A stretch of DNA of 43,174 bases, taken from positions 36,129 to 79,302 of the forward strand of contig JAGQTQ010000031.1 of NCBI GenBank assembly GCA_020438905.1. The letters are read 5' to 3'. The position numbers were made by a program, and so were the translations under genes. Positions within the stretch are counted from its first letter, which is position 1. The number at the start of each line of letters is the position of its first letter. The notes beneath the pieces are model-generated. The model did not search any database. It was given only the letters and a program-made list of their open reading frames with translations, and was not told where the DNA came from. This stretch comes from Mycobacterium sp. (lineage in GTDB: Bacteria; Actinomycetota; Actinomycetes; Mycobacteriales; Mycobacteriaceae). Below are positions 1-43,174 of the stretch, piece by piece.

Positions 1-130
1 TGGCCGGGGAGACCTCGAGTCGCCCTTCGACCTCGCGCAATTCGATCCGGCTTCCCGGCCGCAACCCGAGACGCTCCCGGACTTCCTTGGGAATGACAAC
101 CCGGCCGCCTGCATCAATGGTTGCCAGCAT
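1..130 (-). CDS. AbrB/SpoVT-type antitoxin, N-terminal part (cut by window edge)
   Basis: Reading leftward from an ATG at 130, the frame is open to the window edge, giving 43 residues. They begin MLATIDAGGRVVIPKEVRER and continue with LGLRPGSRIEL, the swapped-hairpin DNA-binding pattern of the SpoVT/AbrB family (G-R-hydrophobic-x-I-P-x-x-hydrophobic-R, then L-x-x-G). Such proteins are usually VapB-like antitoxins that repress their own operon and neutralise a PIN-domain toxin encoded just downstream. That toxin, if present, lies outside this window. The family call is secure; pairing with a VapC toxin is inference. Confidence 0.8.
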   Translation of the reverse strand, partial: MLATIDAGGRVVIPKEVRERLGLRPGSRIELREVEGRLEVSPA

Positions 131-181
131 GGTTTGACGATACCATCACACCGCGGTGGCTAGTTCGCTACCGTCGGCCCG

Positions 182-1693
182 GTGACGTTCTCAGGGACGC
201 GAATCTCCCGGGCCTGCGGCGCCGGGTTCCTCGCATTGGGTGTCGCGGTGGTGCCCGCCTGCGGCCGCCCGACCCTGCCTTCACCTGTCGGCCCCGTCGC
301 GCCCGCCCCGTCGCCTACGTCGACGAAACCGGAGCCGGACATCGCCCCGGAAGCCTTCCCGGCGGTGTCCCGGCTCGTCGACGACGCCATCGCCGCACCC
401 CGGATGCCCGGCGCGGTGATCCAGATCGGGCACGGCGGCACCGTCGTGTTTCGCCGCGCCTTCGGCGCTCGAAGGCTCGCTACCGAGCCGGGACTGGACG
501 GCGCCCTCGCCCCGGCCGAGCCGATGACCGCCGACACCATCTTCGATCTGGCGTCATTGACGAAGATCCTCGCCACGACCACCGCAGTCCTGCAGCTCTA
601 CGAGCGGGGCCTGGTGGGCATCGACGATCCCCTGCAGAACCACCTACCCGAATTCAACCCGGACGGCGACCCGCGGCGTGCCCGGGTGACGCTGCGAATG
701 CTGCTCACCCACACCTCCGGCCTCGGTGGGGACCTGAGCCGGCAAGGGCCGTGGGGACTGCTGGCGGCGGACAAGGCCGACGGCATTCAGCGCGCGCTGG
801 CCACACCGCTGGAGTTCGGCCCCGGGGAGGTATTCCACTACTCCGATATCGGTTTCATCCTGCTCGGCACCATGGTTGAGAGGCTCACCGGCCAGACTCT
901 CGATGTCTACGCCCAGCACGAGATCTTCGAGCCGCTGGGCATGCGCGACACCCGCTATCTGCCCGCGGCCAAGACCTGCGGACCCCACCAAACAATCGGC
1001 AACGCAATCGCTTTCAGCCCCGCCGAAACTCCGAACGGAACCTGCCCGGACGGCACGTGGAGCACCGACCTGCTGGCCCGCGTCGCACCGACGGCCCGCG
1101 ACGAGGACACCCCCGACATCAACCCCGACTTCAACCGGCTGCTTCGCGGCACCGTCCACGACCCCACCGCCCGCCGAATGGGCGGCGTGGCCGGCAGCGC
1201 CGGGGTGTTCTCCACCGCCGCGGACGTCGGCAGGTACGCCCAGGGTCTGCTCGACCGGCTCGCCGGGCGCCCCAGCGCGTTCCCGCTGCGGCAATCCACC
1301 CTGGAGTTGATGACCACACCGCAGCAGCCCGGGCACCACCCAGGACAGGTCCAGGCCGCCGAGAACGCCTCACGGGCGGCTATCGCGCAGGGCCCCAACC
1401 TCGAGAACCCCCTGCTCGCACCCCACTACCCGGCGATTGCGGGGCAGTTCCTGCGCGGCTTCGGGTGGGACATCGACACCTACCAGTCCACCCCGCGCGG
1501 CATGGTCTTTCCGGTCGGCAGCTTCGGCCACACCGGCTTCACCGGTGTGACGATATGGATCGACCCCGGATCGGACAGCTACATCGTGTTGCTGGGCAAT
1601 GTGATTCATCAGCGTGGCGGCCCGCCCATCGCGACGCTGAGTGGCGAGGTGGCCACCACCGCGGCCCGTGCACTGCATCTGTACGGAAGTTAG
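182..1693 (+). CDS. Beta-lactamase-fold serine hydrolase, probable lipoprotein
   Basis: A 503-residue protein of the class C beta-lactamase/esterase family (PF00144). The N-terminus has a hydrophobic stretch ending VVPAC (Cys27), a plausible lipobox, followed by a Pro/Ala/Ser linker, so it is probably a cell-surface lipoprotein. The catalytic SxxK is S125-L-T-K128 in DLASLTK. The second motif is YSD in FHYSDIGF, and the KTG-like element is HTG in FGHTGFTG near the C-terminus. GTG at 182 is used because it precedes the signal sequence. Substrate is unknown: family members are esterases, DD-peptidases or amidases. The GH3 gene starts 3 nt after the stop, so the two were probably co-transcribed. 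Confidence 0.85.
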   Translation: MTFSGTRISRACGAGFLALGVAVVPACGRPTLPSPVGPVAPAPSPTSTKPEPDIAPEAFPAVSRLVDDAIAAPRMPGAVIQIGHGGTVVFRRAFGARRLATEPGLDGALAPAEPMTADTIFDLASLTKILATTTAVLQLYERGLVGIDDPLQNHLPEFNPDGDPRRARVTLRMLLTHTSGLGGDLSRQGPWGLLAADKADGIQRALATPLEFGPGEVFHYSDIGFILLGTMVERLTGQTLDVYAQHEIFEPLGMRDTRYLPAAKTCGPHQTIGNAIAFSPAETPNGTCPDGTWSTDLLARVAPTARDEDTPDINPDFNRLLRGTVHDPTARRMGGVAGSAGVFSTAADVGRYAQGLLDRLAGRPSAFPLRQSTLELMTTPQQPGHHPGQVQAAENASRAAIAQGPNLENPLLAPHYPAIAGQFLRGFGWDIDTYQSTPRGMVFPVGSFGHTGFTGVTIWIDPGSDSYIVLLGNVIHQRGGPPIATLSGEVATTAARALHLYGS

Positions 1694-1696
1694 CCG

Positions 1697-3879
1697 ATGC
1701 CCGCTTCCGACCCGATATGCCCTGCCGGTACCGCTTTCGCCGCCGCGGTCGACGCCGTACGCCGGGGCGATCAGGGCATCGCCGACGCCGCAGAGGCTCT
1801 GACCCGCCGGCTGACCGGCGAGGAGCTGCTCTGGCTGCTCGACGGCGACCTGACGATGCTGCGCGGTATCACCGGAATGTCGCAGCGCTACAACAGCGTT
1901 CCGTTCGCCGCCGGACGTATCGACCGACTCGGCATCCCCGGCATCCGTTTCACCGACGGCCCGCGCGGGGTGACACTGGGAACCTCGACGGCGTTCCCGG
2001 TGGCCCTGGCCCGGGCCGCTACGTGGGATCCCGAGTTGGAGTGCGCCGTCGCCGACGCCATCGGGGCCGAGGCCCGAGCGCAGGGCGCGAACCTGTGGGC
2101 CGGGATCTGCGTGAACCTCGCCCCCGCCCCCGGCTGGGGCCGCACGCAGGAGTCCTACGGCGAGGATCCCGTGCTCCTGGGGCGATGGGCGCCGCGGCCG
2201 TCAAGGGGGCCAGTCCGTGGATGATGACCTGCGTGAAGCATTTCGCGCTGAACTCGATGGAGGAGGCGAGGTTCCGGGTCGACGTCCGGGTCGACGAGGA
2301 TGTGCTGCGCGAGGTGTATCTGCCGCACTTCCGCACCGTCGTGGAGGCCGGGGCGGATTGCGTGATGAGCGCCTACAACTCGGTCAACGGCACCTGGGCG
2401 GGGCAGAATCGGCACCTGCTCACCGACATCCTGCGCGGGGACTGGGCCTTCGGCGGATTCGTGATGACCGACTTCGTCTGGGGCCTGCGCGATCCGGTCG
2501 GATCGGTCGGCGCGGGACAGGATCTGGAGATGCCGTTTCGCCAACAGCGTGCGGCCGCCCTGCCGGCCGCCCTGGCCGCCGGGACTCTGTCCCGCGGCGA
2601 CGTCGAACGGGCCGCGCGCCGACACCTGTCGACCCAGATTCGACTCGCCCTGCGCGCGCGGCCCACACCACCCGTGCAGGTCGTGGCATCGGAGCGACAC
2701 CGGTGCCTGGCCCGGGAAGTGGCGACTCGAGGCGCGGTGCTGTTGCGTAACCGGTGCGCCGACGGCACTCCGGCGCTCCCCCTCGCCGACGGGGTGGTCT
2801 CACGGGTAGCCCTGCTCGGCGCGCTGGCCGACCAGCCCAACCAGGGCGACGTCGGGTCGTCGATGGTGACTCCGCCCTCTTCGGTCACCATCCTCGACGG
2901 GCTGCGGGAGCGTCTGGGCGACAGGCTGATTCACGTGACGGGTGGCGACCCGGGCGCCGGTGCCGCCGCCGCGCGCGGGGCCGATGCAGCGGTGGTCGTG
3001 GTGGGACTCTCCTCGGTGGACGAAGGCGAGTCGCTGATCGGGGTGGACGTCGAATCGACGCGGTTACTCGGCGGCATCGCCAGGTTCCGACCGCTCGCCG
3101 CGGCGTTGGTCAGGGTGGCCGCCCGAGTGGCGAAACGCAAGAAGTTCGGCGGAGACCGCCGTGATCTCCGACTACACGGCGACGACGTCGCCCTCATCAT
3201 GGCGGTGGCCGAAGCCAATCGCCGTACCATCGTCGTCGTGATCGGCGGGGGCACCATCGTGCTCGATCCCTGGGACACTCAGGTGGCGGCGGTGTTGCTG
3301 GCCTGGTACCCCGGAATGGAGGGGGGCCGCGCGGTTGCCGATGTTCCGCTCGGGGACGCCGAGCCATGCGGGCGGCTGCCGATGGCCATCCCCCACCGCC
3401 AAGCCGACCTGCCGGTGCTGGACTGGGACGCGAGCACCGTCACCTACGACCGCTGGTGGGGACAGCGCAAGCTCGACCGCGACGGCATACCGGCCGCCTA
3501 TCCGCTCGGATTCGGTTTGGGCTACACCACGTTCGCGGTCACGGACCTGGACGTTGGAAACCTCGACGGCGAAGGCTTCCGCGCCTCGGTCCGCGTCACC
3601 AACACCGGGGCACGTCCCGGGCGACACGTCGTGCAGATCTACGCGGTACTGCCCGCCGACACCGGACGCCCGACCCACCACCTGCTCGGCTTCCGATCGG
3701 TAGCCCTGGAGGCCGGGATGACGGACCGCGTCATCGTCGACTGCTCCATCCGACCGGTCCAGCGTTGGGCAGGTGCCCGTTTCGTCCTCGACGACCGCAC
3801 GGTCACCATCCGGGCCGCCTCGTACGCCGGTGACCCGACGGCTCTCGACGGGGTCCTGGACCCGGATGGCGCGCGCTGA
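1697..3879 (+). pseudogene. Glycoside hydrolase family 3 beta-glucosidase-like, single frameshift
   Basis: About 727 residues of a GH3 enzyme split over two frames. Frame one runs from ATG 1697 through GIPGIRFTDGPRG and APGWGRTQESYGEDPVLLG. The match then continues in another frame from ATG 2185 (MGAAAVKG) through CVKHFALNS, the region of the catalytic nucleophile GGFVMTDFVWG (Asp), the alpha/beta sandwich domain and a C-terminal fibronectin III-like domain (GFGLGYTTF onward). The relation of frames fits loss of one base at about 2184. Everything else is full length and undecayed, so this is a recent mutation or a sequencing error. In life the family removes terminal beta-glycosides. The upstream serine hydrolase is 3 nt away and the downstream channel gene begins within 2 nt. 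Confidence 0.85.
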
Positions 3880-3880
3880 G

Positions 3881-5176
3881 ATGGGCAGACCGCACCGCCG
3901 GAACCTGGAATTCGCCTGCGCGGTCCTGGCGATCGGCCTGCTGGCGGGGCTGGCCGGCGCCGCCACGACCTGGCTGCTCCACGTCATCGAGCACCTCACC
4001 TACCACTACCGGTTCGGCAGTCTGCTCGACGGCGTCACCGGCGCCAGCCCGATCCGGCGCGCCCTCGGCCCCGCGATCGGCGGGGCGCTGGCCGGGCTGG
4101 GGTGGTGGCTGCTGCGGCGCCACACCCGGGTTCCGCCGCTATCGGAAGCCATCGCCAACGGGGGAAGGCTGCCGGGACGGGCGTTGTCCCTCGACGCCGC
4201 CCTGCAGATTCTGGTAGTCGGGACCGGAGCCTCACTGGGACGGGAGGGGGCGCCGCGCCAGGTCGCCGCGGCGCTCGGCGACCGCGGAACCTCGCGATGG
4301 TCGCTGACACCGGAGGACCGGCAGATCCTGTTGAGCTGTGCGGCCGGGGCCGGCCTGGCCGCCGTCTACAGCGTTCCACTCGGCGGTGCGTTGTTCGCGA
4401 TCCAGATCCTGTTGCGGCGGTGGAGTCTGCGCATCACCGGCACCGCGCTGATCACCTCCAGCCTGGCCGTCGCGGTGGCCGCGCCGATCACCCACCTCGA
4501 GGTGCCGCTGCACTGGCCCGATGCGGACGTTTCCTACCTGCTCACCTTTCTGTCGATTCTCCTGGCCCCGCTGGCCCTGGCGGTCGGCACCGCGTTCAAC
4601 CGTTTGATGGACTTCGCCCGGGCCCGTCGGGTCGGCGACTCGTGGTTGTTGATCCCGGCCATCGCCACCGCCGGACTGGCGGTGGGCCTGTGTTCCCACT
4701 ACCTGCCGGAACTGCCCGGCAACGGCAAGAGCGTCCTGACGGTCAGCATCAGCAGCGGGCTGACGTTGACCTCGGCCGCGGCCCTATTGATTCTCAAGCC
4801 CTTACTCACCGCGTTCTACCTGCGCACCGGCGCCGTCGGCGGCCTGTTGACGCCGGCCCTGGCCACCGGCGCGGCGATGGGATCGCTGGTGGCGTTTTCG
4901 GTCAACGCCTGGACGCCGCTGCACGTCAGCGTGCCGGCGGTGTCCCTCGCCGCTGCCGCGGCGGTGCTGGCCGTCACCCAGGGGGCCTGGTTGTGGTCGG
5001 CGCTGTTCGTCTGGGAGCTGGCCCGGCCGCCGCTGTGGTTGCTGATCGTGTTCGGCGCCGCCGCGCTGGCCGCCCAGCTGCTCGAACAGTTGGTGACCAA
5101 CCGCGGCGACGGGGTGCCCAGTGCGCCCTTCAACGCCGGGACAGGCCCTCTTCCAGAGCGTCGAGAATCTGCCTGA
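3881..5176 (+). CDS. ClC-family chloride channel/transporter
   Basis: A 431-residue membrane protein with about ten hydrophobic segments. Family signatures are GTGASLGREGAP (residues 114-125, the GREGP selectivity-filter motif with Pro replaced by Ala) and GAVGGLLTPALATGA (the GxFxP element) in the C-terminal half. The usual GSGIP motif is not recognisable; the equivalent position reads VPPLSEAIANGG, so the anion path may be atypical. No CBS domains follow. ATG 3881 lies 1 nt after the GH3 stop; an in-frame ATG at 3866 would overlap that gene by 14 nt. The 3-prime end overlaps the convergent cutC gene by 47 nt. It probably moves chloride or a related anion, possibly in exchange with protons. 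Confidence 0.85.
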   Translation: MGRPHRRNLEFACAVLAIGLLAGLAGAATTWLLHVIEHLTYHYRFGSLLDGVTGASPIRRALGPAIGGALAGLGWWLLRRHTRVPPLSEAIANGGRLPGRALSLDAALQILVVGTGASLGREGAPRQVAAALGDRGTSRWSLTPEDRQILLSCAAGAGLAAVYSVPLGGALFAIQILLRRWSLRITGTALITSSLAVAVAAPITHLEVPLHWPDADVSYLLTFLSILLAPLALAVGTAFNRLMDFARARRVGDSWLLIPAIATAGLAVGLCSHYLPELPGNGKSVLTVSISSGLTLTSAAALLILKPLLTAFYLRTGAVGGLLTPALATGAAMGSLVAFSVNAWTPLHVSVPAVSLAAAAAVLAVTQGAWLWSALFVWELARPPLWLLIVFGAAALAAQLLEQLVTNRGDGVPSAPFNAGTGPLPERRESA

Positions 5177-5882
5177 GTCGAGTCACCTCATCGGGATCGA
5201 TGCTGACCGAATCGAGCGACTCCTCGAGCGCCGGATTCACGTACCGCATCCGGGTCGCGCGCAGCGTCCGGGCCGAACTGTGAAAAGCGGTGGCACCGGT
5301 AAACGTCGCGATCTCGAGAACATTGGTGGACCTGACACCGGATCCCGGCATGATCGTGATCCGGTCGCCGGCCGCCTCGACCAGATTCTTGAGCACTGCC
5401 TTGCCCTCTTCGACGTTGGGATGCAGACCGCTGGTGAGGATCCGGGCACATCCCAGGTCAATGACCTCATCCAGCGCGGCCAGCGGATCCCTGACCCGGT
5501 CGAAGGCCCGGTGGAAGGTGACCTGCATCGACGCGGCGTGGTGGATCAGCTCGGCGCATCGCTGAATGTCGATACTGCCGTCGTCAGCCAGCATGCCGAT
5601 CACCACACCGTCGCACCCCAACGCCGCACACTGCTTGACGTCGGCGACCATCGCGTCGAATTCCATTGCGTTGTAGAGGAAGTCGCCACCTCGCGGGCGG
5701 ATGATCGGAAACAGCTGAAGAGAGGTGGCCTGTCTTGCGGTGGCGATCATCCCGTAGGAGGGTGTGGTGCCCCCCTCGTGTGGGTTGGCGCATAGTTCAA
5801 TCCGATCGGCGCCTCGTTCCTGGGCGATCAGGCACGACGCGAGATCGAAGGCGATGACCTCTAACTCCGTCTGGCCCTCCAT
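5130..5882 (-). CDS. cutC: CutC-family protein
   Basis: A 250-residue TIM-barrel protein of the CutC family (PF03932). Recognisable family blocks are RIELCANPHEGGTTPSYGMI near residue 26, PIIRPRGGDFLY, GCDGVVIGML, VTFHRAFD and RILTSGL. Length matches the family. CutC has long been linked to copper homeostasis, but its biochemical activity is not established, so metal handling should be read as tentative. It is cytoplasmic. It converges on and overlaps the ClC gene by 47 nt. The universal stress gene ends 15 nt upstream on the same strand, so the two may be one transcript. Confidence 0.9.
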   Translation of the reverse strand: MEGQTELEVIAFDLASCLIAQERGADRIELCANPHEGGTTPSYGMIATARQATSLQLFPIIRPRGGDFLYNAMEFDAMVADVKQCAALGCDGVVIGMLADDGSIDIQRCAELIHHAASMQVTFHRAFDRVRDPLAALDEVIDLGCARILTSGLHPNVEEGKAVLKNLVEAAGDRITIMPGSGVRSTNVLEIATFTGATAFHSSARTLRATRMRYVNPALEESLDSVSIDPDEVTRLRQILDALEEGLSRR

Positions 5883-5897
5883 CGTGCGTAACGTCGG

Positions 5898-6791
5898 CTA
5901 CCGAACCACCAGCACCGGACATTCGGCGTGGTGGATGAGGCTCTGGCTGACCGTGCCGAGGATCGTGTCGGCGAGCTTGCCTCGGCCGTGGCTGCCCACC
6001 ACTACCAGCTGGGCCTCCCGCGACAGATCGGTGAGGCCTTTGGCCGGGCTGACGTCCTGGAAAACCTTGTTCACGTGAGCGTTGGGGTACCTGGCGGCCA
6101 GCGGTGCGACCAACTCGTCCATCCGTTGGCGCTGCTGGGACTCCAGCATCTTCAGCAGCGGCCAGTCCATGTTGCCCTGGCCGCCCAGGTCGCCCATGCC
6201 GACCGCCGCACCGATCTCCCACATGTGCACGACGGTCAACGGCGCGCGCAGCGTGCGGGCGATGTCGAACGCCTCGGCCAGCGCGTGGTCGGACTTATCG
6301 GATTCGTCGATGCCCACGACGACGGGCAGCGGCTTGCCGGTCCGTTTCGCCAGCGGTGCCCGCCAGACCACGACCGGGCACCGGGTGCGGTGCACGATCC
6401 GCAGGGCGTGCCCGCCCAAGACGCGATGGTCGGCGGCACCCGTGCCCACCACCACCAGCCGGGCAGATCGCGAGGCCTCGGCCAGAGCGGTCGCAACACC
6501 GCTTTTGACGGCCATCGTGTCTATAGCGAGATCGGGATGCTTGGAGCGCACGTCGAGCTCGGCCGCGGCGAGCACGGCGTCGCCGTCGGTGGGGGCCCCG
6601 AGCACCGCGGGCGCGCCGGTGCCGAGGAAGTGGAAGTCAAGCTTCGGAACGGCATGCACCAGCGTCAGCGGCAACCCCGCCCGGGCGGCGAATTCCGCGG
6701 CCCACCGGGCGGCGCCGAGTGCCGCATCGGATCCGTCGATACCGGCGACAACGGCCGTTCGGTCAGCTGCGGTGTTCATGCCGGTGCTCAC
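5898..6791 (-). CDS. Tandem-domain universal stress protein
   Basis: A 297-residue protein with two UspA domains (about residues 12-150 and 160-297). The second has the canonical ATP-binding pattern GSHGRGKLADTILGTVSQS; the first has the weaker GTGAADHRVLGGHALRIV. This tandem architecture is typical of mycobacterial Usp proteins induced by hypoxia or nitric oxide and thought to bind ATP. GTG at 6791 is favoured because a TANNNT hexamer (TAGGGT, 6799-6804 read leftward) lies 7 nt upstream, as in leaderless transcripts; ATG 6779 is the alternative. No convincing DosR box was found. Confident on family, not on physiological trigger. Confidence 0.9.
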   Translation of the reverse strand: MSTGMNTAADRTAVVAGIDGSDAALGAARWAAEFAARAGLPLTLVHAVPKLDFHFLGTGAPAVLGAPTDGDAVLAAAELDVRSKHPDLAIDTMAVKSGVATALAEASRSARLVVVGTGAADHRVLGGHALRIVHRTRCPVVVWRAPLAKRTGKPLPVVVGIDESDKSDHALAEAFDIARTLRAPLTVVHMWEIGAAVGMGDLGGQGNMDWPLLKMLESQQRQRMDELVAPLAARYPNAHVNKVFQDVSPAKGLTDLSREAQLVVVGSHGRGKLADTILGTVSQSLIHHAECPVLVVR

Positions 6792-6837
6792 ACCTGGGAC
6801 CCTATTCGGTCCGGATCGAGGATCCGGCTCGGGGCGA

Positions 6838-7812
6838 TCAGTTGACCGTGATGTGGACGTGGTCGAAGTGCGCCGCCACCCGCCACATCGTGTACGAGAC
6901 GCCGAACCGTGCGGCCTGGCTCTGGATATCGGCGTTGATGGCGTCTCCGAGCCCCATGTCGGAGCCGATCATGATGTCCAGCGCGCGGCCGCTGGGGTGA
7001 TCCGGAAGCGGATCGGCCCGGACCCCGCCGATCGAGCGCACCCCGGGATAGGTGGTCATGATGTATTGCATCAGCCGTCGTGCGTTGGGGACCAGACCGT
7101 TCACCCCGACCGTGGGCATGGGGGCGACAATGCCCATGGCCGCCAACACCGCCGACGGCTGGGCTGTCAGCGCGGCCTCGTCGGCTACGGCCGCCAGTTG
7201 CACCTTCAGTTCGGCCTGTTGCTTCTGCAGACCGGCCCGGATCGAGGCAGCCGCATCGGCGGCGGCCCTGGCCTCGGCCGCGGATTTCGCCGATGCGGCC
7301 TCGCTGATCTGGATCTCTTGGATCGACTGGCGGAAGCCCTGCATCTGCCCGGAAGCCTGCACGGCCATCACCCGCTGGACGGAAAGCCGGTCGATCAGCC
7401 GTGCGGGCGACGCAGATGTGAGGATCGCAGTGGCGGCGTCGGCGCGTCCACCCATGTAGACCGCGGCGGCGATCTTGTCGACACCGCGCTGGTAGTCGGC
7501 CAGTCGCACCTTGGCGCCCTCAAGGGCGGCCAGATCCTGTTCCTGCTTGGCGTCGGCCTCGGCCAGAACACGCATCTTGTTGTCGAAATCCGCCTGAGCG
7601 GCATTGATGGTCTGGCTCAGCTGCTCGACCTTCTTGTTGAGCTCGTTGAGTTTGGTCAGCAGGTCCTGGGACGGCTCGGCAGAGGCCGCACCACTCCATC
7701 CCGTGGCAAGCGTTGCGAGTGCGAGTGCAACTCCGGCGAAACGGCTGCGGAAACCTGACTTTGCGACAACCGGGGCGTGAAACTTCAAAACTGCGAGTCC
7801 TTTGCCTACCAT
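6838..7812 (-). CDS. Exported coiled-coil protein with C-terminal ARB_07466-like domain
   Basis: A 324-residue secreted protein. A long signal peptide (about residues 1-45, ending GAASA) is followed by an Ala/Gln/Lys-rich coiled coil (about 50-210), like the N-terminal part of mycobacterial Rip/NlpC-type hydrolases. The C-terminal domain contains PGVRSIGGVRADPLPDHPSG, then RALDIMI and HFDHVHITVN. That His/Asp pattern resembles the M15-like domain seen at the ends of actinobacterial cell-wall proteins. A role in peptidoglycan metabolism is inferred. ATG 7812 has a GGAGAAG ribosome site about 7 nt upstream. The gene upstream on the same strand ends 87 bp away. Confidence 0.8.
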   Translation of the reverse strand: MVGKGLAVLKFHAPVVAKSGFRSRFAGVALALATLATGWSGAASAEPSQDLLTKLNELNKKVEQLSQTINAAQADFDNKMRVLAEADAKQEQDLAALEGAKVRLADYQRGVDKIAAAVYMGGRADAATAILTSASPARLIDRLSVQRVMAVQASGQMQGFRQSIQEIQISEAASAKSAAEARAAADAAASIRAGLQKQQAELKVQLAAVADEAALTAQPSAVLAAMGIVAPMPTVGVNGLVPNARRLMQYIMTTYPGVRSIGGVRADPLPDHPSGRALDIMIGSDMGLGDAINADIQSQAARFGVSYTMWRVAAHFDHVHITVN

Positions 7813-7899
7813 CGGCGACTTCTCCGCCGATCTACCTGTCGATCTACGTTAGGTCTCGATCAGGTTACGAAACGGTCTCACCGTTGTCCAACGGTCAGA

Positions 7900-8163
7900 T
7901 TAGGAATCAGCTGTGAACTTGTGGCTCGGTGTCCACACCCAGCTGCAGTCGGCTTTGACCGACCCGCGACGGTAACCCGTCGTGGCGCGGAATTCCAACT
8001 CGCCGGGGATAGAAGCCGCGTATCCGCAGGTGTCGACTAGGCCCCGCAAGGTGACGATGGGCCCATTGCCAAGCGGCGACAGCTCTCGGCAGTGGACATC
8101 CAATTCTGTCCCATTGTTCACAATGGCCACTTTGGTAACATCGACTCGTGCCGGATTCGTCAT
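7900..8163 (-). CDS. Hypothetical protein, small
   Basis: An 87-residue frame from ATG 8163 with ordinary composition: MTNPARVDVTKVAIVNNGTE, then LDVHCREL and a Cys pair (DTCGYAAS, KADCSWVW). I recognise no family. Three cysteines and a beta-rich look suggest a small, possibly exported domain, but no signal peptide is visible from this start. It diverges from and overlaps the DUF1906 gene by 16 bp, so one start may be wrong; later GTG codons in frame would remove the overlap. The frame avoids the Arg/Pro-rich look of shadow frames, which is the main reason to list it. Confidence 0.5.
   Translation of the reverse strand: MTNPARVDVTKVAIVNNGTELDVHCRELSPLGNGPIVTLRGLVDTCGYAASIPGELEFRATTGYRRGSVKADCSWVWTPSHKFTADS
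8136..8150 (+). promoter_or_regulatory. Leaderless-type -10 element for the DUF1906 gene
   Basis: TAACAT at 8136-8141 ends 6 nt before the GTG start at 8148. That is the TANNNT spacing at which mycobacterial transcription begins on the first base of the start codon. No Shine-Dalgarno sequence is visible. Confidence 0.5.
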
Positions 8164-8951
8164 GGACCCTCGGGCGTTCGCGGCCGGTGTCCCGAAGGGA
8201 TGCGCTCCGCTACGCCACCGCCGCGTCGGCATTGACCGGGCTGGGGACGGCGTCGGCCGCAATCGGCACGCCTGCGGCCGCGGCCGCAACTCCCCGGCTG
8301 ATCGACTTCGCCATGCGCCAGATCCCCGCTGAGCACATCCGGGCGGCCGGCTACTCCGGGGTGATCAACTACGTCTCACTCTCGCGCCCCGGCTCCTCCT
8401 TCGGTGCCAAGCCGATCACCCGGCCCTACGCGGAGTCACTGACCGCTGCCGGCCTGGTCATCGTCAGCAACTACCAGTACGGCAAGCCGGGCGGCACGGC
8501 GCCGTCGGATTTCACCCGCGGTTTCGCCGGCGGCGTGGCCGACGCGCGGACAGCCTGGCACCTGCACACGGCTGCCGGCGGCGGCCAGAGCGCCCCGATC
8601 TTCTTCAGTGTCGATGACGACATCAGCCGCGACACCTGGAACACACTCGCCCTTCAGTGGTTCCGTGGCATCAACTCGGTGCTCGGAGTGCAGCGCACCG
8701 GCGTCTACGGGGGGATCGACGTGTGCCGGTGGGCCGCCGCCGACGGCGTCATCGGGAGCTCACGCACACCCGGACGCCGATGGTCCTGGCAGACCCGGGC
8801 CTGGTCGGGCAATCAGATCGACCCAGCGGCGGTCCTCTACCAGCGCGTGGTGAGCACAGCATCGAATCCCGGTCCGATCGTCGGCGGGATCGAGGTCGAC
8901 GTCAACGATGTGCTGGCCGGCGATTGCGGTCAGTGGAATCTGCATCCCTGA
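8148..8951 (+). CDS. DUF1906 glycoside-hydrolase-like protein, Tat-exported (Rv2525c-like)
   Basis: A 267-residue protein with a twin-arginine signal (SRRDALRYATAASALTG, then an Ala-rich h-region ending near residue 47) and a DUF1906 domain beginning RLIDFAMRQIPAEHIRAAGY. The domain has the TIM-barrel features of GH25-like proteins: YSGVINYVS, the acidic strand PIFFSVDDD, GVYGGIDVC and the terminal IVGGIEVDVND. M. tuberculosis Rv2525c is the known relative, a Tat substrate attached to the cell wall with no proven enzymatic activity. GTG 8148 is supported by the leaderless-type -10. A hairpin follows the stop. Confidence 0.88.
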   Translation: MPDSSWTLGRSRPVSRRDALRYATAASALTGLGTASAAIGTPAAAAATPRLIDFAMRQIPAEHIRAAGYSGVINYVSLSRPGSSFGAKPITRPYAESLTAAGLVIVSNYQYGKPGGTAPSDFTRGFAGGVADARTAWHLHTAAGGGQSAPIFFSVDDDISRDTWNTLALQWFRGINSVLGVQRTGVYGGIDVCRWAAADGVIGSSRTPGRRWSWQTRAWSGNQIDPAAVLYQRVVSTASNPGPIVGGIEVDVNDVLAGDCGQWNLHP

Positions 8952-8957
8952 AGCCAT

Positions 8958-8986
8958 GACCCGCCCGCTCCCGATCCCGGCGGGTC
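8958..8986 (+). terminator. Hairpin after the DUF1906 gene
   Basis: GACCCGCC (8958-8965) pairs perfectly with GGCGGGTC (8979-8986) around a 13-nt loop, 7 nt after the stop codon. There is only a weak pyrimidine tail, as is common for actinobacterial terminators. Confidence 0.55.
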
Positions 8987-9016
8987 GTCCGGCTCTTCTG
9001 GCAGACTGAAACCGTC

Positions 9017-10246
9017 ATGCAGGTGACCGCGCCCCTATGGGTTGGGCTTCTCGTCGGCGTCGCGTTCGGCATACCCGCCTCGCTGTGGGGCATCGGTAAC
9101 CCCGAAACCGTCATCAGAGTCGCCCGCGGCATTGACCGGCTCCTGCTCGGCTGTTTTCTTCTCGTCACCGCGGTGGGGTCAGTTCTGCTCTACGGGCTGC
9201 ATGCGCTGGGATTGGCCATGCACTTCTCGCCCCGTCCGCTCTATCTGGTCGGCGTGACCGTGGGCGGGGTGTTGTTCGGCGTCGGCGCAGCCATCAGCGG
9301 GTACTTTCCAGGCACCGAGATGATCGCCCTCGGCGAGGGCAGGCGCGACGTGCTTTTCGCGATCCCCGGCGGCCTGCTGGGGGCTGCCGCTTGGACGCTG
9401 GTCTACCAGACCCCCTTCGGCCGCTGGCTTGTCGGTGCCGCCAACTTCGGTGACCTGCTGGTAACGGGCAAGGTCGGCGCCGTCGGTCCACTCGCCATGC
9501 TGCTGGTCGCCGTCGGCTACGCGGCGATCTGCCTGATGCTGCTGTCCTTGTTGCGCCGGTACAGGAGCGGGAAACCCAGCGATCCGAGCAATCCGACGAC
9601 AGCGACGCAGGACGAACACGACCGGACAGCCGCGCGTGACACCAAGGCCTACCTCTCCGAGGGGGCCGTGGATCCGCTGCGAGGAGACCGGACCTCCTGG
9701 TTCGACCGGCTCACGGACATCGACGTTACGAGCGCCAGCCTGCAGGCCAGGACCATCAGACTGGTGGGTCTTCTGGTCGCGATGGTCGTGGTCGCCTCGC
9801 TGTTCCTACGTCAGGCCTTCGGGCAGTCGACCACGTACTCCTGGGTGGTCGGGCATTTGTTCGCCCCGAACCTCGACTACAGCCGGGAGGTCTTCGCGTC
9901 GATCGGCTGGGAGCCTCTGACCGACCTCGGCGTGATATTCGGTGCCATGCTGTCCTCGGTCTTCATCAGCCGCCGCTTCACCGCGTTTCGCCCCGTCGTC
10001 CCGCCATCATGGCGGGGTCGGTTCGGCGCTAGCGGGGGCAGACGCGCGGCAGGCTGTTTCGCCGGTTCGTTCCTTGTGCTGTTCGGAGCACGGATGGCCG
10101 GCGGCTGCACCAGCGGCCACACCCTCAGTGGCGGCATCCAATTGTCACTCAGCGCTTGGCTTTTCACCGCCGCCATGCTGGCGGCGTTGTTCCTGACCGC
10201 CAGACTGGTCTACCGCGACGCTCCGTGGCAGGTTCGTGATGTCTGA
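9017..10246 (+). CDS. YeeE/YedE-family sulfur-compound transporter
   Basis: A 409-residue polytopic membrane protein with two hydrophobic halves. The first has GTEMIALGEGRRDVLFAIPGG; the second has GARMAGGCTSGHTLSGG, the conserved GCTSGH motif whose cysteine lies on the substrate path in the thiosulfate transporter YeeE. A hydrophilic loop (about residues 180-225) joins the halves. The likely substrate is thiosulfate or another sulfur compound; YedE-type selenium-linked roles cannot be excluded. A 61-residue membrane protein overlaps its stop and is probably co-expressed. No TusA/SirA partner is nearby. Confidence 0.88.
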   Translation: MQVTAPLWVGLLVGVAFGIPASLWGIGNPETVIRVARGIDRLLLGCFLLVTAVGSVLLYGLHALGLAMHFSPRPLYLVGVTVGGVLFGVGAAISGYFPGTEMIALGEGRRDVLFAIPGGLLGAAAWTLVYQTPFGRWLVGAANFGDLLVTGKVGAVGPLAMLLVAVGYAAICLMLLSLLRRYRSGKPSDPSNPTTATQDEHDRTAARDTKAYLSEGAVDPLRGDRTSWFDRLTDIDVTSASLQARTIRLVGLLVAMVVVASLFLRQAFGQSTTYSWVVGHLFAPNLDYSREVFASIGWEPLTDLGVIFGAMLSSVFISRRFTAFRPVVPPSWRGRFGASGGRRAAGCFAGSFLVLFGARMAGGCTSGHTLSGGIQLSLSAWLFTAAMLAALFLTARLVYRDAPWQVRDV

Positions 10247-10424
10247 TCGGCGCATCGTCATGCTGATCGTCACGATCATCGGCCTCGGCCTGACGGCAGC
10301 GGTCGCGATCGTGTTGACCGGCGGGCGATCCGATGGCGTCCTGACACTGGCCGACGTGGCGGTTCCCGCAACGATCCCGGCCGCACTGCTGGCCGTGTTC
10401 ACGGTGATGTCACGCCGCCGCTGA
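10239..10424 (+). CDS. Small two-helix membrane protein
   Basis: A 61-residue protein starting at ATG 10239 inside the end of the YeeE gene (GTG 10236 is also possible). Two hydrophobic segments (MLIVTIIGLGLTAAVAIVL and a second around TIPAALLAVFTVM) are separated by GGRSDGVLTLADVAV, and the tail is basic (SRRR). I recognise no named family. The 8-nt overlap with the transporter implies translational coupling and perhaps an accessory role. Confidence 0.65.
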   Translation: MSDRRIVMLIVTIIGLGLTAAVAIVLTGGRSDGVLTLADVAVPATIPAALLAVFTVMSRRR

Positions 10425-10481
10425 TCGCCGGGACGGCGGCATGTCCGAACGCAACCGGGGACGTGGTCGCTGAAACCCTGT

Positions 10482-10736
10482 TCAGTGGTGATAACGCGCT
10501 TGGAGTATCTCCACGTTTCCGGTGTTGATTCGGTAGACGAGTCGATGCTCGGCGGTAATGCGGCGTGACCATGCTCCGGCCAGTCCGTATTTGAGCGGCT
10601 CAGGCTTTCCGATCCCCACGTACGGGGAACGGCAGATTTCGCCGATCAGCCTATTGATCCGCTTGAGGATCGTGCGGTCAGCAGACTGCCAATACCGATA
10701 GTCCTCCCAGGCCGGCGGGGAGAACACGATGTTCAT
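10482..10736 (-). CDS. yoeB: YoeB/Txe-family ribosome-dependent mRNA endonuclease toxin
   Basis: An 84-residue RelE-superfamily toxin beginning MNIVFSPPAWEDYRYWQ. Family features are the WEDYRYWQ helix, KRINRLI, the P-Y-x-G-x-G-x-P-E-P-L loop, and the C-terminal catalytic region WSRRITAEHRLVYRI ending QARYHH, with the terminal Tyr-His-His typical of YoeB. It cleaves mRNA at the ribosomal A site when free of its antitoxin. Its start overlaps the antitoxin stop by 4 nt (ATGA), so the pair is translationally coupled. It looks intact. Confidence 0.93.
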   Translation of the reverse strand: MNIVFSPPAWEDYRYWQSADRTILKRINRLIGEICRSPYVGIGKPEPLKYGLAGAWSRRITAEHRLVYRINTGNVEILQARYHH

Positions 10737-10984
10737 CCCGTGGTGTCGAGTTCGATGCGCAGACCTTGACCCGCGTCCAGTGCGGCGGCAGCATCGAGCA
10801 GTCTGCGGGCGTTGGCCGGAGAGCGGAACAAGTAGGCGGTTTCCTGCCAGGCTTCCCACTCGTCGGCCGAGATCAGCACTGCGCGACCGTTCTTCGAGGT
10901 GATTTCCACGGGCGCGCGGTCGTCGTTCACCTGCTGAATCAAGGGGAACAGATTCTTGCGCGCCTCACTCGCGGTGATTGCCAT
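10733..10984 (-). CDS. yefM: YefM-family antitoxin (Phd/YefM)
   Basis: An 83-residue Phd/YefM protein: MAITASEARKNLFPLIQQVN, then PVEITSKNGRAVLISADEWEAWQETAYLFRSP. The N-terminal half is the dimeric DNA-binding fold; the C-terminal helix wraps the toxin. ATG 10984 has a strong GGGAGG ribosome site 7 nt upstream. It neutralises YoeB and represses the operon, which fits the large inverted repeat directly upstream. Intact. Confidence 0.93.
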   Translation of the reverse strand: MAITASEARKNLFPLIQQVNDDRAPVEITSKNGRAVLISADEWEAWQETAYLFRSPANARRLLDAAAALDAGQGLRIELDTTG

Positions 10985-10990
10985 GATTGA

Positions 10991-11028
10991 CCTCCCGTAT
11001 GGTACAAGAAACAGTACCACACGGGAGG
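10991..11028 (-). promoter_or_regulatory. yefM-yoeB operator, 15-bp inverted repeat
   Basis: CCTCCCGTATGGTAC (10991-11005) and GTACCACACGGGAGG (11014-11028) match at 14 of 15 paired positions around an 8-nt spacer. It is the expected autoregulatory site. Its gene-proximal arm includes the GGGAGG ribosome site, so in RNA the same repeat could fold and hide that site. Confidence 0.8.
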
Positions 11029-11105
11029 CTCGCGTCCTCCTCGTCCTGGGCCCCGACCAGGCGCGCGTTACCGGTCTGCGGCAGCTGAACGGCAGCAGCG
11101 CACGA

Positions 11106-12530
11106 TCAGGCGCGTAGCTCCTTGGCCAGCTCACCGAAGGCGTCGACCCACTTGCCCATGTCCGCATCGGTGTGCGCCAACGACACCAGCCACTGATCAT
11201 CCATCCCCGGCGGTGTGAGCACCCCGCGGTTGATACCCCACAGCCACCCCAGCTCAGCGACGTGGAAGTCGGTGACAAGCTTGTAGTCGCGGTAGTTGCG
11301 GATCGGGGTGGGTGACCACGTCACCGCGCCCTTGACGCCGAAACCGACGGTGTGGGCGGGCAGTTCGTACTCGCGGATGATGGTGTCCATGGCTTCCATG
11401 GCATTGTCGTTGACCTGTTCGGCGGCGGCCAGCGACTGCTCGGTGGCCACCTCGTCGACCGCGAGCGCAGCGGCCATGCACAGCGGGTTGCCGTTGTAGG
11501 TGCCGAAGTGGGCCATCCGGTTGTCGACGACGACCTGCATGACCTCCTCAGTCCCGCCGAAAGCGGCCAGCGGCAGGCCGCCGCCGATGGACTTGGCCAG
11601 CGTAATCAGGTCGGGCTTGACGCCCAGACGCGCGGCGGCGCCGTGGGCACCCGCGGTCAGGCCGGTCTTGACCTCGTCGAAAATCAGCAGCACGTTGTGG
11701 TCGTCGCACAGTTTGCGCACCCCGGAGACGTAACCGGCGTCGGGCAGCACGATGCCGAGGTTCTCGATGACCGGCTCCATCACCACACAGGCGACGTCCT
11801 TGCCGTGAGCGGCCAGCTTTCGTTCCATCTGGCCCAGGTCGTTGTAGGCCACCGTATGCACCACGCCGGCCTCGACGTCGAACGGCACCTGCGGGATGGG
11901 GTCGTCGGCGGGACCGATTTCGTCGACACCCGGTTTGACCGACACCGAAAGACCGTCGTAGCCGCCGTGGTAGCCACCCTCGATCTTGATGATCGCCTTG
12001 CGGCCGGTGTAGGCACGGGCCGCACGCACCGCGTACATCGTCGACTCGGTGCCGGAGTTGGTGAACCGCAGCATGTCCAGGCCGAAGCGAACCTTGAACT
12101 TCTCGGCGACCTCGGTTGAGATCGGCGACGGGGTCACGAACAGCGTGCCGATGTCATCGAGGGACTCTTTGACCTTGGCCACCACCGTGGGGTTGAGATG
12201 GCCCACGAGCATGGCGCCGAATCCCATCGACAGGTCCAGTACCTGGCGTCCGTCGCAGTCGGTGACGTAGGCGCCCCGCGCGGACGTCACCCCCATCGGA
12301 TACGGATCCCAGTACTGGAAGCTGCTGGTCACTCCCAACGGCAGGGTCTTCACCGACCGTGCCGCATGGTCGGCAGAGCCGGGGGTGGTCTTGGCGTAGC
12401 GCTCCCACTCCTTGGCCATGAGGGCCGAGACCCGCCCGGGGTCCAGCGGGGTGTACGACGCCGGGAGCTGCCGCCAACCCGCCGGGTCGTGCGCAGGAAA
12501 CGTGACCGGAACTTCTGTCCCTTGGCTCAT
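11106..12530 (-). CDS. Class III aminotransferase (glutamate-1-semialdehyde aminomutase-like)
   Basis: A 474-residue PLP enzyme. The Schiff-base lysine is in TLAKSIGGGLPLAAFGG (about residue 313). Other signatures are RFTNSGTESTMYAVRAARAY (phosphate contact), KIEGGYHGGYDG, VVMEPVIENLGIVLP and LLIFDEVKTG. It groups with HemL-like and aspartate-aminotransferase-family proteins rather than with ornithine or GABA enzymes, but no hem genes are adjacent, so the substrate is open. ATG 12530 is preferred over GTG 12539. Upstream sequence to about 12650 shows no gene. Confidence 0.88.
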   Translation of the reverse strand: MSQGTEVPVTFPAHDPAGWRQLPASYTPLDPGRVSALMAKEWERYAKTTPGSADHAARSVKTLPLGVTSSFQYWDPYPMGVTSARGAYVTDCDGRQVLDLSMGFGAMLVGHLNPTVVAKVKESLDDIGTLFVTPSPISTEVAEKFKVRFGLDMLRFTNSGTESTMYAVRAARAYTGRKAIIKIEGGYHGGYDGLSVSVKPGVDEIGPADDPIPQVPFDVEAGVVHTVAYNDLGQMERKLAAHGKDVACVVMEPVIENLGIVLPDAGYVSGVRKLCDDHNVLLIFDEVKTGLTAGAHGAAARLGVKPDLITLAKSIGGGLPLAAFGGTEEVMQVVVDNRMAHFGTYNGNPLCMAAALAVDEVATEQSLAAAEQVNDNAMEAMDTIIREYELPAHTVGFGVKGAVTWSPTPIRNYRDYKLVTDFHVAELGWLWGINRGVLTPPGMDDQWLVSLAHTDADMGKWVDAFGELAKELRA

Positions 12531-12649
12531 CGAGACCACCTTCAGCCCATCGGAATATTCCCCGGGAGCCTAACCCGCCCGCGGCAACTTCGAACTGCGA
12601 AATCCGGTAGAGGGTCACGCCGGCGGCCTCCGTAGCCGAGCGCTGCTGT

Positions 12650-13511
12650 GCAGGAACGCCTCCCTAATCGGGCTGCCAGACTTGACCCCACGCCAGTGGC
12701 CGCCGCGATCCTCGTCCTGGTCGCGCTGACCCGCCGGACCCCCGCCGATCTGGATATCAAGGCCACGCCCGAGTTCGAACTCGTCGACGTCCACCGCCGG
12801 GGCAATCCAGTGCCCGGCGGCAATGCACTGGCCGCCGGTGACGTTCTGGTCTACCGAGCCAGACGTGCCCGCCGCCCACCCCATGGTGGCGCTGTGCCGA
12901 CGAGTCGCCGGACAGACCGCCGCAACCGGCCAAAACCGTCATCGCGCTGGGGATCCTGGCGGCAGTCGTGGAGGCCGGTTCTTTCGGTTTGCCCTCCGTC
13001 GAAGTGGTCGCGTTGATCGGCGCCGTCCTGATGGTGCTGGCCCGGGATGCTCAGCCCGCGATCCGCCGTGCGGGCGCTGAACTGGAACATCCTGGCCATC
13101 ATGGCGGGCTCGATCGGACTGGGAACGATCGTCGTCAGGAGCGGCCTCGGCGAACTGATCTCCTCCGGCATCGTCAGCCTCGCCGGCGGGCACAGTTTGC
13201 TGATCGTCATGGTGTTCGCCGTTGTCACCACGCTCACCACCGACCTCGTCACGAACTCCGCCGCCGGGATCCTCGCATCGGTGGCAATCGCCGTTGCCGC
13301 CTCGGCCGAACTGGACCCGGTGGTGCTGTTGACCCTGATCGGCACCTGCATCTCGATGACGTTCCTCAACCCGATAGCCCAACCGACCACCCTGATGGTG
13401 ATGGGGCCCGGCGGGTACACGACGAAGACCTTCGTGCGCTTCGGAATACCGCTGACACTGGCGCGTTTGGTCGTTGCCATCGCGATGGGAGCGGTCCTGC
13501 TCACCCGCTAG
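12650..13511 (+). pseudogene. Decayed SLC13/ArsB-type anion transporter with TrkA-C domain
   Basis: Pieces of one transporter occur in three frames. Around 12690-12860 is a TrkA-C-like stretch (KATPEFELVDVHRRGNPVPG). Around 12935-13045 is a membrane segment (TVIALGILAAVVEAGSFGLP, then SVEVVALIGAVLMVL). From 13047 to 13511 come the last helices, with LNWNILAIMAGSIGLG, TTLTTDLVTNSAAGILA and SMTFLNPIAQPTTLMVMGPG. The N-terminal half is missing and at least two frameshifts are present. The intact family imports dicarboxylates or sulfate, or exports oxyanions. This copy cannot make a working protein. Confidence 0.8.
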
Positions 13512-14077
13512 GCGCCCATGACCGCCAGGCCCCATTTGAGATGTTCGCTCCGGACCGACGCGATCCGTCCGCCCTGCACCGCCGGCTTGGGGTCGGATAC
13601 CGGTCCACCGCAGAGGCGGATCCGTGCCACCGTGGCGTCCAGATCCGGCGTTTTCAGTGCCAAGCCGATGAGTGCTGGTTCCCGACCTGTCGCGACAACC
13701 TCGATGAAGGCCTCGCCGACCCGGTAGAACGCCATTTCCGGCCCCTGCGGCCCTCGTGGGTGAAATCGCCTGCGCGGCGACGATCCCAACACCGCGTTGA
13801 GCGCCTCGACCGCCGAGTCCAGATTCGGCACCGTGTAGACGATGTGGTCGGCGGCGGTTACCCCACAGGGGTGCGCGGCCGGAACGGCCGAGGGGCATGT
13901 GACGGTCGGCACGCCGAGAACGGAGGGATCCGAATGGATCTCGTCGAATCCCCAGCCGTTGTCGCCGATGCTGCAACGGACCCGACCTACGGTGAATCCT
14001 CCACCGTCGACAACGAAACCGAGCGCCGCCCATGCCCGCTCATCGCCGGGTACGCCAATCCACGTGAGAGTAGACAT
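13508..14077 (-). CDS. VOC-superfamily (glyoxalase-like) protein
   Basis: A 189-residue protein with vicinal-oxygen-chelate features: ADHIVYTVPNLDSAVEALNA, VLGSSPRRRF, GPEMAFYRVGEAFIEVV and a C-terminal repeat GLALKTPDLDATVARI. His in ADHIVY and Glu in FIEVV sit where metal ligands usually lie. Substrate unknown. ATG 14077 is used; ATG 14086 is in frame 9 nt upstream. Its end overlaps the decayed transporter by 4 nt on the opposite strand. Confidence 0.75.
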   Translation of the reverse strand: MSTLTWIGVPGDERAWAALGFVVDGGGFTVGRVRCSIGDNGWGFDEIHSDPSVLGVPTVTCPSAVPAAHPCGVTAADHIVYTVPNLDSAVEALNAVLGSSPRRRFHPRGPQGPEMAFYRVGEAFIEVVATGREPALIGLALKTPDLDATVARIRLCGGPVSDPKPAVQGGRIASVRSEHLKWGLAVMGA

Positions 14078-14225
14078 GGACACCATCGTGGCAGCCCAAT
14101 CCGTTCGCCGGCACTGCGGCAGCACCACGTGAAGCCGGCGCAGTCCCTGCCGACGCGGTCGAACTCGATGCTGGCCGACTCGCTTCCCCGGGTCGCCCCA
14201 ACAGGCGTCGCCGTCGGTTGGCCGC

Positions 14226-14375
14226 CTTGATCCCCGCGGTATCCCCGCCCACGTCGCGAACGGTGGTGAACCCGCCCGAGACAGTGTCTTTGGCCCGAGA
14301 CAGCGTGGCCGCCACGATCTGGGACTGCGAGCCCATCATCAGATCGACCATCGTGTTGGCCATGAAGTGGGCCGG
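14226..14375 (-). pseudogene. Fragment of an amidohydrolase, copy of the gene at 39597-40865
   Basis: Read leftward, about 45 residues (MANTMVDLMMGSQSQIVAA, then TLSRAKDTVSGGFTTVRDVG and GDTAGIK) match the segment just after the metal-binding HSH of the intact amidohydrolase in this window, with about 80 percent identity by eye. The sequence before it is deleted and the match ends abruptly after GIK. It is a relic of a second copy, between a VOC gene and a cobalt-type permease. No function. Confidence 0.85.
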
Positions 14376-14419
14376 ACCCGCTGTCAACCGGAGCCGGCCC
14401 ACCGACGTCAAACCTCGGT

Positions 14420-15103
14420 TCAGGCGGGGTTGAGCAGGCGCCTTTCCAACAACGGGCTGTCCTTGAACTGGTGCAGGGTCTTGGCCGCCGCCAGGACGGT
14501 GAGATCGGCCAAGGGCTCGATGATGATCACGATCAGGTAGGCCGCGCCGAATGCCGCGATGCTCTGCACGGTCTGTGCGCCGAAGCCTTCGCCGTAGAGC
14601 GCCCAGAATCCCACCCAGGTCACGATGCCGGCCTGATAGGTCGTCGACAACGCCAGGGCCTGCCGGTATCGCAACTGCATGTACGGCGTATTCGGAGCGA
14701 TGATCCGCCCGGCGATGTACTGCAGCCCGAACAGCGGAACCAGCAACGTGGTGACGTTCATCCCATACTGCGGCAGATCGAACGGGGCGAATGACAACCC
14801 CTGCAGCAGCAGACCCGCCGCGAGCCCGATCGCCGCCGGAGCCATCCCGAACAGCAGGAACAGCGTCGATCCGAGGATCAGATGCACTTCGGAGACGCCC
14901 ACCGGGTAGTGCGGGAACACCTGAAAGAAGACGAACACCAGGGCGGTGGTGGACAGGCTCCGGAACAGCACGGGCGACACACCGCGCTCCTTGACCAACT
15001 GCCAGGCCGACCGAAGCGCGTACATGCCGGCTCCCCCGGCGGTGACGTAGCTGAGGATGATCTTGGGACCTTCGACGATCCCGGGTTCGATGTGCACGTT
15101 CAT
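14420..15103 (-). CDS. CbiM-like ECF-type cobalt/nickel transporter membrane component
   Basis: A 227-residue membrane protein starting MNVHIEPGIVEGPKI, which resembles the CbiM/NikM N-terminus that binds the metal through its first residues (typical MHIPEG). About six hydrophobic segments follow, with FGMAPAAIGLAAGLLLQG as a family-like block. ATG 15103 is chosen because it places the HIEPG motif at the N-terminus; GTG 15148 is an in-frame alternative. No CbiN, CbiQ or CbiO gene is adjacent, so the energising parts must be elsewhere or the protein works alone. A cobalamin riboswitch precedes it, which supports cobalt supply for B12 synthesis as its role. Confidence 0.78.
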   Translation of the reverse strand: MNVHIEPGIVEGPKIILSYVTAGGAGMYALRSAWQLVKERGVSPVLFRSLSTTALVFVFFQVFPHYPVGVSEVHLILGSTLFLLFGMAPAAIGLAAGLLLQGLSFAPFDLPQYGMNVTTLLVPLFGLQYIAGRIIAPNTPYMQLRYRQALALSTTYQAGIVTWVGFWALYGEGFGAQTVQSIAAFGAAYLIVIIIEPLADLTVLAAAKTLHQFKDSPLLERRLLNPA

Positions 15104-15186
15104 TCCATTCGGGACGAAACCGATGACCCATCGCCCGAAGACGCGCACCCCTTCGGCTGCGCGCCCATTCCACGAGGCGAAGTGCC

Positions 15187-15207
15187 GCCGGGCACGGCGC
15201 GCCCGGC
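15187..15207 (-). promoter_or_regulatory. Expression-platform hairpin of the cobalamin riboswitch
   Basis: GCCGGGC (15187-15193) pairs perfectly with GCCCGGC (15201-15207) around a 7-nt loop, directly after the aptamer and before the CbiM-like gene. No U-tract follows, so control of translation or Rho access is more likely than intrinsic termination. Confidence 0.4.
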
Positions 15208-15209
15208 AC

Positions 15210-15435
15210 GGTTGGCAGGTCTTCGGACTCGCAGGCCCACACCCTGGCGGGTGTACCTAGTGACCGTCGCTTCCCAACCCCACGGGGTCAGTGCTGTGGC
15301 GGCGTTCGTTCCTGCATACCGCTGCGGGACAGTCCCGGATTCCCACCGGGTTCCCTCTCGGAAGTGCGCTACCCGCTCGCACCACCTCGATTCCCTGACG
15401 CGACTCGCGGCGCGCAGGGAAAACCAACCGCGATG
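15210..15435 (-). ncRNA. Cobalamin (AdoCbl-type) riboswitch
   Basis: Read leftward, the region holds the conserved core GGGAACCCGGTGGGAATCCG with CTGTCCCGC just after it (about 15324-15355), and the 3-prime B12 box AGTCCGAAGACCTGCC (15214-15229), which fits the consensus rAGYCMGgAgaCCkGCc. Spacing between core and box is as expected. It lies 107 nt ahead of the CbiM-like gene. When cobalamin is plentiful the riboswitch should shut the transporter off. Confidence 0.93.
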
Positions 15436-15667
15436 CGGACACTAGCAGGGGATATACGACGTTTGCCGCGGAACACTCAGCCCGGAGGGCCCGGCCGGCC
15501 CGCCCCGTGGCTCATCCAGACCGCTGGCGAACGGGTAGAGCAATGCCTTCGAGCGCTTCCCGGTTGGCCGGTAGGTCGGGATCGGCGAACGGGGCTCGGC
15601 CGTGACGGGTAGTCCAGTCCTCCCCGCTCATGTGGGACGCGGGGTGATCCATCCAGCAGCGGATTGA

Positions 15668-15686
15668 TTTGGTTAGGCTAACCTTG
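15668..15686 (+). promoter_or_regulatory. IdeR (iron-dependent repressor) box upstream of ferritin
   Basis: TTTGGTTAGGCTAACCTTG matches the 19-bp IdeR consensus TTAGGTTAGGCTAACCTAA at 16 of 19 positions, including the full central 14 bp. It lies 40 bp before the ferritin start. In mycobacteria IdeR bound upstream of bfrB activates it under high iron, so activation is the likely role here. Confidence 0.9.
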
Positions 15687-15726
15687 CATTCCCAATACGG
15701 TAACCCCATCCTCAATAAGGAGCGCA

Positions 15727-16233
15727 ATGATCCACGCCGACCTCGTACAACCCATCAACGATCAGATCACCAGCGAGGCCTACGCGAGTCAGTTGTACCT
15801 GCAGATGAGCATGTGGGCTGAGGACCAAGGCCTGCCCGGTGCCTCGAAGTTCTTCCGCGGGCACGTCGCCGAGGAGATGGACCATCGCAACCGGTTGGTG
15901 GACTACCTCGTGGAGTGCGATGCGTCGGTTCGCCTTCAGGCCATCCCCGCCCCGACCGCCGAGTTCGAGAGCCTCGTATCGATCATCAACGCGGCTTACG
16001 CCCACGAGAAAATGGTGACCGAACAGATCGACGCGCTGGCCAGCCTCGCCCTCGATCGTCGAGACTTCAACACGTTCAACATGCTGCAGTGGTTCATCGC
16101 CGAACAGCGCGAGGAACTCGTCCTGTTCCGCGGCATCGTCGACTACATGAAACTGGCCGGATTCACCGGCGGCCCCGGCGACGCACTGGTCAACCTCGAC
16201 CGGTTCCTGCTCAGCCAGTGCCACGCCCAGTAG
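15727..16233 (+). CDS. bfrB: Ferritin (BfrB-like)
   Basis: A 168-residue non-heme ferritin. The four-helix bundle carries ferroxidase ligands in ITSEAYASQLYLQM, HVAEEMDHRNRLVDY (ExxH) and MLQWFIAEQREELVLF. It oxidises and stores iron as a 24-mer in the cytoplasm. AAGGAG lies 5 nt before the ATG. The IdeR box upstream and the neighbouring IdeR-box genes place it in the iron regulon; the M. tuberculosis counterpart bfrB is activated by IdeR. A strong terminator hairpin follows 27 nt after the stop. Confidence 0.95.
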   Translation: MIHADLVQPINDQITSEAYASQLYLQMSMWAEDQGLPGASKFFRGHVAEEMDHRNRLVDYLVECDASVRLQAIPAPTAEFESLVSIINAAYAHEKMVTEQIDALASLALDRRDFNTFNMLQWFIAEQREELVLFRGIVDYMKLAGFTGGPGDALVNLDRFLLSQCHAQ

Positions 16234-16260
16234 TCGCCTTCGCGCATCAGGCCTAGAAGC

Positions 16261-16295
16261 GGGCCGACTCCGCCCAATACAGCCGGAGTCGGCCC
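16261..16295. terminator. Bidirectional terminator hairpin after ferritin
   Basis: GGGCCGACTCCG (16261-16272) and CGGAGTCGGCCC (16284-16295) form a perfect 12-bp stem with an 11-nt loop. It is followed by TCTTCT on the plus strand and lies between two convergent genes, so it could serve both. Confidence 0.85.
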
Positions 16296-16317
16296 TCTTC
16301 TGTGCCGTCGGCACTCG

Positions 16318-16710
16318 TTACCGCTCGTGGATGGCCGGTTTCTCCCAAAGCTCTGTGGCGCTTGACAATCCGTAGGAGCTGCCGATCCCGTCGATGGGGT
16401 TGCCGAGGATAGGCCCTCGAAGCGCCTCCATCGGCCCGCGAACGGGGCGATCACAACCGGCGCCACCCCGCTGCCTGGCCGGGCGAGGGTCGCGGTCGGC
16501 GGCACGCTTGATCAGATCGGCGGCGATTTCAGCGCGGCGCCGGGTGGCGTGGGTATGAATCCGCTTGCGCACCACCCCGTCGGCGAAGACGACGATGACG
16601 TCGACCGCCCATCTGCCATTCTCGGGAATCACAACGGTGTCCACCGACAGTGCATCGTCAACGGAGTTGGCCTGACGCGCAGTGCTGAGCCGCTGGCGCG
16701 AAGGATTCAT
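16318..16710 (-). CDS. Hypothetical protein with IdeR box at its start
   Basis: A 130-residue protein of unknown family. The middle part, GRWAVDVIVVFADGVVRKRI followed by HTHATRRRAEIAADLIKRAADRD, reads like a small beta-hairpin plus a basic amphipathic helix. The C-terminal 40 residues are Gly/Pro-rich and contain one Cys. No signal peptide or membrane segment is seen. An IdeR box ends 2 nt from the ATG, so iron would block transcription directly; the protein is therefore expected under iron limitation. Function unknown. Confidence 0.75.
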   Translation of the reverse strand: MNPSRQRLSTARQANSVDDALSVDTVVIPENGRWAVDVIVVFADGVVRKRIHTHATRRRAEIAADLIKRAADRDPRPARQRGGAGCDRPVRGPMEALRGPILGNPIDGIGSSYGLSSATELWEKPAIHER

Positions 16711-16711
16711 A

Positions 16712-16730
16712 GTAGGTAAGCCTACCCTAA
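16712..16730 (-). promoter_or_regulatory. IdeR box at the start of the 16318-16710 gene
   Basis: Read leftward, TTAGGGTAGGCTTACCTAC matches the IdeR consensus at 16 of 19 positions. It also contains TAGGCT, a TANNNT hexamer 8 nt from the start codon, so a bound repressor would cover the likely -10 region. Confidence 0.85.
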
Positions 16731-16816
16731 TTAGAGATCACCGCCGCGTCGGCGGCCCCTTGGTCTGGCCGCTTATCCCCCGCCCTTCCAGGAAATCCCG
16801 CTGACGGGTACACTGA

Positions 16817-16835
16817 TAAGGGTTGCCTTACCTAA
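16817..16835 (+). promoter_or_regulatory. IdeR box upstream of the DUF2470 gene
   Basis: TAAGGGTTGCCTTACCTAA matches the IdeR consensus at 14 of 19 positions. TACACT just upstream (16809-16814) could be the -10 element, so the box would overlie the transcription start and repress when iron is high. Confidence 0.75.
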
Positions 16836-16879
16836 TTCGAGGAGTCTCTGCTCCCCGCCGGGTTAGTCAGGAGAGACAT

Positions 16880-17641
16880 TTGGATGCCCATGTGCTCCCA
16901 GGGTCGTCGCAGCCGACCGTTCCCGAACGCGTGCGAACGGTTCTCGCGCGGGCGACCGAGGCCCGGATCGCCGTGGACGGTGCACGCGCCGCAACCTGCC
17001 GGGTGACACACTTGATGCACGGAGGCGCCGTTGCCCTGACAGCCTCCGCGCGGTCAGGTTTGGGCGAAGTGACCCCTGGCTCCACCGGCGTAGTCGAGTT
17101 GATCGACCGCGCCGCGTTCCCGGTTGATGAGTCGGTGCGGGCCCTAGTGTGGGTGCGGGGACGAGTTCGCCCGGTCCGCTCCCGCGAAGTACGCCCACTG
17201 CTCGACCAGATCGCAAGCCGCACTCCCGATCCGGCACTGCTCGACGTCGGCAATGGGGATCTGTTGTTGCTCCTGGACGTCGACTCGATCGTCTTCGCCG
17301 ATGCGACCGGTGCAGACGAAGTCGCCTTCGCCGCTGTCCGCCGGGCAAGCCCCGATCCGTTCAGCCTCACCGAAGCTGCCTGGGCGCGCCACCTCCACGA
17401 TCATCACCCCGACATGATCGAACAACTTCGTTTTCGGCTCCCCCGCCGGATTCGACGCGGGAGCATCTACCTCCTTGGGCTTGACCGACATGGCGTTCAA
17501 GTGAGGACCGAGGGGCCTGAGGGGTGTTGGGATTGCCGCATCCCGTTCCTCGCGCCGGTGGACGACGACGCCGCACTGTGCCGGGCCCTGTTGTCCCTGA
17601 TGGGCCGCCCCTTCTCCCACGGCCTTCGAGCCCGGCCCTGA
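16880..17641 (+). CDS. DUF2470-domain protein, iron-regulated
   Basis: A 253-residue protein. The C-terminal third is a DUF2470 domain (about residues 150-245): DPFSLTEAAWARHLHDHHPD, MIEQLRFRLPR and GSIYLLGLDRHGVQVRT, the fold that follows the split-barrel domain in HugZ-type heme-degrading proteins. The N-terminal part (VARVTHLM-like strands, GVVELIDRAAF) is compatible with a split barrel but less clear. TTG 16880 is taken as the start because CAGGAGA lies about 5 nt before it; upstream in-frame codons fall inside the IdeR box. Heme or siderophore iron use is inferred from regulation and domain only. Confidence 0.78.
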   Translation: MDAHVLPGSSQPTVPERVRTVLARATEARIAVDGARAATCRVTHLMHGGAVALTASARSGLGEVTPGSTGVVELIDRAAFPVDESVRALVWVRGRVRPVRSREVRPLLDQIASRTPDPALLDVGNGDLLLLLDVDSIVFADATGADEVAFAAVRRASPDPFSLTEAAWARHLHDHHPDMIEQLRFRLPRRIRRGSIYLLGLDRHGVQVRTEGPEGCWDCRIPFLAPVDDDAALCRALLSLMGRPFSHGLRARP

Positions 17642-17710
17642 CGGCACCGCTCGACAGCGGCATCTCGCGCGTCGCCGGGTTCAGACGCACCAGGCCCGGC
17701 CACGGTGCAC

Positions 17711-18208
17711 TCACTCGTCGAGCAGGCTTCGCAACATCCAGGCCGTCTTCTCGTGGATCTGCATCCGCTGAGTCAACAGATCAGCCGTCGGTTCGTCGTG
17801 GGCCTCCTCGACAACCGGAAACAGCGCCCGGGCGGTGCGCACCACCGCTTCCTGACCGGCGACCAGATCAGCGATCATCTCCGCGGCACTGCGGGTGGAC
17901 ACCCCTTCGGACATGCTGGTCAATTGAGCGAATTCGGAGTAACTTCCAGGCGCCTTGGCGCCGAGGGCCCTGATGCGTTCGGCGATCAGATCGACCGCCA
18001 AAGCCAACTCGTTGTACTGGGTCTCGAACATCAGATGCAGCGTCTGAAACATCGAGCCGGTCACGTTCCAGTGATAGTTGTGGGTCTTCAGATACAGCGT
18101 GTAGGTATCAGCCAGAAGACGCGCAAGGCCATCGGTGATCTGTGCTCGCGCCTCGGCGCCGATTCCGTTGTCGATCCGCATATCGATGTCGCTCATTGTC
18201 GTGTTCAT
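17711..18208 (-). CDS. dps: Dps/MrgA-family ferritin-like protein
   Basis: A 165-residue Dps: [37 protein letters not shown], then IAERIRALG. These are the conserved HNYHW and (E/D)xQYxEL helices that form the intersubunit ferroxidase site of the 12-mer. It oxidises Fe(II) with peroxide and protects DNA. ATG 18208 overlaps the peroxiredoxin stop by 4 nt (ATGA), so the two are translationally coupled. The pairing of a peroxide-reducing enzyme with a peroxide-using iron store fits oxidative defence. Confidence 0.93.
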
Positions 18209-18933
18209 CCCTTCGCCCTGATGGCCGTCTCGATCTCCTCGGCCGGGATCGCCTTGGTGCAGAAAAACCAATCCTCGCATTGCACGCCCTCGCCCTTGCC
18301 GTCCATACGCTCTTTAGCGGTTCCACACGAGCCCGCGGGCGGGACGATCACCGGCTCCCCCGGTCGCCAGTCAGCCGGCGTGGCGATGTCGTAATGGTCG
18401 GCGGTCTGCAACGCCTTGACCAGACGCAGAAGCTCATCGAAATTGCGCCCTGTGCTCAGCGGGTAGTAGATGACCGCCCGCACAACACCTTTGGGATCGA
18501 TGACGAACACCGCACGCACCGCCTTGGTGGAGTCCTCACCGGGCATGATCATGCCGTACCTGCGGGCGACCTCCATCGAGATGTCCTCAATCAGCGGGAA
18601 CGTCACCTCGACGCCCTTCATGCCGCGGAAACTGATCTTCTCCCTGATGGTGCGCAGCCAAGCGATGTGGCTGTACAAACCGTCCACCGAGAGCCCGACC
18701 AACTCGGTGTTGTACCGGGCGAACTCATCCTGCATCGAGGCAAAAGTCATGAACTCACTGGTGCACACCGGGGTGAAATCCGCGGGGTGGGAAAAGAAGA
18801 TCACCCACTTACCCAGATAGTCGGCCGGGAAATTCACCGGCCCCTGCGTGCTGACCGCGGTGAACGACGGCGCCGGATCACCGATACGCGGCATGCCGAC
18901 CACCGCGGCGGCGTCCCCTGGTTCTGTAGTCAT
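18205..18933 (-). CDS. Peroxiredoxin (Prx6-type, long C-terminus)
   Basis: A 242-residue peroxiredoxin. The peroxidatic Cys is in [16 protein letters not shown] (PxxxTxxC). [17 protein letters not shown] and [20 protein letters not shown] follow the family. The C-terminal extension carries [14 protein letters not shown], a Cys-x5-Cys pair typical of the archaeal-type subgroup, which may act as resolving cysteines. ATG 18933 has AAAGGA about 9 nt upstream. First gene of the operon with dps. A GC palindrome lies 41 bp upstream, in the likely promoter. Confidence 0.92.
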
Positions 18934-18973
18934 GATGCCAATTCCTTTCTGGACTGAGTCTAGTTTACGGTAC

Positions 18974-18985
18974 ACCCCCGGGGGT
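18974..18985 (-). promoter_or_regulatory. Perfect GC palindrome in the prx-dps promoter (CsoR/RcnR-type look)
   Basis: ACCCCCGGGGGT is a perfect 12-bp palindrome flanked by TAC and ATG (TACACCCCCGGGGGTATG). Operators of CsoR/RcnR-family sensors (copper, nickel or persulfide) have this C-run/G-run form. TAAACT downstream on the minus strand could be the -10, putting the palindrome between -35 and -10. No csoR gene is in the window. Confidence 0.5.
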
Positions 18986-19091
18986 ATGAATTCAACGGAG
19001 GCCATCCCGGATGTCCCCGCCCATGAGCGGCGGGCAACCTCCTTGAATGCCGCGCCCCCGACTCACCGCAGTCCGGCAAGAACGGCCCTGG

Positions 19092-19220
19092 TCACGGGGC
19101 CCTGCCTGTGCGCGGCGAAGGACGTTGGGGGACGACCACCGTGCCCGGGTAGTCCATCAGGGCGCCCGCCACTCGGTCGCTGTCAACCCGGCCTGCGACG
19201 AGGGCCACCGGCGTATGCAT
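19092..19220 (-). pseudogene. N-terminal fragment of a COG0523/CobW GTPase (Rv0106-like)
   Basis: ATG 19220 opens a 42-residue frame, MHTPVALVAGRVDSDRVAGA, then LMDYPGTVVVP, ended by TGA at 19092-19094. It reads like the start of the mycobacterial zinc-regulated COG0523 protein Rv0106 (MRTPVxLVAGQ..., GTVVVEHRFDG). The match stops before the GTPase motifs, so only the first 30 or so residues survive. AGGGGGAA lies just before the ATG. It diverges from the Zur-box ribosomal operon, so the box at 19288 could once have served both. An intact COG0523 gene lies at 25635. Confidence 0.65.
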
Positions 19221-19287
19221 TTCCCCCTCTTATTGGGAACAATTGCCACCCTGACACTGGCTACGCTACCGTGACTTGAGACGCAAG

Positions 19288-19308
19288 TCGATAACGATTG
19301 TCATTACC
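19288..19308 (+). promoter_or_regulatory. Zur box upstream of the alternative ribosomal protein operon
   Basis: TCGATAACGATTGTCATTACC contains the GATAAC-GAT-T(G/A)TCATT core also present before znuA in this window. TACCAT (19305-19310) overlaps it as a likely -10. Zur with zinc bound would repress, so the operon should be on under zinc limitation. Confidence 0.85.
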
Positions 19309-19328
19309 ATCAAACTGAAGGGGGCCAG

Positions 19329-19640
19329 GTGTCCGCGCACTGCCAGGTGACCGGGCGTTCACCGAGTTTCGGCAATTCGGTATCGCACTCGCATCGGCGC
19401 ACCCGCCGGCGCTGGAACCCCAACATTCAGCGCAACACCTACTACCTGCCGTCACAGGGGCGCAACATCACTCTGCGGGTCAGCACAAGGGGCATCAAGG
19501 TAATCGCCAAGAACGAACGGCGTCGCGCCATCGTGGCGCGCTACGCCGAACGCCTGCGCAAGTTCGGCCTGTCCCGGGTCAGGGTCCGGGAGATGGCACA
19601 CCGCGGCGAACTGCCCGGAATTCGCAAGGCGAGTTGGTAA
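19329..19640 (+). CDS. Chimeric ribosomal protein: Cys-minus L28 N-terminus fused to S14 pieces
   Basis: One uninterrupted 103-residue frame. Residues 1-58 are L28 of the zinc-independent type ([49 protein letters not shown]), with CQVTG where a zinc form would have CxxC. Directly after GIKVI come residues of S14: [16 protein letters not shown] from its N-terminus, then [20 protein letters not shown] and the end PGIRKASW. The usual order is separate L28, L33, S14 and S18 genes; here the end of L28, all of L33 and the middle of S14 (about 50 residues) are absent, in frame. GTG 19329 follows AAGGGGG. Whether the product is used by the ribosome is unknown. Confidence 0.88.
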
Positions 19641-19646
19641 CCGGCG

Positions 19647-19901
19647 ATGGCACCCAGAATCAAACCGACCAGGCGACTCCCCGCGGCCACTCCGCTGCGC
19701 AAGAAAGCCAACCCGTTAACGAAGCTCGGCATCACCACGGTCGACTACAAGGACACCGCGCTACTGCGGACGTTCATCTCCGACCGGGGCAAGATCAGGT
19801 CTCGGCGCGTCACCGGGCTGACCGTTCAGCAGCAACGCCAGGTGGCAATGGCGATCAAGAACGCCCGCGAGATGGCGCTGCTACCGTTCTCCAACTCTTA
19901 G
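19647..19901 (+). CDS. rpsR: Ribosomal protein S18, Zur-regulated paralogue
   Basis: An 84-residue S18: [58 protein letters not shown] and [20 protein letters not shown]. There are no cysteines, so it is the zinc-independent form (C-minus) that replaces the zinc-binding paralogue when zinc is scarce. It starts 6 nt after the chimeric L28/S14 ORF and shares its Zur-box promoter. It looks complete, in contrast to its damaged neighbour. Confidence 0.95.
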
Positions 19902-19911
19902 CGGAAGCTTC

Positions 19912-20646
19912 TCAGTACGCGTACGGGTTGCGCGGCGCCTCGATGGGTGTCACCGCCGAGACCGTCAGAGTCGGAGTCGACAACCCGGCGGCGTCGGAGG
20001 GTTTGGGCACCACGGTGCCCTCCACCCGCAGCCAGGTCTCCTCAGGGTAGGAGGCCGCCTTCGCCGCGGCCGGGCCGCTGAGATGGAGTCGGGCCAGCTG
20101 ACCGTCGGCTGCACAGCAGATGATGACGACCCGCCCCAGATCGATTCCGCCCGGCTCTTTTACGGTGAACCCGGTGACGGTTATCAGCCGCCCCTTGAGT
20201 GTGGAGGCTGTGTCCCTGTTCGCGCGAACCACCACTTCCGGTAGCGGCAGTTCTGGTGCGCGACCGGCGGGCAATGCCGGAAAGGGCCGAGACAGCACCC
20301 GGCCGGGCAGCGCGGTGGCCGAAGGCTCAGCCGCCCGTGCACCCAGCGCCGGCGGGACCACAAATCCCAGCAGCGCAACGGGTACCACCAGCAGCCACAC
20401 CACCGCGGACCGGTGCTCGTGTCCGATATCGCCTTCGTGGTGATCTGCATCGTCTCCGCGGCGTCCGCGGGCGCGGAGGTCCCGGCTAGCCGCGGCCAGT
20501 GCCAGCATGACGAGAAACACCGCCGTCACCGCCAACCACGGCATGAGGGCGGGCTTGACGTAGCGGGTGAAGGTGCCGGTGACGACGATCGCGGCAGTGC
20601 ACATACCCAGGAGGAACAGGACCACGTTCTCGGTGTTGCGACTCAC
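19912..20646 (-). CDS. TIGR03943-family membrane-anchored protein, copy 1
   Basis: A 244-residue protein with two N-terminal membrane helices, a His/Asp-rich linker (DDADHHEGDIGHEHR, about residues 64-78), a third helix, and an extracytoplasmic domain with TLKGRLITVTGFTVKEPGGI, LGRVVIICCAADGQLARLHL and ETWLRVEGTVVP. The ICCAAD cysteine pair is the family hallmark. TIGR03943 proteins occur beside the permease family encoded next door and are often zinc-regulated; the reaction is unknown. Its start overlaps the permease stop by 4 nt. A second, frameshifted copy is at 23240. Confidence 0.88.
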   Translation of the reverse strand: MSRNTENVVLFLLGMCTAAIVVTGTFTRYVKPALMPWLAVTAVFLVMLALAAASRDLRARGRRGDDADHHEGDIGHEHRSAVVWLLVVPVALLGFVVPPALGARAAEPSATALPGRVLSRPFPALPAGRAPELPLPEVVVRANRDTASTLKGRLITVTGFTVKEPGGIDLGRVVIICCAADGQLARLHLSGPAAAKAASYPEETWLRVEGTVVPKPSDAAGLSTPTLTVSAVTPIEAPRNPYAY

Positions 20647-21647
20647 CGGGCGCCTCCGAGGAATAACAACCCCACCAACGTGGCGAGGACTGTAGCCACG
20701 ACGAAGGTCGCCGGCGCGAACCGCATGGCGAATGCGCGGCCGAAAACGCCCGTCTGCATGGCGAACAGCTTTGCGTCAACCGCCGGTCCCACGACCAGAA
20801 ACACCAGCCGCGGCAGCAGCGGCAACATGGTCAGACTCGCGGCCACGAACGCATCCGCCTCCGAACACAAGGCCAAAACGAAGGCGAGGACCGCCATGGT
20901 GATGATCCCGAGCAACAGTTGGCCGGCCAGATGCTCATACACCGCCGGCGGCATCAGCATGTTCAGCGCGGCGGCGGTGGCGGCGCCGAGTACCAGATAG
21001 GAAGCGGCCTGCAAAAGGTCGTGGCGTGCCGCCTCGGTGAAAACCGTCCACTTCGACCCGCCATCGTGGGTCGACCGTGGCAGACGCCGGGTGATCCATT
21101 CAGTGCGGCCCCATCGCGACCACGCAGCCCCCATGGCGACCGCGGTCAGCAGTGATGCGGTGAAACGCGCACCGACCATGGCCGGCTCGCCGGGAAAGGC
21201 CACCGCTGTCGACACCAGGACCACGGGATTGATCGCTGGCGCGGCGAGCATGAAGGTCAAGGCGGCGGCACCTTGGCGATCTTTCGATTCACTGTCACCG
21301 AACAACCTGCGTGCCACCGGAACGGTCCCACATTCGCAGCCGGGCAAGGCGGCGCCGCCGATCCCCGCGGTGACGATCGCCATACCTGATCGCCGGGGAA
21401 GCCAGCGGGCCAGCCGGTCCGGGGAGACATACGCCGCGATCAAGCCGCTGATCACCACGCCGAACGCCAGGAAGGGCAGTGCTTGGACGAAGACACCGCA
21501 GAACACCGTGGTAGCAGTCGCCAGGTCGGGCCGGCCGACCAGGAAAGCACGCACCGTCCCTGCAAACAGGGCCAGCCCAATGAGGCCCGCGAAGAGAACC
21601 TGAATCGACCTGTCGAATCGCCGACGGGTCGGCCCGGCAACCGTCAC
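20643..21647 (-). CDS. Permease (DUF318/ArsP-like), copy 1
   Basis: A 334-residue protein with about eight to ten membrane helices. Signatures are VFVQALPFLAFGVVISGLIA, GGAALPGCECGTVPVARRLF (with PGCECG, a candidate metal or thiol site), FMLAAPAINPVVLVSTAVAF and ALCSEADAFVAAS. The family includes arsenic efflux ArsP and many uncharacterised members. It is paired by a 4-nt overlap with a TIGR03943 protein, the partnership found in actinobacterial metal loci. GTG 21647 has AGGA about 8 nt upstream. The paralogue at 22260 has the same motifs in the same order. Direction of transport is not known. Confidence 0.87.
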   Translation of the reverse strand: MTVAGPTRRRFDRSIQVLFAGLIGLALFAGTVRAFLVGRPDLATATTVFCGVFVQALPFLAFGVVISGLIAAYVSPDRLARWLPRRSGMAIVTAGIGGAALPGCECGTVPVARRLFGDSESKDRQGAAALTFMLAAPAINPVVLVSTAVAFPGEPAMVGARFTASLLTAVAMGAAWSRWGRTEWITRRLPRSTHDGGSKWTVFTEAARHDLLQAASYLVLGAATAAALNMLMPPAVYEHLAGQLLLGIITMAVLAFVLALCSEADAFVAASLTMLPLLPRLVFLVVGPAVDAKLFAMQTGVFGRAFAMRFAPATFVVATVLATLVGLLFLGGAR

Positions 21648-21834
21648 CGACTCATCCTGCCAATCCCAAGAGCGTGATGTACGCCTCTAATAAGCCCCAC
21701 GAACTGCATCGCACCGAACACCGAGACGAGCAGCAGAACCCGACATCAACCCCGCCGACGGGGTATCGAAACACGGGCTATGCCAGCGCTGCCCGCACCG
21801 GTGATCCATCTGGCCGGCTCGACGGTCAGTCCCG

Positions 21835-22092
21835 TCAGTGTTCGTGTACGTGGTCGCCGTGCTGGAAGTGCCGGTGTCCGTCGTGGAGATGGTCGACGTG
21901 GTCACCGTGCTGAACCGTCTCACACCCGTCGCCCTCGGTGTGCGCCGAGCCGTGATCGGAGTGGATCTTTGCCTCTGGGTGTCGCTCGCCGTCATGGATG
22001 TGGTCGATATGGTCGCCGTGAACGACGGTCTGGTGACCGTCACCCGGCAGGTGCTCATGGTCGCTTGGCTCGACGTGCTCCGCAGGTGTCAT
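21835..22092 (-). CDS. Histidine-rich small protein, probable zinc-binding
   Basis: An 85-residue protein with 22 His and one Cys. It contains two related blocks, VVHGDHIDHIHDGERH and VQHGDHVDHLHDGHRHFQHG, with the repeat unit HGDHxDHxHDG, and ends DHVHEH. There is no signal peptide or membrane segment, so it should be cytoplasmic. Such sequences bind several Zn(II) or Ni(II) ions and act as stores or chaperones. It lies upstream of, and on the same strand as, permease copy 1, and divergent from permease copy 2, so it sits at the centre of a two-sided set. Its separate function has not been shown as far as I know. Confidence 0.85.
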   Translation of the reverse strand: MTPAEHVEPSDHEHLPGDGHQTVVHGDHIDHIHDGERHPEAKIHSDHGSAHTEGDGCETVQHGDHVDHLHDGHRHFQHGDHVHEH

Positions 22093-22151
22093 GTTCCCTC
22101 CAAAGTAGGCCTGTTGGCATCCTAGCCGGATGATCCTTGTAGGCTGCGGTG

Positions 22152-22175
22152 TAATTGGGGATTGTTTTCATTAGA
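22152..22175. promoter_or_regulatory. Possible degenerate Zur box between the His-rich gene and permease copy 2
   Basis: GGGGATTGTTTTCATTAG keeps one half of the Zur core found elsewhere in the window (GATTGT...CATTA; on the other strand TGAAAAC-AATC), but the left half is poor. It lies in the divergent region where shared zinc control would be expected. Confidence 0.4.
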
Positions 22176-22221
22176 ACCGACCTTCGCGGCCACTGAGGCG
22201 CGCGTCGGCGCTGGGGAGGAA

Positions 22222-22263
22222 ATGCAGGATTCGACTCTCACCGCGATGTGGCGGCCGCAGTGA
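22222..22263 (+). CDS. Short leader ORF coupled to permease copy 2
   Basis: ATG 22222 follows the best ribosome site in the region (GGGGAGGA, 22213-22220) and encodes MQDSTLTAMWRPQ. Its TGA overlaps the GTG start of the permease (GTGA at 22260). It could be a leader peptide that couples translation, or the true permease start displaced by a frameshift. Confidence 0.45.
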   Translation: MQDSTLTAMWRPQ

Positions 22264-23243
22264 AAACCGCCCGGTTCACGGAATCGGCCTCGATGCCCGT
22301 CTTGGTTGCGGCGGTGGTGGCTTTCGCGTTGCTGGGCAGCACATTACGAGCGGCTGTCTATGACAGCGCGGCGCTGTCGACAGCCGGCACGGTGTTCAGC
22401 GGCATCTTCGTCCAAGCCCTGCCGTTCCTGGCGCTGGGAGTCTTGCTGAGCGCGCTGATCGCGGTCTTCGTGACTGCAGATCGGCTGTCCCGGTGGCTGC
22501 CTCGCCGTCCGGCCGCAGCGGTACTCACCGCGGCCGCCGGCGGTGCCGCACTGCCCGGCTGCGAATGCGGTTCGGTACCAATAGCCCGTCGACTGTTCGG
22601 TGAAGACGCCGTGGGCGCGGCCGCCCTGACTTTCATGCTGGCCGCCCCTGCGATCAACCCGGTGGTGGTCGTCTCCACAGTGGTGGCGTTCCCCGGCCAA
22701 CCCCAGATGGTGTTCGCCCGCGTCGGCGCATCCTTGGTCACCGCGATCGTCATGGGCCTGGCCTGGTCCCGCTGGGGCCGCGCAGAGTGGATCACCCGAC
22801 GGCTGCCCCGCGGCACCGACGGCCATGGATCCCGCTGGCACACTTTCACCGAGGCCGCCCGTCATGACTTCATTCAGGCCGCGTCCTATCTGGTGATCGG
22901 CGCCGCCGCTGCGGCTGCGTTGCACGTGATAGTTCCGGACTGGTTGATGGAGCATCTTGCGGGCCAACTTCTGCTCGGCGTCCTGGTGATGGCCGTGCTG
23001 GCAGTGGTGCTCTCTTTGTGCTCGGAAGCCGACGCGTTCGTGGCCGCCAGCCTGACCATGGTGCCCCTGGTTCCCCGCCTGGTCTTCCTCGTCGTCGGCC
23101 CGGCCATCGACGTCAAGCTCTTCGCGATGCAGTCGGGAATGTTCGGTCGCGCCTTCGCGGTCCGATTCGCCCCCGCAACTTTCGTGGTGGCCACCGTGGC
23201 CGCAACCGTTATCGGTGTATTGGTGCTGGGCCGCGGCGCATGA
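22260..23243 (+). CDS. Permease (DUF318/ArsP-like), copy 2
   Basis: A 327-residue membrane protein closely related to the one at 20643 and divergently placed. Shared blocks are FSGIFVQALPFLALGVLLSA, GGAALPGCECGSVPIARRLF, TFMLAAPAINPVVVVSTVVA, HTFTEAARHDFIQAASYLVI and LCSEADAFVAASLTMVPLVP. GTG 22260 is preferred because it overlaps the stop of a short leader ORF with a strong ribosome site; GTG 22248 is in frame but has no such site. It overlaps the TIGR03943 gene downstream by 4 nt. The copies differ most at the N-terminus and near SESKDRQ (copy 1 only). Confidence 0.87.
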   Translation: MKTARFTESASMPVLVAAVVAFALLGSTLRAAVYDSAALSTAGTVFSGIFVQALPFLALGVLLSALIAVFVTADRLSRWLPRRPAAAVLTAAAGGAALPGCECGSVPIARRLFGEDAVGAAALTFMLAAPAINPVVVVSTVVAFPGQPQMVFARVGASLVTAIVMGLAWSRWGRAEWITRRLPRGTDGHGSRWHTFTEAARHDFIQAASYLVIGAAAAAALHVIVPDWLMEHLAGQLLLGVLVMAVLAVVLSLCSEADAFVAASLTMVPLVPRLVFLVVGPAIDVKLFAMQSGMFGRAFAVRFAPATFVVATVAATVIGVLVLGRGA

Positions 23244-23958
23244 GTCGCGAGGCCGAGAACGCGCTGCTGTTGTTGGTCGGAATCGCGACCGCCGTGATCA
23301 CCATCGGCGGCGCCTACACCCGGTACGTCAAAGCCTCACTGCTTCCCTGGCTGAGCCTGACCGCTGTGATCGTCATCGCCCTGGCGCTGGTATCCATCGT
23401 CGCCGACATCCGGCGCGGATCCGGACCCGACGACGACCACAGCGGCCATTCTCATCGGGGATCCATCGCGTGGCTGCTCCTGGTCCCCGTTCTCGTCCTG
23501 GTCTTCATTACCCCTCCGGCCCTGCGCCCGGAGGCCGCCGCACCGAAAGTCACCGCCGTATCAACCGAGGTGCTTCGCCGGCCGTTCCCGGCGCTACCGG
23601 ACGGGCGCGCGCCCGAGGTGTCGCTGACCGACGTCATGATCCGCGCGGCCCAGGACACCGCGGGAACACTGAACGACCGTCTCATCTCCGTCGTCGGCTT
23701 CACCCTCCCGGAGGCCGAAGGCGTCGACCTAGGGCGGGTCGTGATCATCTGCTGTGCCGCCGATGCACAACTGGCCCGCATCCACCTGCGCGGGCAGGCG
23801 ATCGGCGATCTGAAAAATTATCCCGAGGAGACGTGGCTAAGCTAAGAGTCGAGGGCACCGTCGTTCCCGATAGAGCCAATGGGGATTCGACGTCGATACC
23901 GACCCTGCTCGTCCAGTCCGCCACCCGGATCGAAGCCCCAGCCAACCCCTACGGCTGA
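23240..23958 (+). pseudogene. TIGR03943-family protein, copy 2, truncated by a 5-nt duplication
   Basis: From ATG 23240 the frame follows copy 1: two membrane helices, a His-containing linker (DDDHSGHSHRG), TLNDRLISVVGFTLPEAEGV, LGRVVIICCAADAQLARIHL and YPEETWL. It then hits TAA at 23843. The sequence CTAAG occurs twice in tandem at 23837-23846. Removing one copy restores ETWLRVEGTVVP and the rest of the domain to the TGA at 23956, ending EAPANPYG as in copy 1 (EAPRNPYAY). The protein as read is 201 residues and lacks the last strand region of the outer domain. It could be partly functional, since the CC motif is kept. Confidence 0.85.
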
Positions 23959-24065
23959 CGCCGACGCGTTCACCGAACCGGTTCGGCGCGCGAACAGCGA
24001 TAACCCGCGGCCCACCGTTATCAATTGCGCGTCTGAAACCGCCGAGGCACATGTCACGAACCTCC
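23957..24065 (+). pseudogene. C-terminal relic of a benzoylformate decarboxylase-like gene
   Basis: Just after the TIGR03943 stop, the plus strand reads DADAFTEPVRRANSDNPRPT, then VINCASETAEAHV. This matches the end of the intact decarboxylase at 39569 (VRAGIADRQRPTLINCATET, VEAMV). Only about 35 residues remain and no start is attached. It is a second relic of the gene pair found intact at 37953-40865; the other is at 14226. The match is short, so a search is needed to confirm it. Confidence 0.65.
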
Positions 24066-24100
24066 CGGTCGGCGGTCAAGCCCAGATGAACCGGCCGCGC

Positions 24101-24616
24101 TCAGGCCGGCCGGGCCGTCGGCCCGGAGTCGTCGCGGCGTTGCTTGGCTGCGGCGAAGCGCACGATCGTGCGAATCAGTTGGACCAGGTCGGCCGCACTG
24201 CGGGCTTCGGCGCCCTCGGTCACCACCCACAACCGGGGACCATTGATGTGGCGCGTCCGCCGAAGACGCAGCCGCGCAACAGGTTCGGTGAACACCGTCC
24301 GCAGCTCCTCAGTGCCATCCGGGCGACGGTGAACGATCTGAGCCTGCAGAGGCTGCCCGTCAATGCGCTGCACCGACACCGCCGCGGGACCCGTGCACAC
24401 CTCGATCGTCGCGCTGGGCAGCGTATCGGCTGTGCCCACCTGGATCAGCCCGTCGCGAAGTGGGACGCTCAAAGCGACTGTCCCGAAGACCATCCCATCC
24501 ATTGCGTCATCGATGTGTTCGGCGGCCGCAGAATCGGCCTCAGCGCTCGTGGACCCGGTCTCGGCGCTGGAGGTGGCGGTGGCCGCCGTGGATGTGGTTG
24601 ATGCGGTCCCCGTCAT
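24101..24616 (-). CDS. Hypothetical protein behind Zur-like boxes
   Basis: A 171-residue soluble protein of unrecognised family. Residues 1-32 are a Ser/Thr/Ala-rich low-complexity tail. The rest looks like a compact beta-rich domain: GMVFGTVALSVPLRDGLIQV, ATIEVCTGPAAVSVQRIDGQ, RLRLRRTRHINGPRLWVVTE and a final helix ADLVQLIRTIVRFAAAKQRR. The strand-turn arrangement resembles type-III-secretion-chaperone-like or DUF3710-like folds only loosely, so no function is proposed. ATG 24616 has AAAGGAA about 8 nt upstream. It diverges from a small secreted protein across two Zur-like sites. Confidence 0.75.
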   Translation of the reverse strand: MTGTASTTSTAATATSSAETGSTSAEADSAAAEHIDDAMDGMVFGTVALSVPLRDGLIQVGTADTLPSATIEVCTGPAAVSVQRIDGQPLQAQIVHRRPDGTEELRTVFTEPVARLRLRRTRHINGPRLWVVTEGAEARSAADLVQLIRTIVRFAAAKQRRDDSGPTARPA

Positions 24617-24659
24617 TGCCTGTTCCTTTGCCCTCTGGGAAGCTAGGTCGGCATCAACC

Positions 24660-24680
24660 TTAACGACAATCGGTGTCAAC
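24660..24680 (-). promoter_or_regulatory. Zur-like box A, divergent promoter region
   Basis: Read leftward, TTGACACCGATTGTCGTTAA aligns with the rpmB-type box (GATAACGATTGTCATTA) in its core, CCGATTGTCxTTA. It is 44 bp upstream of the minus-strand unknown gene. Confidence 0.6.
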
Positions 24681-24685
24681 TACTA

Positions 24686-24704
24686 TTGACGACCATTGTC
24701 GCTT
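24686..24704 (+). promoter_or_regulatory. Zur-like box B, divergent promoter region
   Basis: TTGACGACCATTGTCGCTT is the plus-strand counterpart of box A; the two form an inverted pair (GACAATCGGTGTCAA and TTGACGACCATTGTC). It is 81 bp upstream of the small secreted protein. Confidence 0.55.
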
Positions 24705-24784
24705 GCCTTTACCTTCGGAAGACCGCCCGATTATCGGGCCGTTTAGGTTGCCGATCACCGTCGGTTCAGACCAGGAGCGTTCTT

Positions 24785-25054
24785 ATGGGAAAGCGGTTGA
24801 GCACGATCGGGCGTCCGGCGGCAATGACCGCCACCGGCGTTGCCCTCGCGGGCATGGTGGCGATAACGGTCGCGTCGGGTGGGGCTTCGGCGGCTGAGGA
24901 CGGACCACCGATGCCGAGTGCAGGGCCCAGCGAAACCCAGGAGTCGAGTCACGCCGGCCCGATCGAAGATCGTGACCCGCACTCGTTCGCCCCGACGATG
25001 CCCAAGGATGTTTGTTCGGATAGCACCACCTGCGGTTTCGCCGAAGTGCACTGA
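24785..25054 (+). CDS. Small secreted protein, unknown
   Basis: An 89-residue protein with a Sec signal peptide (MGKRLSTIGRPAAMTATGVA, LAGMVAITVASGGASA, cleavage near residue 36) and a mature part of about 53 residues. The mature part is rich in Pro, Ser, Asp, Glu and His and ends with a Cys pair, KDVCSDSTTCGFAEVH. The two cysteines plus acidic and His residues could bind metal, but this is inference. AGGAG lies 6 nt before ATG 24785. It is divergent from another unknown gene across paired Zur-like boxes. Confidence 0.75.
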   Translation: MGKRLSTIGRPAAMTATGVALAGMVAITVASGGASAAEDGPPMPSAGPSETQESSHAGPIEDRDPHSFAPTMPKDVCSDSTTCGFAEVH

Positions 25055-25160
25055 GGCGGCGCCTAACCCGGACGCTCCGATTCGGTGGCGTTGCGCGGCA
25101 GCGAAATGCGTTGTCGCGGGTTCGAGGATGTGCGCTGCCATCGGACGGCAACGCGATTGT

Positions 25161-25182
25161 TGTACAGTGTTTTCTGTATACA
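25161..25182 (+). promoter_or_regulatory. Operator of the ArsR gene (GTACAG-N6-CTGTAT)
   Basis: TGTACAG (25161-25167) and CTGTATACA (25174-25182) form an imperfect inverted repeat with a 6-nt spacer. It lies just upstream of TAATCT (25193-25198), the probable -10, so it covers the -35 region. A near-identical half-site arrangement occurs at 30363. Confidence 0.65.
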
Positions 25183-25205
25183 GTTATTCATGTAATCTAG
25201 CGGTC

Positions 25206-25517
25206 ATGGGAACTGCGATCGCTGCGCACGACGCACTAACGCGGTTCGGCTATGCATTGTCCGACGCGACGCGCACGCAGATATTGCTGAGGTTGCGCAC
25301 AGGGGCCTCGTACCCGTCAGAACTCGCCGACACGATCGGCGTGTCGCGGCAAACCCTGTCGAATCACCTCACCTGCCTGCGCGGATGCGGTTTGGTGGTG
25401 GCAGTCCCCGAAGGTCGGCGCACCCGCTATGAGCTTGCGGATTCGCGAATCGGGCTTGCTCTGGAAGACCTCCTCAACCTGGTTGTTGCAGTCGATCCCA
25501 ACTGGTCTGGGCCCTGA
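25206..25517 (+). CDS. ArsR/SmtB-family metal sensor, CmtR-like
   Basis: A 103-residue winged-helix repressor. SELADTIGVSRQTLSNHLTC is the recognition region, followed by LRGCGLVVAVPEGRRTRYEL (wing). Cys57 and Cys61 sit exactly where M. tuberculosis CmtR has two of its Cd/Pb ligands. The third CmtR ligand, Cys102 near the C-terminus, is absent: the tail here reads AVDPNWSGP. The metal site is therefore incomplete or different. TAATCT 7 nt before ATG 25206 indicates a leaderless transcript, and an inverted repeat lies in the -35 region, suggesting autorepression. No cation ATPase gene is adjacent. Confidence 0.88.
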   Translation: MGTAIAAHDALTRFGYALSDATRTQILLRLRTGASYPSELADTIGVSRQTLSNHLTCLRGCGLVVAVPEGRRTRYELADSRIGLALEDLLNLVVAVDPNWSGP

Positions 25518-25634
25518 GCGCAGTCGCCGAATCCAAACAGACAGCGTTATGCGCCTTTCTGTCCGCCTTGCCGCAGGCCGGTCTTGGTTGTCACCAGTCT
25601 GTTCGCCTGGCCATGGCCCGATCCTGTTGCGGCC

Positions 25635-26663
25635 CTAGATGCTGAGTTGCCGTAACCGCTGCCAACGCCGCATTCCCGCCGCCGCTACCTGCTTTGTGCA
25701 AGGCCGCAGCGCCTGCTCAAGACGCTCACGGACATCGGGGCGATCGAGGTCGATGCCGATCGCCACCAGATGGCTGCCCCGCACCCCCGCGACTGCGGTC
25801 GTCACATGTGTCGATGCGCCAACGACATTGACGAGATAGTGGCGGGCACCCACTGTCACGGTGCCCTTCATTCGGTAGACCCCGCGCGGCGGTCGGTCGA
25901 GCAGGTCGACCAACGGGCCTGGATCGACGGGCCCGTCGAACATGACGGTGACCGAGTCCGCACTCACATGATCATGAGCGTCGTGCGAGTGCGCGGACTC
26001 CCCGATGAGCAACTCGCGAAACGACATCTGCCCCGTACCGCCATCGCCTTCGGCGACATCGTAAAGCAACTGCGGATCCACTTTTCCAGCGACAGCGCCG
26101 ACGACAGGAGCAGCCGGATTACTCTCGCGTACACGGCATTCGATGCGACGCAGCACCTCGTCGCGCATGTCCGCGGCGATCTGATCCAATTTGTTGACGA
26201 CGACGAGAGAGGCGGCACCGTAGCGCCCCGGCGGAGCGGCCACCGTATCGACGGTGGCGAAATGCTCGACGGCGTCGATCACGTCAACGACGCCGCCGTG
26301 CCGAACCCGGTCAACACCGCTGAAGCGAATCATCCGCGACATCGCCACGGGGTCGGCTACCCCACTGGCTTCGATGATGATGGCATCTAGTGCCAGCTTC
26401 GGGTCGGCCAACTTCTTCAACGCATCATCGAGAATTCCATCCTCCGGCAGGTGACAGATGCAGCCGCCGGCAATGGATACCGGTTCGTCGACCTGCCCGG
26501 CAACCAGGCCGGCATCGACGTTCAGCTCGCCGAAGTCGTTGATGATCAGGCCGATCCGGGCGCCAGGTGCACGCAAGACATGGTTGAGAAGAGTTGTCTT
26601 TCCCGCCCCGAGATAGCCGGTCAGGGCAATGACAGGAATGGCAGGGCTACTGCGATCGACCAC
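25635..26663 (-). CDS. COG0523/CobW-family GTPase, probable zinc metallochaperone
   Basis: A 342-residue P-loop GTPase. Walker A is GYLGAGKTTLLNHVL (about residue 15), the family cysteine motif is GGCICHLPED (C-x-C with His where the third Cys of CxCC is usual), then IIEASGVADP and NKLD as the base-specificity motif. A His cluster SAHSHDAHDH lies between the GTPase and C-terminal CobW_C domains. Zur-regulated members (ZigA, ZagA, YciC types) pass zinc to key enzymes under zinc starvation. GTG 26663 is preceded by GATAAT 6 nt upstream, suggesting a leaderless start. It diverges from znuA across a Zur box, so both are probably under one control. Confidence 0.88.
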   Translation of the reverse strand: MVDRSSPAIPVIALTGYLGAGKTTLLNHVLRAPGARIGLIINDFGELNVDAGLVAGQVDEPVSIAGGCICHLPEDGILDDALKKLADPKLALDAIIIEASGVADPVAMSRMIRFSGVDRVRHGGVVDVIDAVEHFATVDTVAAPPGRYGAASLVVVNKLDQIAADMRDEVLRRIECRVRESNPAAPVVGAVAGKVDPQLLYDVAEGDGGTGQMSFRELLIGESAHSHDAHDHVSADSVTVMFDGPVDPGPLVDLLDRPPRGVYRMKGTVTVGARHYLVNVVGASTHVTTAVAGVRGSHLVAIGIDLDRPDVRERLEQALRPCTKQVAAAGMRRWQRLRQLSI

Positions 26664-26746
26664 CGTTTCATTATCGCCGGGTCGGCATCGCTCGTGTCGT
26701 TGACGATCACGGCGACGCGGCGACCCTCCCGGTGTCGCGCCGTAAA

Positions 26747-26765
26747 ACGATAACGATTATCATTG
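26747..26765. promoter_or_regulatory. Zur box between the COG0523 gene and znuA
   Basis: ACGATAACGATTATCATTG has perfect GATAA/TTATC arms at 26749-26761. TATCAT (26758-26763), 7 nt before GTG 26771, is the likely -10 of znuA and lies inside the box, so bound Zur would block RNA polymerase. Confidence 0.9.
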
Positions 26766-26770
26766 CGCCC

Positions 26771-27742
26771 GTGGCCCCCACTCCTCACCATGCTCCGCTA
26801 GCAGCCGTCGCCGTCCTTGTCATGCCGTTCGGCTTGGTGGCCTGCAGTTCCAACTCCACCAGCGGGTCGTCCTCGTCCAGTTCGGCGTCCGTCGAATCGG
26901 GCTCCGCGGCTGCCCAGCCGGCAGCCTGCCCGACCAACCCGGTCGACATCGTCGTCAGCGTCGACCAATGGGGCGACATCGTCTCCGAACTGGCCGGAAG
27001 CTGCGGCAACGTGAAGACCATCCTGGCCAGCTCCTCGGTCGACCCGCACGACTACGAGCCCTCCCCGTCGGACGGTGCGGCCTTCAGCGGCGCGCAACTC
27101 GTTGTCGTCAACGGCGTCGACTACGACGCGTGGGCGTCCAAGCTGGCCGCGACGTCGGCACCGAACGTGCCCGTGATCGACGCCGGAACGGTCACCAACA
27201 CACCCGGGGGTTCCAACCCCCATCTCTGGTACAACCCGGCGGCGGTCACGGCAGTCGCCGACGCGGTGACCGCGGAACTGACCAAGCTGGAGCCGAAGGC
27301 CGGCGACTACTTCACCACCCAACGGTCCAATTTCAGCACCGCGATGAAGCCGTACGACGAGCTGCTCGCCAAGATCAAGGCCGGCGCATCCGGAAAATCC
27401 TATGCCGCAACCGAATCGGTGTTCGACTACCAGGCTCAAGCGCTGGGCCTGGTCGACAAGACACCGAAGGGCTACAAGACCGCATCGGCCGCTGAGACCG
27501 ATCCCTCGCCGGCCGACCTCGCCGCGTTCACTCAGGCGCTGTCCGGTGGCCAGATCGACGTCTTGATCTACAACACTCAGACCGAAGGGGCGATACCGGA
27601 ACAGATTCGCCGGGCCGCAGAGAGTGCCGGGGTGCCCGTCGTCGACATTACTGAGACGGTGCCCTCGGGCCAGACGTCCTTCGAGGGGTGGCAGGAGGCC
27701 CAGCTGACCGCCCTGGCCAAGGCACTCGGTGTCGCAGTCTGA
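26771..27742 (+). CDS. znuA: Zinc ABC transporter substrate-binding lipoprotein
   Basis: A 323-residue cluster A-I binding protein. After a signal sequence the lipobox is LVACSSNS, then a Ser-rich linker and the binding domain starting VDIVVSVDQWGDIVSEL. Likely ligands are in SSVDPHDYEPS (His) and SNPHLWYNP (His); the third ligand region SYAATESVFDYQAQALG has no His, so the site differs from classic ZnuA. No His-rich loop. GTG 26771 is chosen because upstream codons lie in the Zur box and a TANNNT hexamer sits 7 nt before it. First gene of znuA-znuC-znuB-fur. Confidence 0.87.
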   Translation: MAPTPHHAPLAAVAVLVMPFGLVACSSNSTSGSSSSSSASVESGSAAAQPAACPTNPVDIVVSVDQWGDIVSELAGSCGNVKTILASSSVDPHDYEPSPSDGAAFSGAQLVVVNGVDYDAWASKLAATSAPNVPVIDAGTVTNTPGGSNPHLWYNPAAVTAVADAVTAELTKLEPKAGDYFTTQRSNFSTAMKPYDELLAKIKAGASGKSYAATESVFDYQAQALGLVDKTPKGYKTASAAETDPSPADLAAFTQALSGGQIDVLIYNTQTEGAIPEQIRRAAESAGVPVVDITETVPSGQTSFEGWQEAQLTALAKALGVAV

Positions 27743-28511
27743 TTCCCCTGCCGCCACGGCGCTGATGTTCGACGACGTCAGCGCCGTGCGCGGCGGCCGG
27801 GTGATCTGGTCGCAAGGCAGCTTCGAAATTCCCGCCGGTGAGATTGTGGCGGTGATCGGCTCCAACGGCGCCGGCAAGACCACGCTGCTGCAGATGATCC
27901 TGGGTCTGATTCCGGTCGGACACGGTGAACTACGGGTCTTCGGGCGACCTCCGGGCACCGACCGTGACCGGATCGGCTACGTCCCCCAGCACTACGCGGA
28001 AAGCGCCGGCGAGGCGATCCGCGCCCGCGACGCGGTCCTGCTGGGCCTCAACGGCGGCCGCTGGGCATTCGGCCGGACCTCGAAGGCCGACCGCCGCCGT
28101 GTCGAGGACGCTCTGACAGCTGTCGACGCCCATCATTTCGCCGATCATCGGTTGGCGACGTTGTCCGGGGGGCAGCGTCAACGGGTGGCGATCGCCGAGG
28201 CAATTGTGTCCCGACCCGACATGATCGTCCTCGATGAGCCGCTGGCCTCCCTGGATCTGCGGAGCCAGCATGAAATCGTCACGCTGCTCAAGTGCCTGCA
28301 CCACGAACTCTCGGTCACCATCGTCGTGGTCGCTCACGACCTCAATCCGTTCCTGTCGATCCTCGACGGTGCGATCTACCTTCTCGATGGGCACGCACAC
28401 TATGCCGGCGTCAACGACGTGATCGAGAACGAATTACTCACCCACCTGTACGGAACACCGATCCAGGTCGTCCGCACCCCCCAGGGTGATCTCTACGCCA
28501 GGAGTGTCTGA
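27729..28511 (+). CDS. znuC: Zinc ABC transporter ATP-binding protein
   Basis: A 260-residue ABC ATPase: Walker A GSNGAGKTT, Q-loop YVPQHY, signature LSGGQRQRVAIAEAI, Walker B MIVLDEPLASLD and H-loop VVAHDLN. GTG 27729 overlaps the znuA stop by 14 nt. It drives the ZnuB permease. All catalytic motifs are intact. The C-terminal part (about residues 210-260, with HAHYAGVNDV) matches metal-type transporters. Confidence 0.9.
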   Translation: MSQSDSPAATALMFDDVSAVRGGRVIWSQGSFEIPAGEIVAVIGSNGAGKTTLLQMILGLIPVGHGELRVFGRPPGTDRDRIGYVPQHYAESAGEAIRARDAVLLGLNGGRWAFGRTSKADRRRVEDALTAVDAHHFADHRLATLSGGQRQRVAIAEAIVSRPDMIVLDEPLASLDLRSQHEIVTLLKCLHHELSVTIVVVAHDLNPFLSILDGAIYLLDGHAHYAGVNDVIENELLTHLYGTPIQVVRTPQGDLYARSV

Positions 28512-28515
28512 TCCC

Positions 28516-29448
28516 ATGACTCAGCACCTCCTAGCCCTCGGCTACCAAGAGAATTGGTGGTCGATCCTCACTGCGCCGTTCATGCGCAACGCCGTACTCG
28601 GCGGCACGATCGTCGCCATGGCCGCAGGGCTCATCGGATACTTCATCGTGGTGCGGCAGACCGCCTTCGCCGCCCATGCGCTGGCGCATATCGGATTGCC
28701 CGGCGCGACCGGCGCGGTGCTGCTCGGCCTACCGGTCACCTTCGGCCTGGGTGTGTTCTGCGTCGGCGGGGCGCTGGTGATTGGTTTCCTCGGCAAACGC
28801 GCCGCCGAGCGGGAAGTCATCACCGGGACCGTGTTGTCGTTCGCGATGGGGTTGGGCCTGTTCTTCAACTCGCTGGCCACCAAGAGTTCCTCGACGATGA
28901 CCAACGTGCTGTTCGGCAACCTGCTGGCGATCTCCTACGATCAGCTGCTGACCTTCGGGGCCCTGCTGTTGGTGTTGGCGCTGTGCATCGGATTCGTTTA
29001 CCGGCCACTGTTGTTCAGCTCGGTGAACCCCGAGGTGGCGGAGGCCAAGGGTGTGCCGATCCGGGCCCTCTCGATCGTCTTCATGGCGCTGCTGGGGGTA
29101 TCGGTGACCATGGCCGTCCAGGCCGTCGGCACGTTGCTGTTGTTCGCTCTCGTCGTGACCCCGGCGGCGACCGCGATCATGCTGACCCCGCGGCCCGGTC
29201 TGGCGATGCTGATCTCGGGAGTGATCAGCATCGTCTCGGTCTGGGCGGGTCTGGCCGCCTCTGCGATGTTCAACGTGCCGCCCAGCTTCCTCATCGTGAC
29301 GATCGCCTGTGCGGTCTGGCTCGTCGTGTGGCTGGGCGATCGCCGCCAGCGCACCGTTGCATGCGCAATCGATAGCGGTGCGCCGGTGCTGGAGCCCCCT
29401 GCCTTGTCCGAACCCGCGAAGCCGAGTTCGTCGACAGCGACACCGTGA
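28516..29448 (+). CDS. znuB: Zinc ABC transporter permease
   Basis: A 310-residue ABC-3 family permease with about eight helices: TIVAMAAGLIGYFIVVRQTA, HALAHIGLPGATGAVLLG, NVLFGNLLAISYDQL, EVAEAKGVPIRALSIVFM (coupling helix) and AVGTLLLFALVVTPAATAIM. ATG 28516 begins 4 nt after the znuC stop; ATG 28486, in frame, would overlap znuC by 26 nt. The C-terminal 25 residues are Pro/Ser-rich. The next gene, a Fur-family regulator, overlaps by 4 nt. Confidence 0.9.
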   Translation: MTQHLLALGYQENWWSILTAPFMRNAVLGGTIVAMAAGLIGYFIVVRQTAFAAHALAHIGLPGATGAVLLGLPVTFGLGVFCVGGALVIGFLGKRAAEREVITGTVLSFAMGLGLFFNSLATKSSSTMTNVLFGNLLAISYDQLLTFGALLLVLALCIGFVYRPLLFSSVNPEVAEAKGVPIRALSIVFMALLGVSVTMAVQAVGTLLLFALVVTPAATAIMLTPRPGLAMLISGVISIVSVWAGLAASAMFNVPPSFLIVTIACAVWLVVWLGDRRQRTVACAIDSGAPVLEPPALSEPAKPSSSTATP

Positions 29449-29903
29449 GCACGAAGCGACCGGCGGTGGAATCGGGTTCACAGCCGAGACGGCGGGTCAC
29501 CGCCAATCACCGCGCGGTGCTGAGCGTTCTTCGCGAGACCGACGGCTTTCGCAGCGCGCAGCAACTTTATGTGCAACTGGACCAGGAATATTCACTGCGA
29601 GTGGGGCTGACGAGTGTGTATCGGATTCTGCACACGCTCGCCGAGGACGGGGTGGTCGAGACTCAGCGGGCCGAAAGCGGTGAGCATCTCTATCGCATCC
29701 GCACCGATTCCGAACACCATCACTATCTACTGTGCCGGGGTTGTGGGCGCGCCGTCGCGTTCACCGTGCCCACGCTCGAAGAGCGCGCTCACCAACTGGC
29801 CCAACAACACTGCTACGCCGACGTCACCCACTACGTCGACGTCTACGGTATCTGCCCCCGATGCCGTACCGACTTCGCCGGCCGGGCGCAGTCACTGCGT
29901 TGA
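29445..29903 (+). CDS. Fur-family regulator, divergent Zur paralogue
   Basis: A 152-residue Fur-family protein: RRVTANHRAVLSVLRE, SLRVGLTSVYRILHTLAEDG (recognition helix), EHHHYLLCRGCGRAVAFTV and the second structural zinc pair ICPRCRTDF. It keeps the four structural cysteines and the HHH segment, so it should bind zinc, but it is clearly diverged from the canonical Zur that converges on it (29892). It is the last gene of the znu operon (GTGA overlap), so it should be induced by zinc starvation, which would suit a feedback or secondary regulator. Its target sites are unknown. Confidence 0.88.
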   Translation: MSTKRPAVESGSQPRRRVTANHRAVLSVLRETDGFRSAQQLYVQLDQEYSLRVGLTSVYRILHTLAEDGVVETQRAESGEHLYRIRTDSEHHHYLLCRGCGRAVAFTVPTLEERAHQLAQQHCYADVTHYVDVYGICPRCRTDFAGRAQSLR

Positions 29904-30302
29904 ACACGCCCCGCAGACCCCGAAGATCTCCACGGTGTGGGTAGCGTCGGAGAACCCATGCTCGCGCGCCACATTCGCCGCCCACGTCTCGACGCCTCGC
30001 CCCTGCACCTCCGTCGTCGCACCGCAGGAACGACAGACGAGGTGGTGGTGATGATGCTCCGAGCAGCGCCGATACAGCGACTCGCCGGTATCGGTCCGCA
30101 CGCTGTCCACCATCCCTGCGGCGGCCATCGACTGCAGCGCGCGATACACCGTCGACAGACCGATCTCGTCGCCGCGCTGACGCAACTGCACGTGAAGCGC
30201 TTGTGCGGAAAGGAATTCCGCGGAATCATCCAGGAGTGCGGCGATGGCTGCACGCTGACGAGTCGCACGTATCCCGGGCACACTCGACTGTTTGCTAGAC
30301 AT
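29892..30302 (-). CDS. zur: Zinc uptake regulator Zur (FurB)
   Basis: A 136-residue Fur-family repressor very like M. tuberculosis FurB/Zur: RATRQRAAIAALLDD, EIGLSTVYRALQSMAAAGMV, TGESLYRRCSEHHHHHLVCR, SCGATTEVQG, SDATHTVEIFGVCGACSTQ. It holds the regulatory HHHHH segment and two Cys pairs for structural zinc. With zinc bound it represses the Zur boxes listed here. GGGAGG lies 5 nt before ATG 30302. Its 3-prime end overlaps the diverged paralogue by 12 nt, tail to tail. Unlike M. tuberculosis, no smtB-type gene lies directly upstream, but an ArsR-type operator does (30363). Confidence 0.94.
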   Translation of the reverse strand: MSSKQSSVPGIRATRQRAAIAALLDDSAEFLSAQALHVQLRQRGDEIGLSTVYRALQSMAAAGMVDSVRTDTGESLYRRCSEHHHHHLVCRSCGATTEVQGRGVETWAANVAREHGFSDATHTVEIFGVCGACSTQ

Positions 30303-30362
30303 CCGAACCTCCCACCCGACCGCTTACGGTGCGCCCAAGAATAGGACATGACGCCCTGTTCA

Positions 30363-30384
30363 CAGTACAGGGCAATCTGTACTG
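30363..30384. promoter_or_regulatory. Perfect inverted repeat CAGTACAG-N6-CTGTACTG upstream of zur
   Basis: Two perfect 8-bp arms with a 6-nt spacer, 61 bp upstream of zur and 190 bp before the manganese-type transporter. The core GTACAG-N6-CTGTAC equals the operator in front of the ArsR gene at 25161, suggesting one regulator for both. Confidence 0.65.
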
Positions 30385-30573
30385 GCGGGAGGGGTGCTCG
30401 GCCATCGGAGAGCTCCCGGCCGGGGGCTACAGGTGAGGCCATGAACTCACCCGGCACGGCGTCGCTTCGAGCGTCACCGACGCAGGTCGCCGGGCGGAAA
30501 GTGCCGGGGCGCTGCCCAGGTAGAGTTCGAGGAACTTGTCGACCCGCTTTGAACTCGGCGTGGGAGGTGGCTG

Positions 30574-31539
30574 GTGGATTCAGCGCAGATCAGAGATTCG
30601 GCGCAGATCAGAATTGACTCTCGCCGAGTGGTGGCCACCATTGTTGTGGTCCTTGCCGCCATGGCCACCGCGTTGAGTTGTTCCTCGCAATCCAGCGACA
30701 CCGACGCTTCCGGGCGGCCCACGGTGCTGACGACCTTCACGGTTTTGGCGGACATCGCCTCGAACGTCGCCGGTGAGCACCTGACTGTCGATTCGATCAC
30801 CAAGCCGGGAGCGGAGATTCACGGCTACGAACCCACCCCCGGCGACATCAAGAAGGCGGCCAAAGCCGATCTGATCCTCGACAACGGACTGAACCTGGAA
30901 GCATGGTTCGCCCAGTTCGTCGAGGGTATCGATGTTCCACACGTCGTGGTCAGCGAAGGCGTGCAGCCCATCTACATAGCCGAAGACGCCTACGGCGGTA
31001 TGCCGAACCCGCACGCCTGGATGTCACCGCTGAACGTGCAGATCTACGCCGACAACATCGCCGAAGCGTTCGCCGAACTCGACCCCGACCACGCCCAGGA
31101 TTACCGGGACAACGCCGGCACCTACCGCACGCAACTCCAAAAGGTCCAGGATGATCTGGTGGCCCGACTCGACGCGCTGCCGCCCAGCAAGCGGGCCTTG
31201 GTGACCTGTGAGGGCGCGTTCTCCTACCTGGCGCGTGATGCCGGGCTGACCGAGAAGTACATCTGGCCGGTCAACGCCGAGCAGCAAGCCACCCCACAGC
31301 AGATCGCCTCGACCATCGAGTTCGTTCGGACCAACGATGTGCCCGCCGTCTTCTGCGAATCCACCGTGTCCGGCGCACCGATGCAGCGAGTCGTCGAAGC
31401 CACCGGGACGCGCTTCGGTGGGGTGCTCTACGTCGACTCGCTCTCCGAGGCCGACGGGCCGGTACCGACCTACCTGGATTTGATCCACTACGACGCCACC
31501 ACCATTGCGGCGGCGTTGACCGCCCACCGCGCATCGTGA
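30574..31539 (+). CDS. Manganese/iron-type ABC transporter substrate-binding lipoprotein
   Basis: A 321-residue cluster A-I protein. The lipobox is ALSCSSQ (Cys36). The four ligands expected for Mn-type proteins are visible: His in GAEIHGYEPTPGDIK, His in MPNPHAWMSPL, Glu in VTCEGAFSYLARDAG and Asp in YVDSLSE. This His2-Glu-Asp set distinguishes it from the zinc protein at 26771. GTG 30574 follows GGGAGG. The N-terminus contains an 18-nt tandem duplication (DSAQIR repeated) before the hydrophobic core. First gene of a three-gene operon with 4-nt overlaps. Mn(II) is the likely substrate; Fe(II) is possible. Confidence 0.87.
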   Translation: MDSAQIRDSAQIRIDSRRVVATIVVVLAAMATALSCSSQSSDTDASGRPTVLTTFTVLADIASNVAGEHLTVDSITKPGAEIHGYEPTPGDIKKAAKADLILDNGLNLEAWFAQFVEGIDVPHVVVSEGVQPIYIAEDAYGGMPNPHAWMSPLNVQIYADNIAEAFAELDPDHAQDYRDNAGTYRTQLQKVQDDLVARLDALPPSKRALVTCEGAFSYLARDAGLTEKYIWPVNAEQQATPQQIASTIEFVRTNDVPAVFCESTVSGAPMQRVVEATGTRFGGVLYVDSLSEADGPVPTYLDLIHYDATTIAAALTAHRAS

Positions 31540-32276
31540 CAACCCCGGCGTTGCAGGTCGAATCGGTCTCTGTGCGCTACGGATCGGTAACCGCGCTATA
31601 CGACACCTCATTGACACTGCAACGCGGGCGGGTCTGTGGTTTGGTCGGCATGAACGGCTCCGGCAAGTCCACACTGCTCAAAGCGATCATGGGATTGGTA
31701 CGGCCCGACAGCGGGACCGTACGTATCCAGGGCTTCGGTCCCGCCCGGGCGCGTAAGGCCGGACTGGTCGGTTACATGCCGCAGAGCGAAGCCATCGACT
31801 GGGCATTCCCCTTGTCGGTCCGCGATGTCGTGCTCACCGGCCGGTACGGCCATATGGGACCGACCCGACGGGCCAGTCCCTCCGACCACGAGGCCGTCGA
31901 GGCCGCACTCGAAAGCGTCGAACTCGCCGAACTCCAACACCGCCAGATCGGCCAACTCTCCGGCGGGCAACGCAAACGCGCCTTCCTGGCCCGCTGCGTC
32001 GCCCAGGGCGCCGACCTGCTGCTGCTCGACGAACCGTTCGCCGGCGTCGACCAACGCAGCGAGGCAACCATCAGCGAACTGCTGCGCGACCTCGCCGACG
32101 GTGGCGCAACGCTCCTGGTCTCCACCCACGACCTGCACGCGCTACCAACACTCGCTGACGAAGCGATCCTGCTCATGCGCACCGTGGTCCTGCATGACCT
32201 CCCAGAGGTCGTCGTGCAACCAGAAAACCTCGCCCGCGCCTTTGGTCTCGACGTCCTCAACGAAGGACAGCGGTGA
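31536..32276 (+). CDS. Manganese/iron-type ABC transporter ATP-binding protein
   Basis: A 246-residue ABC ATPase: Walker A GMNGSGKST, Q-loop MPQSEAIDWAFP, signature LSGGQRKRAFLARCV, Walker B LLLLDEPFAGVD and H-loop STHDL. The sequence SEAIDWAFPLSVRDVVLTGR is typical of the Mn/Fe subgroup. GTG 31536 overlaps the preceding stop by 4 nt. All motifs intact. Confidence 0.92.
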   Translation: MTTPALQVESVSVRYGSVTALYDTSLTLQRGRVCGLVGMNGSGKSTLLKAIMGLVRPDSGTVRIQGFGPARARKAGLVGYMPQSEAIDWAFPLSVRDVVLTGRYGHMGPTRRASPSDHEAVEAALESVELAELQHRQIGQLSGGQRKRAFLARCVAQGADLLLLDEPFAGVDQRSEATISELLRDLADGGATLLVSTHDLHALPTLADEAILLMRTVVLHDLPEVVVQPENLARAFGLDVLNEGQR

Positions 32277-33163
32277 GCATCCTCGACTTCCTTCTCGAGC
32301 CCATGCGGTTGGAGTTCATGGTCCGTGCCACCGTCACCACCCTGATCGCGTCGGTGGTGTGTGCCACCCTGTCATGCTGGCTGGTTCTGATCGGCTGGTC
32401 GCTCATGGGTGACGCGGTTTCGCACGCCGTTCTTCCCGGGGTGGTCCTGGCCTACATCGCCGGAGCGCCATTCGCGTTGGGTGCCATCGTTTTTGGCTTC
32501 GCCGCGGTGGCGCTGATCGGAGTCGTCCGCGACACCAGTCGCACCAAAGAGGACGCAGCGATCGGCGTCGTGTTCACCACCTTGTTCGCGCTCGGACTCG
32601 TCCTGATCTCGGTAACCCCCAGCCAGGTCGACCTCAATCACATCATCTTCGGCAACCTGCTCGGCGTCTCGCAGTCCGACCTGATTCAAGTCGGGGTCCT
32701 CGGCGCCGTCGTCCTGGCCGTGCTGCTCTACAAGCGCCGCGACTTCACTCTTTACGCGTTCGATCCCAACCACGCCCACGCCATCGGACTCAATCCGCGG
32801 ATAATCGGTGCCGCGATGCTCGGCCTACTCGCCTTGACCGCCGTCGTGGCATTGCAAGCCGTCGGCGTCGTCCTCGTCGTCGCCCTGCTCATCACCCCCG
32901 GCGCCACCGCCTACCTACTCACCGACCGATTCAGCCGGATGCTGTTCATCGCCCCGACTCTCGCGGCCGTGAGCGCCATGATCGGCCTCTACGCCAGCTA
33001 TTACCTCGATACCTCATCGGGGCCCATGGTCGTACTCGCCAACGGCGCCACCTTCACCCTGGCCTACCTTTTCAGCCCCGGCCACGGACTACTCGCCAGA
33101 CGCCGAGATCCCCTAGCAACCAAGGGCAACACTGCCGCCAGGGCCACGCCGCAGCGCCCCTGA
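32273..33163 (+). CDS. Manganese/iron-type ABC transporter permease
   Basis: A 296-residue ABC-3 permease: CWLVLIGWSLMGDAVSHAVL, PGVVLAYIAGAPFALGA, TRTKEDAAIGVVFTTLFALG-like helix region, HIIFGNLLGVS, AHAIGLNPRIIGAAMLGLLA and VALQAVGVVLVVALLITPGA. About eight helices. GTG 32273 overlaps the ATPase stop by 4 nt. It converges with the Feo operon, 26 bp from the NifU-like gene end; no clear terminator is visible between them. Confidence 0.92.
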   Translation: MSILDFLLEPMRLEFMVRATVTTLIASVVCATLSCWLVLIGWSLMGDAVSHAVLPGVVLAYIAGAPFALGAIVFGFAAVALIGVVRDTSRTKEDAAIGVVFTTLFALGLVLISVTPSQVDLNHIIFGNLLGVSQSDLIQVGVLGAVVLAVLLYKRRDFTLYAFDPNHAHAIGLNPRIIGAAMLGLLALTAVVALQAVGVVLVVALLITPGATAYLLTDRFSRMLFIAPTLAAVSAMIGLYASYYLDTSSGPMVVLANGATFTLAYLFSPGHGLLARRRDPLATKGNTAARATPQRP

Positions 33164-33189
33164 CTGGCGGCTCAGACACCTCTCCCGCG

Positions 33190-33729
33190 CTACGGATGCA
33201 GTCGCAGGGTTAACCCCTCGGTGTCGGGCCCCGACGCCACCAGGTCCGGACAGCGCCCGCGCAAGCCCTCCAGTAGGCGTCCGCGCAAGGTGTGGTCGGC
33301 GGCGGCGCACCGCGCGCAGGCCCCCCCAAGAGTTACGGCCACATCGTCTCCGGCGCGTTCGGCGGCCACCGATCCGCCGTGCGATCTGATGAAGTCGCCG
33401 ACCGAGCCGTCCAGCAGATCGTTGGTGACCCGGAACAGCACCTCGCCGGGATCCGGGTCGATCACCCAGTCCCCCGGGTGCTCCAGCGCGGCGCGCAGCG
33501 CCTTCGCCACCTGCGGTCCCACCGTCGACCAGGACAGCTCGTCGCGCAGCCACAGCCAGACTGCGGTGTGCTCCACCAGGCCGGCTGACAGCGTCTCGTC
33601 GGCGAACATCTCGCCGAGTCGCCCCGGGGCTGTCCGCACCCGGCCGGCCGGCAGCGCCCCGGGGGGCAACATCACCCAGCGCACCGCCTGCGGTTCACCG
33701 GATACCCGCTCGGCGTGCAGGCCGATCAT
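33190..33729 (-). CDS. NifU C-terminal-domain-like protein, third gene of the feo operon
   Basis: A 179-residue protein. The second half is a NifU-like domain: NDLLDGSVGDFIRSHGGSVA, VTLGGACARCAAADHTLRGR and LLEGLRGRCPDL, with the CxxC pair that can hold a shared Fe-S cluster. The first half (RWVMLPPGALPAGRVRTAPG, AVWLWLRDELSW) resembles no family I can name. Its ATG overlaps the feoB stop by 4 nt. E. coli FeoC is a small protein with an Fe-S cluster at this operon position, so a regulatory or accessory role in ferrous iron uptake is plausible, but this protein is not homologous to FeoC by eye. Confidence 0.8.
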   Translation of the reverse strand: MIGLHAERVSGEPQAVRWVMLPPGALPAGRVRTAPGRLGEMFADETLSAGLVEHTAVWLWLRDELSWSTVGPQVAKALRAALEHPGDWVIDPDPGEVLFRVTNDLLDGSVGDFIRSHGGSVAAERAGDDVAVTLGGACARCAAADHTLRGRLLEGLRGRCPDLVASGPDTEGLTLRLHP

Positions 33730-35681
33730 CCGAACGCCGACACCACCGTCCTGGCGAGGAAGGCCATCACCCACGCCAGGACGAACATGTAGCCGAAGGC
33801 GATCAGCGGCCAGCGCCAGGTGCCGGTCTCCCGGCGCAGCACGCCCACAGTCGACATGCACTGCAGGGCGAACATGAAGAACACCATCAGTGCCGTGATG
33901 GTCGGGATGTCAAAGAGTTCGCGGCCCTCGGGGGACCCGTCGGGGACCCGCATGGCCTCCAGCGCCGAGCCGGGATCCTCGGGATCCTCGGCGGCGGCCA
34001 CCTGGCCGAGGGTGGCCACGAAGGTCTCCCGGGCGGCCAGCGAGGACAGCACGCCGATGTTGATCCGCCAGTCGAAGCCCAGCGGGTCGAACACCGGTTC
34101 CATGGCTCTGCCGATCGACGCCGCATAGGAGTTGTTGAGCACGTAGGACGACACGGCCGCCTCGTCGGAGGTGTCCACCCCGGCCGCCGTCATCGACGCC
34201 TCGGTGCGCAGCGGCAGGTTCAGCAGCACCCACAGCACCACCGTGGTGGCCAGGATGATCGTGGTGACCTTGCGCAGGAAAGCCGACGCGGCCGTCCACA
34301 CCTCGGCCAGAACACTCTTCAGCCGCGGCACCTGGTAGGGCGGCATCTCCATGTAAAACGGCAGCATCGGCCCGCCACGCGAGGTCAGCTTCTTGAACAC
34401 CGCCGCGGCCATCATCGCGGCCACCGCCCCGAGCAGGTAGAGGGCGAACATCACCACGCCACGGCAGTTGAACGGCCCGACCTTGGCATCCTCGGCGAAC
34501 AGCAGGCTGACCAGCAGAATGTAGACCGGCAGCCGCGCCGAGCAGGTCATCAGCGGCGCACCCATCATGGTGGCGAGCCGGTCTTTGGCCGACGGCAGCG
34601 ACCGAGTCGCCATGATCCCGGGGATCGCGCAGGCGTACGACGACAGCAGCGCGACGAACGCCCGGCCCTCCAGACCGGCGCGCGCCATCACCCGGTCCAT
34701 CAGGAACGCCGCGCGAGCCAGGTAACCGGTGCCCTCCATCACCGCGATCAGGACGAACAGCAGCACGATCTGCGGGACGAACACCAGCACACCGCCCACG
34801 CCGCCGATGACGGCCTGGGACAGGAACGCCGAGAGCCACCCAACGCTGACACGGTTGGCCACCAGGTCGCCCAGCCAGCCGAAGAAGGTCTCGACGTAGC
34901 CCTGCAGCGGGGCGGCCAGGGTGAAGATCGTCTGGAAGAAGGCGAACATGATCAGCAGGAAGATGATCGTGCCGAACACCGGGTGCAGCAGAACCGCGTC
35001 GATGCGCCGAGTGCGCTCATCGACATCGGGCAACCGGTATCCGGCGGATTCGAGCACCGAATCCGCCCAGGCCGGGACCTCGGCGGCGTCGGTGGGCGGC
35101 GGCACCACCGGACGGCTCCACGATCGGTGGTCGGCCATCAGCCGTCGGATCTCGGCGACCCCATCGCGATGCCCGGCCGTCACCGCAACCACCGGCACGC
35201 CCAGAGCGCGACTGAAGGCGGCGGTGTCCAACCGACCGTTGCGCCGGGCCAGGTCGTCGGTGAAGGACAACACCACGCAGACCGGCAACCCGGTCTGGGC
35301 GACCTGGGCCAGCAGTCCCAGCGAGCGGCGCAGGGTCGTCGCGTTGAGTAGCACCAACATCGCGTCGGGCCGATCCCCACCGGCTCGGGTGGTGTCCAGG
35401 ACGTCGACCACGATCTGCTCGTCGGGGCTGATCGGATCCAGGCTGTAGGTGCCCGGGAGATCCTCCAGCACGACGCTGCGACCGTCGTCGAGGCGGGTGC
35501 GGCCCTCGTACTTGGAGACCGTCACGCCCGGATAATTGCCGGTCTTGGCGTGCAACCCGGTCAGCGCGTTGAACAGCGTCGTCTTACCCGAGTTGGGGCT
35601 GCCGACCAGCGCGAAGCGGGTCAGCTCGGGGTCCGCGGTGGCCGTTGAACCCGACCCCCCGTGGCAGCCGTCCCCGCTCAC
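33726..35681 (-). CDS. feoB: Ferrous iron transporter FeoB
   Basis: A 651-residue inner-membrane protein. N-terminal G domain: G1 GSPNSGKTT (residues 27-35), G2 region GNYPGVTV, G3 DLPGTYSL. The G4 position, usually NxxD, reads SFTDD, so guanine specificity may be weak or altered. The membrane part has the two Feo Gate repeats with cysteine and metal contacts: CAIPGIMATRSLPSAKDRLA and CSARLPVYILLVSLLF. GTG 35681 overlaps feoA by 4 nt. It imports Fe(II). The IdeR box before feoA predicts expression under low iron. Confidence 0.94.
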   Translation of the reverse strand: MSGDGCHGGSGSTATADPELTRFALVGSPNSGKTTLFNALTGLHAKTGNYPGVTVSKYEGRTRLDDGRSVVLEDLPGTYSLDPISPDEQIVVDVLDTTRAGGDRPDAMLVLLNATTLRRSLGLLAQVAQTGLPVCVVLSFTDDLARRNGRLDTAAFSRALGVPVVAVTAGHRDGVAEIRRLMADHRSWSRPVVPPPTDAAEVPAWADSVLESAGYRLPDVDERTRRIDAVLLHPVFGTIIFLLIMFAFFQTIFTLAAPLQGYVETFFGWLGDLVANRVSVGWLSAFLSQAVIGGVGGVLVFVPQIVLLFVLIAVMEGTGYLARAAFLMDRVMARAGLEGRAFVALLSSYACAIPGIMATRSLPSAKDRLATMMGAPLMTCSARLPVYILLVSLLFAEDAKVGPFNCRGVVMFALYLLGAVAAMMAAAVFKKLTSRGGPMLPFYMEMPPYQVPRLKSVLAEVWTAASAFLRKVTTIILATTVVLWVLLNLPLRTEASMTAAGVDTSDEAAVSSYVLNNSYAASIGRAMEPVFDPLGFDWRINIGVLSSLAARETFVATLGQVAAAEDPEDPGSALEAMRVPDGSPEGRELFDIPTITALMVFFMFALQCMSTVGVLRRETGTWRWPLIAFGYMFVLAWVMAFLARTVVSAFG

Positions 35682-35974
35682 CGGGCGGCTTCGACGTGGA
35701 TCCCGGCGGACTGGTCACGGCGCAGAGCGATCTCGTAGTCGCCCACCCGGAAGATAGCCGGATCCCCCAGTGGGGCCCGCCTCACCATCACCACCTCGGT
35801 GCCCGGGACCAGGCCCAGATCGAACAGCCGGCGCGACGTGCACGGCTCGATCCCGCCGTCGTAACAGGACACCGTGGCCCGCTGGCCCGGCTGCAGATCG
35901 GCCAATGTGAGTGACGCCGGGGCTTCCGCGGAGACCAGCGTGCGTCGGCTCAGTATCTCAGAGACGGGAGACAT
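35678..35974 (-). CDS. feoA: Ferrous iron transport protein A
   Basis: A 98-residue SH3-like protein: LTLADLQPGQRATVSCYDGG, RRLFDLGLVPGTEVVMVRRA, PLGDPAIFRVGDYEIALRRD. These are the standard FeoA blocks. It binds FeoB and supports its activity. ATG 35974 is preceded by TACCCT with a 7-nt gap, so it may be leaderless with the -10 inside the IdeR box. First gene of feoA-feoB-NifU-like, all overlapping by 4 nt. Confidence 0.94.
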   Translation of the reverse strand: MSPVSEILSRRTLVSAEAPASLTLADLQPGQRATVSCYDGGIEPCTSRRLFDLGLVPGTEVVMVRRAPLGDPAIFRVGDYEIALRRDQSAGIHVEAAR

Positions 35975-35979
35975 GGCAG

Positions 35980-35998
35980 TTAGGGTAGCATTACCTTA
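35980..35998 (-). promoter_or_regulatory. IdeR/DtxR-type box upstream of feoA
   Basis: The plus strand reads TTAGGGTAGCATTACCTTA, matching the IdeR consensus at 14 of 19 positions with intact outer arms. It begins 5 bp from the feoA start and covers the probable -10. Confidence 0.8.
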
Positions 35999-36045
35999 AC
36001 GAAATCGGAACCGGTCGCCGCCGCCGCTTTGCGGGTTCTCGGATT

Positions 36046-36141
36046 CCATTTCATATCGCGGTGTTCTGACCTCTACTTCTGCGGTTTGTCTCACCCCGCT
36101 GCATACGCGCTCTGTCCCGAATGGCGTTTCATTTCCTAGCC
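36046..36141. repeat. Dispersed repeat, copy 1 (near mazF)
   Basis: Shares with 42091-42186 the ordered blocks CATATCGCGGT, GCGGTTTGTCTCAC and CGTTTCATTTCCTAGCC, with variable sequence between. It looks like the end of a mobile element with internal GTCTCA/GTTTCAT repeats. No ORF. The 170 bp between it and mazF show nothing recognisable. Confidence 0.7.
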
Positions 36142-36313
36142 AATGCCGCGCGTTGTTGTATCGGCGAGGCCGATGCCACCGGCGGTGAGATTCCGACACG
36201 CGGCTTTGACCTCGGGGCACTGTCGGTAATCCGTGATGAAGTCCAGCCGGGTGGTCGGCTGACCGGTAAGCGCGGAGATAGATCGCGCTGGACTGGGCCA
36301 CACGTTGTGCTAC

Positions 36314-36643
36314 TCAGCCGGTCATGCCGAGGTAGACAAGGAGCCCGCGCTCCAACTGCAGCATTTCAGTGGTCGATACCTTGCCGATGCGTTGGCCCAA
36401 TTTCGACCTGTGAGCCGTGGTGATCTTGTCGATCATGATGCTGCTCGGGGCAGCCAGCCCGTTGGTCATATTGGGCTGCAATGGGATACGCAGTAGTGGG
36501 ATATCGGCGACCGCAGTAGTCAGCGGGCAGAAGGTTATGGAATCAGTAGCGTCGAATCGGTCATCTTGGATGATCAGGACCGGCCGGGGCTTACCCGCGT
36601 GACCCTGGCCGGCCGAGGCGGTCCAGAGTTCGCCTCGCTTCAC
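36314..36643 (-). CDS. mazF: MazF/PemK-family endoribonuclease toxin
   Basis: A 109-residue PemK/MazF toxin: MKRGELWTASAGQGHAGKPR, PVLIIQDDRFDATDSITFCP, LTTAVADIPLLRIPL and IMIDKITTAHRSKLGQRIGK. Arg in GKPRPVLI and Thr/Ser in the CPLTT segment are the catalytic positions. It cuts RNA at short motifs when free. The GTG start overlaps the antitoxin TAG by one base (TAGTG). Intact. Confidence 0.93.
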   Translation of the reverse strand: MKRGELWTASAGQGHAGKPRPVLIIQDDRFDATDSITFCPLTTAVADIPLLRIPLQPNMTNGLAAPSSIMIDKITTAHRSKLGQRIGKVSTTEMLQLERGLLVYLGMTG

Positions 36644-36867
36644 TAGTTATCGAAGTCTTCGTCGTTGAATTGAGAGATGGCGTCCACGAAGTCCTGGTCG
36701 TCGCCTGCGTTGTTACCCGCAGCGGCCAGAGCCGATTGACGATGCGCCTCCTCGGCAAATTCAGGGGCCCGTGTGTCGGGGACCCAGATTTGAAGGGGGC
36801 GCAGTCCCTGCTCGCGTAGTCGCATTCGGTGTTCAGCGACTCGCCTTCCCACGTCACGGTTGGCCAT
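36643..36867 (-). CDS. mazE: MazE-type antitoxin (DUF3018)
   Basis: A 74-residue antitoxin: MANRDVGRRVAEHRMRLREQ, GLRPLQIWVPDTRAPEFAEE, AHRQSALAAA, then an acidic tail (NDEDFDN). RPLQIWVPD and the following helix are the DUF3018 signature of antitoxins paired with PemK toxins in actinobacteria. ATG 36867 is 7 nt after TAACAT, so a leaderless start is likely. A 12-bp palindrome covers that hexamer. A partial second copy lies at 37381. Confidence 0.9.
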   Translation of the reverse strand: MANRDVGRRVAEHRMRLREQGLRPLQIWVPDTRAPEFAEEAHRQSALAAAGNNAGDDQDFVDAISQFNDEDFDN

Positions 36868-36874
36868 GAACGTA

Positions 36875-36888
36875 ATGTTACATGTAAC
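36875..36888 (-). promoter_or_regulatory. mazEF operator/promoter palindrome
   Basis: GTTACATGTAAC (36877-36888) is a perfect 12-bp palindrome. Read leftward its second half supplies TAACAT, the likely -10, 7 nt before the mazE start, so autorepression by steric block is expected. Confidence 0.75.
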
Positions 36889-37000
36889 TCGCCAACGTCG
36901 TACTCACGCCGTACCGGCCTGCTTTCATACCGCCGACGGACTGGCATAAACAGTTGCTGCTGCGCTCTCTGCTGCTGCTCCCCCCCAGCTGCGCACTACA

Positions 37001-37130
37001 TGTAGGTTCCGCTTTCAGCTAGCGAACGTCAGCGGACTAAGCTGCGGAATGGCTGAGTTTCCGGAAAGCGTGGCGAAGGGCTTTTTCCGGTCTTCGTGGC
37101 GAATCCGAGAACCGTACGGTTGTCCGGGTT
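37001..37130 (+). repeat. Insertion-sequence-like left end, solo copy 1
   Basis: Starts TGTAGGTTCCGCTTTC and later has GTGGCGAATCCGAGAACCGT followed by ACGGT (37096-37120). Both blocks recur in the same order at 41035-41165. Multiple short repeats of a TTTCxxxGGCGAA type are typical of IS21-family ends, but no transposase follows. From here to 37380 I see no credible gene. Confidence 0.75.
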
Positions 37131-37380
37131 TGGCGCAGCCCCGAACTGCGGCGGCGCCGGCGATGACCAACCGACCAGACGTCTTGGCCCTGCACGGCCT
37201 CAGTCGATTCGAGTCCTCGCCAACAGACCCGCTGCACCAGTTGCTGTTGATCGAGGACGCCCGCGCCCTGCTGGACCCGCCGCAGCGGTGATCGAGATAC
37301 CCGATGCGGCCGGCTGGCGCGGTCAGTGCAGCTGCAGGTCCTTCAATCTGACTGCCCGGCCAGCCGGGGCGTGGACGGCA

Positions 37381-37593
37381 GTCTTCGTCGTTGAATTGAG
37401 AAATGGCGTCCACGAAGTCCTGGTCGTCGCCTGCGTTGCGACCAGCAGCGGCCAAAGCCGATTGACGATGCGCCTCCTCGGCAAATTCAGGGGCCCGTGT
37501 GTCGGGGACCCAGATTTGGAGGGGCCGCAGTCCCTGCTCGCGCAGTCGAACTCGGTGTTCGGCGACTCGCTTTCCCACATCACGGTTGGCCAC
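37381..37593 (-). pseudogene. Second, truncated mazE without toxin or promoter
   Basis: 213 bp nearly identical to the mazE at 36655-36867 (about 14 differences by eye). It encodes MANRDVGKRVAEHRVRLREQ and on to FNDED, then the frame runs into unrelated sequence at 37380. No mazF follows. Upstream, GTTACATG is kept but the TAACAT hexamer and 14 bp before the start are missing, and the start codon is GTG. The duplicate is an orphan relic, 730 bp from the intact pair, with an insertion-sequence-like end between. Confidence 0.88.
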
Positions 37594-37952
37594 ATGTAAC
37601 TTCCGAATGGAGCGTCTCTCGCGCTTTATGCATCGGAGAGGGCACCCGCAGCCGGCCCGGTTAATCCGCCACCCGGGCCGGCGTATTCGGCGTGTAGCCC
37701 TGCTACCTGCTTGGCATCCCGGCCGAGAGGAAGTCCCGTGGCGACATCCGACTGGCGCGTGACTCTACGGTGCGCGTGGGCTCCTGCCGGAATCAAACCG
37801 CCGGACGAAGCCCAGGTCATCAGGGAGCCCGCACCGCGCTCGCCGCTGTCCAAATGCGGCGGAGCATGACGTCGGCATTCCACGGCAATTCCGGATCGAC
37901 GGCCTCATTCGGTAGTAGGTTGAAGCCCCCTACGCGAGAATACGGTTGGTGC
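37594..37952. other. Intergenic region without a recognised gene
   Basis: I see no coding sequence. It contains the hairpin at 37651-37682. At its right edge TACGGT (37941-37946) lies 6 nt before the decarboxylase ATG, a leaderless-type -10. Confidence 0.6.
37651..37682. terminator. Long GC hairpin, terminator-like
   Basis: GCCGGCCCGG (37651-37660) and CCGGGCCGGC (37673-37682) pair perfectly over 10 bp with a 12-nt loop. No T-tract on either side. It may insulate the decarboxylase gene. Confidence 0.5.
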
Positions 37953-39569
37953 ATGACGACGGTTCGTGACGCGATTCTGGACTTGTGTCGTGCTCACGGT
38001 TTGACGACGTGGTTCGGCAATCCCGGGTCCTCGGAACTCTCTCTGCTGCAGGACTTCCCGGCCGATTTCCGCTACCTGCTGGGCCTGCAGGAAATGATTC
38101 CGGTCGGGATGGCCGACGCCTACGCCCAGGTGACGGGCCGGCCGGCGCTGGTGAACCTGCACACCGCCCCGGGCATGGGAAACGCCCAGGGCCAGTTGTA
38201 CAACGCCTACGTCAACAAGACCCCGTTGATCGTGACCGCCGGCAATCAGCGCCGGTTCATGCAGAACCAGTACTGCCTGCTGACCAACATCGAGGCCACC
38301 ATGGTGCCGAAGCCCTTCGTGAAGTGGGCCGCCGAGCCGGCGATCGCCAGCGAAGCTCCGGCAGTGCTGGCGCATGCCATCCATCTGGCCACCACGCCAC
38401 CGATGGGACCGGTGTTCGTGTCCTTGCCGATGGATGACCTGCCGGTCGAGTTGACCGACGCGCAGGCCTCCGACGTCGCCGTCGTCCGCAACCGGACGGT
38501 GACCCACGCGTACGGCTTTCCGCCGGAGCTGGCTCAACAAATCTGCCAGCGGATCCAGTCGGCGGATTCCCCCGTCCTCGTCGTCGGGGGCGACGTGGAA
38601 CGCTACGACGCCTGGGACGGCGTGGTCGCCCTCGCCGAACGCAACCACCTGCCAGTGTTTACCGCGCCGCTGACCGGCTGGAGCGGATTCCCCGAAAACC
38701 ATCCGCTCTACCAGGGGATGTTGCCGCCCGGGGCCGGCTGGATTTCCCAGATACTCGAGGCCCACGACCTGGTCGTGGTGATCGGAGCGCCGGTATTCCG
38801 CTACTACCCGATGATTCCGGGCCCCTACCTGCCCGAGGGGGCATCGCTGGTCCACATCACCAACGACCCCGACGAAGCCGCCCGGGCACCCATGGGCGAC
38901 GCCATCATCGCCGACCTGGCCAGCGCCGCACGAGCGCTGGCCGACGCGTCCACCCCGACTCAGCGGCCGGCCCCGGCACCCCGTACCCAAGCCCAGGCGG
39001 TCCAACCCGCTTCCATACCCCTCGCGCCGGCGAACCTCTGGAGCGCGGTCGCCAAGGCCGCCCCGCCCAATGCCTTGTGGGTCAGCGAAGCCGGCAGCAA
39101 CGAGACCACGATCGTCGACTGCATCCGGCCCGGTCTACGGCTGTCACACCTGTCGGCCGCCGGAGGCGGTCTGGGCTACGGGCTGCCCGCCGCGGTCGGG
39201 GCGCAACTCGCCGCACCGGACCGCCCCGTCGTCGCGCTCATGGGTGACGGGTCGATGCACTACGCCATCACCGCCCTATGGACCGCTGCCAGGTATCAGA
39301 TCCCGATCACGGTGGTCGTCGCCTCGAACACCGAATACGGCGTGCTCAAGGAGTTCGGGTTCATCGAGCAGACCCCCGGGGTTCCAGGCCTCGACCTGCC
39401 CGGACTCGACGTCGTGGCCACCGCCGCCAGCTACGGCGTCGACGCCCACGACGCGCGCAGCGCCGAGGAGGTCACCGAACTCGTTCGAGCCGGTATCGCC
39501 GATCGCCAACGGCCCACCCTGATCAATTGCGCGACTGAAACCGTCGAGGCGATGGTGAAGCACTCCTAA
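37953..39569 (+). CDS. mdlC: Benzoylformate decarboxylase-like ThDP enzyme
   Basis: A 538-residue ThDP-dependent decarboxylase. The N-terminal Pyr domain has FGNPGSSELSLL with Ser26, Glu28 and Glu47 as in Pseudomonas benzoylformate decarboxylase (BFD), and His70 in NLHTAPGMGN. The C-terminal PP domain has GDGSMHYAITALWTAARYQI and ASNTEYGVL (GDG-N motif). The second BFD catalytic His (His281 in VFRYHQY) is Tyr here (VFRYYPM), so substrate or reaction may differ: related enzymes do carboligation or decarboxylate other 2-keto acids. ATG 37953 fits a leaderless promoter. Converges on an amidohydrolase 27 bp away. Confidence 0.87.
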   Translation: MTTVRDAILDLCRAHGLTTWFGNPGSSELSLLQDFPADFRYLLGLQEMIPVGMADAYAQVTGRPALVNLHTAPGMGNAQGQLYNAYVNKTPLIVTAGNQRRFMQNQYCLLTNIEATMVPKPFVKWAAEPAIASEAPAVLAHAIHLATTPPMGPVFVSLPMDDLPVELTDAQASDVAVVRNRTVTHAYGFPPELAQQICQRIQSADSPVLVVGGDVERYDAWDGVVALAERNHLPVFTAPLTGWSGFPENHPLYQGMLPPGAGWISQILEAHDLVVVIGAPVFRYYPMIPGPYLPEGASLVHITNDPDEAARAPMGDAIIADLASAARALADASTPTQRPAPAPRTQAQAVQPASIPLAPANLWSAVAKAAPPNALWVSEAGSNETTIVDCIRPGLRLSHLSAAGGGLGYGLPAAVGAQLAAPDRPVVALMGDGSMHYAITALWTAARYQIPITVVVASNTEYGVLKEFGFIEQTPGVPGLDLPGLDVVATAASYGVDAHDARSAEEVTELVRAGIADRQRPTLINCATETVEAMVKHS

Positions 39570-39596
39570 GGCCGGCATTCCACACCGGAGGCGCCC

Positions 39597-40865
39597 TCAA
39601 CCGAGGGTGTTCTTGACGATCACCCCGTCCTTGACGACGGTGGCCAAGCCCGTCGTCGCATCCGCGAGAACCTTCAGGTCGGCAGTCGGATCGCCGTTGA
39701 GCACCAGCAGGTCTGCCCAGGCTCCCGGGGTGATCTGCCCCAGCCGGGCGGACCTGTACGGGTCCCGATCGCCGGCGAGACGGAGCAATTCCGCATTGCC
39801 CGAGGTCACCATCTTCAGTGCTTCGACGTTGCTGAAGTATTCGCCCAGCCTGGCCACCATCTGGCTTTGGAGGCCGTTGTTCTCGGGGGCGAAGAGCAGA
39901 TCGGTGCCCCAGGCCACCTTCACCCCGTACTGTCTGGCCCACCGGTAGACCTGGGGTGTCCCCGCGCACATCTGGTGGTTCTTGGCCGCGCTGTCGCCGC
40001 TGAGGAAGCTGTGGTCGTGTTCGGCGAACGGCTGGGTGGACAGCCACACCTCACGCTCGGCCAGCATGGCGATCGTGGCCTCGTCGGCCAGATGCCCGTG
40101 TTCGATCGACTTCACACCCGCCTCCACCGCGCGGCGGATACCGGTCACGTTGTAGACGTGGGTGGCCACATAGGTGCCGTAATCTTCGGCGGCCTGCACC
40201 GCGGCCCGAAGTTCGGCCGGGGTGAACTGGATCGTTGACAGCGAGTCGTAGAAGGAGGCGACCCCGCCGCCGGCCATCAGCTTGATCTGGGAGGCGCCGA
40301 GTTTGAGTTGCTCGCGGACCGCGGCCAGCACCCGGTCAGGGCCGTCGGCAACCCGCATGAACCCGATGGCCTCGGCGTGAGCCTGCGGACCGCCCAACGC
40401 CGTCGGACGGTCGTACACGAATCCGAAGTCGCCGTGTCCGCAGGTTTGCGAGATCGCCGCCTGGCTGGGGTAGATGCGCGGGCCCAGCGCCGGTTCGGCG
40501 TCGATCACCTTCTTGATTCCCGCGGTGTCTCCGCCCATATCCCGAACAGTGGTGAATCCGCGCAGGACAGTGCCTTTGGCTCGGGCTATGGTGGCCGCAA
40601 CGACCTGGGACGGCGAGCCCATCATCAGATCCACCATCGTGTTGGCCATGCCGACCAAATGGGAATGCGCGTCGACCATGCCTGGCATCAGCACCCGGCC
40701 CGCGCCGTCGATGACCGTGCCGACACCGGTCTCGGAGATCGGGGAGGCCTCGACGGCCACGATGGCCGGGCCGTCGATCAGAACGTGTCCGGAGACCAGT
40801 CCGTCGGCCAGTCCGTCGAAAATCTCGACGTTCTTAATCAGCACCCGAGTATCGCTGCTGCCCAA
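39597..40865 (-). CDS. Metal-dependent amidohydrolase (imidazolonepropionase-related)
   Basis: A 422-residue TIM-barrel amidohydrolase. Metal ligands are visible: His67 and His69 in MVDAHSHLVG, Lys in SQIKLMAGGG (carboxylated Lys position), His in ATHVYN, His in SIEHGHLAD and Asp in VAWGTDLLF. The N- and C-terminal strands form the usual small sandwich (VLIKNVEIFDG, GAWADLLVLNGDP). It resembles Xaa-Pro dipeptidase-type and HutI-type members; substrate open. TTG 40865 is chosen because AGGAG lies 5 nt upstream; GTG 40928 is the longer alternative. No signal peptide. A relic of a second copy is at 14226. Confidence 0.85.
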   Translation of the reverse strand: MGSSDTRVLIKNVEIFDGLADGLVSGHVLIDGPAIVAVEASPISETGVGTVIDGAGRVLMPGMVDAHSHLVGMANTMVDLMMGSPSQVVAATIARAKGTVLRGFTTVRDMGGDTAGIKKVIDAEPALGPRIYPSQAAISQTCGHGDFGFVYDRPTALGGPQAHAEAIGFMRVADGPDRVLAAVREQLKLGASQIKLMAGGGVASFYDSLSTIQFTPAELRAAVQAAEDYGTYVATHVYNVTGIRRAVEAGVKSIEHGHLADEATIAMLAEREVWLSTQPFAEHDHSFLSGDSAAKNHQMCAGTPQVYRWARQYGVKVAWGTDLLFAPENNGLQSQMVARLGEYFSNVEALKMVTSGNAELLRLAGDRDPYRSARLGQITPGAWADLLVLNGDPTADLKVLADATTGLATVVKDGVIVKNTLG

Positions 40866-40965
40866 AGCAACTCCTGTGATCGAGAGTGGATGACGGCTAG
40901 TACGCCGAGGGTAGTTCCTCACCAGCACGGTCCGGCTCGGCTACATGAATTTCGCTAACCATTCT

Positions 40966-41030
40966 CCGGCGGATCCGCCATCCTTCCGCCACGAAAACCG
41001 GAATTCCGCCATCGAAAAGCGGAACCTACA
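40966..41030 (-). repeat. Insertion-sequence-like end abutting another end
   Basis: Read leftward from 41030: TGTAGGTTCCGCTTTTCGAT, GGCGGAATTCC, TTTTCGTGGCGGAAG and GGCGGATCC, a series of (T)TTCGxxGGCGGA repeats as in IS21-type ends. Its outer 24 bp (41007-41030) are inverted relative to 41035-41058 with one mismatch. Confidence 0.75.
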
Positions 41031-41034
41031 CACC

Positions 41035-41165
41035 TGTAGGTTCCGCTTCTCGATGGCGAACGGGCTAATCCTTGAGCTGCACTTGGCGACTTTTCCGGCC
41101 ACGGTGGCGAGAAGGTTTTTCCGCTTTTCGTGGCGAATCCGAGAACCGTACGGTCGTCCAGGTCT
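41035..41165 (+). repeat. Insertion-sequence-like left end, solo copy 2
   Basis: Starts TGTAGGTTCCGCTTCTCGAT, includes two more GGCGA-type repeats and GTGGCGAATCCGAGAACCGT (about 41132-41151), as at 37001. Only CACC (41031-41034) separates it from the oppositely oriented end. No transposase follows; an MNT-HEPN pair does. Confidence 0.75.
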
Positions 41166-41255
41166 GATGCCTGGGCAGTGTTCGCAATCCAGCGATTCCC
41201 GATCGGAGGAACGAGCGCGCTCGGACTGCCGCGGACCGGCCTTAGAATACGGAGC

Positions 41256-41573
41256 GTGACCAGCACGTACAGCAGCCGGACCTTAGATCGCCTGCGCGAG
41301 CATCGCGAGGCGATCGGCAATGTGTTGGCCAGGTACGGCGCGAGCAATCCGCGGCTGTTCGGGTCGATCGCACAAGGCACTGCAGGACCGGATAGCGACG
41401 TCGACCTCTTGTTGGACCTCGCCGCCGAGGGACCCGGTAGTCGCCTTTCGCGGTTGTCGGGGATCCGGCTGGAACTCGAAGAACTGCTCCGACTCCGGGT
41501 CGACGTGGTCTGCGAGGAACTCCTCAAAGACCCCGTCTCGGAGTCGGCTCGCAGGCAGGCCATTGCGTTGTGA
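41256..41573 (+). CDS. MNT-type nucleotidyltransferase antitoxin (MntA-like)
   Basis: A 105-residue minimal nucleotidyltransferase: RLFGSIAQGTAGPDSDVDLL carries the GSxxxG...SDxD catalytic pattern, followed by LRLRVDVVCEELL. In HEPN-MNT modules this protein neutralises the HEPN RNase, in studied cases by AMPylating it. GTG 41256 is preceded by TAGAAT with a 7-nt gap, pointing to a leaderless transcript. Its stop overlaps the HEPN start (GTGA). It appears intact although its partner is broken. Confidence 0.88.
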   Translation: MTSTYSSRTLDRLREHREAIGNVLARYGASNPRLFGSIAQGTAGPDSDVDLLLDLAAEGPGSRLSRLSGIRLELEELLRLRVDVVCEELLKDPVSESARRQAIAL

Positions 41574-41898
41574 ACAGATCGGTGCGGGAACGTCTGATGG
41601 ACATTCAGACCGCGATCGCCAAGGTCTATACCTATCGGTCATCCCTGAGGGGCGAGCATTCCTCTTAGCGATCCTCCGCGAAATAGGGATCATCGGCGAA
41701 GCGGTTAACGCGCTACCTGAGGGTCTCACTGGCCAGCGGCCCGAGATCGCCTGGCGGCAGATCGGCGCCATGCGCAATTTTCTGATCCACGAATACTTCA
41801 ACATCGACGCAGCCGTCGTGGAGGACGTTATCGACAACGATCTCGACCCCTTGAGCGCTGCAGTGAAAGCCCTGCTCGATAAAGCCAAAGACGCTTGA
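41570..41898 (+). pseudogene. HEPN-domain toxin, frameshifted
   Basis: GTG 41570 begins MNRSVRERLMDIQTAIAKVY TYRSSLRGEH and stops at TAG 41666. The family match continues one frame away: AFLLAILREIGIIGEAVNAL, then RPEIAWRQIGAMRNFLIHEY, with the RNFLIHEY catalytic R-x4-H-x-Y motif, to TGA 41898. The join fits loss of one base between about 41645 and 41665. With the shift, the catalytic half is not made from the normal start. This is either a disabled toxin or an error in the sequence. Confidence 0.85.
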
Positions 41899-42090
41899 TG
41901 CTCAGACAAGCTGTGCCCCTCCGTATCAGAGTTGCTGTCCAACAACGGCTTACACCGTCAAATAGCAATGCATCTCGACAGCAGCAGCTGTTGTAGCACA
42001 CAACTCGACACGTGCCGCGGCTTGTCTAACAGCCAAGTCCGCTTTGTCAATCTTCGTTGCATCTCGACAAAATTGTAGGTTCTCAGATCC

Positions 42091-42186
42091 CGTTGCATAT
42101 CGCGGTCTGCTGAACTGGGCATCCGTCTGCTGTCTCACGTCGTTTCATGCGCGGTTTGTCTCACGGACCGTTTCATTTCCTAGCCG
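42091..42186. repeat. Dispersed repeat, copy 2 (near parE)
   Basis: Counterpart of 36046-36141, with GCATATCGCGGT, two GTCTCAC units (one in GCGGTTTGTCTCAC) and CGTTTCATTTCCTAGCC. Just upstream (41960-42070) the words CATCTCGAC or CAACTCGAC recur three times, and TTGTAGGTTCT appears at about 42074. No gene between 41899 and 42209. It ends 24 bp from the parE stop. Confidence 0.7.
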
Positions 42187-42209
42187 CTCATGTAACGGTG
42201 GTCGGGTCG

Positions 42210-42521
42210 CTAATCCTCCGGTCCAGCCAAAATCGCCGCGTAGTCGCGGCCACCGTAGAAGATGCCGACAATCACCAATGTCTGCTCGAGGACGACGAAG
42301 GCGACGACCACTCGGCGACGAAAGCCGATCGTCCGCAAACCTGGCCTAATGTCGTCGCGGGTTTTGCCTCGGTGCGGGAAGAGGGCCAACTCCTCGCAGA
42401 AGGCGACGATCGAATCCGTGTAACGATCGGCGGCTTCAGGTGAGCCCGCTGTGGTGATGTAGCGGTACAGATCGACGAGTTGTTCTTCGGCTTCCGGAGC
42501 GAAGACGACTTCCGGATTCAC
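42210..42521 (-). CDS. parE: ParE/RelE-family toxin
   Basis: A 103-residue ParE-type toxin: MNPEVVFAPEAEEQLVDLYR, YITTAGSPEAADRYTDSIVA, FCEELALFPHRGKTRDDIRP, GLRTIGFRRRVVVAFVV and a C-terminal IFYGGRDY. ParE proteins poison gyrase; RelE relatives cut mRNA; this sequence lacks the usual RelE catalytic set, so ParE is favoured. GTG 42521 overlaps the antitoxin stop by 4 nt (GTGA). Intact. Confidence 0.9.
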   Translation of the reverse strand: MNPEVVFAPEAEEQLVDLYRYITTAGSPEAADRYTDSIVAFCEELALFPHRGKTRDDIRPGLRTIGFRRRVVVAFVVLEQTLVIVGIFYGGRDYAAILAGPED

Positions 42522-42787
42522 TCTTGGGCGGAGTGCTCTGCGGCGAGGCGATCCCGTACAGCCTTCGCCGAGACTGTGCGACCCTGGTGTGCCACCACAG
42601 CGTCGTAGGCCGCGGCGACTTCCGTGCGCAACCAAGCTTCGACCGCTCGGTCGCGCGCGAACAGCGCCCGCAGACCTTCCCTGATCGCCTCGCTCTCGCT
42701 GGCGTATTCGCCGCGAGAAACCCGCTCACGTAACGCGTCTGCCATGTCGTTCGGCAGTGTGATGCTGAGCTGCCGAGTTGTCCGCAT
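42518..42787 (-). CDS. parD: ParD-family antitoxin (ribbon-helix-helix)
   Basis: An 89-residue ParD/CopG-type protein: TRQLSITLPNDMADALRERV, SRGEYASESEAIREGLRALF. The N-terminal beta-strand RQLSITLP and the two helices bind DNA as a dimer; the C-terminal part (about residues 45-89) binds the toxin. ATG 42787 lies 18 bp from a 19-bp inverted repeat, the likely autoregulatory site. Intact. Confidence 0.92.
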   Translation of the reverse strand: MRTTRQLSITLPNDMADALRERVSRGEYASESEAIREGLRALFARDRAVEAWLRTEVAAAYDAVVAHQGRTVSAKAVRDRLAAEHSAQE

Positions 42788-43079
42788 GATTGCGCCCCTT
42801 TCGCGATGGGATTTAATCCTATCAAACAGTTTCGCAAGGGATAGCGGAGAGAATCGGCTCTGAGAAATCCGCCAACTCCAACGCGACGACGATCGTTGCC
42901 AACGTCCAAGCGGATACGGGTCGTCTCAACTGACATGTCAGCAGCCCGGCGGGCTGCCTCACCATGGGTCCCCACGGGCGTGACCAACGCTTCCGGCCAG
43001 GCTTCCGGGCCTGTCGCTGGAGAGGTTTGCTCTTACAGATGCTGTTGTGCAGCAATGGTTTCGGGGGCGAGAGACGACT
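42788..43079. other. Intergenic region without a recognised gene
   Basis: Apart from the parDE operator, I see no credible coding sequence or repeat. Open frames here look Arg-rich and unlike any family I know. Confidence 0.5.
42805..42823 (-). promoter_or_regulatory. parDE operator
   Basis: GATGGGATTTAATCCTATC is a 19-bp inverted repeat (GAT.GGATT / AATCC.ATC) with one mismatched pair, centred at 42814, upstream of parD. Ribbon-helix-helix antitoxins bind repeats of this kind. Confidence 0.65.
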
Positions 43080-43144
43080 TTGGCGGATCCGCCATCACTC
43101 CGCCATCACGCGTGAGATTCCGCCACGATCGGTGAGAACCCACA
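43080..43144 (-). repeat. Insertion-sequence-like end of a second type
   Basis: Read leftward from 43144: TGTGGGTTCTCACCGATCGT, GGCGGAATCTCACGCG, TGATGGCGGAGTGATGGCGG. Repeated (CG)TGGCGGA units resemble the end at 41030, but the tip is TGTGGGTTCTCAC instead of TGTAGGTTCCGC. Confidence 0.7.
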
Positions 43145-43149
43145 AAAAA

Positions 43150-43174
43150 TGTAGGTTCCGCTTTTGGTTGGCGA
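43150..43174 (+). repeat. Insertion-sequence-like left end, copy 3, cut by window edge
   Basis: TGTAGGTTCCGCTTTTGGTT and then GGCGA repeat the ends at 37001 and 41035 in the same orientation. Five A residues (43145-43149) separate it from the opposed end on its left. A transposase or another passenger may follow outside the window. Confidence 0.75.

Follow-up and report, generated by a model that had tools for sequence, protein, structure and literature searches.

The window, which is the whole 43,174-nucleotide stretch of Mycobacterium sp. DNA that we analyzed, belongs to contig C131 in a draft assembly (3.69 Mb, 189 contigs, 84.9% complete). It carries an open reading frame (ORF) that runs, without a change of frame, from the beginning of ribosomal protein L28 into the start of S14 and then to the end of S14, followed closely by a gene for S18 (Table 1). 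We refer to the zinc-independent form of a ribosomal protein as C- and to the cysteine-bearing paralogue as C+. An earlier note, made from the sequence by itself, had described this order of parts and had called S18 intact, and both descriptions are borne out. The L28 family (PF00830) matches residues 4-61 of the ORF with an E value of 1.4e-25 and a score of 89.5 bits against a family cut-off of 27, so the L28 domain expected of a C- bL28 is present. The segment that L28 has at its own C-terminus (residues 60-78) is missing, and residues derived from S14 stand in its place. Only the second half of S14 is recognized by its Pfam profile (PF00253, E 8.9e-12, ORF residues 76-102, profile positions 28-54), and the 17 + 28 S14 residues retained, of about 101, do not amount to a near-complete C- uS14. 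L33 is missing from the operon, and S18 is the one gene of the four that is whole.

Table 1. Coordinates of the features discussed (window positions, except in the last row)
Feature	Coordinates	Strand	Remarks
30-codon stub of divergent CobW gene	19131..19220	-	66.7% identity to residues 1-30 of the G057 protein
Zur-like site GATAACGATTGTCATTACC	19290..19308	+	top matrix match in the window; upstream of the ORF
L28::S14 chimeric ORF	19329..19640	+	103 codons; GTG start, TAA stop
C- L28 residues 1-59	19329..19505	+	G057 alignment; PF00830
Break 1, L28 codon 59 / S14 codon 7	19503..19506	+	ATCG flanks the 246-base gap on both sides
S14 N-terminal piece, 16 residues	19506..19553	+	G057 DNA identity
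Break 2, 150-base gap relative to G057 within S14	between 19553 and 19554	+	alignment
S14 C-terminal piece LRKFG...ASW, last 28 residues to the S14 stop	19554..19637	+	Pfam; G057 alignment
Intact C- S18	19647..19901	+	PF01084, E 2.6e-24; ATG 6 bases past the chimera stop
DUF1980 and ArsP-type permease	19912-21644		zinc-related island
His-rich ORF	21835-22089		no Pfam match
Second ArsP copy	22248-23240		zinc-related island
CobW	25635-26660		zinc-related island
ZnuABC	26732-29445		zinc-related island
S14(1-29)::S18 chimera	L145:701-988		G020; 2-contig genome, estimated 100% complete

Regulatory Site, Neighborhood, and Paralogues

We built a matrix for the Zur-like site from the equivalent upstream region of 44 relatives, whose source sites score at least 19.0; the site in front of the chimera scores 24.3, the maximum in the window, and from GA through the final A of its core the sequence matches the Zur consensus given in PMC7174638. 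That the operon is Zur-controlled, as the earlier note put it, is a fair inference from this site rather than a demonstration.

Divergent from the operon lies the stub of a CobW gene. The protein at the equivalent place in the close relative G057 has 400 residues; the stub is its only match below an E value of 1 in the window, and at an E value of 0.001 the host genome contains no match to the CobW gene besides the stub. In 13 other distinct mycobacterial operons, alignments of the G057 protein begin at its residue 1 and end at residue 372-400, so that at the level of alignment the gene is nearly full length there. These 13 operons came from 15 loci (L118 is on the contig of L040, and L155 is the locus studied here), loci with short flanks having been left out. 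The neighbor of L28 in M. smegmatis is MSMEG_6069, a CobW-like gene described as encoding Mrf, the recruitment factor for a ribosome hibernation protein (PMC7174638, PMC13418864), and by position and family the divergent gene may be regarded as Mrf-like. Beyond S18, from 19912 to 29445, the window holds what looks like a zinc-related island. Elsewhere in the window, a stretch of the minus-strand ORF at 14040-15242 (MANTMVDLMMGSQSQIV...) resembles, by eye, the amidohydrolase-like ORF at 39597-40928, as if it were a gene fragment.

A search for normal copies of the proteins elsewhere in the assembly, as the earlier note had proposed, succeeded in part. C+ forms of L28 and L33, and also of S18, are encoded, and loss of the C- forms therefore need not harm growth when zinc is available. 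No other S14 scores above the Pfam cut-off in this 84.9%-complete assembly; S8 was likewise not found there, so the usual S14 neighborhood is probably missing from the assembly. We considered whether the cell had lost its only S14 and rejected the idea, since the absence of S8 as well makes it probable that the usual S14 simply went unassembled.

Comparison with the Nearest Intact Operon

The nearest intact operon belongs to genome G057, where it lies on the reverse strand of locus L009; it has the order L28, L33, S14, S18, and its downstream permease region is that of the window. Three colinear blocks relate the two operons, with DNA identities of 90.2%, 90.2%, and 87.4%: the first comprises the initial 174 bases of L28, and the second comprises 51 bases of the S14 start, beginning at 19503. 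The gap between the first two blocks, 246 bases in G057, contains the L28 tail, all of L33, and the start of S14; that between the second and third, 150 bases, lies inside S14. From the L28 start to the S18 start there are consequently 318 bases in the window versus 714 in G057. The spacing of 6 bases between the upstream stop codon and the S18 ATG is the same in the two genomes. This comparison confirms the earlier note's claim that the end of L28, all of L33, and the middle of S14 have been lost, and the junctions it placed at about 19500 and 19553 are close to the breaks as mapped. The sequence common to the two sides of a join is 4 bases at break 1 and at most about 2 bases at break 2. Measured against this close relative, then, the operon has lost genes and is an eroded one. 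In the L28 part a second locus, L118, is as close as G057 (90.1% each), and its operon is without S14 and S18.

The Open Frame and Selection on the Retained Parts

The earlier note had argued that a decayed operon should carry stop codons, an argument that proves weak. We simulated 20,000 random deletion pairs in the intact G057 operon, with ends in the same genes as the real breaks, and the frame stayed open to the S14 stop in 29.8% of them; both deletions were in frame in 11.5%. An outcome that chance produces in about 30% of cases is weak evidence of selection.

The L28 part differs from that of G057 by 14 synonymous and 3 nonsynonymous changes (dN/dS 0.06) and from that of L118 by 11 and 6 (dN/dS 0.17), with control values from 663 pairs having a median of 0.108 and a 95th percentile of 0.188. 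The S14 parts have 8 synonymous and 7 nonsynonymous differences from G057 (dN/dS 0.28), the 95th percentile among 653 control pairs being 0.33. None of the retained parts contains a stop, and all three ratios fall inside the control ranges. Over 49 codons, S18 differs from its G057 counterpart by 12 synonymous changes and 1 nonsynonymous change. A three-way comparison that includes L118 assigns the differences in the L28 part to branches: of the synonymous and nonsynonymous changes, 5 and 3 fall on the window branch, 9 and 0 on that of L009, and 6 and 3 on that of L118. Two residues of the L28 part are private, K36N and K54R, at positions where all 44 other sequences have K; two of the 44 relatives have as many private changes at invariant columns, and R occupies position 36 in two solved C- L28 sequences. 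Compared with the same 44 relatives, the S14 parts and the S18 core have no private residues. (Duplicate loci L040, L049, L061, L064, L078, and L085 were left out of the dN/dS, private-residue, site-matrix, and spacing counts.) Relaxed selection on the retained parts was considered as a further candidate, and neither the dN/dS values, which lie within the control range, nor the few private residues give a clear sign of it. Retained parts without visible decay, together with an intact start codon, Zur-like site, and S18, fit either a recent deletion or continued function, and the lack of obvious decay leaves room for a function of the hybrid itself.

The Fusion and Other Lesions among Relatives

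Among the matches listed for 396 genomes of the genus, this one included and with at most 12 candidates scored per genome, only the genome studied here has a stop-free match over residues 1-103 (E 1e-31). The search for the same fusion in relatives that the earlier note had called for thus returns, among the matches listed, this genome alone. A scan of species genomes with patterns that included the two junction peptides yielded 583 relatives, and in the best 80 of these 583 the L28 ORF is 74-79 codons long without exception (80/80), so that none of the 80 loci is fused. The best named match within those 80 is in Mycolicibacterium senegalense, and those in other mycobacteria and in Nocardia are nearly as good. 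Ten plasmid records match positions 18900-20000, none over 80% of that stretch, and one of them, from Nocardia, is unannotated there. Two Nocardia C- S14 genes (L050:3401-3808 and L060:3401-3760) match over 408 and 360 bases compared with the usual 303 or so, as if they contained insertions.

Lesions of other kinds are not rare. Among the matches listed, 87 of 148 genomes of the genus carry C- L28 at better than 1e-20, and 69 of the 148 have a C- S14 at 1e-18; S14 is missing in 18 of the 87 C- L28 carriers including this one, or 17 of the 86 others, in a side count whose threshold is our own choice and in which some genomes are incomplete. When the operons of the 17 other carriers were inspected, S18 was absent from the stretch read in 11. 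In G058 and G146, S14 is lost and S18 is kept; in G013 a different ORF occupies the S14 position. Two further genomes (loci L028 and L147) offer side observations: G081 lacks S14 and has an S18 that has lost its middle, and in G040 all that is left of S18 is an end piece of 31 codons after the stop of L33. In G020, residues 1-29 of S14 are fused in frame to S18 from about its residue 14, giving an ORF of 96 residues (Table 1). Among the matches listed for the 396 genomes, G020 contains the only full-length match to this second chimera (E 1e-34); 26 other genomes match it from residue 7 or later only, which we take to be their S18. In G097 (L153, reverse strand), a genome counted as S14-positive, a frameshift in S14 produces one long ORF that continues into S18. 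Judged from these sequences, varied lesions are common in the C- operon, with two other joined ORFs (G020 and G097) besides the one described here.

Eight operons with a lesion in S14, those of the window and of G097 included, have S18 sequence left, and in all 8 the S18 start lies no more than 6 bases from the upstream stop or S18 is fused in frame. Of 37 operons with both S14 and S18, 24 offer a candidate S18 start no more than 7 bases from the S14 stop and independent of how S14 ends, 12 have only a forced GTG there, and 1 (L012) has none. The spacing between S14 and S18 is partly forced, because an S14 that ends in TGG TGA contains a GTG. To judge from spacing, translation of S18 may lean on the frame that precedes it.

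Discussion

We suspect, with a probability of roughly three in four, that the chimeric ORF is the remnant of an eroding, Zur-controlled C- operon that once read L28-L33-S14-S18, and that its open frame may still lead ribosomes to S18. The locus would have lost L33, most of S14, the tail of L28, and all but a stub of the divergent CobW/Mrf gene. Two deletions, or perhaps one complex event, would have produced the chimera, the first deletion having presumably arisen at the 4-base repeat ATCG, and the joins leave a single frame that begins with L28 and runs on as far as the S14 stop, as is seen in the alignment with G057. At low zinc the operon should be derepressed and a short, basic chimera made, a protein that we would not expect to work as a hybrid of L28 and S14. 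If there is a remaining use for it, its translation may deliver ribosomes to the S14 stop, which lies 6 bases short of the S18 start, and S18 could thereby still be produced. The earlier note left a choice between a purpose-made hybrid and two in-frame deletions that just happened; the latter fits better, since the fusion occurs in 1 of 396 genomes among the matches listed, lesions of varied kinds occur elsewhere, and the Mrf-like gene next to it is a stub.

The chimera could instead be a working alternative L28, in which a basic S14 helix replaces the C-terminal helix and which 50S subunits incorporate under zinc starvation. The L28 body (residues 1-59, which on this view would bind rRNA) is nearly complete and conserved, phmmer alignments to solved C- L28 chains pass the junction and reach residue 73-78, and a multiple alignment sets 11 residues of the ORF opposite AVVARLR. 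Yet the tail adds just 2.8 bits to the score of the L28 profile, which 191 of 2,000 shuffled tails equal, and we have rejected the notion that the S14 helix mimics that of L28, which the alignments suggest, because the likeness does not exceed chance. The other C- L28 proteins that we inspected keep their own C-terminus, and the arrangement occurs in 1 of 396 genomes among the matches listed. A predicted model places strands at residues 33-40 and 45-52 and helices at 53-61, 65-79, and 83-92, the second helix following the L28 hairpin as this explanation would have it; with a mean pLDDT of 58.8, a pTM of 0.34, and no intact L28 as a control, the low-confidence model supports neither side. On balance we consider a working L28 of this kind unlikely. 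A broader proposal, that deletion repeatedly makes chimeras which are translated under zinc starvation (L28::S14, the S14::S18 of G020, and the frameshifted S14-S18 of G097), with at least L28::S14 entering ribosomes in the role of an L28 whose tail is foreign, seems to us decidedly unlikely as a whole.

A fragmented draft of 189 contigs at 84.9% completeness invites the suspicion that the joins are an assembly error or a mixture of strains. The sequences shared at the joins (4 bases and at most about 2) are far too short for a collapse of the assembly graph, however, and the frame is clean. A comparable chimera is found in G020, whose genome is in 2 contigs and estimated to be 100% complete, and the nearby Mrf stub indicates that DNA has been lost from the locus; we therefore regard an artifact as very improbable. 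It is hardly credible that the ORF encodes a true hybrid of the large and small subunits, made under zinc starvation and binding both subunits, for example, or jamming their assembly. Pieces of both proteins do lie in frame under a Zur-like site, but so little of S14 is left, with its middle gone, and the arrangement is so rare (1 of 396 genomes, among the matches listed) that the case is poor, and a hybrid that harmed ribosomes at low zinc would probably face counter-selection.

If the ORF is indeed the remnant of an eroding operon, the C- operon is less uniform among mycobacteria than PMC5912738 states, with S14 often lost from operons that retain L28. The lesions would then serve as natural experiments on which C- proteins can be dispensed with and on whether translation of S18 depends on its upstream neighbor. 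If, on the other hand, ribosomes do use the hybrid, it would be a natural ribosomal chimera of an unusual sort. We found no report of such a ribosomal-protein fusion in the open-licence literature searched, which is limited evidence of novelty.

The system to which the locus is plainly related is the mycobacterial operon for alternative ribosomal proteins, L28-L33-S14-S18, represented by MSMEG_6068-6065 (PMC5912738, PMC7174638). The window resembles it in gene order, in the Zur-like site, in the divergent CobW gene, here a stub, and in the presence of ZnuABC in the region; it differs in that only S18 is whole, L33 is gone, L28 and S14 are joined and shortened, and Mrf is reduced to 30 codons. 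The C- operon is stated to be present in all mycobacteria except M. leprae and to be truncated, to just two genes, in M. avium strains (PMC5912738). Like that truncated operon, the one described here is a mycobacterial C- operon that has lost genes; unlike it, as it is described there, the present one has deletions whose ends fall within genes and which join two genes in frame. The nearest parallel in kind is the S14::S18 ORF of G020, also an in-frame chimera in the same operon, although it joins other genes at other breakpoints, has S18 inside the fusion, and leaves L28 and L33 intact.
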